This document shows positions 1-64,000 of a DNA stretch of 64,000 bases, piece by piece. The DNA is taken from assembly GCF_009363615.1 (NCBI RefSeq), contig NZ_CP045385.1, positions 744,001 to 808,000 of the forward strand. Reading direction: 5' to 3'. Position 1 is the stretch's first letter. Each line of letters begins with the position of its first letter. The notes below the pieces were generated by a model. That model saw nothing but the letters and a program-made list of their open reading frames with translations. It had not been told where the DNA came from and did not search any database. Source of the DNA: Ruegeria sp. THAF33 (lineage in GTDB: Bacteria; Pseudomonadota; Alphaproteobacteria; Rhodobacterales; Rhodobacteraceae). The translations under genes and the position numbers were made by a program.

Positions 1-200
1 CAATACTGCTGCAACACCGGCTTGTCGAAACCCAGCTTTTCGACCATTTCCTGATAACGTTCTTCCGTCATGCCGCGTTCACCGGCCATCACGATGATCG
101 GATCGCCGGGCAGCACCCGGATGAACATGAACGAAATCAGCGTCACGCCCAGAAATGTCGGAACAAACAGGCCAAGACGGGTGAGGAAATAGCCAAGCAT
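1..200 (-). CDS. dppB: Dipeptide/oligopeptide ABC transporter permease, DppB-like (partial, cut by window edge)
   Basis: Only the N-terminal 66 residues are present. They read as a first transmembrane helix (LGLFVPTFLGVTLISFMFIR) followed by VLPGDP, the typical opening of DppB/OppB permeases. The ATG shares one base with the stop of the upstream peptidase gene (TGATG), so translation is probably coupled. It should form the inner-membrane channel for the peptide-binding protein encoded just upstream in the same minus-strand operon. The rest of the gene, and presumably dppC, dppD and dppF, lie outside the window. Confidence 0.88.
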   Translation of the reverse strand, partial: MLGYFLTRLGLFVPTFLGVTLISFMFIRVLPGDPIIVMAGERGMTEERYQEMVEKLGFDKPVLQQY

Positions 201-1294
201 CAGCGACCTATGATTGTAAGTTCTTTGGGAAAGCGGGTCAGTGACCGACAGCCATCCCCGGTGACAAGAACATCATCTTCTATGCGAACGCCGAACTTGT
301 CCAATGCATACAGACCGGGTTCGTTGGTCCAGACCATGCCCGGCAGGATTTTCTGGCTGTTGCCGCGCATGATATACGGCGCCTCATGCACATCCCGGCC
401 CAGACCGTGACCTGTCTTGGTCCGGATACGATCGGCAAAGGGCGAGGCCTCAAGCACGCCTGTGACGGCGTCGTCGATGTCATGCGCTGTCACGCCGGGG
501 CGGCAGGCTTCGAACCCGGCTTTGTTGGCGCGCAAAACCGTGTCGTAGACATCCCGGCCTTCGTCCGGGACATCCTGAACGAAAAAAGTTCGCGTGATGT
601 CGGCCGCAAAACCATGTTTTCGAGCGCCAAAGTCGAACAGCAAGGCATCGCCTACTTTGATCCGGTAGTCGGCGCGCGCCTTGCCGTGCGGTCGTGCCGA
701 GTTGTCCCCCGCAGCCACGATGGGGGAAAAGGCCAGCGACTCGGCGCCTTCCGCAAAAAGCGACTGTATCAGCGCCTGCTCGATCTGTTTTTCGCTCCGA
801 CCTGTGCGAACACCTGCGATCACACGCTCCAACGCGCGTTCCGAAATATCGATGGCCGCTTGCAGCGCGGCGATGTCTTCTTCGGTTTTGATGATGCGAA
901 GGCCTGAGATTTCGCGTTCGCCGTCCACAATCTGCAGATCCGGAATTGCGCGGGTAAACGCGTCTGACACGAAAAACCGCATCACCTGACCTTCGACGGC
1001 CAACGATCTGATAGGACTATGCGCTGCCAGCGCGGAAAAGGCGCTGTCATAGCCGGTCTGATCGCGCCAGTCGAACACGGCACCCTCAAATCCGACCAGA
1101 TCCCATGAAGCGAGTTCCAGATTGGGCACGATCGCCGCCGGATCACCCTGGGCCGGAATCACCACGACAAAAGGGCGCTCGTGGCTCATGAAGGATTTGC
1201 CCAATGCGCGGGTGAAATTCGGACCCGGCACCAGGGCCACTGCGTCCACTGACATATCCATTGCCAATTGGCGGTATTCGGACAAATCCGGCAT
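200..1294 (-). CDS. M24 family metallopeptidase (Xaa-Pro aminopeptidase/dipeptidase type)
   Basis: A protein of 364 residues with an N-terminal creatinase/prolidase-like domain and a C-terminal pita-bread catalytic domain. The five metal ligands of the M24 family are visible: D221, D232, H296 (in TGHGLG), E325 (in TNEPG) and E339 (in VRIED). Such enzymes cleave the bond before proline (or hydroxyproline) in peptides. I chose this ATG over an in-frame codon 13 residues upstream because a strong GAGGAGG lies 8 bases before it. It sits between dppA and dppB, so it probably trims imported proline-containing peptides in the cytoplasm. M24 proteins also include creatinases, so exact substrate is open. 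Confidence 0.85.
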   Translation of the reverse strand: MPDLSEYRQLAMDMSVDAVALVPGPNFTRALGKSFMSHERPFVVVIPAQGDPAAIVPNLELASWDLVGFEGAVFDWRDQTGYDSAFSALAAHSPIRSLAVEGQVMRFFVSDAFTRAIPDLQIVDGEREISGLRIIKTEEDIAALQAAIDISERALERVIAGVRTGRSEKQIEQALIQSLFAEGAESLAFSPIVAAGDNSARPHGKARADYRIKVGDALLFDFGARKHGFAADITRTFFVQDVPDEGRDVYDTVLRANKAGFEACRPGVTAHDIDDAVTGVLEASPFADRIRTKTGHGLGRDVHEAPYIMRGNSQKILPGMVWTNEPGLYALDKFGVRIEDDVLVTGDGCRSLTRFPKELTIIGR

Positions 1295-1320
1295 TCTGCC
1301 CGACCTCCTCAATAAGAAAG

Positions 1321-1347
1321 CCGGAGCCACCACTCTGGTGGCTCCGG
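1321..1347 (-). terminator. Strong hairpin between dppA and the peptidase gene (attenuator or RNA stabiliser)
   Basis: A perfect 12-base stem (CCGGAGCCACCA) with a 3-base loop. Read on the minus strand it is followed by CTTTCTT, a weak T-rich tract. Its position just after the binding-protein gene is where transporter operons often place an element that keeps expression of the binding protein above that of the downstream genes. Confidence 0.6.
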
Positions 1348-1362
1348 TTTGTGAGTGGTGGT

Positions 1363-2946
1363 TTATTCGACGCTCACACCATAGAAGATGTGACCGCCCA
1401 GAGGGTGCACCTTATAGCCTTGCACCTTGTTGCTCATGGGCATGTAAACAACCGAATGCGCGATGGTTGCCCACGGAGCCTGCTCCTTGAACACAACCTG
1501 CGCTTCTTCATACAGTTTGGTCCGCTCGGCCTGATCCGTGCTTTGCTTGGCCTTCAGGATCAGGTCTTCGAATGGCTGATGGCACCATTGCGCCCGGTTG
1601 GATGCTTCGACACCGTCACAGCCCAGCAATACCGCCAGGAAGTTGTCCGGGTCGCCATTGTCCCCGGTCCAGCCCAGCAGAACAGCACCGTCCCGGTTCA
1701 GTTCTTTCGAGCGAGACAGGTATTCACCCCATTCGTATGAGACGATTTCGACGCCCACACCGATCTTGGCGAAATCCGCCTGGATCAATTCGGCCATGCG
1801 ACGGGCATTGGGGTTGTAGGGGCGCTGGACGGGCATGGCCCAGATTTTCATCGACAGGTCCGAAACACCTTCGGCCTCAAGCATCGCCTTGGCCGCTTCG
1901 GGATCATAGGGATCGTCCACAATGGCGTCGTTGTAGCCCCACATGGTAGGCGGGATCGGGTTCTTGGCCACCTGGCCCGAGCCCTGGAAGACCACGTCGA
2001 TGATCGCCTGCTTGTCGATCGCCATGTTCAGCGCTTTGCGCACCTTCGGATTGTCGAATGGCGCCATGGTGGTGTTGTAGGCCAGATAACCAACGTTCAA
2101 GCCCTCTTGTTCCAGCATATTGATGTCCGGATCATCCTTCATTGCCTGAATGTCGGCAGGGTTCGGATAGGGCATCACATGACATTCGCCTGCTTTCAGC
2201 TTTTGATAGCGCACAGACGCATCCGGCGTGATGGCAAAGATCAGGTTTTCGACCTGCGCCGGGTCTTTCCAGTACGCATCATTGGCCGCGTATCGGATCA
2301 CCGCGTCTTTTTGATAAGCCACGAACGAGAAAGGTCCGGTGCCGATGGGTGCCGTATTCAGTTTTTCCGGCGTACCGGCTTCCATCATTGCCGCAGCGTA
2401 TTCCGCCGACACGATCGAGGCAAAGTCCATCGCCATATTGGCGACAAATGGCGCTTCGGGCTTGGACAGAGTAAATTTCACTGTGTAGTCGTCGATCTTT
2501 TCGATGGACTCGACCAGATCAGGCATCCCCATACCCTGAAAATATTCCCAGGTTCCGCCTGACACTTGATGATAAGGGTGGTTTTCGTCTTTCTGACGCA
2601 TGAAGGTAAAAATCACGTCATCCGCGTTGAAGTCGCGGGTCGGAGTGAACGCGTCGTTCGAGTGGAACTTGACGCCCTGGCGCAGCTTGAAAGTGTATTC
2701 CAGACCATCATCGCTGGCCTCGACACTTTCGGCCAGGCCGGGGACCACATTGGTCGTGCCCGTTTCAAATTCAAGCAACCGATTGTAGATCGGATGAGAA
2801 GACGCATCAAAGGTCGTCCCTGCGGTGTACAGCGCAGGATCGAACCCTTCAGGCGATCCTTCGGAACAATATACAAGTGTATTTGCCTGCGCCACGGCAC
2901 CCGTCAGGGCGATCGCAGTGGTTGCGGCCAGAAGTTTGAGGTTCAT
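1363..2946 (-). CDS. dppA: ABC transporter substrate-binding protein for peptides (DppA/OppA family)
   Basis: A 527-residue family 5 extracellular solute-binding protein. It has a Sec signal peptide of about 21 residues ending in AVAQA, then NTLVYCSEGSPEGFDP, the usual mature start of DppA proteins. The length matches the family (about 500-540). It should bind di- or oligopeptides in the periplasm and pass them to the DppB/C permeases. The ATG follows GGGAG. It is the first gene of a minus-strand operon with an M24 Xaa-Pro-type peptidase and dppB. A palindrome about 100 bases upstream carries the same 11-mer found in the hydroxyproline regulator region, which hints at peptides rich in proline or hydroxyproline as the ligand; that part is inference. 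Confidence 0.9.
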   Translation of the reverse strand: MNLKLLAATTAIALTGAVAQANTLVYCSEGSPEGFDPALYTAGTTFDASSHPIYNRLLEFETGTTNVVPGLAESVEASDDGLEYTFKLRQGVKFHSNDAFTPTRDFNADDVIFTFMRQKDENHPYHQVSGGTWEYFQGMGMPDLVESIEKIDDYTVKFTLSKPEAPFVANMAMDFASIVSAEYAAAMMEAGTPEKLNTAPIGTGPFSFVAYQKDAVIRYAANDAYWKDPAQVENLIFAITPDASVRYQKLKAGECHVMPYPNPADIQAMKDDPDINMLEQEGLNVGYLAYNTTMAPFDNPKVRKALNMAIDKQAIIDVVFQGSGQVAKNPIPPTMWGYNDAIVDDPYDPEAAKAMLEAEGVSDLSMKIWAMPVQRPYNPNARRMAELIQADFAKIGVGVEIVSYEWGEYLSRSKELNRDGAVLLGWTGDNGDPDNFLAVLLGCDGVEASNRAQWCHQPFEDLILKAKQSTDQAERTKLYEEAQVVFKEQAPWATIAHSVVYMPMSNKVQGYKVHPLGGHIFYGVSVE

Positions 2947-3045
2947 GATTTTCTCCCAGAAAAGGACTTATAAAGACAATCGCATGGCTCTTTGTCGCCA
3001 GAGCATTCAGTGACAGCACAGGTCGTCGCGATCTCTATGTCTAAT

Positions 3046-3060
3046 GTATCCAAAATACAA
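3046..3060. promoter_or_regulatory. Candidate GntR-type operator upstream of dppA
   Basis: The sequence TGTATCCAAAATACA has inverted arms TGTAT/ATACA. Its first 11 bases are identical to elements upstream of the GntR gene and the ketoglutarate semialdehyde dehydrogenase gene about 48 kb away. It lies in the 298-base non-coding stretch before dppA, in which I recognise nothing else. Confidence 0.5.
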
Positions 3061-3244
3061 AATCTAATGTCAACAGTGTCTTTCTGCGGATATCTTTGAA
3101 GACTCTTTCTGTCATTGCACCCTGATTTCCGGAATTCATTCTCATCTTCGCTGCGAAAACGATACGACGGCCAGAATCCCCCTTCCGCGCACTCAGACCT
3201 TGCTGTTCACGGGTGCGGATTGCATGCTCGCATGGCCTGCACGC

Positions 3245-5302
3245 TCACGTCTTGTCCGTATGCGTAACCGCACGCCAATCCCCCGAGGGAGGGTTGGTCA
3301 AAAGTTTCGTTGCGCGCAACTTCATGGCGACGGACACAGGGTCCCCGCCCCGTATTTTGTCCGCGACCTCAAACGCAGCTATCGCCTGCTCGAACCGGCC
3401 GGAACGGTAATGCGCAAGGCCTTGTTCATAGGTCTCGATCCAATCAAGGGAACCTTCAAAACCGTCGGCCATCGCAATCAGCTCATAGACCACCAGTTCC
3501 TCGGTCCGGCCAAAGACCGCGAGCGTGTCCAGCTCTCGGACGACAATTGCGTCGCCTGCTTCGCGCCGGGTCTCGGGGCCGATCAGAATACGCGTGCCAT
3601 ACTCCTTGTTGGCCCCTTCCAATCGGCTGGCCACATTCACGACGTCACCGATCGCCGTGTAGTTCAACCGCTGCTCTGACCCAATGTTGCCAACCAGAGC
3701 TTCACCGCTGTTCAACCCGATCCTGACACGCAGGGAATTTCCGGCCTCGTCTTTGATGCCCGCATCTTCCACGGTCGCGACAAGATCCAGTGCCGCGCGG
3801 CAGGCATTTTCGGCATGTAGCGCATCCTTGCGAGGTGCCCCCCAGATCGCCATGACCGCGTCACCCATGAACTTGTCGATCGTCCCGTCATAGCGCGCGA
3901 CGGCTGCTGCGGCCGCAGAGAAAAAAGGCTCCATCAACTGGATGATTTTGGGGCCGAGTTTTTCCGACAACCCGGTGAATCCGGTCACATCGCAAAACAA
4001 TACGGATATCTGCTTCATGTCGCCACCGGGCTGCGTTTTGATTCCCTCGGCGACCAGCATCTTCACAAGATCGGTCGGCACGTATTTTCGGAACGCGGAC
4101 AATCCTGCTGCCATGCTGGCAGTTGCCGCAGACAGATTGGCAAGCTCGGACAGTTTTGAAGGCCGGCGTGGAATGCGTTCGACGTCAAAGCGTTCGATCT
4201 TGCTCAGATCCTCGGCAATGCGCGCCAAAGGATTGGCCACAATTCGACGGATCAACCAGATCGCCAAAGCGGTTGAGACGATCACGACCCCGATCAGGAT
4301 ATAGATCAGGTCTATCAAGGCTGCATCGATGCCAGACAAAAAGGCCGCCTCAGGAATGACCGTAGCGACGCGCCACCCGTAAAAACCCAAAGGTGTCAGG
4401 GCCACCGCATAAGGGACGCCATCGATCACCACGCGCTTCGTCGAACTGCCCGCAGTATTGCCATCCGGGTCGCCCAACAGTTTTTCCCCCGAGATCTTGG
4501 CAACCTCGTACAGCTCACCCTCGCCCATGCGCGCCGGTGTAACTTCGTCCGCTTTTGCATCGGGAACAGCAATTACTTTGCCATCGGCATCCAGAATAAA
4601 GGCGGCTCCGAATTCGCCGGGCTCGAGCGTCGCCAGAAAGCGTGACAAACGGTCGGTTTCGATTGCGACCGCAAGGACACCCTGCCGTGCCCGGTTGACA
4701 TCGATCGGCCCCGCAAATGCGTATACGGTTTTATCACTGCCCGGAAGATCGCGTGCTTCGATCCATCCCATCGTGTCCAGGGACATGAAATTGTTGAACC
4801 AGGCATGATCACGAGGATCATAGGAGGTCGGAACAAAGGTCCTTTCTTCGAACTGAATATCCCCGGGAATAAAAATGTATCGATCGGTCCGCAAGTTCCG
4901 GTCGCGGATATCCTTGTCGATCTCTATCATCTCAAGCCCGCTGTCGCCCAACCGATGCGACGCGAAAAAGTTGCCATCCGGCCAGCCGAAGAAAATCCAG
5001 GAAATATTCGGCTGCGCCTGCAACTGAGACAGAAAGACGAACTCTCGTTTATCGGCCTGCCGTGTTGCGATGACATTCTGTACAAAGATCGTGCGTACCG
5101 CCGACCATGCGGCTTCGGCGGATCTGAGGGTTGCCCCGACTTCGATGCGGACCGCGTTTGCAATCTGGCTGTTGATCTCAGCGGCAAGCATGCGGCTGTT
5201 GTCACGCGCGGTCGTCCACCACAGCGAATGAACAACGAAGGTCGACACGCCGATGGATACGGCGACCAGCATAGATACAGCAATGCCGACACTGAACCGC
5301 AT
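3245..5302 (-). CDS. Membrane class III adenylate cyclase with extracellular sensor domain
   Basis: About 685 residues. An N-terminal transmembrane helix (residues about 5-25) is followed by a periplasmic dCache-like sensor region, a second helix (around IYILIGVVIVSTALAIWLI), a HAMP-like linker and a C-terminal class III nucleotide cyclase domain. The metal-binding aspartates are in FCDVTGF and KFMGDAVMAIWG, and YTAIGDVVNVASRLE carries the substrate-contact segment. The lysine in DKFMGD and the Thr/Asp in YTAIGD fit ATP rather than GTP. It should make cAMP in response to an external ligand. I chose the ATG directly before the first helix; an in-frame TTG 60 bases upstream has an AGGAG but at a long spacing of 11. 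It is not clearly operonic with its neighbours. Confidence 0.82.
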   Translation of the reverse strand: MRFSVGIAVSMLVAVSIGVSTFVVHSLWWTTARDNSRMLAAEINSQIANAVRIEVGATLRSAEAAWSAVRTIFVQNVIATRQADKREFVFLSQLQAQPNISWIFFGWPDGNFFASHRLGDSGLEMIEIDKDIRDRNLRTDRYIFIPGDIQFEERTFVPTSYDPRDHAWFNNFMSLDTMGWIEARDLPGSDKTVYAFAGPIDVNRARQGVLAVAIETDRLSRFLATLEPGEFGAAFILDADGKVIAVPDAKADEVTPARMGEGELYEVAKISGEKLLGDPDGNTAGSSTKRVVIDGVPYAVALTPLGFYGWRVATVIPEAAFLSGIDAALIDLIYILIGVVIVSTALAIWLIRRIVANPLARIAEDLSKIERFDVERIPRRPSKLSELANLSAATASMAAGLSAFRKYVPTDLVKMLVAEGIKTQPGGDMKQISVLFCDVTGFTGLSEKLGPKIIQLMEPFFSAAAAAVARYDGTIDKFMGDAVMAIWGAPRKDALHAENACRAALDLVATVEDAGIKDEAGNSLRVRIGLNSGEALVGNIGSEQRLNYTAIGDVVNVASRLEGANKEYGTRILIGPETRREAGDAIVVRELDTLAVFGRTEELVVYELIAMADGFEGSLDWIETYEQGLAHYRSGRFEQAIAAFEVADKIRGGDPVSVAMKLRATKLLTNPPSGDWRAVTHTDKT

Positions 5303-5487
5303 GAAAACCCCGAAAAGAATGTCCTGTACCACAGTATTCGGTTGAGATCGCAAGAAGAGCAAAGCTTAGTTTGCTCCTACCCCGAAAAATCACGCAACTG
5401 TTAAGCACATGTGTATGCCGCGACCGAAATCCACGGCACCTGGTCACTTGCCGATGCCCAGAGGACAGACCTTGCGCGTGGCGGAAA

Positions 5488-7464
5488 TCAACTGCCCTTG
5501 GGTCCGGATTTGCGACGTTTTGGAACTGCGTTGCCACCCTTGGCGGATTTGACGGCCGCCGCGCGTGCTCGATTCTTCTTGCTGTTTGGCTTGCCCTTTG
5601 GCGGCGGCGGACCTTTCGGCGCGTCTCCGGCTGGTTTGGAGCGACCTCTCCTTTGCTCGACACTGCCGGGCTTGCGCTTTTTCGGTTTTGCGCCCGAAGC
5701 GCTGAACTGGCTTTTTGCGTCGTCATCCGACGCTCGGCGGGTTTCGGTCGCGGGCACGGTCTGGGCAGGCTGAACCTCGGGCTTGGATTGGCGGCGGTGG
5801 GCTTTCCGCTCAGCCGGAGAGTTTTCCTTTTTGTGTCCCGTAGGTCTGCCTTTGAACTTTCTTTTGAGACCGGACCGACCGGTTGACGACAGGTCCGGTG
5901 CTTTGTCCAACCGCACAAGGTCTTTGGTTTCTTCGATTTTCATCTCTGGACCAATGGCGGTCAGAAAGCGGTCGACACTGGCTTCACTGATTTCGAAATA
6001 AGTTACGTCCTCGGCAATCCGGATGGCACCGATGTCGTCTTTTGTCAGACCACCCGCCTTACAGATCATCGGCAGCATATGACGGGGGGACGCATTCTGA
6101 TTGTGCCCTTCGGACAATGAAAACCAGACGCCTGGCCCAAAAGATGCGCGTGGCTTTGGGGCGTTCTGATCGACCGCCGACAGCTCTTCCGGGGCGGAAT
6201 GGCGCAGTTTGTATTGCCTCAGGTAAGCGGCTGCAATTTGTTCGGGCGTGAAGCGAGCAATCAGTTTTTCAACAGACGGGCGTTCGCTTTCCGTGACCTC
6301 GACCTGCCAGTCCTCTGATGCCAGCATCCGAGCCTGATCACGCTCGTTCACCTCATCGGCAGACGGGGCCGATCCCCATTCCGCTGTCAGCTTGGCAAAT
6401 TTCAGAATGCGCTCTGCCTTTTTGCGCGATGATGGCGCGACGATCAGGGCACTGACGCCCTTGCGCCCAGCGCGACCCGTGCGGCCAGACCGGTGCAGCA
6501 GTGTTTCATGGCTGTTGGGCAGTTCGGCATGGACCACCAGATCAAGGTTGGGCAGATCGATGCCGCGGGCCGCAACATCGGTTGCGACACAGACCCGGGC
6601 CCGTCCATCGCGCATGGCCTGCAACGCGTTGGATCGTTCGCTCTGGGTCAGCTCACCTGACAGGGCCACGACAGAAAACCCCCGGTTCGACAGGCGCGCG
6701 GTCAGGCGCGAAACCATTGCTCGGGTGTTGCAGAAAACGATGGCATTGGGGGCCTCGTAATATCGCAGCACATTGATTATCGCGTTTTCACCATCACGCG
6801 GCGCCACCGTCATGGCCCGATACTCGATATCCGCATGCTGGGTCTGTTCGCCGACCGTGCTCACACGTTCCGCGTCGCGCTGGTACCGCTTGGCCAGATT
6901 GGCAATTGCGCGTGGCACAGTGGCAGAAAACAACAAGGTCTGACGATCCGCGGGTGTTTCATCAAGGATGAACTCAAGATCCTCGCGGAACCCCAGATCC
7001 AGCATTTCATCCGCTTCGTCCAGGACAACTGCTCGGATAGCTGTCAGATCGATTGACCCTCGATTGATATGGTCGCGAAGTCGTCCCGGAGTGGCCACAA
7101 CGATATGGGCGCCTCGGGCCAACGCGCGACGTTCATCCCGAATGTCCATGCCCCCGACGCACGAGGCCAGAAACGCTCCCGCTCCGGAATACAACCAGCC
7201 GAGTTCCCGTTTCACCTGAAGTGCCAGCTCGCGGGTCGGTGCGACAACCAGCGCCAACGGTGCTTCGGGTTTGCCGAGCGTTTCTTCATCGCCCAGCACC
7301 CTGTGCGCTATCGCCAGACCAAACCCAATGGTCTTCCCTGATCCGGTCTGGGCCGACACCAGCATGTCGCGCCCTTCCAGCTCGGGTAGGGTGACGGCTC
7401 GCTGAACTTGGGTCAATGTATCATAGCCCTTGCGCGCTAGCGAATCTGCAATGGTTTGTTTCAC
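5488..7464 (-). CDS. DEAD-box ATP-dependent RNA helicase (DbpA/DeaD type)
   Basis: A 658-residue RNA helicase. The Q-motif region is at residues 13-25, Walker A AQTGSGKT at 38-45, PTRELA at 76-81, the DEAD box at 149-152, SAT at 180-182, and motif VI HRSGRTGRAGR in the second RecA lobe. A DbpA-like RNA-binding domain follows (roughly 455-535), then a long Lys/Arg/Pro-rich tail of about 120 residues that is probably disordered and binds RNA. Likely roles are ribosome assembly or mRNA remodelling in the cold. The tail makes it longer than E. coli DbpA (457 residues), nearer to DeaD. It appears to be a single-gene unit. Confidence 0.92.
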   Translation of the reverse strand: MKQTIADSLARKGYDTLTQVQRAVTLPELEGRDMLVSAQTGSGKTIGFGLAIAHRVLGDEETLGKPEAPLALVVAPTRELALQVKRELGWLYSGAGAFLASCVGGMDIRDERRALARGAHIVVATPGRLRDHINRGSIDLTAIRAVVLDEADEMLDLGFREDLEFILDETPADRQTLLFSATVPRAIANLAKRYQRDAERVSTVGEQTQHADIEYRAMTVAPRDGENAIINVLRYYEAPNAIVFCNTRAMVSRLTARLSNRGFSVVALSGELTQSERSNALQAMRDGRARVCVATDVAARGIDLPNLDLVVHAELPNSHETLLHRSGRTGRAGRKGVSALIVAPSSRKKAERILKFAKLTAEWGSAPSADEVNERDQARMLASEDWQVEVTESERPSVEKLIARFTPEQIAAAYLRQYKLRHSAPEELSAVDQNAPKPRASFGPGVWFSLSEGHNQNASPRHMLPMICKAGGLTKDDIGAIRIAEDVTYFEISEASVDRFLTAIGPEMKIEETKDLVRLDKAPDLSSTGRSGLKRKFKGRPTGHKKENSPAERKAHRRQSKPEVQPAQTVPATETRRASDDDAKSQFSASGAKPKKRKPGSVEQRRGRSKPAGDAPKGPPPPKGKPNSKKNRARAAAVKSAKGGNAVPKRRKSGPKGS

Positions 7465-7851
7465 GGTGGTGGTTCTTTGTATCGGCCAGGTGATAGGCGC
7501 TGTGCGGAATTGCGATCAGCGGATCATCCAAGTGTAAAGACAGCCCCATACCGGCTGCCACCCCGGTTGTATAGACGGGAAAACGGGCATTTTCGCCGAA
7601 AAGCTTCCCATAAGGGAACACCCTGACAGGTCGGACCCTGACGCAACCGTCAGGGCCGGGCCGCGTCAAACCTGGGTCAACGCGGGTACAGAATTCAACA
7701 TCTTGCCGGCAGATGCCTGCCGTTGGGCGTCGGAGACACGCACCGGGCACGCATAATCGCGCCGATCATTTCGATGACATGACCGTCGTCGATGCGACAT
7801 GGGTCAAACAAGAGCCCGAGCGGGATCGTTCCTGATCTTGTTGACCCAATC
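7465..7851. other. Intergenic stretch with no recognised gene
   Basis: This 387-base stretch separates the helicase from mdeB. The only structure I see is a perfect 8-base stem at 7636-7655 (CCCTGACG, loop CAAC), without a T-tract. Short open frames here have no recognisable content. Confidence 0.4.
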
Positions 7852-10233
7852 TCAAGCCCCTGTTGCCCGATGAAGTACTCTGCCACGGGTCAAACCATTC
7901 ACTTTTTCGATGATGGCATCGGCATCAATGCAGTGGTGGCGATAGAGATCACCGATCGTTCCTGTCTGGCCAAAATGTTCGACCCCCATCGGAATGGTCT
8001 GATGACCGCGCACAGCGCCCAGCCACGACAATGTTGCAGGATGCCCGTCAATCACGGTGACCAGATTGCAGTGCGCTGGCAGACCAGACATCAGGGTTTC
8101 GATGTGGGATAGTGCGGCGGGGTTGCCGCGCGACCGCGCGCGTTGTGCAGCCGTCCAACCGGCATTCAGCCGATCCGCGGACGTCACGGCCAGAACGCCG
8201 ACATCGCGCCGGCCCTCGCCGATGATACCGGCGGCCTTGATTGCCTCAGGCGCGACAGCACCTTGATAGGCGATTACAACTTCGCAATTGGGCCCCGGTT
8301 TTCGCAACCAATAGGCCCCGTCAATGGCACCCTGCCGAAACTCGTCATCCACGCGTTTGCCGGGCTGCTCAATCGGGTTGGTCGTCAGACGCAAATAGAC
8401 GGAACCGCCGGTTTCATCGCGCAGCCATGTGCGCTCGTCCGGTTGTCCTTCACCGTCGCGTTGCAGATAGTCGAAGGCCCATTCCATGATCACCGCCAGT
8501 TCATCAGCAAAGGCGGGTTCAAATGCAGCCAGCCCGTCCTGGCTCATCCCGATCAGCGGTGTGCCGACGGATTGATGCGCTCCGCCTTCAGGTGCCAGTG
8601 TCACGCCCGACGGCGTACCAACGAGAATAAAGCGTGCATCCTGATAGCAGGCATAGTTCAGCGCATCGAGGCCGCGACTGACAAAGGGGTCATAGACGGT
8701 GCCGATCGGGATCAAACGTTTGCCAAACAGGGAATGCGACAGACCCGCCGCTCCCAGAAGCAGCATCAGGTTCATTTCGGCGATCCCAAGCTCGATATGC
8801 TGCCCTTCCGGCGTGAATTCCCATTTCGCCGTCGAAGGGATCCGATGTTCTATGAAGGCATCGGCTTGCGTGGATCGGGCAAACAGCTTGCGCCTGTTCA
8901 CCCAAGGCCCCAGGTTAGTCGTGCCGGTGACATCCGGAGAGGTTGTCACGATGCGTTCGGTCAACGGGCCATCACCTTTTGACAGATCGTCAAGGATCTT
9001 GCCAAACGCCATCTGGGTCGAGATTTCACGGCTGGTGTCGACCTCGATCCTTGGCATGTCCAGCTTGTCATCGAAATAGCGGCGCGGACCCTTGGCAAAG
9101 AACGGTGCCCTGGCCAGAAAATCCTTGAATGCGGCGGGGTCCTGTACTGTCGCAAGCGGCTCCCATTCCTCGCCGTCTGGCACGCCCATATGCGACTGCC
9201 ACGCGGCGAACTGGCTGTTGTTCATCAGCCCGCCCTGATTGTCCTTGTGACCTGCGATGGGGGTGCCCCACCCTTTGACGGTGTAGGCCAGGAAACAGGT
9301 CGGGCGATCATGATCAATGGCGGCAAATGTCCGGGCCATGGTCTCGACGCAATTGCCGCCAAGGTTTTCCATCAGCGCCGCCAGCTCTGCATCCGTCCGC
9401 CGTTCAATCAGAGCGGTCACATCCCCCTGATCCCCCAGATCGTCCATCAGGCGCTGCCGCCAGACTGCGCCCCCCATGAAGGTCAAAGCCGAATAATCCT
9501 GGTTGGGGCACGCATCGATCCAGTCGCGCAGGCGATCGCCACCCGGTTCTTCAAAGGCCGCGCGTTGCAGAACCCCATATTTCACGCGCACGACATCCCA
9601 ACCGAACGCATCGAAGATCTTTTCAATCCGTTCGAACAGACCTTCGCGGACGATACCATCCAGGGATTGCCGGTTGTAATCAACGATCCACCACGTATTG
9701 CGCAGGTCATTCTTCCAGCCTTCCTGCAAAGCCTCGTAAACATTGCCTTCGTCCAGTTCTGCGTCGCCTACAAGGGCCACCATCCGCCCCATCGGAGCAT
9801 CCGAGCCCCAGCTTTTGGCCTTGATGTAATCCTGAATGATCGAAGCAAACGAGGTGATCGCGACACCCAAACCCACAGACCCGGTGGAAAAATCAACGTC
9901 GTCGATATCCTTGGTCCGGCTGGGATAGCTTTGCACACCGCCAAAACCACGGAAGTTTTCCATCTTCTCGCGCGTTTGATTGCCCATAAGATACTGCATC
10001 GCATGGAAAACCGGCGAGGCATGGGGTTTGACAGCCACCCGGTCTTCAGGGCGCAGGGCCGAAAAATAGAGCGCGGTCATGATCGACACCATCGAAGCAG
10101 ACGACGCCTGATGGCCACCAACCTTGATCCCATCCACCTTTGGCCGGATGTGGTTGGCATAGTGGATCATCCAATGTGACAACCATAGCAGACGTTGTTC
10201 AACGATCTTCAACTGGGTGGGATCAATGTGCAT
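7852..10233 (-). CDS. mdeB: Homodimeric 2-oxo-acid dehydrogenase E1 (AceE-like), probable 2-oxobutyrate dehydrogenase E1
   Basis: A 793-residue thiamine diphosphate enzyme with the transketolase-like layout of homodimeric pyruvate dehydrogenase E1. The TPP motif runs from GD at residues 156-157 (in LVGDAELDEGN) to N187 (DYNRQSLDG), as in AceE. It is about 90 residues shorter than E. coli AceE. It starts 14 bases after methionine gamma-lyase, with the divergent Lrp gene beyond. This is the arrangement of the mde operon of Pseudomonas putida, where mdeA makes 2-oxobutyrate, methanethiol and ammonia and mdeB is an E1-like protein proposed to act on 2-oxobutyrate. No E2 or E3 gene is nearby, so it would have to use shared subunits. 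A general pyruvate dehydrogenase role cannot be excluded. Confidence 0.82.
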   Translation of the reverse strand: MHIDPTQLKIVEQRLLWLSHWMIHYANHIRPKVDGIKVGGHQASSASMVSIMTALYFSALRPEDRVAVKPHASPVFHAMQYLMGNQTREKMENFRGFGGVQSYPSRTKDIDDVDFSTGSVGLGVAITSFASIIQDYIKAKSWGSDAPMGRMVALVGDAELDEGNVYEALQEGWKNDLRNTWWIVDYNRQSLDGIVREGLFERIEKIFDAFGWDVVRVKYGVLQRAAFEEPGGDRLRDWIDACPNQDYSALTFMGGAVWRQRLMDDLGDQGDVTALIERRTDAELAALMENLGGNCVETMARTFAAIDHDRPTCFLAYTVKGWGTPIAGHKDNQGGLMNNSQFAAWQSHMGVPDGEEWEPLATVQDPAAFKDFLARAPFFAKGPRRYFDDKLDMPRIEVDTSREISTQMAFGKILDDLSKGDGPLTERIVTTSPDVTGTTNLGPWVNRRKLFARSTQADAFIEHRIPSTAKWEFTPEGQHIELGIAEMNLMLLLGAAGLSHSLFGKRLIPIGTVYDPFVSRGLDALNYACYQDARFILVGTPSGVTLAPEGGAHQSVGTPLIGMSQDGLAAFEPAFADELAVIMEWAFDYLQRDGEGQPDERTWLRDETGGSVYLRLTTNPIEQPGKRVDDEFRQGAIDGAYWLRKPGPNCEVVIAYQGAVAPEAIKAAGIIGEGRRDVGVLAVTSADRLNAGWTAAQRARSRGNPAALSHIETLMSGLPAHCNLVTVIDGHPATLSWLGAVRGHQTIPMGVEHFGQTGTIGDLYRHHCIDADAIIEKVNGLTRGRVLHRATGA

Positions 10234-10247
10234 GGCGGTCTCCGGGT

Positions 10248-11447
10248 TCAGGCGGCGTTGCGGGCAGGATAAGGCAAAGCTTGCTCCAGGTCTGCGAGGA
10301 TATCTTCGACATCCTCAAGCCCGACGGACAAACGGATCAAACCATCGCTGATCCCATGCTCGGCCCGTTCTTCCGGGGTATAGGTCGAATGCGTCATGGA
10401 TGCAGGGTGCTGGATCAGCGTTTCGGCATCGCCCAAAGACACCGCGCGCTGGATCATGTTCAGACGATTCATGAATTCGATCCCACCGGACAGGCCGGAC
10501 TTGATCTCGAACGCGATCATGGCGCCGGGTTGGGACATTTGCCGCTGCGCGACATCATGCTGGGCAAAGCTTCTCAGCCCAGGAAAGTAAACCTCGCCGA
10601 CGGCGGGATGGGCCTCGAGGAAATCAGCGACGACCCCGGCGGACGCGCAATGACGATCCAGACGCAGGTTCAGTGTTTTCAGGCCACGCAGGATCAGCAT
10701 CGCGTTGAAAGGGGCCATGACCGCACCGGTCATATCCTTCATTCCGACCAGGCGGATTTCGGCGATCTGTTCGGCGGTGCCGACAACCAGACCAGCGACC
10801 ACATCGCCATGCCCGCCGAGATACTTGGTGGCAGAATGCAGAACGATATCCGCCCCGTGCTCGATCGGGCGGGTCAGATAGGGGCTGGCATAGGTGTTGT
10901 CGACGACAACCGTTGCACCGACCGAATGCGCGATCTCGGCGCTGGCGGAGATGTCCACCAAGCGCATGTTCGGATTGGCCGGCGTTTCGAAATAGACAAC
11001 GCGGGTTTTGTCGGAAACGGCGGCTTTCAGGTTCTCTGGGTCTGTCATGTCGACATGGGTGATTGTGACCCCCCATTTTGCCAGTCCGTGGCGCATGAAG
11101 GCGAAGGTGCAGCCATAGAGCGTTTTGTCCACGATGACTTCGTCCCCCGGCGACAGCAGGGTCCAAAGCACTGCCGTGATCGCCCCCATGCCGCTGGAAA
11201 GGGCCAGTCCGGCCTCGGCCCCTTCAAGCACGGCAATGCGTTGTTCCAGAAGGTCACATGTGGGGTTCGAAATACGGCTGTAGATATGACCTGCGCGTTC
11301 ACCGGCAAACATCTCTCCACCGGCCTCAGCGGTTTCAAAGGCAAACGTGGACGTCAAATGCAGCGGTGGGGTAAGGGCGCCGTCATTTTCCAAAGGGTTG
11401 TAAGCGTGGTGAATGGCGCGGGTGGCAAATCCGGTTGAACGAGTCAT
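10248..11447 (-). CDS. megL: L-methionine gamma-lyase
   Basis: A 399-residue PLP enzyme of the Cys/Met metabolism (cystathionine gamma-lyase) family. The PLP lysine is K208 in SATKYLGGHG, with D183 in VVDNTYASP. Residues Y111 and C113 in KTLYGCTFAF match the Tyr and the characteristic Cys of methionine gamma-lyases, which other family members lack. The length fits the P. putida enzyme (398). It converts methionine to 2-oxobutyrate, methanethiol and ammonia. A longer in-frame extension exists, but ACAGGAG lies 7 bases before this ATG. It is first in a two-gene operon with the E1 gene and divergent from an Lrp regulator. In roseobacters it would also release methanethiol for sulfur cycling. Confidence 0.92.
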   Translation of the reverse strand: MTRSTGFATRAIHHAYNPLENDGALTPPLHLTSTFAFETAEAGGEMFAGERAGHIYSRISNPTCDLLEQRIAVLEGAEAGLALSSGMGAITAVLWTLLSPGDEVIVDKTLYGCTFAFMRHGLAKWGVTITHVDMTDPENLKAAVSDKTRVVYFETPANPNMRLVDISASAEIAHSVGATVVVDNTYASPYLTRPIEHGADIVLHSATKYLGGHGDVVAGLVVGTAEQIAEIRLVGMKDMTGAVMAPFNAMLILRGLKTLNLRLDRHCASAGVVADFLEAHPAVGEVYFPGLRSFAQHDVAQRQMSQPGAMIAFEIKSGLSGGIEFMNRLNMIQRAVSLGDAETLIQHPASMTHSTYTPEERAEHGISDGLIRLSVGLEDVEDILADLEQALPYPARNAA

Positions 11448-11532
11448 TGCAAGCTCCTGTTTCAAGCTGGCGACAGTTTGCACCTTTACTTTGGGCTTTT
11501 GCTTGCAAATAATACCAAGACCGCGATCCATA

Positions 11533-11549
11533 TTGGCAGATTCTGCCAA
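11533..11549. promoter_or_regulatory. Perfect palindrome between megL and the Lrp gene (probable MdeR operator)
   Basis: TTGGCAGA-T-TCTGCCAA is a perfect 17-base palindrome. It lies only 13 bases before the start codon of the Lrp-type regulator and about 85 bases before megL. Its position suggests autoregulation plus control of the divergent operon. Confidence 0.6.
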
Positions 11550-11562
11550 GTTTAAGGTTGAA

Positions 11563-12015
11563 ATGGACGAAAAAGACAGACAAATCATTCGGGCGTTGCA
11601 AAAGGACGGGCGCATGACGAACCAGGACCTTGCCGACGAGGTGAACCTGTCTCCGTCGCCCTGTCTGCGCCGGGTCAAGAACCTCGAAGCGCGCGGGATC
11701 ATAAAGGGTTACAGCGCAGATGTGGACGCCACCGCATACGGCATAGGCATTACCGTTTTTGTGCGGATCCGATTGGAGCGGCACAATGAAACGGACGTTC
11801 AGAATTTCGAAAAACGCGTTCGGATGATCGACGAAGTTCTTGAATGCCACGTGCTAACCGGGGCGATGGACTACCAATTGCGGGTGTTGGTATCGGATCT
11901 CGAGGCATATGAAGAATTCATTCGAAACAGAATTCATCCGATCGGTGGGATTGCTTCGATCGACACCAGCTTTGTTTATGGAACGGTAAAGAAGACCGCC
12001 GTTTTTCCACCCTGA
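11563..12015 (+). CDS. mdeR: Lrp/AsnC family regulator of methionine catabolism (MdeR-like)
   Basis: A 150-residue Lrp/AsnC protein. It has an N-terminal winged helix-turn-helix (residues about 1-60, with DRQIIRALQKDGRMTNQDLA and SPSPCLRRVKNLEARGII) and a C-terminal RAM ligand-binding domain. The ATG is the first codon giving the standard MDEKDRQII start. It is divergent from megL, as mdeR is from mdeA in P. putida, and is likely a methionine- or 2-oxobutyrate-responsive activator of that operon. A perfect palindrome sits just upstream. Confidence 0.88.
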   Translation: MDEKDRQIIRALQKDGRMTNQDLADEVNLSPSPCLRRVKNLEARGIIKGYSADVDATAYGIGITVFVRIRLERHNETDVQNFEKRVRMIDEVLECHVLTGAMDYQLRVLVSDLEAYEEFIRNRIHPIGGIASIDTSFVYGTVKKTAVFPP

Positions 12016-12074
12016 TGGAACGCCCGGCCAATCTGCAAACTCAGGTTGAGGTGCATGTTCAACGGGCGCGGGGA

Positions 12075-12260
12075 TCAGGAGTCACAGCCGACAAATGACG
12101 ATGGCAACGCGGGCGAGAGGACCTTTGAGCCTCGGTCGCACAGGGTTGCGACGCGCCGCCAGCCCTTGATCCTGTCGAACAAGATCTTGACGCGATTGCG
12201 CCGCTTGGCGTGCTTTGCAGGCAACCAGCACTGTTTGCGACCCTGGTTTCTGGCACGTAT
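12075..12260 (-). pseudogene. Remnant of an IS5-family transposase (C-terminal tail)
   Basis: One minus-strand frame reads IRARNQGRKQ, then KRRNRVKILFDRIKGWRRVA, then TLCDRGSKV before a stop. This matches the conserved C-terminal end of IS5/IS427-type transposases, which run 'RNRVE-hydrophobic-FGRLKDWRRVATRYDR'. No start codon, DDE core or terminal inverted repeats are visible. The expected alanine-rich ending seems to continue in another frame (ARVAIVICRL), suggesting a frameshift. The rest of the 325-base gap between the Lrp gene and paaZ holds only an imperfect hairpin (12277-12307). Confidence 0.6.
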
Positions 12261-12340
12261 CCCGAAGATCAGACATGTTCACCGCTCGTTTTTTTCGAAC
12301 CGTGAACACGCTGACCTGCCAAGTTCAATGGGGTCCGGGC

Positions 12341-14371
12341 CTAGTAGGCGACCATCGTCAAAAGCTCATATTCCGCAACCATTTCATCATCCTGCTGGGT
12401 CAGGGTGACATGCCAGCGGACTTCGCCGTATTCCTCGTTCCGTTTAGTCTTGGCCTTGACCGTCAACCGCACCTTGATGGTATCACCCGCCTCGACGGGC
12501 TTCATGAATCGCAACCCGTCAAGACCCGTGTTTGCCAGAACCGGGCCTTCGTTCGGTTCAACAAACAATCCGGCTGCAAATGACAAAAGCAGATACCCAT
12601 GGGCCACACGGCCCGGGAAGAACGGGTTCCGTTCCGCCGCTGCCTGATCCATATGCGCATAGAACGTATCGCCGGTGAAATTGGCAAAGTGTTCGATGTC
12701 TTCCATCGTGATTGTACGGGGCGCCGTGTGGAGGGTCTCGCCAATCGCCAGCTCGTGGAACCGGCGCGTGAACGGATGGGCTGGCCCTTCGACCTCGTTC
12801 GCGCCGGGAACCCATTTGTTCCCGATCGCGGTCAGCAGATCGGGCGATCCCTGAATGGCTGTCCTCTGCATGTAATGCTTCACGCCACGCACACCGCCCA
12901 TCTCCTCGCCGCCACCAGCGCGTCCGGGGCCGCCGTGAACCATATGCGGCAGAGGAGAGCCGTGGCCGGTGGATTCCTTCATCGAGTCGCGATTGTTGAA
13001 ATACAGCCGCCCGTGATAGGCCCCGGCCCCCAGGGCAACGTGCCGCGCCACATCCGCGTCACGGGTTATGACCGACGCCACCAGCGACCCCTGCCCGCGA
13101 TTTGCCAGTTCGATCGCATGGTCAAGATCGCGATACCCCATCACCGTGCTGACCGGGCCAAAAGCCTCGGTGTCATGGACGCGTCGGGCCGCATCCGGAT
13201 TGGCACAGTGGTACAACATCGGCGGCAAGAACGCGCCTTTCTCGGCATCTGCTCCATCAACCTCAAAATCGTCAGGGTTGCCGAAAACGCGCTCGGCTTC
13301 CTGCCCGATGATTGCCGCCTTTTCCAGAACATCACGTTTCTGACCGTTCGAGACCAGCGCGCCCATGCGTGTGGTTTCCAGCCGTGGGTCGCCGATAACC
13401 GTTTTTGCCAACCGCGCGGACAGGGCTTCGATCACCGCCTGCACCTGAGGCTCTGGGGCAATGATCCGGCGGATCGCCGTACATTTCTGCCCGGCCTTCG
13501 TGGTCATCTCGCGCTGGACTTCTTTGACGAAAAGATCGAATTCCGGCGTTCCAGGCTCGGCATCAGGGCCTAGGATGGAGCAGTTCAGACTGTCCTGCTC
13601 GGCTACGAAACGAACAGAATTCTCCAGAATCACCGGGTTGGAACGCAGTTTCGACGCCGTTTCCGCGGATCCGGTGAAACTGACCACGTCCTGCATGGTC
13701 AGACGGTCCAGCATATCGCCCAGACCACCCGAAACCAGCTGCAACGCGCCCGCAGGCAAAATGCCGGAGTCCAGCATCAGCCGGACGCATAGTTCGGTGA
13801 CGTAGCACGAGTTCGTCGCCGGCTTTACGATGGCCGGAACGCCTGCCAGAAGCGTTGGAGCCAGCTTTTCCAACATCCCCCACACAGGAAAGTTGAACGC
13901 GTTGATGTGAACCGCCACCCCATGCAACGGGGTGCAGATATGCTGCCCCAGAAAAGTGCCATTGCGCGACAACTGCTCGACCTCACCGTCCAGATAGACA
14001 TGTCCGTCCGGCATCTCGCGGCGACCTTTCGAAGCGAAGACGAACATCGTGCCGATACCACCGTCTATGTCGATCAAGTGGTCGGACTGGGTCGCACCTG
14101 TGCTGAAAGACAGGTCATACATTGCCTGTTTGTGCTGACCCAAATGAACGGACAACGCCTTGAGCATCTTGGCCCGCTCGTGGAACGTCATCTGCCGCAG
14201 CGCCGGCCCGCCCACATTGCGCGCATAGTCCAGCATCCCCTGCACATCCAACGCGCTATTGCCGGCCGTGGCGATCACCTCGCCGGTGACCGCGCTTGTA
14301 ATATTGCGGGCACCCGCACCGGGCGAAACCCATTCACCGGCCGCGAAGCTGGAAATCTGTTGGATTGTCAT
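12341..14371 (-). CDS. paaZ: Bifunctional oxepin-CoA hydrolase / 3-oxo-5,6-dehydrosuberyl-CoA semialdehyde dehydrogenase
   Basis: A 676-residue fusion like E. coli PaaZ (681). Residues 1 to about 520 are an aldehyde dehydrogenase with E258 (VAEQDSLNCS) and catalytic C297 (GQKCTAIRR). Residues about 535-676 are a MaoC-like hydratase with D568 and H573 in FTGDTFYAH, the catalytic pair of the hydrolase domain. It opens the oxepin-CoA ring and oxidises the resulting semialdehyde in the aerobic phenylacetyl-CoA pathway. It has its own promoter region with a palindromic operator matching the one near paaG, so it is probably controlled by the TetR repressor at 23.4 kb. Confidence 0.95.
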   Translation of the reverse strand: MTIQQISSFAAGEWVSPGAGARNITSAVTGEVIATAGNSALDVQGMLDYARNVGGPALRQMTFHERAKMLKALSVHLGQHKQAMYDLSFSTGATQSDHLIDIDGGIGTMFVFASKGRREMPDGHVYLDGEVEQLSRNGTFLGQHICTPLHGVAVHINAFNFPVWGMLEKLAPTLLAGVPAIVKPATNSCYVTELCVRLMLDSGILPAGALQLVSGGLGDMLDRLTMQDVVSFTGSAETASKLRSNPVILENSVRFVAEQDSLNCSILGPDAEPGTPEFDLFVKEVQREMTTKAGQKCTAIRRIIAPEPQVQAVIEALSARLAKTVIGDPRLETTRMGALVSNGQKRDVLEKAAIIGQEAERVFGNPDDFEVDGADAEKGAFLPPMLYHCANPDAARRVHDTEAFGPVSTVMGYRDLDHAIELANRGQGSLVASVITRDADVARHVALGAGAYHGRLYFNNRDSMKESTGHGSPLPHMVHGGPGRAGGGEEMGGVRGVKHYMQRTAIQGSPDLLTAIGNKWVPGANEVEGPAHPFTRRFHELAIGETLHTAPRTITMEDIEHFANFTGDTFYAHMDQAAAERNPFFPGRVAHGYLLLSFAAGLFVEPNEGPVLANTGLDGLRFMKPVEAGDTIKVRLTVKAKTKRNEEYGEVRWHVTLTQQDDEMVAEYELLTMVAY

Positions 14372-14439
14372 GAGCGTCTCCTCATTTGTTGTGTGAACTT
14401 CGCGCGGCCATATGCCCGTCTCACGAAATCATAATATAA

Positions 14440-14454
14440 ACCGATCGGTCGGTC
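14440..14454. promoter_or_regulatory. Probable PaaR operator upstream of paaZ
   Basis: ACCGATCGGTCGGTC contains a perfect ACCGATCGGT palindrome. Read on the minus strand, the wider site ATTGACCGACCGATCGGTTT closely matches the site between the fadJ-like gene and paaG (ATTGACCAACCGTTCGGTTA). It lies about 70 bases before the paaZ start. Confidence 0.75.
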
Positions 14455-14490
14455 AATAAATTGGCGAATTGGCAACCCAAACCTCACATC

Positions 14491-15678
14491 TCAGACTTGC
14501 GCTGGCAGTCGCGCGAAACCCCGAAACCGGATGCGGCCGCCGCGTTCGGCGCCGTCAGTGATGCGATAGGTCGGGAATCGCGCCAGAAACCGTCCGACGG
14601 CCACGCGACCCTCCATACGCGCCAAGGTTAGGCCGACGCAGGTATGGGGCCCTCCGGCAAACGCGTGATGCTTGTTGGGACGTCGATCCAATACAACCTC
14701 ATCAGGTTGTGCAAACTGCCGCGGATCGCGATTGGCCGCGCCGATACACAGGTGAATGTCCGTACCTGCCGGAATGGTCTGACCATGGAACATTACATCT
14801 TCGGTGGTCAGACGATTGCCAAACTGATTTGGGCTTTCCAGCCGCAGAAACTCGTCCACTGCCGTGTTGATCAGATCCGGATTGGCCAGAAGCTCGGCCC
14901 GTTTGTCGCGGTGCCGTTCCAACAGTTCCAATGCGTTGCCGATCAGGTTGGTGGTGGTCTCGTGCCCTGCATTCAGAATGAAGATGCAGTTCTGGTACAG
15001 CTCGACCTCGGTCAAGCCACCATCGGTGTCATCCTGCATCAAACGTGTCAGGACATCCGTCGCAGGATCTCCGGGATTGGCCCGGCGATCTTCTATGACA
15101 TGCCGAAGATAGTCCTTGAAATCATATACCGACCGGTTGCCCCACTCTTCCTGCTCGGGCGTCAATTGAGGTTCCAAAGCGCCCAGAATAGCCAAAGACC
15201 AATCCCGCAAAGGGCCACGTTCCGATCTGGGAATGCCAAGCAGGTTGCCGATGATCTCGATCGGGATGGCACCGGCGAAATCCTCGATCAACTCTACCGA
15301 GCGCTTGGCCTGCATCTCGTCCAGCAGCCCATCGACAAGTTCAATCAGGCCCGGTTCCATCTGCGCCAGCGCCCGTGGGTTCATCGCACCGACCATGACC
15401 TTGCGGACGCGGGTATGCAGGGGCGGATCGTTGAACACAAGGCTGGTGGTATGGTGTTCGTACAGCGGGCTGTCGATACCGTATTTGGGGCCGAAAACCG
15501 CCTTTTTATCCGATATGAAACGCTCGGTATCCCGGTATACCAGATCCAGGTCGTCATATCGCGACAGGACCACCGAACCATCGGGCTGCCAGCAGACGGG
15601 CGTGTCTTCGCGCAACGCGGCGTAGGTTGGATAGGGATCCGCATGAAACCCGTCCGGAAGCGCAGTCAGAGAAAACAT
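14491..15678 (-). CDS. Cytochrome P450 (soluble, class I type)
   Basis: A 395-residue soluble bacterial P450 without a membrane anchor. The heme-binding motif is FAGGPHTCVG with ligand C347. The I-helix oxygen motif is AGHETT (237-242) and the K-helix ExxR is E276-R279. The ATG overlaps the stop of dctM (TGATG), so it is coupled to the TRAP transporter genes; an upstream extension was rejected because of this overlap. No ferredoxin or reductase gene is adjacent. Being in one minus-strand run with the TRAP genes and the FadJ-like gene inside the phenylacetate block, it probably hydroxylates the imported compound, but the substrate cannot be read from the sequence. Confidence 0.9.
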   Translation of the reverse strand: MFSLTALPDGFHADPYPTYAALREDTPVCWQPDGSVVLSRYDDLDLVYRDTERFISDKKAVFGPKYGIDSPLYEHHTTSLVFNDPPLHTRVRKVMVGAMNPRALAQMEPGLIELVDGLLDEMQAKRSVELIEDFAGAIPIEIIGNLLGIPRSERGPLRDWSLAILGALEPQLTPEQEEWGNRSVYDFKDYLRHVIEDRRANPGDPATDVLTRLMQDDTDGGLTEVELYQNCIFILNAGHETTTNLIGNALELLERHRDKRAELLANPDLINTAVDEFLRLESPNQFGNRLTTEDVMFHGQTIPAGTDIHLCIGAANRDPRQFAQPDEVVLDRRPNKHHAFAGGPHTCVGLTLARMEGRVAVGRFLARFPTYRITDGAERGGRIRFRGFARLPAQV

Positions 15679-17030
15679 CAGTGACCCATCGCTCCCATTT
15701 GTTCGGGAAGGACCAGAACCAGCCACGGCACCAGAACGATCAGAGCCAGACGGAAGATGTCTGCCACCCAGAACGGTGTGACCCCCTTGAAGATTGTTCC
15801 GGTCGATACGTCCCCGACCACGCCTTTCAGAATGAACACGTTCAGACCTACGGGCGGGGTGATCAAACTGATCTCGGTCACGACGACGACAACAATGCCG
15901 AACCAGATCGGATCATATCCCAATGACGTGACCAGTGGGAAAAAAATCGGAACCGTCAGCAACAGCATCGACAGCGATTCAAAGACGCATCCCAGAATGA
16001 TGTAGATCCCGAGGATCATCAGGATCACGACGAAGGGCTCCACCTCATATGCGGTGACCAGGGCGATCAACGCTTCGGGCAGACCGGCCAGGTTGATGAA
16101 ATTCGAGAAGATCTGCGCCCCGATCAGAACCGAGAACAGCGCCGCTGCGGTGAAGCTGGTTTCCTTCAGCACTTCAAAGGTCGACCCAAGGGTCAGCCCG
16201 CCGCGCGACAATGCGATCAGGAATGCCCCCATCGCGCCCATACCGGCGGCTTCGGTCGGGCTGAAGGTCAGGTTCAGGGGGTAGAAATCGAACACTCCGT
16301 ACAAGCCGCCGATCACCAGGAAGAACAGCAGCAACACCGCCCAGACCGAGCGCAGGGCCGACAGGCGTTCGCCCCAGCCGTGGCGTTCACCGGCGGGGCC
16401 GGCCTCGGGCCTGCGCCAAACGGTCCAGCGCACCGCGAACAGATAGAAGAGGATGCCAAGTACACCGGGGATGATGCCCGCAACGAAGAGTTTGCCGATC
16501 GATGTTTCGGTCAGCAGGCCGTAGATCACCAAAATGACCGACGGTGGGATCAGGATACCCAGCGTGCCCCCCGCTGCAATCGACGCGGTCGACAACTCAT
16601 CCGAGTAGCGGTACCGGCGCATCTCGGGCATCGCGACTTTGGACATGGTCGCTGCCGTTGCCAGCGAGGAACCGCAAATGGCCGAAAAGCCGCCGCAGGC
16701 GGCAACCGTCGCCATGGCGATACCACCTCGGAAGTGGCCCAGGAAGGCGTTTGAGACCGCGTATAATTCGCGCGCGAGCCCGCCCTTGTTTACGAACAGA
16801 CCCATGAGGATGAACAGTGGCACGACCGAAAGGCCATAGTCCTGTGCCGTGTCCGTAATCTGGCGACCCACCATCGACATGGCGGCCTTCAGCCCGCGCT
16901 CGGACAGGATGCTGCCACCGCGTTCATATGCGAACCCAAGCGTCCCCACGAGGCCCATCGCAAACACGATGGGCAAACGTACCAACACAAGAACCAAGAC
17001 AAGGGCGAAACCGATCAGTGCGGCAGTCAT
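15678..17030 (-). CDS. dctM: TRAP transporter large permease (DctM family)
   Basis: A 450-residue, very hydrophobic protein with about 12 predicted membrane segments and the family signature ICGSSLATAATMSKVAMPEM. It is the ion-coupled transport subunit of a tripartite ATP-independent periplasmic transporter. The start overlaps the dctQ stop (TGATG), and its own stop overlaps the P450 start in the same way, so three genes are translated in a chain. Confidence 0.93.
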   Translation of the reverse strand: MTAALIGFALVLVLVLVRLPIVFAMGLVGTLGFAYERGGSILSERGLKAAMSMVGRQITDTAQDYGLSVVPLFILMGLFVNKGGLARELYAVSNAFLGHFRGGIAMATVAACGGFSAICGSSLATAATMSKVAMPEMRRYRYSDELSTASIAAGGTLGILIPPSVILVIYGLLTETSIGKLFVAGIIPGVLGILFYLFAVRWTVWRRPEAGPAGERHGWGERLSALRSVWAVLLLFFLVIGGLYGVFDFYPLNLTFSPTEAAGMGAMGAFLIALSRGGLTLGSTFEVLKETSFTAAALFSVLIGAQIFSNFINLAGLPEALIALVTAYEVEPFVVILMILGIYIILGCVFESLSMLLLTVPIFFPLVTSLGYDPIWFGIVVVVVTEISLITPPVGLNVFILKGVVGDVSTGTIFKGVTPFWVADIFRLALIVLVPWLVLVLPEQMGAMGH

Positions 17031-17533
17031 CAGGCGTGCTCCGACAAGGTTTGGGGGGCAAAAATGTGCAAAAGACCGGTGATGACCATCGCAACGGCCG
17101 TTATTGCGGTGAAGGCGGCGATGAACCAGCCGACATAGAAGACGGGGATCGACAGGTATTCGGTGACATCCCCGTAATCCCGCGCACGTTCAGCCAGAAC
17201 CCAAACGCGCTGAATCGGCCAGATCAGCATGATGCCGGACACCAGATAGACTATCGCATCGCGCGCCCTGCTCAGCCGCAGGCGGGAAAAAATTCCATCG
17301 GTCAGGTCAACGGCGATTTGCCCCTTCCCGGCCGAAATCATCGGCAAAACCGAGAACACAAGGATCGCCATCAGAATCCGCGTCAGTTCGGTTGCCGCCT
17401 CGATCGGAGCATTGAAGACTGAGCGCAGGATGACGTCAAAAAAGGTCATCACCATCAGGATGAACAGCGCCACACAGGCCAGCACCGTCGGAATGATACT
17501 GACGCGACGCGCGAAGGTCACGATAGATTGCAT
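17030..17533 (-). CDS. dctQ: TRAP transporter small permease (DctQ family)
   Basis: A 167-residue protein with four hydrophobic segments, typical of the small TRAP membrane subunit. It pairs with the large permease encoded next, with which it shares an overlapping stop/start. It follows the binding-protein gene by 57 bases. Confidence 0.88.
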   Translation of the reverse strand: MQSIVTFARRVSIIPTVLACVALFILMVMTFFDVILRSVFNAPIEAATELTRILMAILVFSVLPMISAGKGQIAVDLTDGIFSRLRLSRARDAIVYLVSGIMLIWPIQRVWVLAERARDYGDVTEYLSIPVFYVGWFIAAFTAITAVAMVITGLLHIFAPQTLSEHA

Positions 17534-17590
17534 GATTGGCCCCCAACGGGTGAAGATGGCTGGCGGGTCAACCCCGCCAGCCCGGCTGCG

Positions 17591-18610
17591 TTACTGGGCA
17601 GCCATTTCGTTAACGATCATGTCATAAGCGGCTTGCGCATCAACACCGGTGCCATTGACTTCTTCGATGACCTTGGCACGCACATCGGTAGCGATCGCAT
17701 TGAACTTTTCCAGATCTTCAGCAGAGGCTGCATTGATCGCGTTGCCCTCAGTCTGTTCGGTCGCTTCACGGCCGATCGCGTCGATCTCATCCCAGATTTT
17801 ACCGATTTCGCGGCTCAGCGGTTCGCCGAAGACCTGTTCTTCCAAAGCGGCCTGCACATCGGCGGGAAGATCCGCAAAAGTGTCTTCGTTCATGATGAAC
17901 GCAAATGACCCGCGATACAGGCCACCCGGAACTTCATATACGTTTTGCGCCACTTCGGTCAGCTTGAAACCCTTGCGGGATTCAAATGGCATGACCACAC
18001 CATCAGCAGCTTTCGACGCGAGTGTCTCGTATACTTTCGGCGCAGGAACCTGAATTCCGGTTGCGCCCAGCGCGGTGCCGACATCTCCGCCGACACCACC
18101 CGGGATACGCACCTTGAGGCCCGATACCTCGTCGAGCTTGGTCACCGGGCTGCTGGAATGAAGCTGTGCCGGGCCGTGGGTGTGCAGGGCGATCACTTTC
18201 ACACCGCGATGTTCGTCCGCCGCCTTGAGATACTTGTCGTATGTACGCCAATACGCGACCGAGGCCGCTTCGGCCGAGCCCTCATATCCGGGCAGCTCAA
18301 TCATCTTGGTGGTGACGAAACGACCGGGCTGGTATCCGTGGAAGATGATCGACGCATCCGCCGCGCCATCCATGATAAGGTCCATCTGCGCCGGCGGCGG
18401 GGCAATTCCCAGCTTCAGTTCAGCTGTGACTTTGCCATCGGTGGCTTCTTCGACCATTTCCACGAATTTCGGCCACATCTTCGCGTTGATGCCGTGGGTC
18501 GGCGGTGCCCAGCTGGAAATCGTCAGCGTATAATCCGCCGCCAGCGCCACTGTGCCCGAAACGGCCAGTGCGGCCGAGGCCAAAAGGGTGCTCAACTTGG
18601 TGAACTTCAT
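17591..18610 (-). CDS. dctP: TRAP transporter substrate-binding protein (DctP family)
   Basis: A 339-residue periplasmic protein. The Sec signal peptide ends near VSGTVALA, and the mature part opens with ADYTLTISSWAPPTHGINAK, common among TRAP binding proteins for carboxylates and aromatic acids. R/G-rich VRIPGG and the downstream core fit the DctP fold. The ATG is preceded by GGGAGGAG; an in-frame extension upstream lacks this. Ligand unknown; the surrounding phenylacetate genes suggest an aromatic or alkyl carboxylate. Confidence 0.9.
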   Translation of the reverse strand: MKFTKLSTLLASAALAVSGTVALAADYTLTISSWAPPTHGINAKMWPKFVEMVEEATDGKVTAELKLGIAPPPAQMDLIMDGAADASIIFHGYQPGRFVTTKMIELPGYEGSAEAASVAYWRTYDKYLKAADEHRGVKVIALHTHGPAQLHSSSPVTKLDEVSGLKVRIPGGVGGDVGTALGATGIQVPAPKVYETLASKAADGVVMPFESRKGFKLTEVAQNVYEVPGGLYRGSFAFIMNEDTFADLPADVQAALEEQVFGEPLSREIGKIWDEIDAIGREATEQTEGNAINAASAEDLEKFNAIATDVRAKVIEEVNGTGVDAQAAYDMIVNEMAAQ

Positions 18611-18653
18611 GGTTTTGTCTCCTCCCTGTGAAACATGACTCGAGAATGCGTTA

Positions 18654-18673
18654 ATGGTCACTTTTGTAACCAT
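18654..18673. promoter_or_regulatory. Imperfect palindrome between the fadJ-like gene and dctP
   Basis: ATGGTCAC-TTTT-GTAACCAT has 8-base arms with one mismatch. It lies in the 70 bases between the two genes. It could be an operator for a dctP promoter or an RNA hairpin; no T-tract follows on the minus strand. Confidence 0.35.
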
Positions 18674-18680
18674 CAACATG

Positions 18681-20714
18681 TTAATTGTTTTCCAATTGGC
18701 CCGCGAGGCGCCATGAACCTGGACTTTCTTTCGCTACGGTTAGCATATTTGGGGCGCACCGGCTGATGCCGATTTCGTTGCAATAGTTCATCGGTCCTCC
18801 TCTCCAGCGGGGAAAGCCGTATCCATGGATTTGAACCATATCGACAGCTTCGGCGTTTTCCGCGATCCCCTCTTCAATGATCAAAGCGCCCTCGTTGGCC
18901 AAGACCGCCAGCAACCGCGAACAGATTTCCTCGTCCGAAAAATCCCTGCGGGTGATGCCTTGCTGGTCGGAATAGGCTTCGATCAATGCCTCAACTTCGG
19001 GGTCCCGAACTGGATCGCGACTGCCCTCTTCGTAGCGGTACCACCCTTTGCCGACACGCTGGCCGAAACGCTCGCGCTGACAAAGCTGGTCCGCGATGGT
19101 GACATAACGTTCGTTCGGGTCGCGGTTGGCGGCATTGCGTTTGCGGTTCGCCCAGGCGATTTGAAGACCGGTCAGATCCTGAAGCTCGTAAGGCCCCATG
19201 GGCATCCCGAACGCCCGCATTGCACGGTCCACCTGATAGGGAAGCGCCCCATCTGCCAGCAGATAATCGGCCGCGCGCCGATAGGCGGCCAACATGCGGT
19301 TGCCAATGAACCCATCGCAGATACCCGACAGCACCGAAATCTTGCGAAGCTTTTTGCCAAGCGCGACCGCGGTTGCGACCACTTCAGCAGAGGTTTGCGG
19401 AGCTACCACGACCTCGAGCAGTTTCATGACATGGGCCGGGCTGAAGAAATGCAACCCGATGCATCGGGCCTGATTGCCGACGCCGGCGAAAATCTCGCGC
19501 GGGTCCAGATAGGAGGTATTGGTGGCCAAAATCGCATCGCTGCTCATATGCCTTGCCAGCTCGTCAAACACCTGCTGCTTGACGGACAGGTCTTCAAAGA
19601 CGGCCTCGATCGCCAATTCGGCATCCGCAGCGTCTGCATAACTGTTCACCGCACGAAACGCAGCAAGGCGATCCCGAAGCTGCGCCTCGGACATCTTGCC
19701 TCTCTTGACCGCGCCTTGCAGCAGACCCTCGACCCGACTGTGCGCTGCGGCCGCGGCGTCAGCGTCTCGCTCGATCAAGGTCACGGACAACCCGCCGTTC
19801 AGGGCCGCAGTTGCGATCCCTGCCCCCATCAACCCACCTCCGACAACGGCGATCCGTGTTATGTCACGGGCGGCCACGTCTTTGATCAACGAAGGTTTGG
19901 ACACGGCACGTTCAGCAAAAAAAGCGTAGCGCAAAGCGCGGCTTTCCGGGCTTTGGCGCAACTCCAGATGGCGCGCGCGCTCTTTCGGTTGTGCGGTAGC
20001 AAATGGCTCGACCGACCAACCAAGCGCCGTCAGGTTTTCCAACGGCGATTTCTGACCCTTGGCGCGCTTCTTCAAAGCCTCGCGGCTCGTCTCCAACAGA
20101 TCCGGTGCATATTCCGCCACAGCACGCTGGCTGACAGGTATTGGGCGTTCGGGCAGGTCGGCAATCAATTCCAGAACAGCAGCCCTGGGGTCTTCGGCGA
20201 CGCGGTCGACGCCGCCAAGCTCGGCCAGTGTCTCTGCCTTGAGAATTTTGCCCGAACAGGCCATGTCAATTGCAGCCTGCATCCCGACCAGACGCGGCAA
20301 TCGTTGAGTGCCCCCTGCCCCGGGGATCAAGCCCACATTGACTTCCGGCAGGCCAAAACCCGTTCCCGGCGCCGCGATACGCCATGCACAGGCCATGGCG
20401 ATTTCGAACCCGCCACCCAGCACGTTGCCATGCATGCAGGCAATGAACGGAACCTCGCTGTCTTCGATTTTCTGAACCACGTCGGGCAAGTGCGGCTCGA
20501 CCGGCGGCGCATCGAATTCGGACATGTCGCCGCCTGCGACAAAGGTTTTTCCAGCGCAACACAGCACCGCCACGCGCGCGCCCTTGACCGCATCAACCGC
20601 GTCAGACAGCCCTTGCCGAACACCTGTCGACGTCGCGTTTACCGGCGGGTTGTCAATGGTGACCCACGCCACGTCGCCCTTAAATTCAACGCTCACCAGC
20701 GACGACTGCGACAT
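18681..20714 (-). CDS. Bifunctional enoyl-CoA hydratase / 3-hydroxyacyl-CoA dehydrogenase (FadJ-like)
   Basis: A 677-residue two-domain beta-oxidation enzyme. Residues 1 to about 190 are an enoyl-CoA hydratase (oxyanion segment GNVLGGGFEIAMAC, and PEVNVGLIPGAGGTQRLPR with the second glutamate). From about residue 290 follows a Rossmann domain (IAVVGGGLMGAGIA) and the dehydrogenase, with the catalytic His in GLHFFSPAHVMKLLE. I used the ATG preceded by AAGGGA rather than a TTG two codons upstream. Divergent from paaG across a shared operator, it could supply the hydratase and 3-hydroxyadipyl-CoA dehydrogenase steps (PaaF and PaaH) of the phenylacetate route. A general fatty-acid role is the alternative. 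Confidence 0.9.
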   Translation of the reverse strand: MSQSSLVSVEFKGDVAWVTIDNPPVNATSTGVRQGLSDAVDAVKGARVAVLCCAGKTFVAGGDMSEFDAPPVEPHLPDVVQKIEDSEVPFIACMHGNVLGGGFEIAMACAWRIAAPGTGFGLPEVNVGLIPGAGGTQRLPRLVGMQAAIDMACSGKILKAETLAELGGVDRVAEDPRAAVLELIADLPERPIPVSQRAVAEYAPDLLETSREALKKRAKGQKSPLENLTALGWSVEPFATAQPKERARHLELRQSPESRALRYAFFAERAVSKPSLIKDVAARDITRIAVVGGGLMGAGIATAALNGGLSVTLIERDADAAAAAHSRVEGLLQGAVKRGKMSEAQLRDRLAAFRAVNSYADAADAELAIEAVFEDLSVKQQVFDELARHMSSDAILATNTSYLDPREIFAGVGNQARCIGLHFFSPAHVMKLLEVVVAPQTSAEVVATAVALGKKLRKISVLSGICDGFIGNRMLAAYRRAADYLLADGALPYQVDRAMRAFGMPMGPYELQDLTGLQIAWANRKRNAANRDPNERYVTIADQLCQRERFGQRVGKGWYRYEEGSRDPVRDPEVEALIEAYSDQQGITRRDFSDEEICSRLLAVLANEGALIIEEGIAENAEAVDMVQIHGYGFPRWRGGPMNYCNEIGISRCAPNMLTVAKESPGSWRLAGQLENN

Positions 20715-20760
20715 TTGCAATCCCTTTGATCGGTTCAGATTCGGTTCGGGTTTATATATT

Positions 20761-20778
20761 GACCAACCGTTCGGTTAA
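20761..20778. promoter_or_regulatory. Probable PaaR operator in the divergent fadJ-like/paaG promoter region
   Basis: GACCAACCGTTCGGTTAA carries the arms ACCG-TT-CGGT. The site matches the one upstream of paaZ at about four of every five positions over 24 bases. It lies about 45 bases from each of the two divergent start codons, so one repressor could control both. Confidence 0.75.
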
Positions 20779-20817
20779 TGCAATGATTAAGTTGAAACGA
20801 GACCAGATGAGACAGTC

Positions 20818-21603
20818 ATGAGCGATACGATTCTTGTACAAGACAACGGGAACTGGGCCGAAATCACCCTGAACCGCCCGGACAAGCTGAACTCGTTCAA
20901 TGAAGAAATGCACCTGGCGCTTCAGGATGCGCTGAAAGCCGCGCGCGACGGCGGGGCCCGCGCGATATTGCTGACCGGTGCCGGACGAGGCTTTTGTGCC
21001 GGTCAGGACCTCGGCGATCGCGACCCGTCGAAAATGGATGGCCCGCCGGATTTAAGCAAAACGGTACGCAGATTCTATGCCCCTCTTGTCCGGTTGATCC
21101 GGTCGATGAATATCCCGGTGATCTGCGCGGTGAACGGAGTAGCCGCCGGGGCGGGTGCCAATCTGGCGCTGGCCTGTGATATGGTTCTGGCCGCGGAAAG
21201 TGCGAAATTCATTCAGAGCTTTTCCAAGGTGGGCCTGATTCCCGACACGGGCGGCAGTTGGCACTTGCCGCGCCTGTTGGGCGAGGCGCGCGCCAAGGGG
21301 CTGGCCCTGACAGCCCAACCCCTTCCGGCCAAGCAAGCCGAAGATTGGGGGCTGATCTGGAAGGCGGTGGCCGATGATCAATTGATGACCGAAGCGCGCG
21401 CACTTGCCGCGCAATTGGCAAACGGCCCCACCCTCGGGCTCGGGCTGACAAAACAGTGCATTCAAACGGCTGCCACCACGTCGCTCTCGGATCAGCTCGA
21501 GATCGAAGCAGACGCAATGAAGACCTGCGGGGAAAGCGCGGATTACGCCGAGGGCGTATCCAGTTTTCTTGAAAAGCGGGCACCGAATTTCCAGGGACGC
21601 TGA
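20818..21603 (+). CDS. paaG: 1,2-epoxyphenylacetyl-CoA isomerase
   Basis: A 261-residue crotonase-fold protein, the same size as E. coli PaaG (262). The acid D143 lies in LIPDTGGSW, matching the PaaG-type PDSGG segment instead of the glutamate of true hydratases. GAGRGFCAGQDL and NGVAAGAGANLALACD form the CoA and oxyanion regions. It converts ring-1,2-epoxyphenylacetyl-CoA to oxepin-CoA. It is the first gene of the plus-strand set paaG-paaI-paaK-paaR and overlaps paaI (TGATG). Confidence 0.93.
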   Translation: MSDTILVQDNGNWAEITLNRPDKLNSFNEEMHLALQDALKAARDGGARAILLTGAGRGFCAGQDLGDRDPSKMDGPPDLSKTVRRFYAPLVRLIRSMNIPVICAVNGVAAGAGANLALACDMVLAAESAKFIQSFSKVGLIPDTGGSWHLPRLLGEARAKGLALTAQPLPAKQAEDWGLIWKAVADDQLMTEARALAAQLANGPTLGLGLTKQCIQTAATTSLSDQLEIEADAMKTCGESADYAEGVSSFLEKRAPNFQGR

Positions 21604-22031
21604 TGATGACACCCAAAGAACGTGCCACGAAATCCGCTGAAGCGATGTGGGCGAATGACCAAGCCAGCAAATGGTTCGGGATGGATCTGGTCGAAGTCGA
21701 CGAAGGCCGTGCAGTTCTGACCCTGACAGTCGGGGACCATCACTGCAACGGGCACGGCATTTGCCACGGGGGCGTCACTCATGCCCTGGCCGACAGCGCC
21801 TTTGCCTTCGCCTGTAACAGCCGCAACGTGGCAACCGTCGGCCAGCATACGATGATGAGCTACCTCACGCCCGGAAAAAAAGGGGACCATCTGACCGCAA
21901 TCGCGTCAGAGGTTGCCGTCACCGGCCGCAGTGGCATCTATGACGTCCGCGTCACCAACCAAGACAACACCCTGATCGCCGAGTTTCGCGGAATGTCCCG
22001 CGCGGTCGGCGGGCAGAATTTTCAGGAATAG
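21603..22031 (+). CDS. paaI: Phenylacetyl-CoA thioesterase (hotdog fold)
   Basis: A 142-residue hotdog-fold thioesterase. The motif HGGVTHALAD (55-64) supplies the active-site region with D64, as in PaaI (Asp in HGGxxxxLAD). It rescues CoA from dead-end phenylacetyl-type thioesters. Its start overlaps the paaG stop, showing translational coupling. Confidence 0.92.
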   Translation: MMTPKERATKSAEAMWANDQASKWFGMDLVEVDEGRAVLTLTVGDHHCNGHGICHGGVTHALADSAFAFACNSRNVATVGQHTMMSYLTPGKKGDHLTAIASEVAVTGRSGIYDVRVTNQDNTLIAEFRGMSRAVGGQNFQE

Positions 22032-22055
22032 CTTCGCGACTGGAGGAGTGACGCG

Positions 22056-23366
22056 ATGGAAGACCTTTCCCCAAACAAAGCGGATCTGGACCCGATCGAG
22101 ATCGCCTCAATCGACGAAATCCGCGCGACGCAGCTTGAACGCCTCAAATGGTCCGTTCGCCACGCCTATGAGAACGTTCCGATGTACAAGCAACGGTTTG
22201 ACGAATCCGGTGTGCATCCCGACGATCTTCAGCAGCTTTCGGATCTGGCGAAGTTTCCGTTCACGTACAAGAATGATCTGCGTGACAACTATCCCTTCGG
22301 CCTGTTCGCCGTTCCACGCAGCCAGATCATTCGCCTGCACGCCTCGTCCGGTACGACGGGCAAGCCGACGGTGGTGGGCTACACGAAAAACGACATCGAC
22401 AATTGGGCGGATCTGGGCGCAAGGTCCCTGCGCGCATCGGGGTTGCGCAAAGGTGACATGGTGCACAATGCCTATGGTTACGGGTTGTTCACCGGCGGTC
22501 TTGGTGCACATTACGGGATCGAGCGGCTTGGCGCGACCGTCGTCCCCATGTCCGGCGGGCAAACCGAAAAGCAAGTCAACCTGATCAACGATTTCCGGCC
22601 CGACGGGATCATGGTTACGCCTTCCTATATGCTCAATATCCTTGAACAGTTCCACAAGGCGGGGCTCGACCCGCGTGAAAGCTCGCTGAAGGTTGGCGTG
22701 TTCGGTGCCGAGCCCTGGACAGACGCCATGCGCGCCGAAGTCGAGGATGCGTTTGATATGCATGCGGTCGACATCTATGGCCTGTCCGAAATCATGGGGC
22801 CCGGGGTGGCCAATGAATGCGTGGAAACCAAGGATGGCCCGGTGATCTGGGAAGATCACTTCCTGCCTGAAATCATTGATCCCGCGACCGGAGAGGTCCT
22901 GCCCGATGGCGAAACTGGCGAGTTGGTGTTCACGACCCTGACCAAGGAAGGTTTGCCGATGATCCGCTATCGCACGCGCGATCTGACCTGCCTGCTGCCG
23001 GGGACAGCACGATCCATGCGCCGGATGGCCAAGATCACCGGTCGCAGCGACGACATGATGATCCTGCGCGGCGTCAACGTCTTTCCCAGCCAGATCGAAG
23101 AACAGGTCATGGCGACGGGGGGCCTTGCCCCTTATTATCAGATCGAGCTGTACAAATCCGGCCGCATGGACGCCATGCGGGTTTATGTTGAATCGTCCCC
23201 GGATTCCACCGACGAACTGTCCAAGACGGCCGCGGCACGGATGCTGACCAAGCGGATCAAGGACGTCGTTGGCGTCTCAACGGAAATTGTTGTAGGTGAC
23301 CCCGGCGACGTCGAACGCTCTCAGGGCAAGGCGAAGCGCGTCGTCGACAATCGCGATAAGGAATAA
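22056..23366 (+). CDS. paaK: Phenylacetate-CoA ligase
   Basis: A 436-residue adenylate-forming ligase, the standard PaaK length. The P-loop ASSGTTGKP is at residues 96-104. Other marks are YGLSEIMGPGV, the hinge RDL region and a C-terminal lid including GRSDDMMILRGVNVFPSQIEE. It activates phenylacetate with ATP to phenylacetyl-CoA, the first step of the pathway. The ATG follows GGAGG, 24 bases after paaI. Confidence 0.95.
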   Translation: MEDLSPNKADLDPIEIASIDEIRATQLERLKWSVRHAYENVPMYKQRFDESGVHPDDLQQLSDLAKFPFTYKNDLRDNYPFGLFAVPRSQIIRLHASSGTTGKPTVVGYTKNDIDNWADLGARSLRASGLRKGDMVHNAYGYGLFTGGLGAHYGIERLGATVVPMSGGQTEKQVNLINDFRPDGIMVTPSYMLNILEQFHKAGLDPRESSLKVGVFGAEPWTDAMRAEVEDAFDMHAVDIYGLSEIMGPGVANECVETKDGPVIWEDHFLPEIIDPATGEVLPDGETGELVFTTLTKEGLPMIRYRTRDLTCLLPGTARSMRRMAKITGRSDDMMILRGVNVFPSQIEEQVMATGGLAPYYQIELYKSGRMDAMRVYVESSPDSTDELSKTAAARMLTKRIKDVVGVSTEIVVGDPGDVERSQGKAKRVVDNRDKE

Positions 23367-23369
23367 GCC

Positions 23370-23966
23370 GTGGCCCGTACAATCGCCAAAGATCACGACC
23401 AGAAGCGGAAGCAAATCCTGAAAACGGCCGCCAAAGTGTTCGCCGACCAAGGGTTTGATCGCGCCTCGATGACCCTGTTGGCAAAAGAGTGCGGGATTTC
23501 CAAGGCAAACATATACCACTATTACGACAGCAAGGATGCCATCTTGTATGACATCCTTGAAACCTACCTGCGCGAGCTTCGCGACCGTATCTGCAATGTG
23601 GATCTGAACGGTCTTACGTCTGAACATAAGCTGCGGAAAGCGGTGCGCGAAATCCTGTTTGCCTACCAAGGCGCAGATGATGAACACCGGGTGCAGATCA
23701 GCGGCATGAGCGCCTTGACCGAGGAACAGCAGAAGCTTCTGCGCGGGTATCAGCTGGAATTGGTGAATTTTGTGCGCGACATCCTGAAAGAGCTGGCGCC
23801 GACAGCCTTCAACAATGACAAGGACAAGCTGCGCGGCACCACGATGTCAGTTTTTGGGATGCTGAACTGGTATTACATGTGGAACAGCGGAGCAGGGCCC
23901 AAGGCCCGCGAAGACTATGCCGATCTGGTCAGCACTCTGACCGTCCATGGTATCCAAAAGCTCTAA
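23370..23966 (+). CDS. paaR: TetR family transcriptional repressor, probable PaaR
   Basis: A 198-residue TetR protein starting with GTG three bases after paaK. The helix-turn-helix is at residues about 12-58 (ASMTLLAKECGISKANIYHYY). The C-terminal ligand domain is typical in length. Encoded last in the paaGIK operon, it most likely represses the two ACCG-N2-CGGT sites near paaZ and paaG and is released by phenylacetyl-CoA, as known for PaaR-type regulators. Confidence 0.85.
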   Translation: MARTIAKDHDQKRKQILKTAAKVFADQGFDRASMTLLAKECGISKANIYHYYDSKDAILYDILETYLRELRDRICNVDLNGLTSEHKLRKAVREILFAYQGADDEHRVQISGMSALTEEQQKLLRGYQLELVNFVRDILKELAPTAFNNDKDKLRGTTMSVFGMLNWYYMWNSGAGPKAREDYADLVSTLTVHGIQKL

Positions 23967-24027
23967 CTGAGGCCTTTCGGGCAAAACCGTTCCAAGTCCA
24001 ACACAGGGGTGCCTGCCCTTGACCCGT

Positions 24028-24040
24028 TGCCACAGTGGCA
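24028..24040. terminator. Hairpin between convergent paaR and hpaI
   Basis: TGCCAC-A-GTGGCA is a perfect short stem that extends imperfectly into GACCC/GGTTC. It lies in the 99 bases between two convergent genes. There is no clear T-tract, so a terminator role is likely from position rather than sequence. Confidence 0.35.
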
Positions 24041-24065
24041 GGTTCAGGGCCGCAACGTGTTTTCC

Positions 24066-25121
24066 TCATCCTGACCAATTAATGCGGAACTCTTCCCGAA
24101 ACGCAAAACGCGCCAGATGAGCCTCGATGACCTGTTGCCATCGGGCCAGATCACCGCGCGCCCGGGTGGCGGCGGTTACGGTCAGGCTAGTGTCGCCTGC
24201 CGAAAGGGTGACGCGGTTCCCGTCCGGAAAGCTCACGCTGCCTTGCGTTTCATCGAACGTTACCTGAGCCTTGCGCGACCAGTGTTTGCAAAGCTGTTGC
24301 AGGTATTTCGACGCCGCGCCTGTCTGCGCGATTCCCGAAGCCACCTGATCGGGCAGCAGGTTGAGCCCATCAGCGGCAGCGGCCCGGATTGCCTTGGCGA
24401 ACAAAGTCACATCGATGTCCGTGGCCACGAATGTTGCCCCCAGATCCAGGCATTTTCGCTGCATGACCGGGTCCAGCGACAATATCCCTGCCGGCTTGCC
24501 TGCCGCAACGATGCGCCGGATCGCGTCAAGAACGGCCTCGATCACGTCCGGGTGCCCGGCATCGCCGATATGGCCCATATCTGCGGCCAGATCCGACGGG
24601 CCGACGAACACCCCATCGACGTCGGTCGCCAGGATGTCGTCCAACGCCTCCAGCCCAAGCCTGTTTTCGACCTGCACCAAAAGACAGATCTGCTCGTCCG
24701 CCGTTTTCAGATAATCCGGGATAGCCGCAAAACGCGAGGCCCGCGCCAAAGCGGAACCTACGCCCCGAACGCCACGGGGTGGATACTGCACGGCCCGCAC
24801 CAGTTCGCGCGCCTGATCGCCGCTTTCGACCATCGGCACCAGAATGTTCTGCACACCGGCATCAAGATATTGCTTGATCATCCAGGTCTCGCCAATCGGC
24901 AGGCGTGCGACGGGGGTACTGCCAGATCCTTCAATCACCCTCACCTGCTCGAGGATCGAGCGCAGATCGTTTGGCGCATGCTCACCGTCGACCAGCAGCC
25001 AGTCAAACTGCGCGGTTGCGGCGATCTCGGCGGTGTAGGCATTGGCCAAGCCGACCCAGCACCCGATCAAAGGGGTTCCCGACGTCAGCGCGGCCTTGAA
25101 CGAATTGATTGGCGCAGGCAT
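24066..25121 (-). CDS. hpaI: HpcH/HpaI-type 2-oxo-hept-3-ene-1,7-dioate-pathway aldolase fused to a DUF2218 domain
   Basis: A 351-residue protein. Residues 1 to about 262 are a class II pyruvate aldolase with H48, R73, E152 and D178, each offset by 3 from the E. coli HpaI active-site residues H45, R70, E149 and D175. It cleaves 4-hydroxy-2-oxo-heptane-1,7-dioate to pyruvate and succinic semialdehyde. Normal HpaI stops near residue 260; here residues about 271-351 (SKYLQQLCKHWSRK through RFAFREEFRINW) match DUF2218, a small domain usually found alone. No frameshift or stop separates them. It is the last gene of the hpa operon. The role of the extra domain is unknown. Confidence 0.88.
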   Translation of the reverse strand: MPAPINSFKAALTSGTPLIGCWVGLANAYTAEIAATAQFDWLLVDGEHAPNDLRSILEQVRVIEGSGSTPVARLPIGETWMIKQYLDAGVQNILVPMVESGDQARELVRAVQYPPRGVRGVGSALARASRFAAIPDYLKTADEQICLLVQVENRLGLEALDDILATDVDGVFVGPSDLAADMGHIGDAGHPDVIEAVLDAIRRIVAAGKPAGILSLDPVMQRKCLDLGATFVATDIDVTLFAKAIRAAAADGLNLLPDQVASGIAQTGAASKYLQQLCKHWSRKAQVTFDETQGSVSFPDGNRVTLSAGDTSLTVTAATRARGDLARWQQVIEAHLARFAFREEFRINWSG

Positions 25122-25132
25122 TGGCGCTCCTT

Positions 25133-25933
25133 TCAGGCGAAATTGATATCAACTGAGCCAAACGGTCCGAAATCCGCGTGGATTTCTGTTCCCGGGGGGC
25201 ATTCGACCGGGCGGATGAAGCTGCCGGACAGAACAATCTGGCCCGGCGCGATGCTCTGACCGTATTGCGCCATGCGACGCGCCAGCCACACGACGCTTTC
25301 GACCGGATCGTTCAGCACCCCCGCGCCCAGACCGGTTTCCTCGATCTCGCCATTGCGGAAGGTCAGCGCGCCAACCCATCGCAGATCAAAGGCATCCACC
25401 CTGTGGCGATCGTTGCCCAAAACGATACCGGCATTGGCGGCATTGTCACTGATCGTGTCAAAAACAGTGCGGGCCTTGCCGGTTTCGGGATCCACCCGTT
25501 GAATCCGCGTATCCAGAATTTCGATGGACGGCGCGACGTAATCCGTCGCCGCGATGATATCTGCGCGGGACACGTTTTCCCCGCCTATGGCCGATTTCAT
25601 GACAAAGGCAATTTCGGCCTCGATCCGGGGCTGGATGAAACGCCCGGCCGGAACGGTGGCACCCTGTGCAAACACCATGTCGTCAAACAGAATTCCACTG
25701 TCAGGAATGTCGATGTTCAACGCGTATTGCATGGCTTTCGAAGTCAGGCCGATCTTCCACCCGATCACCTTGCGCCCTTCGGACAGTTTCTGGCGACAGA
25801 TGGCGTTCTGCACCTCGTAAGCGTCATCCATGCGCATCTCGGGGTGGCGCAGGCTGAGCAGGCCAATCTGCTGATGCGTTCGTTCCGCCTGCAACAGATC
25901 AGCGGCCGCGCGAGCATGGTCTTCGGGCGTCAT
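25133..25933 (-). CDS. hpaH: 2-oxo-hepta-4-ene-1,7-dioate hydratase
   Basis: A 266-residue member of the FAH/MhpD hydratase family, the HpaH length. Characteristic segments include GWKIGLTSKAMQ, QPRIEAEIAFVM with metal-binding glutamates, and SPGARY-like GQIVLSGSF. It hydrates 2-oxohept-4-ene-1,7-dioate before the aldolase step. Its ATG overlaps the stop of the upstream FAH-family gene (ATGA), and hpaI follows 11 bases after it. Confidence 0.92.
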   Translation of the reverse strand: MTPEDHARAAADLLQAERTHQQIGLLSLRHPEMRMDDAYEVQNAICRQKLSEGRKVIGWKIGLTSKAMQYALNIDIPDSGILFDDMVFAQGATVPAGRFIQPRIEAEIAFVMKSAIGGENVSRADIIAATDYVAPSIEILDTRIQRVDPETGKARTVFDTISDNAANAGIVLGNDRHRVDAFDLRWVGALTFRNGEIEETGLGAGVLNDPVESVVWLARRMAQYGQSIAPGQIVLSGSFIRPVECPPGTEIHADFGPFGSVDINFA

Positions 25934-26784
25934 ACTTTTTCGTCCTCAACCGTGTTTCGCAGAGTACCGATACCGTCGACCGAGACCTCGATCACATCAC
26001 CGGGTGCCAGGTATTTCGGCGGATCGAACCGCGCGCCCGCCCCGGTCGGTGTACCGGTCACAATGATATCGCCGGGCTGAAGCGTCATGAAAGTCGAGAT
26101 ATATTCGATCTCGCGCCGGATCGGGAACATCATGCGGTTCAGCGTATCATCCTGCCGCAGCTCGCCATTCACGCGGGTTTGAAGACGCGCCTCATCCAGC
26201 TGAGCCGCATCCGTGAAGGGAACCAACCACGGGCCGATGGCCCCGGAGCTGTCCCAGTTCTTGCCTTGTGTGACGTTGAACTTGGCGTGCCGAACCCAGT
26301 CGCGAATGGTTCCCTCATTGCACAACGTCAGCGCGGCGATGTGATCATACGCGTCCTGCTGCGGAATGCGGCGGCCATCCTTGCCAATCACGATGGCAAC
26401 TTCGCCTTCGTAGTCCAGCGTGTGGTTTTCCGGCGGGCGGATCAGAGGCCGGTCATGGCCGGTAAAGCCACTGGCGAAACGCGGGAACAGGGACATGTAT
26501 TTGGGCTGCGCGCTGCCATCTTTGTATTCTGCGTTCCGGTCGGGAAAGTTCACCCCGACGCAAATGATACGTCGCGCATCCGGCATCACCATGTCATAGA
26601 TGAAATCGGGATGGGTGACAGGTTTCCCCCCGGCCGCCTCTGCCAGTTGATCGAACGCCCCGGCCGCGATCACCTCATAAAGGCTGTCGTGTTCCGGGAA
26701 TTCCTGGTTCAAGGCAATGGCACCACCGTCGGTGATTGCCCCGAAGAAACGTTCTTCGCCCGAAACGAAAGTGGAAAACTTCAT
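25930..26784 (-). CDS. hpaG: FAH family protein, probable 2-hydroxyhepta-2,4-diene-1,7-dioate isomerase / OPET decarboxylase
   Basis: A 284-residue fumarylacetoacetate hydrolase fold enzyme. The metal site is in LDYEGEVAIVIGK and the family signature GDIIVTGTPTGAGA is near the C-terminus. E. coli HpaG is a double-length fusion of two such domains; here there is a single domain, as in many alphaproteobacteria. It should decarboxylate and isomerise the ring-cleavage product. I chose the ATG overlapping the decarboxylase stop (ATGA) and preceded by GGGAGG. Confidence 0.82.
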   Translation of the reverse strand: MKFSTFVSGEERFFGAITDGGAIALNQEFPEHDSLYEVIAAGAFDQLAEAAGGKPVTHPDFIYDMVMPDARRIICVGVNFPDRNAEYKDGSAQPKYMSLFPRFASGFTGHDRPLIRPPENHTLDYEGEVAIVIGKDGRRIPQQDAYDHIAALTLCNEGTIRDWVRHAKFNVTQGKNWDSSGAIGPWLVPFTDAAQLDEARLQTRVNGELRQDDTLNRMMFPIRREIEYISTFMTLQPGDIIVTGTPTGAGARFDPPKYLAPGDVIEVSVDGIGTLRNTVEDEKV

Positions 26785-28178
26785 TTCATGGCCTCCCACA
26801 CGTCCCGGATCACGTCCGCCGCCATCAACACGTCGTCGCGGGTGGTATCGAACTGCCCGACCTGAAAGCGGATGATCTTGCGGCCGTCGAACATGCCCTG
26901 CGTCAGGTAAATCCGGCCGTCGTCATTCAGCGCGTCCACCAGACGCTGCTGCTGAGCATCGTCCCCCGGGCAGCGGAAGGAAAACAGGCTGAGGATCGGG
27001 CCGGTTGTAATCTCGAACCCCTCGATCGCACCAATCTTTTCCGCCAGTTCGCCGGCCCATGCCACATGGTTGCGGATGCGTTCGCGCAACCCCTCCAACC
27101 CATATGACCGCAACAGGAACCAGATTTTCAACGCCCGGAACCTGCGGCCCAGTGGGATGGTCCACTCCGAGTAATTCGTCACCTCGGCTCCGGTCGTCTT
27201 GAGGTATTCCGGTTCGATTTTCAGCGTATCGAGCTGCGGCGTGGCGTCCCTCAGGAACTGGATCGCACAATCGAATTGCGCACCCATCCACTTATGCGGG
27301 TTGAAGACGATGCTGTCATAGCGGTCGGCGCCCTGCCACAGAGCCCTGCGGAATTCGGGGCAGATCATGGCCGAACCCGCCCAGGCGGCGTCGAGATGGG
27401 TGTAGAGGTCGTATTTTTGGGCAATATCAGCCACGGCCATCAGATCATCGCAGGCCCCCACACCTGTGCCACCGGTAATTGCAACGATCCCGGCCGGGAT
27501 ATGTCCGGCGGCGACGTCATTCTGAATGGCGGCCTCAAGCGCCGAGGGGACAATTCCGAAATTCGGCCCCTGCGTGGGCAACTTGACCAGATTGTCCTGA
27601 CCGATCCCGGCAACCCAGCATGCCCGGTCAATCGATGAATGAACCTGATCGGAACAATAGATCCGCAACGCCCCCTTGGCGTTCAGGCCCTCCCGATTGC
27701 CGGTAAAGCCGGTGGCCCGTTCCCGCATGGTCAGTACCGCCGACAAGGTGGCCGAAGAGGCGCTGTCCTGTATGACGCCGGTCATACCCTCGGGCAATCC
27801 AAGGGCCTGCCGCAACCAGTCGACCATGACGCCCTCGACCTCGGTCGCGGCAGGCGAGGTCTGCCACAACATGCATTGGGCCGCGATAGTCGTCACCAGC
27901 ATCTCGGCCAACATGGACGGGGGTGCAGCGTTGGCCGGGAAATACGCAAAAAAGCGCGGATGCTGCCAATGGGTGATGCCCGGCATCACGATCCGTTCGA
28001 AATCGGCCATGATGGCGTCCATCGGCTCGCCTGTCTCGGGTGGCGTTGCAACAAGCTGTGCCGCGATTTCCCCCGGCGCGGTCTGCGCCCGCACGGGACG
28101 TTCAGCAAGTGTCCTGTGATAATCCGCCGCCCATTTCGAGATGTGCTGACCCCAATACGAAAACGTGTCCCAGTTCAT
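26781..28178 (-). CDS. PLP-dependent aromatic-L-amino-acid decarboxylase family protein
   Basis: A 465-residue group II decarboxylase. The PLP lysine is K296 in FNPHKWMGAQFDC, D263 (THLDAAWAGS) pairs with the pyridine nitrogen, and H180 (SDQVHSS) stacks on the cofactor. It resembles DOPA/tyrosine/tryptophan decarboxylases. It is embedded between hpaD and the FAH gene and overlaps the latter. Decarboxylating tyrosine or DOPA would give tyramine or dopamine, which an amine oxidase and aldehyde dehydrogenase can turn into 4-hydroxyphenylacetate or homoprotocatechuate. The substrate is an inference from context. Confidence 0.88.
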   Translation of the reverse strand: MNWDTFSYWGQHISKWAADYHRTLAERPVRAQTAPGEIAAQLVATPPETGEPMDAIMADFERIVMPGITHWQHPRFFAYFPANAAPPSMLAEMLVTTIAAQCMLWQTSPAATEVEGVMVDWLRQALGLPEGMTGVIQDSASSATLSAVLTMRERATGFTGNREGLNAKGALRIYCSDQVHSSIDRACWVAGIGQDNLVKLPTQGPNFGIVPSALEAAIQNDVAAGHIPAGIVAITGGTGVGACDDLMAVADIAQKYDLYTHLDAAWAGSAMICPEFRRALWQGADRYDSIVFNPHKWMGAQFDCAIQFLRDATPQLDTLKIEPEYLKTTGAEVTNYSEWTIPLGRRFRALKIWFLLRSYGLEGLRERIRNHVAWAGELAEKIGAIEGFEITTGPILSLFSFRCPGDDAQQQRLVDALNDDGRIYLTQGMFDGRKIIRFQVGQFDTTRDDVLMAADVIRDVWEAMK

Positions 28179-28236
28179 CTACTGACTTTCCTTTGTGACG
28201 GGATCACCGCCAAATCCTTTTGTTCCGTTGCGTGCG

Positions 28237-29079
28237 TCACACCGAAAAGCTGACATTGGCCTGACCGGTGCCAGAGCTGCCGAAATACGGGGTGTAAATG
28301 TCGATTTCACCCTTGTAGCTTCCCCAGCCCAACGCACCAAACAGCAAAGCGGTGTCATTCATGGCGCATTCACCGGTGCACTTCTTTGCATAGTCCGGCA
28401 GCATTTCCAGAAACTCTTCAAATCGGCCCTGCTGCCACAGCTCCAGAACGCGCATGTCCATCTGGCGGTTGAACTCGCCATTCACGGCATTCAGCCCGTC
28501 GACCGAGCGTTCATTCGGCGTAAAGTCGTGGCTGAGCGAGCCGGACGCCAGAATGGATACATTGCGGTCCGAACGTCGGATACCTTCGGCAATGGCCTCG
28601 CCCCAGGCCCGGTTTTCCGCGATCGATGAGAATTGATTGACCGCCACCGGCAAAACCCGGGCATTCACGCCATCATTGATGAAATGCATCGGCAGCAGGG
28701 TGCCGTATTCCATGCCCATGTCGGGGTGCGAATGGCCCAGCGCCCGCTCTCCCCGTTCGCGCAGAACGCCAAGGATGGTTTCCCCAAGTTCATGATCGCC
28801 GCGATAGTCGAACTCCATATCCGCCAACATATGCGGCAATTCGTGACTTATGAACCGGCCCTTGTGATGTTCCTTCGTGTTCAGGTGAAACCCTTGATTG
28901 GTGATCCAATGGGTGTCGAAAACGATGAACGTCTCGACCCCGCGGTCGATCGCGTCCTGACGCAGGCGTGCATATCCATCAATGGCGGATTGCCGGATGC
29001 CCTTGTACTTTGGCATCGTGTGGGACATCCAGATGCTGGGTACATGCGTGATTTTTGCGGCCTGTACTATCTTTCCCAT
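28237..29079 (-). CDS. hpaD: 3,4-dihydroxyphenylacetate 2,3-dioxygenase (homoprotocatechuate ring cleavage)
   Basis: A 280-residue class III (LigB-type) extradiol dioxygenase. H12 (KITHVPS), H57 (FDTHW) and probably E237 (GECAMNDT) are the iron ligands. The start MGKIVQAAKITHVPS and the end YFGSSGTGQAN match E. coli HpaD/HpcB closely. It opens the homoprotocatechuate ring to 5-carboxymethyl-2-hydroxymuconate semialdehyde. The ATG follows GAGGAGG. Confidence 0.93.
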   Translation of the reverse strand: MGKIVQAAKITHVPSIWMSHTMPKYKGIRQSAIDGYARLRQDAIDRGVETFIVFDTHWITNQGFHLNTKEHHKGRFISHELPHMLADMEFDYRGDHELGETILGVLRERGERALGHSHPDMGMEYGTLLPMHFINDGVNARVLPVAVNQFSSIAENRAWGEAIAEGIRRSDRNVSILASGSLSHDFTPNERSVDGLNAVNGEFNRQMDMRVLELWQQGRFEEFLEMLPDYAKKCTGECAMNDTALLFGALGWGSYKGEIDIYTPYFGSSGTGQANVSFSV

Positions 29080-29133
29080 GGCAATTCCTCCTCGTGTAAT
29101 GGGCTTGCCCCAGCCGGGGTCGGCCTACGTGAT

Positions 29134-30642
29134 CTATTTACCCAACTGCATGATCTTGTGCTGACCGGTGGCAAAGCCGATATGTTTCTGTTCCATATAG
29201 AATTCAAAGCTCCAGTCGCCGCCATCCCGGCCGATGCCGGACGCTTTGACCCCACCGAACGGCGTGGGCAGGTGACGCACGTTCTCGGAATTCACCCAGA
29301 TCATTCCAGCCTCCAGCTTGTCTGTAAACCGAAGCGCGCGGGTCAGATCATTGGTCCAGACATAGCCGGTCAGGCCATACGGCGTGTCGTTGGCGGTCTC
29401 CAGCGCCTCATCCTCGGTCGAGAACGGGATCGAGGTCAGGACAGGGCCAAATATCTCCTCACGCGCGATGCGCATCTGGTTGGTGGCATTGGTGAACAGG
29501 GTCGGCCGGACGAAATAGCCCGCATCCCCCACCGTGACGCCGCCAGCGGCGACAGTTGCGCCATCTTCCTTGGCGATGTCGAAATAGCTCGTAACCTTGG
29601 TGTAGTGTTCTTCGGTCACCAACGGCCCGATCTCGGTATCGGGGTCCAAGGGGTGGCCCACCTTGATGTTGTTGACGCGCTCAATCAATCTGGCTTCGAA
29701 GTCTTCCTTGATCGTGTCCTGCACCAAAAGCCGCGAAGACGAGGTGCAGCGCTCGCCATTGATCGAATAGATCATGAAGATCACGGCATCCAAAGCGCGG
29801 TCCAGATCCGCATCATCAAACACGACAACCGGGTTTTTTCCACCCAGTTCCAGATGGTTGCGCTTATGGGTATCTGCGCCTTGCTTGACGATCAGACTGC
29901 CGGTACGGCTTTCGCCCACAAAGGCAATGGCCTTGATCAGCGCATGCTCGCACAAGGCCTTGCCAGCGTCGGGGCCAAACCCGTTGACCGTGTTCAGCAC
30001 ACCTTTGGGCAGCCCTGCCTGTTCGGCGATTTCCACCAGAAGACGGGCCGTCAGAGGGGAATCCTCGGCGGGTTTGTGAACCACCGTGCAACCCGCAGCC
30101 AACGCAGGCGCGATCTTCCAGGTCGACAGCATGAACGGCGTGTTCCACGGGGTAATCACGCCAACCGGGCCAATCGGCACACGGGTCGTCACATTCATCA
30201 GCGTCGGAGACTTCAGGTGCTGCCCATCCCGCGCCTGAATCACCTGATCCGCGAAATACCGGAAGTTCTCTGCCCCGCGCAAAGCTGCCTTTGACATGAA
30301 ACGCAGGGTCTGCCCCGTGTCCCAGCACTCGCACAGTGCTATTTCCTCGGCGCGCGCTTCAATGGCATCAGCCACATTCAACAAGATGCGACGGCGTTGG
30401 GTGGCGGGCATGTCTCGCCACTCTGCAAAGGCTGCGTGGGCGGCCTTGGCTGCCGCGTCGATGTCATCTGCCGTGCCATGGGCAACATCACAGATCACGG
30501 ATTTATCGACGGGCGAGACCGACTGAAACACTCCGGCAGATCCGTCTCGGTCTTCACCCGCGATACGGTTGCGGATGCCCGTTTCCCGGAACCGATCCAG
30601 AAAGCCGTTCAGCTTTTCGATGTTTGTGTCCAGTGCGCTCAT
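29134..30642 (-). CDS. hpaE: 5-carboxymethyl-2-hydroxymuconate semialdehyde dehydrogenase
   Basis: A 502-residue aldehyde dehydrogenase with catalytic C299 (INGERCTSSSR) and E265 (HLELGGKNP), plus the nucleotide-binding FVGESRTG region. Length and C-terminal QKHIGFATG match HpaE. It oxidises the semialdehyde made by HpaD. It is the second gene of the operon, 3 bases after hpaF and 54 bases before hpaD. Confidence 0.93.
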   Translation of the reverse strand: MSALDTNIEKLNGFLDRFRETGIRNRIAGEDRDGSAGVFQSVSPVDKSVICDVAHGTADDIDAAAKAAHAAFAEWRDMPATQRRRILLNVADAIEARAEEIALCECWDTGQTLRFMSKAALRGAENFRYFADQVIQARDGQHLKSPTLMNVTTRVPIGPVGVITPWNTPFMLSTWKIAPALAAGCTVVHKPAEDSPLTARLLVEIAEQAGLPKGVLNTVNGFGPDAGKALCEHALIKAIAFVGESRTGSLIVKQGADTHKRNHLELGGKNPVVVFDDADLDRALDAVIFMIYSINGERCTSSSRLLVQDTIKEDFEARLIERVNNIKVGHPLDPDTEIGPLVTEEHYTKVTSYFDIAKEDGATVAAGGVTVGDAGYFVRPTLFTNATNQMRIAREEIFGPVLTSIPFSTEDEALETANDTPYGLTGYVWTNDLTRALRFTDKLEAGMIWVNSENVRHLPTPFGGVKASGIGRDGGDWSFEFYMEQKHIGFATGQHKIMQLGK

Positions 30643-30645
30643 GCG

Positions 30646-31044
30646 TCAGGTCTCCTGCGTGGTCGCCGACAGGTGGTCGCGGATCGTACCGGCCTTGGGC
30701 GACAGCTTGGGGTCGATGTCACGCATCTCAAGCGAGAGCGCGATGGAATGCCGTGAAAAAACCGGCGCCAGATATGTTTTGACCGCCTCGAATATGCGCT
30801 GTGTCGCATCCTCTTTGACATCCGCGGATCGGCCCGCCCGCAGGCGGATCGAGATATCAATGAATCCATGCGCCGGGTTGCCGTCCGCTATGGCGTAATG
30901 ATCGACACGCGTCGCGCGCACACGAATGCCGGGCATGGGAAAGGTCTCGATCACGGCCGCCGTTGACCGAATGCACTCGCACAGGCCATCCATGTCGATC
31001 CTGTCTTCAAGATTGCCGGAATATTCGACGTGGAAGTGAGGCAT
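30646..31044 (-). CDS. hpaF: 5-carboxymethyl-2-hydroxymuconate isomerase
   Basis: A 132-residue tautomerase-superfamily protein of the CHMI family. The mature N-terminal proline that acts as catalytic base follows the start (MPHFHVEYSGN). An upstream in-frame codon would mask this proline, and AGGAGAGACC precedes the chosen ATG. It is the first gene of the hpa operon and is divergent from the MarR regulator. Confidence 0.92.
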   Translation of the reverse strand: MPHFHVEYSGNLEDRIDMDGLCECIRSTAAVIETFPMPGIRVRATRVDHYAIADGNPAHGFIDISIRLRAGRSADVKEDATQRIFEAVKTYLAPVFSRHSIALSLEMRDIDPKLSPKAGTIRDHLSATTQET

Positions 31045-31061
31045 GGTCTCTCCTTTATTAG

Positions 31062-31073
31062 TTAACATGTTTA
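31062..31073. promoter_or_regulatory. Near-palindrome in the hpaF/hpaR divergent promoter region
   Basis: TTAACATGTTTA contains the palindrome AACATGTT and matches at five of six base pairs. It is in an AT-rich patch just before hpaF, where a MarR-type operator would be expected. The 10-mer TTAACATGTT recurs (reversed) just upstream of dctP at 18675-18684. Confidence 0.45.
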
Positions 31074-31149
31074 GTTTTTAATGCACCCCCTGTCAAGAGA
31101 TTGCTTTGTTAATCTTTGCAATTCACGGAACGGCGTTCTAGAAGGCCGC

Positions 31150-31590
31150 ATGAACACTCAAAGCCATTCCAAAAGCACCGCCCGGTCCCTTCCGATCGCG
31201 TTGCTGCGTGCCCGCGAAACCGTCATGGCTCCGATCCGGGATATGCTGCAAGGCATCCAACTGACCGAGCAGAAATGGCGCATCCTGCGCGTTCTGGACG
31301 AGTTGGGCGAAGTGGAGCAAAGCACCATCGCGCACGAGGCGTGCCTGCTGCTGCCCAGCGTGACCCGCATTTTGCGCACGATGGAGGCCGACGGCCAGAT
31401 CACCCGCCGTCAGGACAGCGACGACAAACGCCGCACCATGGTCAAGATCACCGAAGCAGGCCGCACCATCCTAAGGGAAAACCTGGCCACTTCACTTGCG
31501 ATCTCCAGCAATATCGAAACGCAGATGGGCAAGGAGAAGCTGGATCAGCTGCTGGACCTGCTCGAGGAGCTGCAAGCCATCAAAGTCTGA
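31150..31590 (+). CDS. hpaR: MarR family regulator of homoprotocatechuate degradation
   Basis: A 146-residue MarR protein. Its start SLPIALLRARETVM and LTEQKWRILRVL align well with E. coli HpaR/HpcR. The winged helix covers residues about 45-110 (STIAHEACLLLPSVTRILRT and RRQDSDDKRRTMVKIT). It is divergent from hpaF and should repress the operon until an hpa pathway compound binds. A GAAGG lies before the ATG; I rejected a 23-residue upstream extension that runs through the promoter. Confidence 0.9.
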   Translation: MNTQSHSKSTARSLPIALLRARETVMAPIRDMLQGIQLTEQKWRILRVLDELGEVEQSTIAHEACLLLPSVTRILRTMEADGQITRRQDSDDKRRTMVKITEAGRTILRENLATSLAISSNIETQMGKEKLDQLLDLLEELQAIKV

Positions 31591-31613
31591 CCCCGCCAGG
31601 TTCCGACGGGGTC
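31589..31613 (+). terminator. Hairpin after hpaR
   Basis: A 7-base stem GACCCCG/CGGGGTC with an 11-base loop starts at the hpaR stop codon. The T-tract is poor (GGTTGACC). It lies between hpaR and a convergent aminotransferase gene, so a terminator role is plausible. Confidence 0.4.
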
Positions 31614-31634
31614 GGTTGACCGCCTACTGACCGC

Positions 31635-32987
31635 CTACAAAGTGGCAAGACCGGTATCCAGCGCCGACAGAATTTTGGCCACATCTTCCGAAGTGACGAT
31701 CAGCGGCGGCGACAGAATGATGTTGTTGCCAGATACACGCACCATCACGCCATCTTCATATGCGGCTTTCTGAACCTGAAGCGGCAGGTGTTTTGCGACA
31801 GGTGCCTTGGTCGCCCGGTCCGAAACCAGTTCCAATGCACACATCAGCCCCTCGCCGCCCCGCACGTCCCCGATCGCGTCATGCTTGTCGGCCAGCTTTT
31901 GCAAGCCGGCAAACAACTCGTCCCCGCGCGCAGCAGCATTTTCCCAGATCCTCAGCCGGTTGATCTCGGACAGGGCGGCCAAGGCCGCGGCCGCCCCGAC
32001 CGGATGGCCAGAATAGGTGTACCCCTGATCCACGGACGCCAGGCCCGTGGTGTCACTTTCAAACACCTCTGCGACCGCACCGGAAATCATGGCCGCGCCA
32101 AAAGGGAAATACCCGTTGGTGATCGCCTTGGCCGTCGTCATGATGTCGGGCTGAACACCCCAGTGCCGCGCACCGCTCTCGCTGCCGGTACGACCAAAGG
32201 CGGTGATGATCTCGTCCGAGATCAGCAGGATGCCGTGTTTCGAACAGACCTCGCGCACCATGGGCATGAAGCTCTTGTGCGGCGGGATCACCCCCCCGGC
32301 CCCCAGCACCGGCTCCATGATGAAGGCCGCCACAGTGTTTGCACCCTGAAAAGCGATCTCGGCCTCAAGCGCCTTGACGCAAAGCTGCGCCAGACGCTCG
32401 GGGTCGGTTTCGTCAAACGGGTTGCGATAGGTCCACGGCGCAGGCACGTGAAAACAGCCGGGCATCATCGGCTCATACACCGCGCGGAATTTCTGGTTGC
32501 CGTTGACCGAGGCGGCAGCAAAATGGGTGCCGTGATAACCCTGCTTCAGGCTGATGAACTTGGTGCGCCCTGCTTCACCCCGGACCTTGTGATATTGACG
32601 CGCAAGCTTCAGCGCAATTTCGACCGAATCCGACCCGCCCGACGTAAAGAATGAACGGGTCAGCCCGTCGGCCTCGAAGAACTGGGCCAGCTCATAGGAC
32701 AGCTCGATCGCCTTGTCGTTGCTGGTGCCGCGAAAGGTCGAGTAATAGGGCAACGCGTTCAGCTGATCCGCTATGGCCTGTTTCACCGGTTCACAGGAAT
32801 AGCCCAGATTGACGTTCCACAACCCCCCCACGGCGTCCAGCGCCGTGTGGCCATCGACATCAGTGATGTTGACCCCTTCACCACCGCTGAGAATGGTCGG
32901 TGGGTTCTTCCGGCTGTCGGCTGGGTGCGCCATCGGGTGCCAGAAGTACCGGGCGTTGTTTTCCTTCAGAAAGTTGGAGTCTTTCAT
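31635..32987 (-). CDS. Class III aminotransferase (omega-amino acid/pyruvate type)
   Basis: A 450-residue fold type I PLP enzyme. The PLP lysine is K287 in TTAKAITNGYFPFGAA, D258 is in ISDEIITAFGRTG, and the phosphate loop SGGSDSVE is near 116-123. It resembles omega-amino acid:pyruvate transaminases (beta-alanine, taurine or putrescine class). It stands alone between hpaR and the IclR gene; its own promoter is not evident. The ATG follows CGGAGAC. Substrate cannot be assigned, though a diamine or omega-amino acid is likely. Confidence 0.88.
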   Translation of the reverse strand: MKDSNFLKENNARYFWHPMAHPADSRKNPPTILSGGEGVNITDVDGHTALDAVGGLWNVNLGYSCEPVKQAIADQLNALPYYSTFRGTSNDKAIELSYELAQFFEADGLTRSFFTSGGSDSVEIALKLARQYHKVRGEAGRTKFISLKQGYHGTHFAAASVNGNQKFRAVYEPMMPGCFHVPAPWTYRNPFDETDPERLAQLCVKALEAEIAFQGANTVAAFIMEPVLGAGGVIPPHKSFMPMVREVCSKHGILLISDEIITAFGRTGSESGARHWGVQPDIMTTAKAITNGYFPFGAAMISGAVAEVFESDTTGLASVDQGYTYSGHPVGAAAALAALSEINRLRIWENAAARGDELFAGLQKLADKHDAIGDVRGGEGLMCALELVSDRATKAPVAKHLPLQVQKAAYEDGVMVRVSGNNIILSPPLIVTSEDVAKILSALDTGLATL

Positions 32988-33021
32988 GTCGCGGGTCTCC
33001 GAGTGTTGAATCCGCCCTGGG

Positions 33022-33801
33022 TCACGGGTGGAATCCGGTTGGAAAGGAGTCGGGCAACTGGCCGCCAAAACCAGCAGTCAGATCAGCCGAAAGTGAATGC
33101 AGCGTGGACAGTATTGCCGGAAGGCGGTCGCTGGTTGCCCGGGTTTCCGGGACAGCTATCGCGATGGTACCCAATGCGACCTGATCGATGCCGAAGATCG
33201 GCGCGGCATATCCAAAAACACCTTCTTCGTAACTGCCTCGGCTGTCGGCCCAGCCTGAAACTCTGATCTTTGCGACCCGTTCCTTGATAAGCTTCGGATC
33301 AGTAAGCGTGGCTTGCGTAAACCGTGCCTGCACGTGCTGATCCAACTGCTCCAAGAGGTGAGCCGGCCCGAAACTGAGCATGCAAAGACCTGATGCCGTC
33401 GCATTGAGCGGAAGCATCTCGCTGGGATCCAGACTGACGCGGACACTGTGCTGCGTTGTTTCCACCACAAGCGCCGTCTGCAACCCCGTTTTCTCAAGCA
33501 AAGACAGATGCAGGGATTCACCGACCACCTGCATAGCGGCCTGCATCTTTTGGCGCGCGCCCTCGATGCCGGGCCTGGCTATCTCTCGCAGCGCGGCCAA
33601 ACGCAAAGCCGCCGGCCCGATCGCATAGGATTTCGTCATCGGATTCTGCTCGATCAACCCGAACTCCTCGAGCGCGCGCAGGTGCCGCAACGCCGTTGCT
33701 TTGTTTAGCCCGGACAACCGCGCCAGGTGACTCAGCCCGATCTCAGGGCGGGCATTGGAAAAGTAGTCCAGCATTTTTAGGGCGTTAAGGGCTGTACCCA
33801 T
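33022..33801 (-). CDS. IclR family transcriptional regulator
   Basis: A 259-residue IclR protein. The N-terminal winged helix is at residues about 1-65 (LSHLARLSGLNKATALRHLRALEEFGL) and the GAF-like ligand domain follows, with the ATASGLCMLS segment typical of the family. It is divergent from the tctCBA operon across 108 bases that hold two inverted repeats, so it most likely controls that operon. Confidence 0.9.
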   Translation of the reverse strand: MGTALNALKMLDYFSNARPEIGLSHLARLSGLNKATALRHLRALEEFGLIEQNPMTKSYAIGPAALRLAALREIARPGIEGARQKMQAAMQVVGESLHLSLLEKTGLQTALVVETTQHSVRVSLDPSEMLPLNATASGLCMLSFGPAHLLEQLDQHVQARFTQATLTDPKLIKERVAKIRVSGWADSRGSYEEGVFGYAAPIFGIDQVALGTIAIAVPETRATSDRLPAILSTLHSLSADLTAGFGGQLPDSFPTGFHP

Positions 33802-33845
33802 GTGCGTGTGGTCCTCTTGCTCAGGTAATACTTGACAGAACTAAC

Positions 33846-33892
33846 TTAACAAAGCAACATTATTATTGTTAACGCGGTTCAAATATTGAACC
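33846..33892. promoter_or_regulatory. Two inverted repeats in the IclR/tctC divergent promoter region
   Basis: The first is TTAACAA, 13 bases, TTGTTAA (33846-33872). The second is GGTTCAA-ATA-TTGAACC (33876-33892), a perfect 7-base-arm palindrome. A TTGACA at 33832-33837 could be a -35 element for tctC, but no well-spaced -10 is clear. These are likely binding sites for the IclR regulator. Confidence 0.55.
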
Positions 33893-33909
33893 ACTAACGG
33901 GAGGTGTCA

Positions 33910-34839
33910 ATGAAGAAATTTCTAACAGCCGCCGCTTTTGCGGCTTCGGCCACTGCCGCACTGGCAGAGTACCCTGAAAAGCCGGTAAGTTTTGTCGTCC
34001 CCTGGCCTCCGGGTGATCTGGAAGATGTCCTTACCCGGATGATCGCCGACGAATTCCAGGCTATGTACGGTGTGCCTGCCGCTGTCGTGAACAAACCCGG
34101 CGGCGGAGGCGGCCCATTCCCCGGCGCGGTCGAGGTGGCAACCGCTCCGGCGGATGGCTACACCATCGGCTCATTCGTCATCGGCGTACCTGTCATCGGT
34201 CCCGAAATCGGAATTCCCGAACTCAACCCGAATCCTTTTGATCCAATTGGCATCTTCCTGACCTATCCCTTCGTCATCGCGGCCAGCAAAGACGCGCCGT
34301 TTTCAAATTGGGAAGAACTGGCCGACTACGGCAAGGAAAATGACGTGGCGCTTGGCCATTTCGGCTCGGTTCTGCCCCCCACTCAGGTCACATTTGCAGC
34401 TGCGGTCAGCAGCGGGTTCGACTTTGCCAGCGAAGCGGCTTTCGACGCCCTGGATTGCAACACGCTGGCTTCAGGCGACGTGGATGTCATCAATACGACG
34501 CTACAGCTTATCCTTCCCTGCCTTGATCAAGTGAACGTCCTTGCCAGCATCGGCGGCGAGCGGATTTCATTGGTTCCGGATACGCCGACGATCGTGGAGC
34601 TCAATCCGGATCTGCCATTGGCCCTTTGGAACGGGCTGTTTGTGCACAAGGACACGCCTGCCGACGCGCGTGAAAAGATCTCGGCTGCCGCGCAGAAAGC
34701 GTTGTCCTCGGACAAGGCCAAGAAGCTGGCTGAGGAAACGGGTGCCCTGATCTACTGGCAGGACCCGGATGCTTCGAATGCTCAGATCGAGCAGGACAAA
34801 GCCTCTTTCGCCAAGATCGAAGAGATTCTGGGCGAATAA
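33910..34839 (+). CDS. tctC: Tripartite tricarboxylate transporter substrate-binding protein (TctC family)
   Basis: A 309-residue Bug/TctC-type periplasmic protein with a signal peptide ending ATAALA and the usual start EYPEKPVSFVVPWPPGD, followed by VVNKPGGGGG. The ATG, two codons after an in-frame GTG, has GGGAGG five bases upstream. It captures the substrate for TctA/TctB. TTT ligands are mostly carboxylates, but the family is broad and the downstream genes suggest an amino compound. Confidence 0.9.
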   Translation: MKKFLTAAAFAASATAALAEYPEKPVSFVVPWPPGDLEDVLTRMIADEFQAMYGVPAAVVNKPGGGGGPFPGAVEVATAPADGYTIGSFVIGVPVIGPEIGIPELNPNPFDPIGIFLTYPFVIAASKDAPFSNWEELADYGKENDVALGHFGSVLPPTQVTFAAAVSSGFDFASEAAFDALDCNTLASGDVDVINTTLQLILPCLDQVNVLASIGGERISLVPDTPTIVELNPDLPLALWNGLFVHKDTPADAREKISAAAQKALSSDKAKKLAEETGALIYWQDPDASNAQIEQDKASFAKIEEILGE

Positions 34840-34902
34840 TCCGAAACAGGCCCGGCCAGATCGAACAACGCCGGGTCTGTTTGATTCAAACAGGAGGCCA
34901 AA

Positions 34903-35439
34903 ATGATAGCAAAGACGCTGCAAGACATGTTCCGACGGTATCGACGTCCTGGCGATATTGTCTTTGCTTTCCTTTTCTTCGGCTTCTCCCTGTTCCTTCT
35001 CAGCCAGATCGGCGCTGAGACTCAGGCCGTCAAACGAACCAAGTGGTTTGCGCAACCCGCCCTGTGGCCCAAGATCGCGATCTGGGGCATGGTTTTGTTC
35101 AGCGGCCTCCACTTGCTGGGCTCCTTCCTGTCCCCACGCATTCCCGGACGGTTGCGAGAGGTGACGTTCTGGTTGATGTCCCTCGAATACGTTGCCTACT
35201 TCCTGATCTATGTCGTGGCGGTTCCGTGGCTTGGATACCTGCCATCGACCATGCTTTTTGCAGCCCTGCTGACGATACGATTGGGGTTTCGATTGCCCGG
35301 GGCTTTTTGCGTTGCACTTGGCTTCGGCGCGGTCGTTGCAGTCGTTTTCCGCGCGTTGCTTCAGGTGAACATTCCTGCCGGTCGGATATACGAATACCTG
35401 CCCGACGGGCTGCGCGCCTTTGCGCTGACCTACCTGTGA
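34903..35439 (+). CDS. tctB: Tripartite tricarboxylate transporter small membrane subunit (TctB family)
   Basis: A 178-residue protein with four hydrophobic segments, the layout of TctB. CAGGAGGCC precedes the ATG. It lies 63 bases after tctC and 7 bases before tctA, completing a TTT transporter. Confidence 0.85.
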   Translation: MIAKTLQDMFRRYRRPGDIVFAFLFFGFSLFLLSQIGAETQAVKRTKWFAQPALWPKIAIWGMVLFSGLHLLGSFLSPRIPGRLREVTFWLMSLEYVAYFLIYVVAVPWLGYLPSTMLFAALLTIRLGFRLPGAFCVALGFGAVVAVVFRALLQVNIPAGRIYEYLPDGLRAFALTYL

Positions 35440-35446
35440 GGCCAAG

Positions 35447-36967
35447 ATGGACAATCTGATTTCCGGCTTTGCAATTCTGGCGCAGTGGCAGGTCGTCGTG
35501 GCACTGGTCATCGGATCGGTGGGCGGGGTCATCATCGGCGCGTTGCCCGGCGTCGGCGCTGCTGTCGCAATTGCCATCCTGCTGCCCGCCACCTTCGCGT
35601 TCGAGCCCATCGTCGGCCTGACCCTTCTGTTGGGCATCTACGGGTCGTCCATGTATGGCGGCGCAATCCCCGCCATCCTGATCAACACGCCCGGTACCGC
35701 CGTCAATGCACTGACCACCTATGACGGCTATCCCATGACCAAGCGCGGCGAGGGCCACCGGGCCCTATCGCTGGCCTATTCGGCGTCGTTTTTCGGCGGC
35801 ATCTTCTCGATCCTCTGTCTGATCATCCTGTCACCCGTATTGGCCTGGGTTGCCCCGCATTTCGGCAGCCGCGAGATTTTTCTGGCCGCACTCATGGGCA
35901 TCCTTCTGGTGATCCTGGCCCATCGCGGGCAAACCTTCTCGGCCGCGATGCTGGCATTCTTCGGCATCTTCCTCAGCACCGTCGGTCTAGAACCCGTCAA
36001 ATACACCAAACGTTTCACCTTTGACCAAACCTGGCTTTCGTCAGGTGTCGATCTGATCGTGGTGGTTCTTGGGCTGTTCGCCATCAGTCAGGCGCTGCTG
36101 TTGCTGGTCGACAAAGAACACGCGCCGGGCGAAGCCCATGTGCGCGGCAGCATCTTCGCGGGCCTCAAAGAGCTGCTGGGCCTGAAACGCATCGCGACGG
36201 TTTCGTCCTCGCTGGGCGTGCTCATGGGCATGATACCGGGCACTGGCGAATTCACATCACAGTTCCTGTCATACACATACGCACAGAAAACCTCTGAGGA
36301 CCCAGACAAATTCGGCGATGGGTCACCCGAAGGCCTGGTGGCGTCCGAGGCGGCCAACAATGCCGTTCCCGGGGCTGCGATGATTCCACTGCTGGCGCTG
36401 GGTATTCCGGGCGAGGCGCTGACCGCGATGATGCTGTCCGTCTTCTATGTTCACAATGTGATCCCCGGACCGCAGCTTTTCGCCGACCAGATGGATTTTG
36501 TCATGGCGCTGTACATGTCGCTGATCCTGCTCAACGTGATTGTTCTGGTCTTTCTTTTGTTCTCGACCAACCTGCTGCTGAAGATCATTCAGATCCCGAC
36601 GCGCTTTCTGGGAATCATGATCCTGACGCTTTCCTTTGTAGGGGTATTCAGCCTGCGCAACTCAGTCACGGACTGTGCCATTGCCGCCGGGTTCGGCGTG
36701 TTCGGGCTGATCCTGAAGCGCCTGAACCTGCCCATTGTTCCGATCATTCTGGGCATGGTTCTGGGCGGGATCATGGAGGTCAAACTGCGCAGCGCCATGG
36801 CGCGGGTGAAGTCGCCACTTGATTTCATCGACCGGCCGATTGCCGCAATACTTTTCATCATGATCCTCGGGATCCTTCTGCTGCACGTTCGCTCGCTGAT
36901 CAAGGAACACAAGGAACGTATCAGACCGCAGCCGGTTCTCGACGAAGACTCAACTCAGCAAGGATAA
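35447..36967 (+). CDS. tctA: Tripartite tricarboxylate transporter large membrane subunit (TctA family)
   Basis: A 506-residue integral membrane protein with about 11-12 helices. The family glycine-rich segments GALPGVGAAVAIAILLP and GMIPGTGEFTSQFLSY are clear. It is the transport channel of the TTT system and the third gene of the operon. Confidence 0.93.
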   Translation: MDNLISGFAILAQWQVVVALVIGSVGGVIIGALPGVGAAVAIAILLPATFAFEPIVGLTLLLGIYGSSMYGGAIPAILINTPGTAVNALTTYDGYPMTKRGEGHRALSLAYSASFFGGIFSILCLIILSPVLAWVAPHFGSREIFLAALMGILLVILAHRGQTFSAAMLAFFGIFLSTVGLEPVKYTKRFTFDQTWLSSGVDLIVVVLGLFAISQALLLLVDKEHAPGEAHVRGSIFAGLKELLGLKRIATVSSSLGVLMGMIPGTGEFTSQFLSYTYAQKTSEDPDKFGDGSPEGLVASEAANNAVPGAAMIPLLALGIPGEALTAMMLSVFYVHNVIPGPQLFADQMDFVMALYMSLILLNVIVLVFLLFSTNLLLKIIQIPTRFLGIMILTLSFVGVFSLRNSVTDCAIAAGFGVFGLILKRLNLPIVPIILGMVLGGIMEVKLRSAMARVKSPLDFIDRPIAAILFIMILGILLLHVRSLIKEHKERIRPQPVLDEDSTQQG

Positions 36968-36972
36968 CCCTC

Positions 36973-38457
36973 ATGGATCAATCCTCGATTGATGCGCTGC
37001 GTGCGCAGGACATTGCTCCGCGCGGGCATTTCATAAACGGTCGCAGTCAGGATGGCGAAACCGGGGCCCGGCATCAGGTTCTGTCTCCGATCAACGGCCA
37101 ACCTCTGGCGCTGATCGCCGAAGGCACACCGGCCGATGTCGATATGGCCGTGCGCGCGGCACGCAGTGCTTTCGAGGACGGGCGATGGTCGCGCATGGCC
37201 CCTGCCGGCCGCAGGAAAGTGCTGCTGAAGCTGGCCGACCTGATCGAAGCCCGCGCGCTTGAACTGGCCGTGCTGGGCGTGCGCGACAACGGAACCGAGA
37301 TCACCATGGCCTACAAGGCCGAGGCGCTCTCGGCGGCGGCCACTTTCCGGTATTATGCCGAGGCGATCGACAAGATCTACGGACAGATCGCCCCGACAAG
37401 CGGTGACGTCCTGGGTCTTGTGCATCACGCTCCGGTCGGGGTTGTCGGAGCCATCGTGCCCTGGAACTTTCCACTGATGATCGGCAGCTGGAAAATTGCG
37501 CCGGCACTGGCCGCAGGCAATTCCGTCGTACTGAAACCTGCCGAAAGCGCCTCACTCAGCCTGCTCAAGATTGCCGAGCTTGCCGCAGAAGCCGGAGTGC
37601 CCGATGGGGTGTTCAACGTCGTGACCGGGCGTGGTGCGGTCGTGGGTGAAGCGCTGGCCCTGTCGATGGATGTCGACATCATGGTGTTTACCGGGTCGGG
37701 CACAACCGGGCGGCGGCTGCTGGAGTATTCCGCGCGGTCGAACCTGAAACGCTGCTATCTGGAACTGGGGGGCAAGTCCCCGAACATCGTTTTTGCCGAC
37801 GCCCCTGATCTGGCCGAAGCGGCCAAGGTTTCCGCGGCGGGCATCTTCCGCAACTCTGGTCAGGTCTGCGTCGCCGGATCGCGCCTGTTGGTCCAGCAAG
37901 AGATCTACGAGGACTTCGTCGCCGAGATCAGCCGCCACGCCGAAGGCTTTCGCGTCGGCGACCCGCTGGATCTCAACAGCCAGATCGGTGCGGTCCACAG
38001 CCTGCCAGAGCTTCAGGCCAATCTGGATTTCGTCACCAAGGCCGAGGCCGAAGGCGCCGAACGCCGGACCGGCGGAAACCGCATCCTGACGGAGACCGGA
38101 GGCTATTACATGGCGCCGACCGTGATGGCCAACGTGAAAGAGACCGACACCCTGTTCCAGAATGAGGTCTTTGGCCCTGTTCTGGCCGTCACGCCCTTTG
38201 CCGACGAAGACGAAGCGCTGCGCCTTGCCAATGCCACCGTTTATGGGTTGGCCGGTGGTGTCTGGACCTCGAACCTCAGCCGCGCGCATCGCATGGTGGC
38301 AGGCATTCGCGCCGGCGTTGTGCATGTCAATACATATGGCGGTGCCGACCTGACCGTTCCGCTGGGCGGCGTTCGCCAATCCGGCAACGGGCACGACAAA
38401 TCGCTGCACGCGATCGAGAAATACTTCGATCTGAAAACCGCCTGGATAAAACTCTGA
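36973..38457 (+). CDS. NAD(P)-dependent aldehyde dehydrogenase (PuuC-like)
   Basis: A 494-residue aldehyde dehydrogenase. C299 (NSGQVCVAGSR) is the nucleophile and E264 (YLELGGKSP) the base; VFTGSGTTGRRL is the nucleotide-binding loop. It resembles enzymes that oxidise amino-aldehydes such as gamma-glutamyl-aminobutyraldehyde. It starts 5 bases after tctA and precedes the phospholyase by 15, so it is part of the same operon. If the next two genes act on 5-hydroxylysine, this enzyme would oxidise 2-aminoadipate semialdehyde to 2-aminoadipate; that is inference. Confidence 0.88.
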   Translation: MDQSSIDALRAQDIAPRGHFINGRSQDGETGARHQVLSPINGQPLALIAEGTPADVDMAVRAARSAFEDGRWSRMAPAGRRKVLLKLADLIEARALELAVLGVRDNGTEITMAYKAEALSAAATFRYYAEAIDKIYGQIAPTSGDVLGLVHHAPVGVVGAIVPWNFPLMIGSWKIAPALAAGNSVVLKPAESASLSLLKIAELAAEAGVPDGVFNVVTGRGAVVGEALALSMDVDIMVFTGSGTTGRRLLEYSARSNLKRCYLELGGKSPNIVFADAPDLAEAAKVSAAGIFRNSGQVCVAGSRLLVQQEIYEDFVAEISRHAEGFRVGDPLDLNSQIGAVHSLPELQANLDFVTKAEAEGAERRTGGNRILTETGGYYMAPTVMANVKETDTLFQNEVFGPVLAVTPFADEDEALRLANATVYGLAGGVWTSNLSRAHRMVAGIRAGVVHVNTYGGADLTVPLGGVRQSGNGHDKSLHAIEKYFDLKTAWIKL

Positions 38458-38472
38458 GAAAAGGCCGCCCGC

Positions 38473-39768
38473 ATGACCCTTCCAGCAAAATCCGCGGAAC
38501 TCATTGAACGCAGGGCCCGGTTGCTGGGGCCCAATGTATCGACCTTCTATGACGAACCCGTTCATTTCGTGAAAGGTGAAGGCGTCTGGCTGTGGGATGC
38601 GGACGGGCGCAAGTATCTGGATTGCTACAACAACGTGCCTCATGTGGGGCATTGCAACCCGCGCGTGGTCGAGGCGATCTGTCGTCAGGCGCGCACGCTC
38701 AACACGCACACCCGGTATCTGCATGACGGGATTCTGGACTATGTGGAAAAACTGACCGGAACGATGGACGACTCCCTGGATACGGCCATCCTCACCTGTA
38801 CCGGCTCCGAGGCAAATGACATTGCTCTGCGAATGGCCGAGGCGATGACCGGAAAACGAGGGATTATTGCCACCGACGCCACCTATCACGGCAATACCGC
38901 GCTGGTCAGCCAGTTGAGCAAATCGAACATCCCGACGGTCGGCTTCGGTCTGGGCCGGTATTTCCGCTTTGTCAGCGCACCCGACAGCTATCGCCATCCC
39001 GACCCGGATGGGTCAAAATTCGCCGATGCCGTGGCGGAACAGATTGCGGAACACGAAAAGGCCGGCACCGGTTTTGCCGCATTGATCCTCTGCCCTTATT
39101 TTCTGAACGAGGGGTTTCCCGACAATCCGGACGGTTGGCTGGCACCCACGGCCAAGGTCGTCCGCCAGGCCGGGGGCCTGCTGATCTGCGACGAGGTGCA
39201 ATCAGGCTTTGGCCGAACCGGCACCCACATGTGGGCGCATCAGAAGTTGGGCGTTGTGCCGGATGTCATGACCTTGGGCAAACCCATGGCCAACGGCCAT
39301 CCGGTGGGCGGCGTGGTCACGGGTTCCGAGATCATTTCGGCATTCCGCAAGGGATATCGGTACTTCAACACGTTTGGCGGAAACCCTGTTTCCTGTGCTG
39401 CCGCGATGGCGGTTTTGGACGAGATCGAAGACCAGAGCCTGGTCGCACATGCCAGATCCGTTGGCGACCATGCGCGAAAACGGCTGAACCTTTTGAAAGA
39501 AAAGTATAACGTCATCGGAGACATACGCGGCTCGGGGCTGATATTCGGGGCTGAAATGGTCCTTGATCGCGACAGCAAGGAACCCGCCGGAGAATTCACT
39601 GACCGTATCATCAACGCCATGCGCCAGCGTGGGATCATTCACTCCAAGCTTGGGCGTCACAAGAATACTCTGAAAATTCGCCCGCCCATGCCATTCTCTG
39701 TCGAAAACGCGGATCTCCTTTTCGACACGCTGGACGACGTGTTGGCGGAAACGCCGCTGGTCGCATGA
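38473..39768 (+). CDS. Class III aminotransferase-fold protein, probable phospholyase (AGXT2L/PHYKPL-like)
   Basis: A 431-residue PLP enzyme with K270 (TLGKPMANGHP) and D240 (ICDEVQSGFGRTG). Segments YLDCYNNVPHVGHCNP, LNTHTRYLHD and YFNTFGGNPVSC closely match the human ethanolamine-phosphate and 5-phosphohydroxy-lysine phospholyases, which eliminate ammonia and phosphate instead of transaminating. Its stop overlaps the start of a kinase gene (ATGA). A kinase plus this lyase plus an aldehyde dehydrogenase is what breakdown of a hydroxylated amine through its phosphate ester requires. True transaminase activity remains possible. Confidence 0.8.
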   Translation: MTLPAKSAELIERRARLLGPNVSTFYDEPVHFVKGEGVWLWDADGRKYLDCYNNVPHVGHCNPRVVEAICRQARTLNTHTRYLHDGILDYVEKLTGTMDDSLDTAILTCTGSEANDIALRMAEAMTGKRGIIATDATYHGNTALVSQLSKSNIPTVGFGLGRYFRFVSAPDSYRHPDPDGSKFADAVAEQIAEHEKAGTGFAALILCPYFLNEGFPDNPDGWLAPTAKVVRQAGGLLICDEVQSGFGRTGTHMWAHQKLGVVPDVMTLGKPMANGHPVGGVVTGSEIISAFRKGYRYFNTFGGNPVSCAAAMAVLDEIEDQSLVAHARSVGDHARKRLNLLKEKYNVIGDIRGSGLIFGAEMVLDRDSKEPAGEFTDRIINAMRQRGIIHSKLGRHKNTLKIRPPMPFSVENADLLFDTLDDVLAETPLVA

Positions 39769-40706
39769 AGCAGATCGTGGAACAGGCGCTGACCCTTTGG
39801 GAACTGGTCGATAGCGAATGGTCTCTTGTGGCTGCTCGGGAAAACCGCGTCTATCGCGTTCAGGCAGGCCAGACCGCCTATGCTCTGCGACTGCATCGCA
39901 AAGGGCTGCGAACCGATGCCGAACTCCGTTCAGAGCTACAGTGGATGGCTGTTCTCGGCAAAAACGGGGTCCGGGTTCCAACGCCCGTTCCGGCCGCAGA
40001 TGGGCGCTATCTGCATCTGGTGGACGGTATTCAGGTCGACATACTCGACTGGTTGCCGGGCCGCCCTTTGGGTGCGACAGGACAGGCTTTGACGCATCAG
40101 GACAGGACAGGCGTCTTTTGCTTAATCGGCCGGGAAATGGCACGGCTGCACCACATCAGCGACCAATGGACACCTCCTCAGGACTTCGTGCGTTGGTCAT
40201 GGGATCGCAGCGGGCTGCTTGGAGACGCCCCTGTCTGGGGTCGTTTCTGGGAAAACCCAACGCTTGGAAAAACGGACCGGGCCCTTTTCCTGGCGTTCTG
40301 GGATATCGCAGATCGTGACCTTCGGCGCGTGGAAAATCAGTTGGATTACGGGCTGATCCACGCCGATCTTGTCCGCGAAAACGTCATGGTTTACGGTGAC
40401 AAACTGTGGCTGATTGATTTCGACGATGCCGGGTTCGGTTTTCGCCTGTTTGATATCGCAACGACGCTTCTCAAGAACCTGCACGAACCTGATTTCAACC
40501 AGCTGCGCGGTGCTTTGCTGGCGGGGTATCGATCTGAACGACCGATCTGCACCCGCCAACTCGACCTGTTCATGGCACTGCGCGCCGTAACCTATGTGGG
40601 ATGGGTTGCATCCCGACTGAACGAAGATGGATCGGGCATACGCAATGAGCGGTTCATTGAAACCGCCCGGGCGTTGATGTCCCAATACCTTCAACAGCAC
40701 ACCTAG
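39765..40706 (+). CDS. APH/choline-kinase-fold phosphotransferase, probable hydroxylysine kinase-like
   Basis: A 313-residue protein kinase-like fold enzyme. The catalytic loop is H199-A-D201-xxxx-N206 (LIHADLVRENVM) and the metal-binding D218 is in LIDFDDAGFG. This family includes hydroxylysine kinase, homoserine kinase II, choline kinase and aminoglycoside kinases. Its start overlaps the phospholyase stop by 4 bases, so the two are translated together. It most likely makes the phosphate ester that the phospholyase uses. An antibiotic-resistance role is unlikely in this context. Confidence 0.8.
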   Translation: MKQIVEQALTLWELVDSEWSLVAARENRVYRVQAGQTAYALRLHRKGLRTDAELRSELQWMAVLGKNGVRVPTPVPAADGRYLHLVDGIQVDILDWLPGRPLGATGQALTHQDRTGVFCLIGREMARLHHISDQWTPPQDFVRWSWDRSGLLGDAPVWGRFWENPTLGKTDRALFLAFWDIADRDLRRVENQLDYGLIHADLVRENVMVYGDKLWLIDFDDAGFGFRLFDIATTLLKNLHEPDFNQLRGALLAGYRSERPICTRQLDLFMALRAVTYVGWVASRLNEDGSGIRNERFIETARALMSQYLQQHT

Positions 40707-40719
40707 ACAGGAGGCACCA

Positions 40720-41955
40720 ATGGCCCAAAAGACAATCCTGCTGATTGGTACGTATGATACCAAAGAGCCCGAAATGCGGTTTATCGAAAAGGCGGTCAGA
40801 GCGCAGGGCGCTGACGTGCTGACCATGGATGTATCGGTTCTGGGTGATGCGTCCGAATCGACGGATATCTCGAAACACGACGTTGCCGCTGCCGGCGGCA
40901 TGACAATAGAACAGGTCATCGCGCAAGGAGACGAGAACAAAGCCTTTCGCGTGATGTCCGCAGGGGCCGCAAAAGTTGTTGCACAGGCCTATTCAGAAGG
41001 TCGATTTGACGGGATGCTGGCCACGGGCGGGACCATGGGCACAGACCTTGCGCTGGATTGTGCACAGGCTTTGCCGATGGGCGTTCCCAAATATATCGTG
41101 TCAACGGTCAGCTTCTCGCCTCTGATCCCTCCGCACCGGTTGGCGCCGGATGTTCAGATGATCCTGTGGGCCGGCGGCCTGTATGGCATGAATTCGATCT
41201 GCAAATCGTCGCTCAGCCAGGCTGCCGGGGCCGTCGTGGGCGCAGCCAGGGCAGCGACCGCACCCGATCGCAGCAAACCTCTGATCGGGATGACCAGCCT
41301 TGGTTCGTCCTGCCTGCGCTACATGAAAATTCTGAAACCGGCACTGGAAGACCGCGGCTTTGAAGTGGCCGTGTTCCACTCTACCGGCATGGGCGGCATG
41401 GCCTATGAAAAACTGGCGGGCGAAGGCGCGTTTGCCTGCGTGATGGACTTCTGCATGCAGGAATTTGGCAACCTGATGGCGGGCTCTGTCGTGTCCAGCG
41501 GCGATGACCGGGTCACCAATGCCGGGCGCGTTAGAACGCCCCAGATGGTGGCACCCGGTGCGCTGGATCTGCTGGATTTTGCGGGCTGGCAGGACATCCC
41601 CGAACAATATGCCGATCGCCCGTTCCACGAACACAACCGCCTGATCAAAAGCTCGGTCTTCAACGGCACCGAACGGCGCGCCTGGATTCGGGAACTCGCC
41701 AACCGGCTGGAAGCCGCAACCGGGCCGGTGCATTTCTTTTTGCCCGTTCAGGGCGTCGAGGCCTGGGACAGGGAAGGCGAAGAGGCGCATGATCCAGAGG
41801 CTCTGGCAGAAATGGTGGACGAGGCGCGCAAGGTCATGCCCGGCCGGGTGCCGATGACCGAGCTGGATGTTCACATCAACGACGCGGCCTTCTGCGAAGC
41901 TGTTCTGTCGCGATTTGACACGTGGGTGGAAACAGGCGTCATCAGAACAGACTGA
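40720..41955 (+). CDS. UPF0261 / Tm-1-like ATP-binding domain protein
   Basis: A 411-residue protein of the UPF0261 family (Tm-1-like). It opens with ILLIGTYDTKEPEMRF and has the conserved LATGGTMGTDLAL and GMTSLGSSC segments. The N-terminal half of tomato Tm-1 has this fold, but bacterial functions are not established. It follows the kinase by 13 bases and seems to be the last gene of the tct operon. Family members often sit with TIM-barrel or catabolic genes. I do not assign a reaction. Confidence 0.85.
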   Translation: MAQKTILLIGTYDTKEPEMRFIEKAVRAQGADVLTMDVSVLGDASESTDISKHDVAAAGGMTIEQVIAQGDENKAFRVMSAGAAKVVAQAYSEGRFDGMLATGGTMGTDLALDCAQALPMGVPKYIVSTVSFSPLIPPHRLAPDVQMILWAGGLYGMNSICKSSLSQAAGAVVGAARAATAPDRSKPLIGMTSLGSSCLRYMKILKPALEDRGFEVAVFHSTGMGGMAYEKLAGEGAFACVMDFCMQEFGNLMAGSVVSSGDDRVTNAGRVRTPQMVAPGALDLLDFAGWQDIPEQYADRPFHEHNRLIKSSVFNGTERRAWIRELANRLEAATGPVHFFLPVQGVEAWDREGEEAHDPEALAEMVDEARKVMPGRVPMTELDVHINDAAFCEAVLSRFDTWVETGVIRTD

Positions 41956-42389
41956 ACGCCGTTGGCAGTATCGGGAACCGGAAGAAACACCCAGCGCTTT
42001 GTCTGACAGCGAATTTTGGCACCTGTCCGGGTTGTGCAGGTCGGTTCCGTGACCCTCGAGCACCCAGTCTTCAGGCGGAGGGTTCCAGAACGTGTTGGGG
42101 TTTTCTACGTCCATCCCGGCCCGTTGCAAGCTGCGCAACGCGGACCGGATCAGAATGACCGGTCCTTCATTGGATGTTGCGCCAAAAGCGTCTCCACAAC
42201 GTTTTGAACGATTGGATGATCGGCTTGCCCCCCCCCAAGACGATCAATCAGCGAAGGGCGTTTCTTGAACAATTGATCCATCCTGTAGCCGGGTACGGGC
42301 CCATGTCGGTTGCTGGTGGTAAATTTTTTATGGATGTTGGATCCAATATCCTTTATTCGTGATCGTATCTTTGATTCAGGGAGGATCAC
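41956..42389. other. Intergenic stretch, no recognised gene
   Basis: This 434-base stretch separates the UPF0261 gene from the amino acid ABC transporter. It contains a run of nine C at 42228-42236 and a palindrome at 42332-42351 (listed separately). A minus-strand frame around 41990-42140 reads a Trp/Pro-rich segment (TFWNPPPEDWVLEG) that I cannot place; it could be a gene remnant. Confidence 0.4.
42332..42351. promoter_or_regulatory. 20-base palindrome upstream of the hydroxyproline transporter operon
   Basis: GGATGTTGGATCCAATATCC is palindromic at 9 of 10 base pairs, with a perfect TTGGATCCAA core. It lies 38 bases before the binding-protein start. Its half-site TTGGAT also occurs in the repeated 11-mer near the GntR gene, so the GntR protein is the likely ligand. 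Confidence 0.6.
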
Positions 42390-43190
42390 ATGCTCAAGAA
42401 ACTCGTCGCTTTGGCGGCCTTCACCACTTTCACAACAGGTCCTGCGATGGCGGACACGCTCGACGATGTCGTGGATCGCGGCACTCTTCGCTGCGGCGTT
42501 GTTCTGGACTTTCCGCCGATCGGGTATCGCGACGCCAACAACGAACCGGCGGGTTTTGACGTGGATTACTGCAATGATCTGGCCGCGGCGCTTGAAGTTG
42601 AGGCGGAAATCCTGCCTTTGACCTGGGCCGAACGCCTGCCGGTCATCGTGACCGGGCGCGCCGACGTCGTGTTCGGCGCAACCTCGGACAGCCTTGAACG
42701 GGCGCGGACCGTGGGCTTCAGCATTCCCTATGCAATCTACTATGCGCAGGGCGTCGTGAACGCGGACAGCGGGATCGAAACCTTCGAAGACATCCGCGGC
42801 AAACGCGTCGCCGCCGCGATTGGCACCGTGCCGGAACAGGAATGGCTGAAGATTGCCGCCGAATGGGGTGAGGAAGGCAATTATCAGGGCTATCAGTCGG
42901 AAAACGAGGTGTTTCTGGCGGTCGCGCAGGGCAAGGCCGATATCGGCATCACCACCAACACCGCCGTTCTGCCGATCACCCAGCAGTATGAAACCGTGGT
43001 GGCCGGCCCCCGTATGCCCTGGACAACCGACTACACTTCGGTGGTGGGCAAACGACAGGACGTCACCTGGCTGAATTTCCTGAACCTGTTTGTCACGCAT
43101 CAGGTGCGCTCGGGCCGGTATCAGGAACTGTGGGGCAAATATGTCGGAGGCGAAGCACCCGAGCTGCGCATCCCCGGCGTGATGTACTGA
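42390..43190 (+). CDS. Polar amino acid ABC transporter substrate-binding protein
   Basis: A 266-residue family 3 solute-binding protein. The signal peptide ends TGPAMA, and the mature protein begins DTLDDVVDRGTLRCGVVLDFPPIGYRD. The amino-acid-binding pattern (GFDVDYCNDLAAAL, and LPVIVTGRADVVFG) is standard. It is the first gene of a run that includes two permeases, an ATPase and hydroxyproline enzymes, so hydroxyproline or a derivative is the probable ligand. Confidence 0.9.
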   Translation: MLKKLVALAAFTTFTTGPAMADTLDDVVDRGTLRCGVVLDFPPIGYRDANNEPAGFDVDYCNDLAAALEVEAEILPLTWAERLPVIVTGRADVVFGATSDSLERARTVGFSIPYAIYYAQGVVNADSGIETFEDIRGKRVAAAIGTVPEQEWLKIAAEWGEEGNYQGYQSENEVFLAVAQGKADIGITTNTAVLPITQQYETVVAGPRMPWTTDYTSVVGKRQDVTWLNFLNLFVTHQVRSGRYQELWGKYVGGEAPELRIPGVMY

Positions 43191-43259
43191 TTTCACCCCC
43201 CAGTGCTCTTTCGTCGGGTTTCGGCCGGGCGAAAGAGCCGGTCAATTCGGAAAAAACCT

Positions 43260-43922
43260 GTGTTCGATTACAACTTCCACTGGCGGCCGGTCATGAAAAA
43301 CCTGCCGGACTTGCTTGAGGCATCGCTGCTGACCTTGCAAGTCGCGGTTCTGGCGATGATCCTGGGCATCCTCATCGGCCTGTGTCTTGCGCTGACGCGG
43401 CTGCACCTGAAGGGGCCGCTGTACTGGTTCGCCTCGGCCTGGGTTGAACTGGCCCGAAACACACCCGCCCTGTTTCAGCTGTTCTTTTTCGGCTTCGGGC
43501 TTGGCGCATTCGGCCTGCACCTGTCGCCATACTTCATCGTGCTGGCGGGTTTGACCTTCAATTGCGCCGGCTATCTGGCCGAAAACTTTCGCGGAGGTTT
43601 CCAGGCCGTCCCCGAGACGCAGTTGCGGGCCTCTCGATCCCTGGGCATGACCGCGTGGCAGGCTTACACACGCGTGGTGATCCCGCAGGTGTTTCGCATC
43701 GTCTATCACCCGATCACCAATCAGATGGTCTGGGCCGTGCTCATGTCCTCGCTGGGCATGCTGGTCGGTTTCCGCGAGCTGTCAGGCGAGACGCAGTTCT
43801 TTGCCTCGCGCACCTTCCGCATCTTTGAATATTTCGCCGTCACCGCGATCATCTACTACGTGATCGTCAAAATCATTCTCGGAGCCTCACGCCTGCTGGC
43901 GACCCGGCTCTTTCGCTACTGA
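43260..43922 (+). CDS. Amino acid ABC transporter permease (HisM/GlnP type), first subunit
   Basis: A permease of about 220 residues with five helices and the EAA-like loop GGFQAVPETQLRASRSLGMTA. The start is uncertain: I chose a GTG giving VFDYNFHWRPV, a common opening for this family, over a GTG 57 bases upstream; neither has a strong ribosome site. It pairs with the next permease. Confidence 0.82.
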   Translation: MFDYNFHWRPVMKNLPDLLEASLLTLQVAVLAMILGILIGLCLALTRLHLKGPLYWFASAWVELARNTPALFQLFFFGFGLGAFGLHLSPYFIVLAGLTFNCAGYLAENFRGGFQAVPETQLRASRSLGMTAWQAYTRVVIPQVFRIVYHPITNQMVWAVLMSSLGMLVGFRELSGETQFFASRTFRIFEYFAVTAIIYYVIVKIILGASRLLATRLFRY

Positions 43923-43933
43923 AGGACGCTCGG

Positions 43934-44596
43934 ATGGAACCCACTGTCAGCTTTTTCAGCGGCTTCACCATCAATGATCTGTGGTTTCTGGGCGAAGCGG
44001 CCCTGCGGACACTCTGGATTTCGGTTCTGTCGATATCCATCGGAACGCTTCTTGGCGTGGTATGCGGGTGGATCCTGTACGAGGGCAAGCTGGCCGCAGC
44101 CCTGACAGTGGCCCCGTTTCTGGATGTTTTCCGTTCCGTCCCGCTGATCATCCAACTGGTGCTGTTCTACAACTTTGCGCCCATTGTCGGGCTCAATCTG
44201 GATCCGTTCGCCTCGGGCGTGGTGATCCTATCGATCTACACGGCCGCCTTGGTTGCGAATGTCGCACGCGGCGGGATCGAGGCCGTCGGTGCGCCGATGC
44301 GCCGTGCCGCACGCAGTCTGGGCATGACCTATTGGCAGGATCTACGCTATGTCGTCTTCCCGATTGGCGGGCGCGCGGTGTTCCCGGCCTGGGTCGGTGT
44401 CGCACTGGGAGTGATGAAGGACAGCGCGTTGGTTTCGGTGCTGGGCTATGTCGAACTGCTCAAGGCCAGTCAGATCCTGATCACCCGGACGCAGGAACCT
44501 TTCCTGATCCTGACAATCGCGGGCGCGTTCTATTTCGCGCTCAGCTATCCGATTTCGCGCTATTCCGCGTCTCTTGAAAAAAGGTGGGCCCAATGA
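43934..44596 (+). CDS. Amino acid ABC transporter permease, second subunit
   Basis: A 220-residue permease with the coupling loop GGIEAVGAPMRRAARSLGMTY. It starts 11 bases after the first permease and overlaps the ATPase gene by 4 bases (ATGA), so the transporter genes are co-translated. Confidence 0.9.
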   Translation: MEPTVSFFSGFTINDLWFLGEAALRTLWISVLSISIGTLLGVVCGWILYEGKLAAALTVAPFLDVFRSVPLIIQLVLFYNFAPIVGLNLDPFASGVVILSIYTAALVANVARGGIEAVGAPMRRAARSLGMTYWQDLRYVVFPIGGRAVFPAWVGVALGVMKDSALVSVLGYVELLKASQILITRTQEPFLILTIAGAFYFALSYPISRYSASLEKRWAQ

Positions 44597-45315
44597 TCGA
44601 AATTCGCGACCTGCACAAGTATTTCGGCGCGCTGCATGTGCTGAAGGGCATCGATCTGGATGTGCAGAAAGGAGAGGTCCTGTCGGTGATCGGCGCATCG
44701 GGCTCCGGCAAATCGACCCTGCTGTATTGCATCAACGGGCTGGAACCGATCCAGCAAGGCTCGGTCAGGGTCGATGGCACAGATGTTCATGCCAAAGGCA
44801 CCGACATCAACAAGCTGCGCACAAAGCTGGGAATGGTGTTTCAGCAATGGAACAGCTTTCCCCACCTGACCGCATTGGAAAACGTCGCGCTGGCCCCCAA
44901 GATCGTCAAGGGACTGTCAAAATCAGAAGCCCGCGACATCGCCGCCCGCCAACTGACCCATGTTGGCCTGGGCGAAAAGCTGGGCGTCTACCCATCTGCC
45001 CTTTCGGGTGGCCAGCAACAGCGTCTGGCCATCGCCCGCGCGCTGGCGATGGAACCGGAATACATGCTGTTTGACGAGGCGACGTCAGCGCTGGACCCCG
45101 AACTGGTGGGCGAGGTTCTCGACACGATGCGCCTTTTGGCCGAAGAAGGCATGACCATGATCTGTGTCACGCACGAGATGGGTTTCGCACGCGATGTGTC
45201 GGACCGGGTTGCTTTCTTCCATCAGGGCGTGATGGAAGAGATCGGTCCGCCCGGGCAGATATTCGGTGATGCGCAATCCGAACACACCCGTAAATTCCTG
45301 GCCAACGTGCGCTGA
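44593..45315 (+). CDS. Amino acid ABC transporter ATP-binding protein (GlnQ/HisP type)
   Basis: A 240-residue ATPase. Walker A is GASGSGKST, the signature [15 protein letters not shown], and Walker B MLFDEATSALD followed by the switch His in VTHEMG. The ATG overlapping the permease stop is preferred to an in-frame GTG three codons upstream. It energises the transporter encoded upstream. Confidence 0.92.
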   Translation: MIEIRDLHKYFGALHVLKGIDLDVQKGEVLSVIGASGSGKSTLLYCINGLEPIQQGSVRVDGTDVHAKGTDINKLRTKLGMVFQQWNSFPHLTALENVALAPKIVKGLSKSEARDIAARQLTHVGLGEKLGVYPSALSGGQQQRLAIARALAMEPEYMLFDEATSALDPELVGEVLDTMRLLAEEGMTMICVTHEMGFARDVSDRVAFFHQGVMEEIGPPGQIFGDAQSEHTRKFLANVR

Positions 45316-45354
45316 GTGCACTGGCCCCCTGAAACAACAAGGAAGATCACCTTC

Positions 45355-46314
45355 ATGTCCAAGAATATCTTTACCGGCACCATGCCAGCCCTGATGACCC
45401 CGTGCAAAGCCGACCGGACCCCGGATTTCGATGCCCTGGTGAAAAAGGGCAAGGAAATGATCGAGGCCGGCATGTCGGCCGTGGTGTATTGCGGCTCGAT
45501 GGGCGACTGGCCGTTGCTGTCGGATGCCGAACGCATGCAAGGTGTCGAAAGCCTGATCGACGCCGGCCTTCCTGTCGTCGTCGGCACCGGTGCGATAAAC
45601 TCGAAATCTGCCGTGGCGCTAGCTGCACATGCGCAAAAGGTCGGCGCGGCAGGGCTTATGGTCATCCCACGTGTGCTGTCGCGCGGATCGTCCATCCCGG
45701 CACAGCGCAACCACTTCAAGGCAATACTGTCAGCCGCGCCGGATATCCCGGCCATCATATACAACAGCCCCGTCTACGGCTTCGCCACCCGCGCTGATTT
45801 GTTCCTGGAATTGCGTGCAGATCATCCGAACCTTGTCGGGTTCAAGGAATTCGGAGGCAAAGGCGACCTGCGCTACGCCGCGGAACACATCACCTCGAAA
45901 GATGATCAGGTCACGCTGATGGTGGGCGTGGACACCGAGGTTTATCATGGCTTCGTCAACTGCGGCGCCACGGGTTCGATTACCGGTATCGGTACCGCCC
46001 TGCCCAAAGAGGCACTGCTGCTGGCCGCCCTGTGCCAGAAAGCGGCGGCGGGCCATGCCGAAGCGCGCCTGCGCGCGCGCGAGCTTGAAGAAGCCTTTGG
46101 CGTGCTGGCCAGCTTTGACGAAGGCACCGATCTGGTGCTGTACTACAAGCACCTGCTGGTCCTGAACGGTGAAGAGGAATACCGCTTGCACTTCAACGAA
46201 ACCGACGAGCTGACGGATGCCCAGCGCAACTATTGCGAACAGCAATACAGACTGTTCCGCACCTGGTTTGCCGACTGGTCCAGCCAGGGCGGGGTCATCG
46301 CTGAATGCATGTGA
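45355..46314 (+). CDS. DapA-family protein, probable 1-pyrroline-4-hydroxy-2-carboxylate deaminase
   Basis: A 319-residue dihydrodipicolinate synthase/N-acetylneuraminate lyase family barrel. The Schiff-base lysine is in LVGFKEFGGKGDL and the Tyr in IIYNSPVYGF. In hydroxyproline loci this family (LhpC-type) deaminates 1-pyrroline-4-hydroxy-2-carboxylate to 2-oxoglutarate semialdehyde. The last 10 bases overlap the epimerase gene. Neighbours (epimerase, amino acid oxidase, semialdehyde dehydrogenase) complete the route, which supports the assignment. Confidence 0.85.
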   Translation: MSKNIFTGTMPALMTPCKADRTPDFDALVKKGKEMIEAGMSAVVYCGSMGDWPLLSDAERMQGVESLIDAGLPVVVGTGAINSKSAVALAAHAQKVGAAGLMVIPRVLSRGSSIPAQRNHFKAILSAAPDIPAIIYNSPVYGFATRADLFLELRADHPNLVGFKEFGGKGDLRYAAEHITSKDDQVTLMVGVDTEVYHGFVNCGATGSITGIGTALPKEALLLAALCQKAAAGHAEARLRARELEEAFGVLASFDEGTDLVLYYKHLLVLNGEEEYRLHFNETDELTDAQRNYCEQQYRLFRTWFADWSSQGGVIAECM

Positions 46315-47237
46315 TCGACAGCCATACCGGAGGCATGCCCACGCGGGTCATCCTGAACGGCGGCCCCGATCTGGGGTCGGGCCCGCTGGCCGAGCGCGCG
46401 CAACGCCTGGCCACCGAGCACAAGGATTTCTACAAATCGGTCCTTCTGGAACCACGCGGTCAACCCGGCATGGTCGGGGCGCTTCTGGTGGCGCCGGAAA
46501 CGTCTGGCTGCGAAACCGGCGTGATCTATTTCGATGCCGATGCCGTTCTGGGCATGTGCGGTCATGGCACCATCGGCCTTGGGGTCACTCTGGCCCATCT
46601 GGGCCGGATCGGTCCGGGGACGCACAGGGTCGAAACGCCGGCCGGCGTCATCTCGGTTGACCTGTTGGACGCCAATACAGTGCGCGTCACCAATATCGAA
46701 AGCCGCCGGGTCAGGGCTTCGGTGTCGGTAGACGTCGAAGGCCATGGAAAAGTGACCGGCGATCTGGCCTATGGTGGCAACTGGTTCTTCATTGTCGATC
46801 CCAGCCCGATGGACGTGACGCCCGGCAACATCCGTGCCCTCACCGATCTGACCATTGCAATTCGCAAAGCCTGCATCGACCAGAACGTGCGTGGCGAAAA
46901 CGGGGAACCTGTGGACCACGTGATCTTGCAGGACAAATCCCCGGACAACGACGTTCACAGCAGGAATTTCGTCCTGTGCCCGGACGATCAATATGACCGA
47001 TCCCCGTGCGGGACCGGCAGTTCTGCGCGTCTGGCCTGTCTGGCCGCGGATGGGGTTCTGGTTCCGGGGCAAGAGATCGTGCAGGAAAGCGTGATCGGCA
47101 GCTCTTACCGGCTGAGCTTTCAGCCCGGTCCCAATGGCGGCATCATTCCGACCCTGACCGGGCAGGCGCATATCATGGCCGAGGGCAGATTGATTTTCGC
47201 GCAAAACGATCCGTTCCGCGGTGGGATCCTTCTTTGA
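46305..47237 (+). CDS. 4-hydroxyproline 2-epimerase (proline racemase family)
   Basis: A 310-residue proline racemase fold protein. Both catalytic cysteines are present: C85 in GMCGHGTIG and C235 in DRSPCGTGSSARLA. A Cys/Cys pair is typical of proline racemases and 4-hydroxyproline 2-epimerases; the shorter length and hydroxyproline context favour the epimerase, which turns trans-4-hydroxy-L-proline into cis-4-hydroxy-D-proline. It overlaps the upstream deaminase gene. Confidence 0.88.
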   Translation: MHVIDSHTGGMPTRVILNGGPDLGSGPLAERAQRLATEHKDFYKSVLLEPRGQPGMVGALLVAPETSGCETGVIYFDADAVLGMCGHGTIGLGVTLAHLGRIGPGTHRVETPAGVISVDLLDANTVRVTNIESRRVRASVSVDVEGHGKVTGDLAYGGNWFFIVDPSPMDVTPGNIRALTDLTIAIRKACIDQNVRGENGEPVDHVILQDKSPDNDVHSRNFVLCPDDQYDRSPCGTGSSARLACLAADGVLVPGQEIVQESVIGSSYRLSFQPGPNGGIIPTLTGQAHIMAEGRLIFAQNDPFRGGILL

Positions 47238-47303
47238 CAAAACTATCGGGGACTGGCGCAATCCAGCCCCCGGAACCAAGCCACAGTTTGAGAAGATCTG
47301 GCC

Positions 47304-48554
47304 ATGCTGCAAGACAACCCGACGGATATCGTTGTGATCGGTGCCGGTATCATCGGCATCAGCACCGCACTTGAATTGCAAAAACGCGGCCGGCGCGTGC
47401 TGGTGCTGGATCGCGAAGGCGTAGGAGCCGGTGCCTCGAAGGGCAACGCCGGAGCCTTTGCCTTCACCGACATCGTGCCATTGGCCACCCCCGGGATCAT
47501 GCGCAAGGCTCCGAAATGGCTGTTTGATCCGCTGGGTCCACTTTCAATTCCTCCTTCTTACGCTTTGAACATCGCGCCGTGGATGCTGCGGTTCTGGCGG
47601 GCCAGTTGGCAGGATCGCTATGCTGCGGCCTTGTCTGCGCAGGCTGCTTTGATGGATCACGGCCGCGCGGCGCTGGAACGCCAGATCGCGGATGTCGATG
47701 GCGAAGCGCTGATGCAACGCGACGGCCAGTTGCAGGTGTTCGAGGGTGAAGCAGAATTCCGCGCCAGTCTGCCCACATGGGACAGGCGCAAGGATCACGG
47801 CATCCCCTTTGACCTGCTGGACAACCCCGACGCGATTGCGGAAATCCAGCCCGGGCTTGACCGACGATTTACCCATGCGGGTTTTACACCCACCTGGATG
47901 AACACGGTCGATCCGGCCAGCTGGACAAGACATTTGGCCACCCGGTTCACCGCCCGTGGCGGTCAGGTCGAAATCGCGACAATCAGCGCGCTCACACCCA
48001 TGGATGCGGGCGTTCGCCTGACGACTTCGATCGGTGAAATTGATGCAAGACAGGTGATCGTGGCCGCCGGGGCGTGGTCTCATCACCTGGCGAAAACCCT
48101 GGGCGATCGCATCCCTCTGGAAACCGAGCGCGGGTACAACACGACCCTGCCCCAAGGGGCCTTTGACCTGCGCACCCATCTGACATTCGGTGGCCACGGA
48201 TTTGTGGTGACGCGGATCAACGGCGGTGTGCGCATCGGTGGCGCGGTCGAGTTGGGCGGGTTGGAACTGCCGCCCAATTACAAACGCGCCGACGCGCTAC
48301 TGGCAAAGGCCGGGCGCTTCATGCCTGGCCTGAATTTGGAAGGCGGCACGCAATGGATGGGCTTCCGGCCGTCGCTGCCCGACAGTTTGCCGCTGATCGA
48401 CCGCTCGGCGCGTGCGCCACAGGTGTTTTACGCCTTCGGACATGGCCATCTGGGTTTGACGCAATCCGCAGGCACGGCGGAACTGGTCGCGGATCTGGTC
48501 ACGGACACCAAGCCCGCGCTCGACATGAAGCCTTACGCATCCACACGCTTCTGA
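47304..48554 (+). CDS. FAD-dependent D-amino acid oxidase/dehydrogenase, probable cis-4-hydroxy-D-proline oxidase
   Basis: A 416-residue DAO-family flavoprotein. The FAD-binding GxGxxG is VIGAGIIGIS near the N-terminus, and GHGHLGLTQSAGTAELVADL is the C-terminal family motif. It should oxidise cis-4-hydroxy-D-proline to 1-pyrroline-4-hydroxy-2-carboxylate, the substrate of the DapA-like deaminase. It lies 66 bases after the epimerase. Confidence 0.88.
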   Translation: MLQDNPTDIVVIGAGIIGISTALELQKRGRRVLVLDREGVGAGASKGNAGAFAFTDIVPLATPGIMRKAPKWLFDPLGPLSIPPSYALNIAPWMLRFWRASWQDRYAAALSAQAALMDHGRAALERQIADVDGEALMQRDGQLQVFEGEAEFRASLPTWDRRKDHGIPFDLLDNPDAIAEIQPGLDRRFTHAGFTPTWMNTVDPASWTRHLATRFTARGGQVEIATISALTPMDAGVRLTTSIGEIDARQVIVAAGAWSHHLAKTLGDRIPLETERGYNTTLPQGAFDLRTHLTFGGHGFVVTRINGGVRIGGAVELGGLELPPNYKRADALLAKAGRFMPGLNLEGGTQWMGFRPSLPDSLPLIDRSARAPQVFYAFGHGHLGLTQSAGTAELVADLVTDTKPALDMKPYASTRF

Positions 48555-48569
48555 TCAGGAGAACACCTC

Positions 48570-49673
48570 ATGAAAATCACTGCACTGAACGTATATCGGG
48601 TGGATCTGCCGCTGAAGGAAGGCCGCTACAACTGGTCCAATGGCAACTATGTCGAAGTCTTCGACAGCACCGTTCTCGAGATCATCACGGATGAAGGTCT
48701 CAAGGGGTATGCCGAATGCTGCCCTCTGGGATCGGCTTATCTTCCGTCCTTTGCACTGGGCGTCAGGGCCGGGCTGGCGGAATTGTCGCCACATCTGATC
48801 GGGAAGGATCCGCTGAATATCGGCCAGATCAATCGCACCATGGATGGCGCCCTGCGTGGCCACCCTTATGCCAAGGCGCCTGTTGATATCGCCTGCTGGG
48901 ATCTGCTGGGCAAGGCGACCGGACAACCCCTTTACACCCTGTTGGGCGGCGACGCGCAACAGGACGTGGTGCTGTATCGCGCGATCAGTCAGGAAGCACC
49001 GGACATCATGGCGCAAAAGATCGAAGGTTATGCGGCCGAAGGCTATACGAAGTTTCAACTGAAAGTGGGCGGCGACGCCAATGACGACATCGACCGCATT
49101 CACGCCACCCGCGCGGTTCTGAAAAAGACCGACCTGCTGGTGGCGGATGCCAACACTGGCTGGACCCGGCACGAGGCCGCGCGTGTCGTAGGCGCCATCG
49201 CGGGTATGGATGTCTATGTGGAACAACCCTGTTTGACTTATGAGGAATGCGTGTCGATCCGCCGGCGCACCGCGCTGCCCTTCGTGATGGATGAGGTCAT
49301 CGACACGCCCAACACATTGGTCCGCGGCATTGCCGACGACGCCATGGACGTGATCAACCTGAAAATCTCAAAGGTAGGAGGTTTGAGCAAAGCAAGGCTG
49401 ATGCGCGATCTTTGCGTCGCACATGGTATCCCGATGACCATCGAAGACACCTGGGGGGGCGATATCACCACCGCCGCCATCGCTCATCTGGCGCGGTCGA
49501 CACCGTCCGGGTTCACGTTCTCGGCCACCGATTTCAATTCCTATGGTACCGTGGACATCGCCGAGGGCGCGCCAAAGCGAGTCAATGGCCGGATGACCGC
49601 AGCAGATCGCCCCGGTCTGGGCGTGACACCGATCTTCGACGCGCTGGGTGCCCCTGTCGCGCAATATAGCTGA
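48570..49673 (+). CDS. Enolase-superfamily (MLE subgroup) enzyme, hydroxyproline-related
   Basis: A 367-residue muconate-lactonising-enzyme-like barrel. The KxxxK on strand 2 gives K165 (KFQLKVGG), the metal ligands are D193 (ADANTGW), E218 (YVEQP) and D241 (VMDE), and the opposite base is K265 (NLKISKVGG). The capping-domain stretch [18 protein letters not shown] resembles hydroxyproline-betaine 2-epimerase (HpbD) and the related cis-3-hydroxy-L-proline dehydratase. Both fit a locus of hydroxyproline enzymes; the residues alone do not decide. No betaine demethylase gene is nearby, which slightly favours the dehydratase. Confidence 0.82.
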
Positions 49674-49680
49674 GGTAAAC

Positions 49681-50706
49681 ATGCGCAGCAGCAAAACCGT
49701 ACATGTGATCTCGGCCCATGCCGAAGGTGAGGTTGGGGATGTCATCGTCGGGGGTGTCGCCCCACCGCCGGGCGACACTCTCTGGGAACAGCGAAGCTTC
49801 ATTGCGCGGGACCAGACCCTGCGCAACTTTGTTCTGAACGAACCACGCGGCGGTGTGTTCCGGCATGTCAACCTTCTGGTTCCGCCAAAACACCCCGAGG
49901 CGGACGCCGCCTGGATCATCATGGAACCCGAAGACACGCCGCCCATGTCGGGGTCCAACTCGATCTGTGTCTCAACCGTGTTGCTGGATGGCGGGATCAT
50001 TCCAATGCACGAGCCGGAAACCCATATGGTGCTCGAGGCACCGGGCGGGTTGGTCCGGGTACGTGCGGAATGCCGCGATGGCAAGGCACAGCGCATCTTT
50101 GTCCAGAACCTGCCCAGTTTCGCCGACAAGCTGTCCGTCCCGCTTGAGGTATCCGGACTGGGCACGATCACGGTAGACACCGCTTATGGCGGCGACAGTT
50201 TCGTGGTCGTCGATGCGCAGGCGCTTGGGTTCGCAATCGTCGACCACGAGGCCCGCGACATTGCCCGGCTGGGGGTTAAGATCACAAACGCCGCCAATGA
50301 ACAGCTTGGATTCTCGCATCCCGAGAACCCGGACTGGGATCATATATCGTTCTGCGCCTTTTGCGGCCCGTTGAATGAAACGGAAACCGGCCTGAGCAGC
50401 AAGTCCGCCGTGGCGATCCAGCCGGGTAAGGTCGACCGTTCGCCGACGGGCACCGCTGTATCCGCGCGCATGGCGCTGATGGCGGCCAAGGGGGTGATGA
50501 AACCCGGCCAGACCTTCGAGGCTGTCTCGATCATCGGATCGCGATTCACCGGGCGGATCATTGACACTGCGCAGGTCGGTGGCCGTGCGGCGATCGTTCC
50601 TGAAATCAGCGGTCGCGGTTGGATCACCGGAATTCATCAGCACATGTTGGACCCTGACGATCCATGGCCCGGTGGATATCGCCTGTCTGACACCTGGGGC
50701 GTTTGA
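49681..50706 (+). CDS. Proline-racemase-fold protein with Ser/Thr active-site pair, probable hydroxyproline dehydratase
   Basis: A 341-residue member of the proline racemase family. The first catalytic Cys is replaced by S90 ([10 protein letters not shown]) and the second by T256 ([12 protein letters not shown]). Loss of the second Cys is known from trans-3-hydroxy-L-proline dehydratases, where Thr takes that position, so racemase activity is unlikely. The first-position Ser makes it a less usual pair. GAGGTAAAC precedes the chosen ATG, 7 bases after the MLE gene. Product would be 1-pyrroline-2-carboxylate; the reductase for it is not in this window. Confidence 0.82.
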
Positions 50707-50865
50707 CGTCAGAAGGCACGGTTTTCGAAAACGGAAAAGTCTGAAGATACGCGGCCTCGTTGCGGTTTCATCATCAGATTCAGGCCTTTTTTCAAATCTC
50801 GGGCAGGGGTTGAACATGGGTCGAAATCCAAGTTCGGCTTGGAAAAGTCCGTGATTGCGGGTAAT

Positions 50866-50876
50866 TGTATCCAAAA
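50866..50876. promoter_or_regulatory. Repeated 11-mer upstream of the GntR gene
   Basis: TGTATCCAAAA, identical to the element before dppA and, reversed, to the one before the semialdehyde dehydrogenase gene. It ends 20 bases before the GntR start codon, consistent with autoregulation. Confidence 0.55.
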
Positions 50877-50896
50877 ACCGTGGCGGGATATTGGAA

Positions 50897-51577
50897 ATGG
50901 CAGGAAAACGCGCGATCACAAAACAAAGCCTACCGGACGTCATCGCAAATGATCTGCGTGAACGTATCCTCAGCGGCGAACTCGCCGAGGGTGAGACGAT
51001 CCGGCAGGAAGCACTGGCCGAGGAATATGATGTCTCTCGCATGCCGATCCGCGAGGCGCTGAAGCGCCTGAATGCCGAAGGTCTGGTGCAATGGGCCAAC
51101 AATCGCGGCGGCTCGGTGACCAAGCATTCCCTCGACGAAATCGGTGAAATTTTCGATCTTCGCATCCTGATCGAAGTCGATCTGTTCCGCCGGGCCATCC
51201 CGAATATGGGCCCAGGGGAATTTGCGCGTTGCGACGAAATCCTCAAGCAGATGGAAGCGTCGTATGATGAAAATGACGTCGGCAAGTGGGGGATATTGAA
51301 CTATCAGTATCACTCGGCGCTTTATGCGGCGTCACAGCGGAAGCTGACCAACGAATTGCTGGACCGCGTCAACCTGCAATCGGATCGCTATGTCAGGATG
51401 CATCTGAGCGTGATGAAACAGCGCGAACCCGCAAAAAAGGAGCATCGTGATCTGTTGCGGCTGGCCCGGGAAGGCAATGTGGACAAAGCCTGCGAGGTCT
51501 TGGCCCAGCATATTCGCCGGACCAAGGAACAGCTTCTGGAAATGATCGCCTCGAAGCGCGGGACAGACGAACCCTAG
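50897..51577 (+). CDS. GntR family regulator (FCD subfamily)
   Basis: A 226-residue GntR protein. The winged helix is at residues about 8-72 (DLRERILSGELAEGETIRQE and VSRMPIREALKRLNAEGL). The all-helical FCD ligand domain follows, with metal-binding His candidates in NYQYHSALY and KKEHRDLL. An upstream in-frame extension runs through the operator and was rejected. It lies between the hydroxyproline enzymes and the semialdehyde dehydrogenase, and probably represses them. Confidence 0.9.
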   Translation: MAGKRAITKQSLPDVIANDLRERILSGELAEGETIRQEALAEEYDVSRMPIREALKRLNAEGLVQWANNRGGSVTKHSLDEIGEIFDLRILIEVDLFRRAIPNMGPGEFARCDEILKQMEASYDENDVGKWGILNYQYHSALYAASQRKLTNELLDRVNLQSDRYVRMHLSVMKQREPAKKEHRDLLRLAREGNVDKACEVLAQHIRRTKEQLLEMIASKRGTDEP

Positions 51578-51599
51578 GGCGGTCTTGCATGTCCTGTTA

Positions 51600-51617
51600 T
51601 TTTGGATACATTATCCA
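51600..51617. promoter_or_regulatory. Candidate GntR operator upstream of the semialdehyde dehydrogenase gene
   Basis: TTTTGGATACATTATCCA contains the reversed 11-mer TTTTGGATACA and the palindrome TGGATA-CAT-TATCCA. It ends 32 bases before the start codon. Confidence 0.6.
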
Positions 51618-51649
51618 TTAATCTGGACATCCCGAAACACGAGGCCCAA

Positions 51650-53164
51650 ATGACCTTTACCCCGCATGGCAAGCATCTGATCGCCGGCAACTGGCTTGCT
51701 GGTGACGATTTCTTTGCGTCACAACCCGCACATGGGCCATCGCATGGCTTTTCGAAAGGTCGCATTTCAGACGTCGACGCCGCTGCGCAGGCCGCGGAAG
51801 AGGCGTTTTGGAGTTATGGCTATTCCACTCGGGAAGAACGCGCCGCCTTTCTGAACGCCATTGCCGACGAGATCGAAGCGCGCGCCGATGCAATCACCGA
51901 GATCGGCACTCAGGAAACCGGCCTGCCCGAGGCTCGGCTGCAAGGTGAGCGGGGCCGCACGTCGGGGCAGCTGAGGCTGTTCGCAACGCATATCCTCAGC
52001 GGCGATTATCTGGACCGACGCCACGACAGCGCACTGCCGCACCGTACACCCCTGCCCCGGCCCGATCTGAAAATGATCCAGCGCCCGATCGGCCCGGTCG
52101 CGGTGTTCGGCGCATCAAATTTCCCGCTGGCATTTTCCACCGCCGGGGGGGACACCGCCGCCGCACTGGCTGCTGGCTGCCCGGTTGTCGTCAAAGGCCA
52201 CGGCGCCCATCCGGGCACCGGCGAGATCATCGCCGAAGCCATCCTTGCGGCCATCCGCCGTTGCAACATTCATCCCGGCGTTTTCAGTCTGATCCAAGAC
52301 GGCGGACCGGCTGTGGGTTCAGCCTTGGTGCAGCACCCTCTGATCAAGGCGGTCGGATTCACCGGATCGCTTGCGGGCGGTCGCGCCCTGTTCGACCTGT
52401 GCGCCGCGCGCCCCGAACCGATTCCGTTTTTTGGTGAGCTTGGATCGGTCAATCCCATGTTCATTTTGGATGCGGCACTGGCAAACCGGGGTGAAGATAT
52501 CGCCAAAGGCTGGGCCGGCTCGCTTACGATGGGCGCTGGTCAGTTCTGCACCAACCCGGGCGTCGTCGTGATGCCAGCAGGTGAAGCAACGGACCGTTTC
52601 GCCGAGATCGCGCAGGCCGCATTGACCGAAGTTCCGGCGCAGACCATGCTGACCGACGGCATCGCCAAAGCCTATCGCAACGGTCAGGCCCGTGTTGCTG
52701 AAACCGCTGGCGTTCACGAGGTTCTGGCTTCGACATGCGATCAGCGCAATGCGACCCCTTTCCTTTACCGAACAAGCGCCGCAACCTGGCTGGCCAACAC
52801 ATCCCTCGCGGAAGAGGTGTTCGGCCCACTGGGCATCATCGTGACCGCCGAGACACCCGACGAAATGCACGACGTCGCACGCGGATTGCACGGGCAGCTG
52901 ACCTGCACCCTGCATATGGACGAGGCCGACATGGGTATGGCGCGGTCCCTGCTGCCGATCCTTGAACGCAAAGCCGGGCGCGTGTTGGCCAATGGCTTCC
53001 CTACGGGGGTCGAGGTATGTGACAGCATGGTCCATGGCGGCCCCTACCCGGCTTCGACCAATTTCGGTGCCACATCCGTGGGCACATTGTCGATCCGACG
53101 TTTCTTGCGTCCTGTCTGCTATCAGAATCTACCGGATGCATTGCTGCCGGAACACTTCTTATAG
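51650..53164 (+). CDS. 2-oxoglutarate semialdehyde (2,5-dioxovalerate) dehydrogenase
   Basis: A 504-residue aldehyde dehydrogenase of the ketoglutarate semialdehyde type. C300 (MGAGQFCTNPG) is the nucleophile and E263 (FGELGSVNP) the base. Family marks include FGASNFPLAFSTAGGDTA and the end NFGATSVGTLSIRRFLRPVCYQNLP. It finishes the hydroxyproline route by making 2-oxoglutarate. An upstream extension would include the operator, and GAGG precedes this ATG. Confidence 0.93.
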   Translation: MTFTPHGKHLIAGNWLAGDDFFASQPAHGPSHGFSKGRISDVDAAAQAAEEAFWSYGYSTREERAAFLNAIADEIEARADAITEIGTQETGLPEARLQGERGRTSGQLRLFATHILSGDYLDRRHDSALPHRTPLPRPDLKMIQRPIGPVAVFGASNFPLAFSTAGGDTAAALAAGCPVVVKGHGAHPGTGEIIAEAILAAIRRCNIHPGVFSLIQDGGPAVGSALVQHPLIKAVGFTGSLAGGRALFDLCAARPEPIPFFGELGSVNPMFILDAALANRGEDIAKGWAGSLTMGAGQFCTNPGVVVMPAGEATDRFAEIAQAALTEVPAQTMLTDGIAKAYRNGQARVAETAGVHEVLASTCDQRNATPFLYRTSAATWLANTSLAEEVFGPLGIIVTAETPDEMHDVARGLHGQLTCTLHMDEADMGMARSLLPILERKAGRVLANGFPTGVEVCDSMVHGGPYPASTNFGATSVGTLSIRRFLRPVCYQNLPDALLPEHFL

Positions 53165-53494
53165 GGAAATCAGTCGACACCCGCCGATACCCTGAAAGCA
53201 CGACGCGCAGCAGGGTGTCGGCGGTTGCAACTGCGCAGTGTCAGGGGCATGAGGCACACGCCCCTGGATTCAATTGCACAGTTTCATTTGGGTAACAGTG
53301 CTTTTGTTCATTCGGTTCAGGGCAACAATCCCGGCCCGATCCGTTGGCACTTTGGTGAACTACCTGTATGAAATGACCCGTGTTGCCCAGTAGCAAAACC
53401 AATTCGCCACGACCCATGAGATGATCGCCCCATTCGAGATCAATTTCCTCGCTGCATGCACCTCTCTTTTCATATCTCAAGAAAGGTAAACCTG
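53165..53494. other. Intergenic stretch with one hairpin
   Basis: CGACACCC at 53175-53182 can pair with GGGTGTCG at 53213-53220, a possible transcription end for the preceding gene though without a T-tract. Otherwise I see no gene in this 330-base stretch before the ligase. Confidence 0.35.
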
Positions 53495-55009
53495 ATGGCT
53501 AACCCTCTGTATGACGGCCTGTTCGGCATCCACGCCGGCAAAGGCACACCTTTTTTGCAGCTGCTGGACGGGACAACGATCTCTCACCAGGATTTCCTCG
53601 GCAAAGCGGCGCAGATTGCGCATGTGGCCAGGCATCTGGGCCTGAACCCCGGTGACCGCGTTGCGGCGCAGGTTGAAAAAAACCCCGAGGCGCTGGCGCT
53701 TTATGCTGCCTGCGCCCAGGCCGGTCTGGTGTTCCTGCCGCTGAATACCGCCTACACGGTCGATGAATTGACCTATTTCATCGAAAACAGCGGGGCCTCG
53801 CTGATTATCTGCGACACCGAAAGAGAAGGAAAACTCACCCCTGTCGGCGCGCAGCTGGGCGCCCGGGTAGAGACGCTGAACGCGGATGGCACCGGGTCTC
53901 TGACAGATTTGGCCGCGACCATGCCGACACGTTTCGAAACCGTCGCCCGCGATGGCGAGGATCTGGCAGCATTCCTTTACACGTCGGGAACCACAGGCCG
54001 GTCCAAGGGCGCCATGCTGACCCAGAACAATCTGCTGTCGAACGCACGGACACTGGTCAAGGAATGGCGCTTCACCTCGCAGGATGTGCTGCTGCATGCC
54101 CTGCCGATCTTTCACACGCACGGGCTGTTCGTCGCGACCAATATCATGCTGGCCGCAGGTGGATGCATGATCTGGCTGCCCAAATTCGATCTGGACCAGA
54201 TCATCGACAAATTGCCCTGTGCCACGTCGATGATGGGCGTCCCAACCTTCTATACGCGCCTGTTGGACGACCCGCGATTTACCAGGGAACTGGCCACCCA
54301 TATGCGCCTGTTCGTTTCCGGATCGGCACCACTGCGGGCGGAAACCCATGTGCAGTTCGAAGAACGAACGGGTCATCGCATCCTTGAACGCTATGGCATG
54401 ACTGAAACCAACATGAACACGTCAAACCCATATGACGGCGAGCGGCGCGCCGGAACGGTCGGGCACCCACTGCCCGGGGTCGAACTGAAGATCTGTGATT
54501 CAGACGGCAATACCCTGCCTGCGGGCGAGATCGGCATAATTGAAGTGCGCGGGCCCAACGTCTTCAAAGGGTATTGGCAGATGCCTGAAAAAACCGCTGC
54601 CGAACTGCGCGACAACGGCTTTTTTATCACCGGTGATCTGGGCCGCATCGACGAGGATGGGTACGTCCATATCGTTGGTCGCAACAAGGATCTGATCATT
54701 TCGGGCGGCTACAACATCTACCCAAAAGAGATCGAGATGGTTCTCGATGATCAACCCGGTGTTCTGGAAAGCGCCGTGATCGGCGTGCCACATCCCGATT
54801 TCGGTGAAACGGTTGTTGGTGTCATCGTGGCAGAGCCCGGCCAGACCCCTGATCCGGTGGCGATAACGGGCGCGGTCCGCGAAGGTCTGGCCCGGTTCAA
54901 GCATCCGCGCAAGCTTATCGTTCTGGATGAACTGCCCCGCAACACGATGGGTAAGGTTCAAAAGAACATTCTGCGTGAGCGATACAAAGATCTCTTCATG
55001 ACCGTGTGA
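53495..55009 (+). CDS. matB: Malonyl-CoA synthetase (malonate-CoA ligase)
   Basis: A 504-residue adenylate-forming ligase. The P-loop is YTSGTTGRSKGAML, followed by YGMTETNMNTSNPYDGERRAGTVG, which is characteristic of MatB, and GRNKDLIISGGYNIYPKEIE with the hinge. It makes malonyl-CoA from malonate, ATP and CoA. The usual partners, malonyl-CoA decarboxylase and a malonate carrier, are not adjacent. An in-frame upstream ATG exists; AAAGG before the chosen one and the standard MANPLYDGLF start decide. Confidence 0.9.
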   Translation: MANPLYDGLFGIHAGKGTPFLQLLDGTTISHQDFLGKAAQIAHVARHLGLNPGDRVAAQVEKNPEALALYAACAQAGLVFLPLNTAYTVDELTYFIENSGASLIICDTEREGKLTPVGAQLGARVETLNADGTGSLTDLAATMPTRFETVARDGEDLAAFLYTSGTTGRSKGAMLTQNNLLSNARTLVKEWRFTSQDVLLHALPIFHTHGLFVATNIMLAAGGCMIWLPKFDLDQIIDKLPCATSMMGVPTFYTRLLDDPRFTRELATHMRLFVSGSAPLRAETHVQFEERTGHRILERYGMTETNMNTSNPYDGERRAGTVGHPLPGVELKICDSDGNTLPAGEIGIIEVRGPNVFKGYWQMPEKTAAELRDNGFFITGDLGRIDEDGYVHIVGRNKDLIISGGYNIYPKEIEMVLDDQPGVLESAVIGVPHPDFGETVVGVIVAEPGQTPDPVAITGAVREGLARFKHPRKLIVLDELPRNTMGKVQKNILRERYKDLFMTV

Positions 55010-55056
55010 GCGAGTCTCGGCAAAGCGGGGATCAGCGGATGCACCCCCTGAAAAGA

Positions 55057-55086
55057 AAATCAGGCGAGGGTGTCCCCGCCTGATTT
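55057..55086. terminator. Bidirectional terminator between matB and katG
   Basis: A 10-base perfect stem AAATCAGGCG/CGCCTGATTT with a G/C-rich inner loop. On the minus strand it is followed by TTCTTTT, and on the plus strand by GTTA. It sits between the ends of two convergent genes. Confidence 0.8.
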
Positions 55087-55096
55087 GTTACATGAT

Positions 55097-57295
<2,199 letters not shown>

Positions 57296-57337
57296 TTACC
57301 TAGGGGTTCAGATATCTTGACTCGTACCCCACGGCTT

Positions 57338-57366
57338 CGATAATTGGAAATTTGTAATTACTATCG
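57338..57366. promoter_or_regulatory. Candidate OxyR site between katG and oxyR
   Basis: The stretch starts CGATAATT and ends TATCG, with AT-rich spacing (inverted arms CGATA/TATCG). This is compatible with the loose ATAG-N7-CTAT repeats bound by OxyR, but the match is not strict. It ends 18 bases before the oxyR start. Confidence 0.4.
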
Positions 57367-57384
57367 TTGTGATTAATTTTTCAT

Positions 57385-58317
57385 ATGAAGGCACTCACCC
57401 TCAAACATCTGCGCTATTTCGAGGCGCTCGCCACGCACGGCCACTTTGGCAAGGCTGCCGCGGCCAGTGCGATTTCGCAGCCCGCGCTTTCCATACAAAT
57501 CAAAGAGCTGGAGGCAATCATGGGGGGGCCGCTGGTCGAACGCGCGGCCCGGCAAACCCGCCTGACAGCACTTGGCGAAGACGTGCTGAAACATGGCCGC
57601 GAAATCCTGACCCGGGTCGAGGATCTGGGGAAATTGGTGCAATCTCCCTCGGGCCCCCTGTCCGGCCGCATCAGAATCGGGGTCATTCCCACGGTCGCGC
57701 CCTATCTGCTGCCCTCGATCATCAAAGCTCTGTCGCAGCGTTTCCCACAACTGACCATCGAGCCCAAGGAAACGATTACCAAGACGTTGATCGGTGAAAT
57801 ACTGGATTCGAAACTGGATTTCGGTGTCGTTGCCCTGCCCGTCTCGGAACCCAACCTCCGAGAGTTCTCGCTGTTCAACGAAGATTTTCTGCTGGTTCGC
57901 CCGGCGCAGGATGCCAACCTGCCGATGCCAAGTTCCTCGCAGCTCAGAACCATGCGCCTGCTGTTGCTGGAAGAGGGGCATTGCTTCAGGGATCAGGCCC
58001 TGTCCTTCTGTTCAATCCGCAACATCGAACCGCAGCACATCATGGAGGGCAGTTCGCTTTCCACACTGGTTCAGATGGTGGGCGCCGGCATCGGTGTGAC
58101 CCTGATACCGGAAATGGCGGTCGGGCTGGAAACCCGATCCGCGGATGTGTCCATTGCCCGGTTTCAGGACACGCCGCCGACACGGACGATTGGTCTGATC
58201 TGGCGAAAGACCAACCCGCTCAGCGAAAACCTGTTGAAGATCGGCGCGATCATCCGCAAAACAGCCGAAGAAAACACGTGGGGCGTGAAACCGCCACAGC
58301 CCGCGACAACAGGCTGA
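57385..58317 (+). CDS. oxyR: Hydrogen-peroxide-sensing LysR-type regulator OxyR
   Basis: A 310-residue LysR protein with the N-terminal helix-turn-helix (residues 1-60). C200 and C209 in EEGHCFRDQALSFC match the redox pair C199/C208 of E. coli OxyR in spacing and surroundings, so it is a true OxyR. It should activate katG when peroxide forms the disulfide. Confidence 0.95.
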   Translation: MKALTLKHLRYFEALATHGHFGKAAAASAISQPALSIQIKELEAIMGGPLVERAARQTRLTALGEDVLKHGREILTRVEDLGKLVQSPSGPLSGRIRIGVIPTVAPYLLPSIIKALSQRFPQLTIEPKETITKTLIGEILDSKLDFGVVALPVSEPNLREFSLFNEDFLLVRPAQDANLPMPSSSQLRTMRLLLLEEGHCFRDQALSFCSIRNIEPQHIMEGSSLSTLVQMVGAGIGVTLIPEMAVGLETRSADVSIARFQDTPPTRTIGLIWRKTNPLSENLLKIGAIIRKTAEENTWGVKPPQPATTG

Positions 58318-58368
58318 CCCGCCCGAAACGATGTTCCTCGGCACGGGGGCCAGACCCGGTGCAACCCG

Positions 58369-58950
58369 TCAGTCGTCACCGGTGTAATAGCCGATCACAT
58401 CATTCTCGGTCGTTGCACCCAACCCGTTCAGCAACCGGTTTGAATAGTTGAAATAGGCGCAGACCTGATTGACCTCCAGGATCTCGCCATCCTCACAGCC
58501 AGCAATCTTGAGCGCTTCGAAGTCGGACTTGACCATTTTGCCAACATCCGTCGTCAGCTTGGCGGCATAGCGCAGCAGCGCCAGTTCCTTGCCCTCGAAT
58601 TCATCCTCGGGCCGATGCGCCTTGAGCGCGACGAAAATCCGGTCGCTGCGCGGCTGATCCTTCAGCAGGTTGCGCACGTTCATGAAGTGATGGGTCAGTG
58701 AATAGGTGCAATCGTTCAGGATCGAAGTATAGCTGGCGACAACTTCGAGGAACCAGAATGGCAACTGGTTGTCATCGGAATGCAGGACCGAACGGTACAG
58801 CGTCACATGCCCGTTCATCGTTTCGGGCCGCAATGAATGCACACGCATGACCGTGTCCACGGTGCCATGAGGGGTGCGGGCCTTGTCCAGCAGCTCTTTC
58901 AGGCGGCCCTCGGCCTTGTCGTCCGAGACCATCTCGATCCAAGCGCTCAT
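58369..58950 (-). CDS. Carboxymuconolactone decarboxylase/AhpD-fold protein (peroxidase-related), CxxS variant
   Basis: A 193-residue protein. The AhpD-like core is EVVASYTSILNDCTYSLTHH, where the usual CxxC reads C-T-Y-S and the following His is kept. The lost second Cys argues against a classical disulfide peroxidase. ACAGGAGAC precedes the chosen ATG; an upstream in-frame start was rejected. It is divergent from the M29/NicX-like gene and probably belongs to the same catabolic cluster. Function unknown. Confidence 0.72.
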   Translation of the reverse strand: MSAWIEMVSDDKAEGRLKELLDKARTPHGTVDTVMRVHSLRPETMNGHVTLYRSVLHSDDNQLPFWFLEVVASYTSILNDCTYSLTHHFMNVRNLLKDQPRSDRIFVALKAHRPEDEFEGKELALLRYAAKLTTDVGKMVKSDFEALKIAGCEDGEILEVNQVCAYFNYSNRLLNGLGATTENDVIGYYTGDD

Positions 58951-59104
58951 TGCTGTGTCTCCTGTCTTGTTCGGGCTCAGCTTATGGACAAAGCCCACAG
59001 GCATGTCAGTTAATTTTTTTCTTAAGGTGAAATTTTTTCTGGATCACGGAAACGTGAAAGATGTAAAATACCAGCGCGGGGGATTTTGTTGAGGATCAAC
59101 GCGA

Positions 59105-60208
59105 ATGCACAGTCCAGAGCTTATGGCGGGTGCCGAAAACCTGTTGTTCAGATGCGGCGGCCTGACGGCGGGCGACCAGTTGCTTGTGGTCTGCGAAGAT
59201 GCGGCTAACGGGTATTATGATGCCGAGATCACCGAGGCTATCGTAGACTGCGCACGACAGAATCGGATCAAGACCGCAGTTCGAACCCTCGCATTCGATC
59301 CCATGGGTTCATCGCTGCCAGCGGATCTGAAAACGGCGATGGAAGCGGCGGATCGCACCTTGTTTCTGTCCCGCACCGGCGATCAGATTCGTTTCGACGC
59401 GGGAATGAGGGACGTTCGGCCCATCATGTCATATGCGCTGGACACCGGAATGCTGGCCTCGGGTTTCGGGCGCGCCAACTACACCGGGTTCGTTGAACTG
59501 AAAAACGCGGTCAACCGGCTGCTGGCCAGTGCCGGGCACATCCACGTAACCTGCCCACTGGGCACCGACTTCGCGGGCCCCGGCGCCGCCTTCCCCCCAG
59601 CAGGTGCCGCGGATGTCAGCGTGGCGCGTTTTCCGATGTCGGTCTTTGCCCCGGTTCCCGCGCAGGGGTTTTCCGGAGTACTGGTTCAGGACGGGTTTCT
59701 GGTCGGCACCGGTTCGAAATTCTACGAACCATACGGCTGTGACCTGCGCGAACCGCTGACCATACGGTTCGAAAACAACCGCCTGACCGGCTTTGACGGC
59801 CATTCCATGGATGTGCATTGCGCGCAGATGCATTACGAAAAAGTCGGAAAGATGTTCGACCTTGATCCCCTGACCATGCATTCCTGGCACGCAGGCATCC
59901 ACCCGGGCTGCGCCTACACGACCCCGGCGCGAAGCAATTTTGAACGTTGGAGCGGGTCGGCCTTTGGCAATCCACGCCTGCTGCACTTTCACACATGTGG
60001 GCATTATGCGCCGGGTGAGATTTCGCTGAACGTGCTGGACCCGACGATCCGCGTGGATGGTGTTTCGATCTGGGATGCCGGTGTTCTCCGGGCCGATCTG
60101 TTGCCCGGTGGGGCTGAAATTCTCGACCGGTATCCCTGCATCAAAGCGGTTTTCGACGCCCCGGCCCGACACGTGGGCCAGGGCGCGAACGGGCGCTTGT
60201 CGGCCTGA
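59105..60208 (+). CDS. M29 aminopeptidase / 2,5-dihydroxypyridine dioxygenase (NicX)-like protein
   Basis: A 367-residue protein I recognise only by overall resemblance to the M29/NicX fold. There is an N-terminal alpha/beta region, then GHIHVTCPLGTDF (compare NicX LHVRSKAGSDF), and a His-rich C-terminal half with MHSWHAGIHPG (258-268) and LLHFHTCGHYAPG (292-304). These His could bind a metal, though the NicX HxD ligand pair is not clearly kept. It converges on the Rieske oxygenase gene, ending 3 bases from it. Ring-opening oxygenase or peptidase-like hydrolase are both possible. Confidence 0.55.
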   Translation: MHSPELMAGAENLLFRCGGLTAGDQLLVVCEDAANGYYDAEITEAIVDCARQNRIKTAVRTLAFDPMGSSLPADLKTAMEAADRTLFLSRTGDQIRFDAGMRDVRPIMSYALDTGMLASGFGRANYTGFVELKNAVNRLLASAGHIHVTCPLGTDFAGPGAAFPPAGAADVSVARFPMSVFAPVPAQGFSGVLVQDGFLVGTGSKFYEPYGCDLREPLTIRFENNRLTGFDGHSMDVHCAQMHYEKVGKMFDLDPLTMHSWHAGIHPGCAYTTPARSNFERWSGSAFGNPRLLHFHTCGHYAPGEISLNVLDPTIRVDGVSIWDAGVLRADLLPGGAEILDRYPCIKAVFDAPARHVGQGANGRLSA

Positions 60209-60211
60209 TGA

Positions 60212-61261
60212 TCAGCCGGCCTGCTGCGCGATCAGCTTTGCAACCCGTGCGCGGAACCGCATCGCGCCTGCGTCCAGCCCGAGGTTGATATAGCCGGTCT
60301 TGCGCCGCGCCATGCCGGTTTGAACGTGTTCCAGAACCTCTTTGTCCTCGTTGAAGGCCATGACCGCGCCTTCGAACATGCGCTGCGACATGGCTGTGTC
60401 ATCCGCGTGCATGTTGCGGTGCTGGAACCAGAAATACCGCGATGTTTCCGCATCGACCGGTGTGATGAAGTTGTACGAAATATTGACAAAGGCATTGGGC
60501 GACATCGGCCGATCCGCCCCGCCTTCTCCGGCCGGAGTGTAAATGGACATGTTGATCGCAGTGGACGGCAGACGGCATTCGTAATGCTGCTTGCGGTCGC
60601 AGCTTGGCCCAAACGGCAGTATCGGTGCATAGTAGGGCGGCGCGGGTTCATCCGCGATCCAGCGCGAAACAATGACGCCGGTTTCGGTTTCTTCAAGATC
60701 CAGCGGGCGGTTGTCGGTTCCCGCCCCGGCAAACGAGGTCAGATGCACCCAGGCCACATGGCTTGGATCCAGCAGGTTGTCGATAATGTAAAGGTAATGG
60801 CACGCCATCTCCATCGCCCCGGTCCGGGTCTTGCCCCAGGACGGGTTGTCGAAATTGGGGATGTCGATGATATCGTCTGTGCTGGCTTTGTCCGGGTCCC
60901 CCATCCACAGCCAAAGAAACCCCCAGCGGTCTTCGGCCGGGTATGCATGCACGGCGGCGCGGCGCGGAGGATTGTCCAGCTGTGTCGGGGCGCTGACACA
61001 TTCACCGCCGCAGCCGAATGTCAGACCGTGATAGCCGCAAACCACATGATCCCCTTCGATCGTGCCCCGAGACAGCGGCAGCTTTCTATGCGGGCAAGCA
61101 TCCTCCAACGCGATCGCTTTGCCCGCTGTGTCACGATAGATCACGATCTCATCGCCCAGCATTCGCACGGCGCTCAGGCTGCGGCCAAAATCCTCGGACC
61201 GTCCGGCGACGTACCAGCTGTTGCGAATAAACCCCTCTGCTCCGGCCAGATCAGGACGCAT
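60212..61261 (-). CDS. Rieske non-heme iron oxygenase, large subunit (VanA-like)
   Basis: A 349-residue oxygenase. The Rieske cluster ligands are C56, H58 (CPHRKLPLS) and C75, H78 (CGYHGLTF). The mononuclear iron site is in DNLLDPSHVAWVH (H168 and H173 plus an acid). It resembles vanillate O-demethylase and related oxygenases that demethylate or hydroxylate. It follows the CMD gene by 5 bases and needs a reductase encoded elsewhere. The substrate is unknown. Confidence 0.88.
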   Translation of the reverse strand: MRPDLAGAEGFIRNSWYVAGRSEDFGRSLSAVRMLGDEIVIYRDTAGKAIALEDACPHRKLPLSRGTIEGDHVVCGYHGLTFGCGGECVSAPTQLDNPPRRAAVHAYPAEDRWGFLWLWMGDPDKASTDDIIDIPNFDNPSWGKTRTGAMEMACHYLYIIDNLLDPSHVAWVHLTSFAGAGTDNRPLDLEETETGVIVSRWIADEPAPPYYAPILPFGPSCDRKQHYECRLPSTAINMSIYTPAGEGGADRPMSPNAFVNISYNFITPVDAETSRYFWFQHRNMHADDTAMSQRMFEGAVMAFNEDKEVLEHVQTGMARRKTGYINLGLDAGAMRFRARVAKLIAQQAG

Positions 61262-61266
61262 GTTTC

Positions 61267-61602
61267 TTACTCCGAAAACTCGTCAAAAGCCTTGAGCGCC
61301 TTGGCGCTGTAGGCATAGGACGGCCCGCCGCCCATATAGGTGGCCATGGCCAACGCCTCGCACATCTGAGCGCGGGTTGCGCCCAACCGAACCAGCGCAC
61401 GCACGTGGAATCCGATGCAACTGTCGCAGCGGGTCGCGATCGCAATGCCGAGCGCCATGAACTCTTTGGTTTTCTCGCTCAGCGCCCCGTCAGTCTTGGC
61501 CGCCTTGCCCATGATGCCAAAGCCGCGCACGGTTTCCGGCACTTCTTTCGAGAAGGTTCCGATATTGGCCTCGGTCTCGGCCATGAAGTCTTTCCAGTTC
61601 AT
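61267..61602 (-). CDS. Carboxymuconolactone decarboxylase family protein (AhpD-like, CxxC)
   Basis: A 111-residue CMD-domain protein with the redox motif RCDSCIGFHVRAL (CxxC plus His) and the preceding glutamate. Such proteins are peroxidase-like or accompany ring-cleavage pathways. It lies between the ABC permease and the Rieske oxygenase in one minus-strand operon, with tight spacing on both sides. Confidence 0.88.
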   Translation of the reverse strand: MNWKDFMAETEANIGTFSKEVPETVRGFGIMGKAAKTDGALSEKTKEFMALGIAIATRCDSCIGFHVRALVRLGATRAQMCEALAMATYMGGGPSYAYSAKALKAFDEFSE

Positions 61603-61613
61603 TTCTTTACTCC

Positions 61614-62372
61614 TTATCCGCGCTCGTCCGCGCCCATGCGACGCTCCAGCCAGCGCACCCCGGCCGAGATGATCAAAACCAGGATCAGGTATTCGAAAAT
61701 CAGCAGGGTATAGATTTCCAGCGGGCGGTATTCTGTCACCACCAGTTCATTCGCGCGGCGGGTCAGTTCCTGCATCCCGATGACGCTGGCAAAGGCGCTC
61801 ATCTTGACGATGTAGATGAACTGGTTTGCCAAAGGCGGCAGAATGCGCCGGATCGCCTGCGGCAGGATCACATAGCGCATGGTCTGCACATAGTTCAGCC
61901 CGATGGTCTGCGCTGCCTCGCGCTGACCACGCGCAATGGATTGAATGCCTGCGCGATAGATCTCGGCCGTAAAGGCGCTGTCTGAAATCGCCAACGTTAT
62001 GATCGCCCCCCAGAAGGGATCGATGGGGATGTTCAGACCCATCGACTGAAACACGATGGGCAAGCCGTAAAACACCCAGAACAGCATCGGCAACAGGGGT
62101 ATGGCGCGAATGAACTCCACGTAAACCCGGTTCACAAACCGCCAGCTACGTTTTTCGGACAATCCCGGCAGGGCGACCAGCAATCCGATGACGATCGACA
62201 GAACGGCGGCGATCAGGGAAATCTGGATCGTCGCGCCCATCCCCGAGATCAGGAATTTCACATTGGTCCAACCCGAGGCCGTCGTCGGATCGATAACGTA
62301 CCAGCCCCAGGTCTGCGACGACGAACAGCCTGCCAGAAGAAGCAGAGGCAATATGAGAAGAAGTTTTTTCAT
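61614..62372 (-). CDS. Amino acid-type ABC transporter permease with an N-terminal lipoprotein signal
   Basis: A 252-residue permease with the coupling loop AGIQSIARGQREAAQTIGLNY. Unusually, it begins MKKLLLILPLLLLAGCSSSQ, a complete lipobox (LAGC), before about 15 polar residues and the first permease helix. If processed, the permease would be lipid-anchored at its N-terminus. Only one permease gene is present, so it probably acts as a homodimer. It lies 9 bases after the ATPase gene. Confidence 0.88.
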   Translation of the reverse strand: MKKLLLILPLLLLAGCSSSQTWGWYVIDPTTASGWTNVKFLISGMGATIQISLIAAVLSIVIGLLVALPGLSEKRSWRFVNRVYVEFIRAIPLLPMLFWVFYGLPIVFQSMGLNIPIDPFWGAIITLAISDSAFTAEIYRAGIQSIARGQREAAQTIGLNYVQTMRYVILPQAIRRILPPLANQFIYIVKMSAFASVIGMQELTRRANELVVTEYRPLEIYTLLIFEYLILVLIISAGVRWLERRMGADERG

Positions 62373-62381
62373 CGGCCCCTC

Positions 62382-63122
62382 TCAGTGTTGCAGGATCTGG
62401 GACAGGAATTTGCGACACCGATCGGACTGAGGATTGGTGAAGAAATGTTCGGGGTTGCCTTCTTCGACGATTTCACCGGCATCCATGAAGATCATCTTGT
62501 CGGCCACCTTTCGGGCAAACCCCATCTCATGCGTGACAACCACCATGGTCATCCCCTCATTGGCCAACTCGACCATCACGTCCAACACTTCCGAAATCAT
62601 CTCGGGGTCCAGTGCCGAGGTCGGCTCGTCAAACAGCAGCACACGCGGCTCCATGCACAGCGACCGGGCGATGGCGACGCGTTGCTGCTGACCACCCGAC
62701 AACTGAATGGGCTTTTTGTCGGCCTGATCTGGAATGTGCACCCGGTCCAGATAGTGGCGCGCTTTTTCCTCTGCCTCTTTGCGGCCGAGACCCCGCGCCT
62801 TGATCGGGCCCAAAGTCAGGTTTTCCAATACGGTCAGATGCGGGAACAGGTTGAACTGCTGGAACACCATTCCAACCTCGGACCGGATCCTGGCCACGGA
62901 TTTCTCGTCATCCGTCAACTCGATCCCATCTACGCGGATGGTGCCTTTCTGATGTTTTTCCAACTGGTTGGTACATCGCACAACGGTGGATTTTCCTGAC
63001 CCGGAAGGCCCGCATATCACCACCTTTTCGCCGCTGTTGACCGTCAGATTGATGTCCTTGAGAACGTGAAACGTGTCGAACCACTTGTTCACGCCCACAA
63101 GTTCGATTGCGGCGTCTGGCAT
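62382..63122 (-). CDS. Amino acid-type ABC transporter ATP-binding protein
   Basis: A 246-residue ATPase of the GlnQ/HisP type. Walker A is GPSGSGKST, the signature [15 protein letters not shown] and Walker [13 protein letters not shown]. It is the first gene of the minus-strand operon (ATPase, permease, CMD, Rieske) and is divergent from the binding protein. A long in-frame extension upstream crosses the promoter region and was rejected. Confidence 0.9.
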
Positions 63123-63243
63123 AAGATGAACTGCCCCTGTTTTAGTCCCAGTATAATATTTTCTTGAGGTTATCTTTCCCTTTGGGCTTAAATCAATGAA
63201 GAATACGGCCACAAGGTCGAAACGCCACCAACGGGAGAAACCG

Positions 63244-64000
63244 ATGAACACTTTTTGGAAAGCTGCGGCAGCCGCTGCGCTTGGACTTGTCTTGTCAGGC
63301 GCTGCGCAGGCGCAATCTGCACTGAACGAGGTGCTGGATTCCGGCGTGCTCAAGGTGGGCACCACGGGCGATTGGAATCCCATGTCGCTGCGCGACCCTG
63401 CAACCAACAGCTACAAAGGGTACGACATCGACATCATGAACGAGCTGGCCGCCGATCTGGGGGTCGAGGTCGAATATGTCCCCACCGACTGGAAAACACT
63501 GGTCAACGGTGTGGTGGCAGGCAAGTATCACCTGACCGGATCGGCATCGATTTCGCCGCCGCGCATGAAGGTCGCAGGTTTTTCCGACAGCTATATTTCG
63601 GTGGAACTCTTCCCCTATACGACCAAGGACAAGGCCGACAAGTTCGACGGTTATGACTCGATCAACCAACCCGGAGTAAAAGTCGCGACCACCCTGGGCA
63701 CAACATTCGAAAAGCGCGTCCGCGAATGGTTCCCGAACGCAGAAATCAAGGTGGTCGAGGCCCCGGCCCGCGGTTTTCAGGAAGTAATCGCAGGACGCGC
63801 GGATGTCTTCATTACGTCGAACATCGAAGGTTCGACCCTCGAGGCGAAATTTCCGGTGGTACGCGTGAAGAATGCAGGCCCGCGTTCGCCGTCACCCATC
63901 GCGATGATCCTGCCACAGGCCGATCAGGTGTGGATCAACTATGTAAACAACTGGATCGAAGTCAAAAAGGCGCAAGGGTTCTTCGAGGAAAATCGCAAGA
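63244..64000 (+). CDS. Amino acid-type ABC transporter substrate-binding protein (partial, runs off the window)
   Basis: The first 252 residues of a family 3 solute-binding protein. The signal peptide ends SGAAQAQ and the mature part begins [39 protein letters not shown] and [14 protein letters not shown] fit polar amino acid binders, but this subgroup also binds organic acids. It is divergent from the ATPase gene and should serve that transporter. The C-terminus lies outside the window. Confidence 0.9.

What the first reader, a model, noticed from the sequence alone, without database searches (positions are those of the whole stretch)
33022..41955. Operon combining an APH-fold kinase, an AGXT2L-type phospholyase, an aldehyde dehydrogenase, a TTT transporter and UPF0261
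Seen: kinase and phospholyase genes overlap by 4 bases and follow tctCBA and an aldehyde dehydrogenase within a few bases; an IclR gene is divergent. Known: in animals hydroxylysine kinase plus the PLP phospholyase PHYKPL degrade 5-hydroxy-lysine to 2-aminoadipate semialdehyde, which an aldehyde dehydrogenase oxidises. Inferred: this is a bacterial uptake and breakdown module for 5-hydroxylysine or a similar hydroxylated amine, with UPF0261 as an unexplained extra part.
Basis: partly seen in the sequence, partly recalled or inferred. Interest (0 to 1): 0.75.

Follow-up and report, generated by a model that had tools for sequence, protein, structure and literature searches.

The report
Noradrenaline-type amine kinase-phospholyase catabolic operon
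A marine bacterium carries an operon that probably removes the side-chain hydroxyl of noradrenaline or octopamine by phosphorylating it and then eliminating phosphate and ammonia, feeding the product into a ring-cleavage pathway encoded next door; it is more likely a breakdown route for these hormone-like amines than for hydroxylysine.

Summary
The operon is real and placed as described. The proposed substrate, 5-hydroxylysine, is not.

Related kinase/lyase pairs turn up repeatedly beside aryl-acetate pathways: hpa genes in Rhodobacterales, Rhizobiaceae and Sphingobium, a phenylacetate operon in Mesorhizobium, a tyramine oxidase in Phyllobacterium. In one genome ALDH-UPF0261-hpaFEDGH-lyase-kinase form one tight gene string. 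Of 248 genomes, 29 of 31 with this kinase also have HpaE, against 60 of 217 others. A paralogous pair at a separate conserved locus shows no such link.

Best explanation: a 2-amino-1-arylethanol (noradrenaline/octopamine/phenylethanolamine) kinase and its O-phosphate phospho-lyase, giving an arylacetaldehyde that ALDH oxidises for ring cleavage. No HpaB was found in the home genome, which favours a catechol substrate (noradrenaline). No activity is shown; most loci fetched show no hpa enzyme within reach; UPF0261 stays unexplained. New variant of a known kind.

The parts
38473..39768 (+). PLP-dependent phospho-lyase of the class III aminotransferase fold; proposed 2-amino-1-arylethanol O-phosphate phospho-lyase
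   Evidence: PF00202; nearest solved relatives are phospholyase 5g4i (3e-112) and human ETNPPL 6tor (1e-98), next best 8e-57; NNVPHVGH motif
39765..40706 (+). APH-fold small-molecule kinase; proposed 2-amino-1-arylethanol (noradrenaline/octopamine-type) kinase
   Evidence: PF01636; HAD..N and IDFDD motifs invariant in the relatives aligned; AlphaFold model pLDDT 94.8, best PDB match 6ef6 aminopropanol kinase, TM 0.83
36973..38457 (+). Aldehyde dehydrogenase (PuuC/KauB type); proposed to oxidise the (dihydroxy)phenylacetaldehyde
   Evidence: PF00171; best NCBIfam PuuC, 537 bits against cut-off 850; nearest PDB KauB 6b4r; a 69-70% identical copy is in the L141 gene string
33904..34839 (+). TctC, solute-binding protein of a tripartite tricarboxylate-type transporter
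   Evidence: PF03401
34903..35439 (+). TctB, small membrane protein of the transporter
   Evidence: PF07331
35447..36967 (+). TctA, large membrane protein of the transporter
   Evidence: PF01970; homologue in 44 of 79 loci; an APC permease stands in its place in Rhizobium and Agrobacterium loci
33022..33801 (-). IclR-family regulator, divergent
   Evidence: PF09339 and PF01614; homologue in 46 of 79 loci
40720..41955 (+). UPF0261 (Tm-1-like) protein, role unknown
   Evidence: PF06792 and PF23189; homologue in 47 of 79 loci; no PF09370 match in the home genome
31635..32990 (-). Class III amine transaminase (PRK07481 subfamily); proposed to handle dopamine or tyramine
   Evidence: NF005683 above cut-off; nearest PDB 6s54 and omega transaminase 5lh9; homologue in 45 of 79 loci; lacks the phospholyase motif
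26781..28178 (-). Aromatic L-amino acid (DOPA/tyrosine) decarboxylase homologue inside the hpa cluster
   Evidence: nearest PDB entries: DOPA decarboxylase 7xin (1.7e-112), tyrosine decarboxylase, AADC
24066..31590 (.). Homoprotocatechuate meta-cleavage cluster: HpaI 24066-25121(-), HpaH 25133-25933(-), HpaG-like 25930-26784(-), HpaD 28237-29079(-), HpaE 29134-30642(-), HpaF-like 30646-31044(-), HpaR 31081-31590(+)
   Evidence: HpaD, HpaE, HpaH and HpaR pass NCBIfam equivalog cut-offs; HpaI, HpaF and HpaG fall below theirs

Best explanation
A catabolic operon for 2-amino-1-arylethanols (noradrenaline, octopamine or phenylethanolamine). Proposed steps: (1) uptake by the TTT transporter (inferred; other loci have APC or TRAP systems). 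(2) The APH-fold kinase phosphorylates the side-chain hydroxyl of H2N-CH2-CH(OH)-Ar. (3) The PLP lyase forms an external aldimine, removes a proton from the amine carbon and expels phosphate from the benzylic carbon; the enamine hydrolyses to Ar-CH2-CHO plus ammonia. (4) The ALDH oxidises the arylacetaldehyde. (5) 3,4-Dihydroxyphenylacetate enters the adjacent hpa meta-cleavage pathway. The divergent transaminase and the aromatic decarboxylase would bring dopamine/tyramine and DOPA/tyrosine to the same aldehyde (inferred). Because no HpaB was found in the home genome, a catechol substrate, noradrenaline, is the first guess for this strain. Gene content and linkage are shown; all activities and the substrate are inferred.
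For: Adjacent hpa cluster in the window. One gene string ALDH-UPF0261-hpaFEDGH-lyase-kinase in L141, and lyase-kinase-hpaFEDGH in L140, the same sequence as L090; hpaFEDGHI-lyase-kinase in L054. Of 19 plasmid loci examined, 12 carry hpa enzymes, 1 HpaR only, 1 a paa operon, 1 a tyramine oxidase, 4 none; leaving out two without a full lyase (L097, L127) it is 11 of 17. In 248 genomes 29 of 31 with this kinase have HpaE against 60 of 217 others, p = 1.0e-12; weaker kinase homologues 16 of 62 against 44 of 155 without one, p = 0.74. 12 of 33 kinase genes above the cut-off lie within 16 kb of HpaE. In the uncorrected set of 32 the link holds within PaaZ-positive and PaaZ-negative genomes (p 1.9e-5, 6.2e-7), while the kinase/PaaZ link is weaker (22 of 32 against 92 of 216, p = 0.007). 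The nearest solved kinase is an aminopropanol kinase, whose substrate shares H2N-CH2-CH(OH)-R.
Against: No activity is shown. Of 79 genome loci, 61 show no hpa enzyme within reach (18 do); of the 59 loci of at least 18 kb, 43 do not. Genomes G047 and G181 have the kinase but no HpaE at the threshold used. Four of 19 plasmid loci have no aromatic genes that I recognised, among them Ruegeria pomeroyi DSS-3. The pairs in Sphingobium, Mesorhizobium and Phyllobacterium are less like the window's (lyase 46-50%, kinase 38-41%) than core-locus pairs without any hpa link are (lyase 52-59%, kinase 36-44%), so likeness does not by itself mark the aryl function. In the lyase tree the Rhizobiaceae hpa-linked rows are a separate branch from the main group and are not shown to join it apart from the core branch. 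TTT systems usually carry carboxylates (recalled), so amine import is unproven. The best curated ALDH family is PuuC, below cut-off. UPF0261 and the transaminase have no proven role. HpaE may track versatile genomes in general, only partly controlled by PaaZ.
Confidence: 0.7

Rival explanations
1. 5-Hydroxylysine uptake and breakdown: kinase makes 5-phosphohydroxylysine, lyase gives 2-aminoadipate semialdehyde, ALDH gives 2-aminoadipate.
For: Same reaction logic as recalled for human HYKK/PHYKPL; a hydroxyproline-type cluster follows in the window and in L009, which would fit collagen-derived amino acids.
Against: Among loci L009-L096 that cluster recurs as a set only in L009, with one single gene in L081. 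The kinase is linked to hpa genes in position and across genomes, and lysine-degradation genes were not seen to recur. The home genome has a separate protein with the phospholyase motif (L002).
Confidence: 0.08
2. Ethanolamine or 1-amino-2-propanol degradation: kinase, phospho-lyase, then acetaldehyde or propionaldehyde dehydrogenase.
For: Nearest solved lyases are 5g4i and human ethanolamine-phosphate phospho-lyase; nearest solved kinase is aminopropanol kinase 6ef6; core-locus pairs without hpa genes are 52-59% identical in the lyase.
Against: These pathways give no reason for linkage to hpa, paa or amine-oxidase genes. The paralogous core-locus pair beside ArfB (20 of 20 loci fetched), not linked to hpa, is a better candidate for such a general substrate.
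Confidence: 0.1
3. The PLP enzyme is an ordinary transaminase for dopamine or tyramine, and the kinase serves another step.
For: Same cluster context; class III aminotransferase fold; plasmid records call it an aminotransferase.
Against: It scores 138-183 bits higher with the two phospholyases than with the next PDB chain and carries their motif, which five other class III proteins of the home genome lack. A separate transaminase is already in the module. Lyase and kinase overlap and travel together.
Confidence: 0.06
4. Another aromatic amino alcohol, for example a beta-hydroxylated aromatic amino acid decarboxylated by the AADC homologue before phosphorylation, or an N-acyl conjugate.
For: AADC homologue in the window cluster; carboxylate-type transporter family; an amidohydrolase gene near some loci (L013, L040, L057).
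Against: The decarboxylase homologue is found in only 2 of 79 genome loci at the threshold and reach used, though also in L009, L014, L097 and L102.
Confidence: 0.06

Closest known systems
Phosphoethanolamine phospho-lyases: 5g4i/5g4j (recalled as Arthrobacter aurescens A1RDF1) and human ETNPPL (6tor)
   Same: Class III aminotransferase fold, NNV(P/A)HVGH motif, expected beta-elimination of phosphate next to a terminal amine
   Different: Overlapping kinase gene and aryl-acetate pathway context point to an aryl side chain; on separate branches of the lyase tree
Microcompartment-associated aminopropanol kinase (6ef6) and the Aut microcompartment pathway (PMC6620236, passages read)
   Same: APH-fold kinase (33% identity in the structural match, TM 0.83); the Aut locus also has an aminotransferase-like protein and an aldehyde dehydrogenase; shared H2N-CH2-CH(OH)-R substrate logic
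   Different: Linked to ring-cleavage genes; proposed R is aryl instead of methyl. Shell proteins were not searched for. PMC6620236 assigns the steps differently (aminotransferase, lactyl-CoA)
Animal hydroxylysine kinase plus PHYKPL (recalled; Veiga-da-Cunha 2012 seen only as a citation in PMC8154272)
   Same: Kinase then phospholyase then aldehyde oxidation
   Different: Different genomic context; no evidence for an amino-acid side chain substrate
PbfA, (R)-1-hydroxy-2-aminoethylphosphonate ammonia-lyase (PMC8154272, passages read)
   Same: Class III fold lyase acting next to a terminal amine
   Different: PbfA works on the free hydroxyl compound; the window lyase scores 198.5 bits against a 525 cut-off
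Bacterial dopamine/tyramine and noradrenaline/octopamine catabolism through hydroxyphenylacetates, and synephrine dehydratase (all recalled)
   Same: Same end points: (dihydroxy)phenylacetaldehyde, then homoprotocatechuate
   Different: Those routes as recalled do not use a kinase and a phospho-lyase to remove the side-chain hydroxyl

Membership tests
PLP phospho-lyase (ETNPPL/PHYKPL/A1RDF1 group) | Class III aminotransferase domain | tested here: met
   PF00202, 256.9 bits against cut-off 30.5
PLP phospho-lyase (ETNPPL/PHYKPL/A1RDF1 group) | Closer to characterised phospholyases than to transaminases | tested here: met
   5g4i 379.1 bits, 6tor 334.5, next best 196.5
PLP phospho-lyase (ETNPPL/PHYKPL/A1RDF1 group) | NNV(P/A)HVGH motif shared by 5g4i and 6tor | tested here: met
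   in the window lyase; in 104 of 112 rows counted, the two PDB rows included; absent from 5 home-genome class III proteins L003-L007, present in L002, L008 read in a wrong frame and dropped; the other weaker matches were not looked at
PLP phospho-lyase (ETNPPL/PHYKPL/A1RDF1 group) | Releases phosphate and ammonia from an amino-alcohol phosphate | not testable with these tools
   needs enzyme assay
APH-type amino-alcohol kinase | APH domain with catalytic HxD..N and DFD-type motifs | tested here: met
   PF01636 105.3 bits; H199, D201, N206 and I217-D221 invariant among the 9 and 29 sequences aligned
APH-type amino-alcohol kinase | Nearest solved structure is a known amino-alcohol kinase | tested here: met
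   6ef6 ranked first by sequence and by fold
APH-type amino-alcohol kinase | Phosphorylates a 2-amino-1-arylethanol | not testable with these tools
   needs enzyme assay
Hydroxylysine kinase/PHYKPL pathway | Recurrent linkage to lysine, aminoadipate or collagen amino acid genes | tested here: not met
   hydroxyproline-type set only in L009 beside the window; among annotated products the only name touching lysine breakdown is a 3-keto-5-aminohexanoate cleavage protein in L101; lysine genes were not sought by search in the unannotated loci
Hydroxylysine kinase/PHYKPL pathway | Kinase orthologous to HYKK | not tested
   no HYKK sequence was compared
Homoprotocatechuate meta-cleavage cluster | HpaD, HpaE, HpaH and HpaR above curated cut-offs | tested here: met
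   352.6/315.95, 754.7/638.35, 388.2/351.5, 133.2/121.2 bits
Homoprotocatechuate meta-cleavage cluster | HpaF, HpaG and HpaI above curated cut-offs | tested here: not met
   74/215, 156.9/276.4, 340.1/368.8 bits: homologues below the equivalog cut-offs
4-Hydroxyphenylacetate (HpaBC) route | 4-hydroxyphenylacetate 3-hydroxylase HpaB in the genome | tested here: not met
   no PF03241 match in the home genome; the control rang in 4 of 14 genomes; no match to the Rhizobium protein, without a positive control
Aut (1-amino-2-propanol) microcompartment | Shell proteins in the locus | not tested
   no shell-protein search was run

The most novel reading that the evidence does not exclude
A bacterial phosphorylation-elimination route for noradrenaline and octopamine: a noradrenaline-type kinase and an O-phospho-arylethanolamine phospho-lyase, encoded in many marine Rhodobacterales and plant-associated Rhizobiaceae, which would be the gene-level answer to how such bacteria strip the beta-hydroxyl from these amines.
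Probability: 0.58. Interest if true: 0.78.

Novelty: new variant of a known kind. Interest (0 to 1): 0.65.

Why it matters
If true, it gives genes to the step by which bacteria degrade noradrenaline, octopamine and phenylethanolamine, signalling amines of animals and plants. It would also name a substrate for a large set of APH-fold proteins: 4742 proteins scored E up to 1e-40 among 7998 candidates (paralogues with other substrates are certainly among them), and where the 120 listed carry a source's name it is a generic or unrelated one such as phosphotransferase, homoserine kinase or stress response kinase. It extends the phospho-lyase idea, known for ethanolamine, hydroxylysine and aminopropanol, to aromatic amines, and is directly testable with two proteins and commercial substrates.

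Tried and rejected
Hydroxylysine as substrate: rejected as the leading reading because of context. Collagen link through the hydroxyproline-type cluster: conserved as a set only in L009. Recurrent unknown neighbours by all-against-all clustering: swamped by antisense ORFs, of little use. Specificity-determining positions between accessory and core lyases: only three strongly split positions (112, 127, 226), no pocket conclusion. Phylum-wide kinase search: not completed. Full text of the papers on hydroxylysine kinase, A1RDF1, aminopropanol kinase and biogenic-amine catabolism: not held. Literature searches for a kinase/phospho-lyase route for octopamine or noradrenaline showed none in their listings, nor did a search for hydroxylysine catabolism in Sinorhizobium show a route (two papers listed); searches list only part of what could hold the terms and the library is partial, so this is weak. 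Passages of PMC10816480 and PMC5897657 held nothing on a bacterial octopamine route.

Errors of mine: two home-genome transaminase rows (L004, L007) were translated from the wrong strand, so their place in that tree means nothing; redid L002-L007, and L008 stayed in a wrong frame and was dropped. The bit-score cut-off for the kinase group (240) was set after seeing the list; checking synteny in 12 of the genomes concerned moved one (G241, L135) to the core group and I recomputed (29 of 31 in place of 30 of 32). L130 (G124) and L138 (G033) showed too few neighbours to be classified and were left in the first group. The PaaZ control still uses the set of 32.
Full report
What is there. The operon at 33022-41955 is as described. 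An IclR gene is divergent from a + strand run tctC-tctB-tctA-ALDH-lyase-kinase-UPF0261 with gaps of 63, 7, 5, 15, minus 4 and 13 bases; the next gene lies 434 bases on. On the minus strand, after the IclR gene, is a class III amine transaminase of the PRK07481 subfamily (31635-32990). The window lies at C2:744001-808000 of a 4.63 Mb genome; C2 is 811,101 bases long. The best plasmid match to the lyase is Ruegeria sp. AD91A (94% identity), with the same gene order around it.

What the enzymes look like. The PLP enzyme is nearest to the two solved phospholyases, 5g4i (379 bits) and human ETNPPL 6tor (334.5), with the next PDB chain at 196.5. It has NNVPHVGH, a motif that both share in one of its two forms and that five other class III proteins of the same genome lack (L003-L007, the last being the module's transaminase); a further protein elsewhere in the genome has it (L002). 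The kinase is an APH-fold protein with the expected catalytic residues. Its AlphaFold model (mean pLDDT 94.8) matches 6ef6, titled 'microcompartment-associated aminopropanol kinase', best (TM 0.83, 33% identity). Both thus point to substrates of the form H2N-CH2-CH(OH)-R. The ALDH is PuuC/KauB-like, below the PuuC cut-off.

I examined 19 plasmid loci found with the lyase or kinase (best hits and chosen diverse hits, not a random sample): 12 have hpa enzymes (L009, L010, L012, L014, L015, L097, L099, L100, L102, L124, L126, L128), one only HpaR (L011), one a phenylacetate operon (Mesorhizobium, L125), one a tyramine oxidase with an aldehyde dehydrogenase (Phyllobacterium, L101), and four none that I recognised (L013, L016, L098, L127). 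L097 has only a lyase fragment and L127 no close lyase; without these two, 11 of 17 have hpa enzymes. Of 79 genome loci with a kinase ORF (80 fetched as best matches), 18 show at least one hpa enzyme and 61 do not; of the 59 loci of at least 18 kb, 16 do. The window's own HpaE is 10.6 kb from its kinase, so a 10 kb reach undercounts. In L141 nine closely spaced genes on one strand read ALDH-UPF0261-hpaF-E-D-G-H-lyase-kinase; L140, identical to L090, reads lyase-kinase-hpaF-E-D-G-H; L054 reads hpaF-E-D-G-H-I-lyase-kinase followed by a gene 29-30% identical to HpaB. L012 and a few others have a phenol 2-monooxygenase-type gene beside the pair.

Statistics. In 248 genomes drawn from the family, almost one per genus, I compared kinase with HpaE. 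With a 240-bit cut-off, set after seeing the list, 32 genomes carry the kinase and 30 have HpaE. Synteny showed one of them (G241) to be of the other locus type, so the corrected figure is 29 of 31 against 60 of 217 (p = 1.0e-12). Weaker kinase homologues behave like background: 16 of 62, against 44 of 155 without any (p = 0.74). I fetched 20 of these weaker ones (174-228 bits): all 20 lie beside an ArfB gene, 19 show the lyase, and none has hpa genes within about 6 kb. Their lyases form a branch of their own (SH-aLRT 98; two rows of that tree are invalid, see Tried and rejected). The Rhizobiaceae hpa-linked lyases form another branch at the same fork as the core branch and the main group, so the tree does not show one hpa-linked clade. 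Twelve of 33 kinase genes above the cut-off lie within 16 kb of HpaE on the same contig. PaaZ as a control gene is more weakly associated (22 of 32 against 92 of 216, p = 0.007), and the HpaE link persists in PaaZ-positive (21 of 22 against 43 of 92) and PaaZ-negative (9 of 10 against 16 of 124) genomes (on the set of 32). Phylogeny was not corrected for beyond the draw.

A result that cuts the other way. The Sphingobium, Mesorhizobium and Phyllobacterium pairs, which give the widest spread of aryl-acetate contexts, are less like the window's pair (lyase 46-50%, kinase 38-41%) than the core-locus pairs are (lyase 52-59%, kinase 36-44%). Either the aryl function is old and was lost in the core pair, or it arose more than once; transfer of function by likeness alone is unsafe, and the argument rests on repeated linkage.

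Interpretation. A kinase for H2N-CH2-CH(OH)-R and a phospho-lyase give R-CH2-CHO. Linkage to hpa means that R-CH2-COOH should be 3,4-dihydroxyphenylacetate or its precursor; linkage to paa in Mesorhizobium means phenylacetate there. So R is aryl, and the substrates are noradrenaline, octopamine or phenylethanolamine. The home genome shows no HpaB (one search lacks a positive control) and only a weak phenol-monooxygenase match (45.5 bits), so a substrate that is already a catechol, noradrenaline, is favoured; another hydroxylase, for instance the P450-like protein at 14491-15726, cannot be excluded. The transaminase (nearest to an omega-transaminase) and the decarboxylase would feed dopamine/tyramine and DOPA/tyrosine into the same aldehyde. 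These assignments are inference. The transporter is of a carboxylate-type family (recalled) and an APC permease stands in its place in Rhizobium and Agrobacterium loci, so uptake is the least certain step. UPF0261 occurs in 47 of 79 loci; PMC5028733 (passages read) reports that it co-evolves with a TIM-barrel partner, for which the home genome gave no match (PF09370; the control rang in 1 of 14 genomes); I cannot assign it.

Against known things. The reaction logic is that of ethanolamine, aminopropanol and hydroxylysine kinase/phospholyase pairs. [quoted passage not shown] PMC6620236 (passages read) describes an APH phosphotransferase plus an aminotransferase-like protein in the aminopropanol microcompartment, with different step assignments. 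My searches listed no paper on a kinase/phospho-lyase route for octopamine or noradrenaline, but the library is partial and two papers on biogenic-amine catabolism that I looked for by identifier are not held. I rate this as a new variant of a known kind, confidence 0.70 for the arylethanolamine class.

Noticed in passing
window 42390-53164: Amino-acid ABC transporter followed by a hydroxyproline-type catabolic cluster (DapA-like, two proline racemase-family proteins, FAD oxidoreductase, cis-3-hydroxyproline dehydratase-like, GntR regulator; names from the L009 annotation) and an aldehyde dehydrogenase-like ORF. Not generally conserved with the operon.
   Followed up: partly
window 12341-23966: Phenylacetate (paa-like) genes: paaZ-, paaG-, paaI-, paaK- and TetR/paaR-type genes (names from reading the ORFs), with a P450-like and TRAP-like genes between; aryl-acetate pathways are clustered in this region.
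   Followed up: partly
L103-L122: A second, conserved Rhodobacteraceae locus: lyase-kinase pair beside ArfB (20 of 20) and mostly a nicotinate phosphoribosyltransferase-like gene (15 of 20), without hpa genes; its substrate is unknown, perhaps a general amino alcohol.
   Followed up: partly
L002 (home genome C1:2502236-2503519): A 1064-residue open frame holding a phospholyase-type domain with the NNVPHVGH motif, perhaps a PRK06148-type fusion (not scanned); a candidate for ethanolamine or hydroxylysine metabolism.
   Followed up: no
L125 (Mesorhizobium sp. AR07): APC permease-lyase-kinase directly before paaX, pcaF, paaABCDE and paaZ, suggesting 2-phenylethanolamine catabolism.
   Followed up: partly
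L101, L126, L127: A short-chain dehydrogenase gene lies close to the kinase in all three divergent loci; it could oxidise or epimerise the hydroxyl carbon.
   Followed up: partly
L097 (Sinorhizobium fredii CCBAU 45436): The lyase beside the kinase is present only as a fragment in this strain, whereas the NGR234 locus (L102) has a full one.
   Followed up: no
window 40720-41955: UPF0261 protein with no PF09370 (PEP_hydrolase/TIM-barrel) partner found in the genome, against the pairing reported in PMC5028733.
   Followed up: partly
L015, L012 and others: A HAD-family hydrolase (17 of 79 loci) or an MBL-fold hydrolase (9 of 79) sits in related modules; role unknown.
   Followed up: partly
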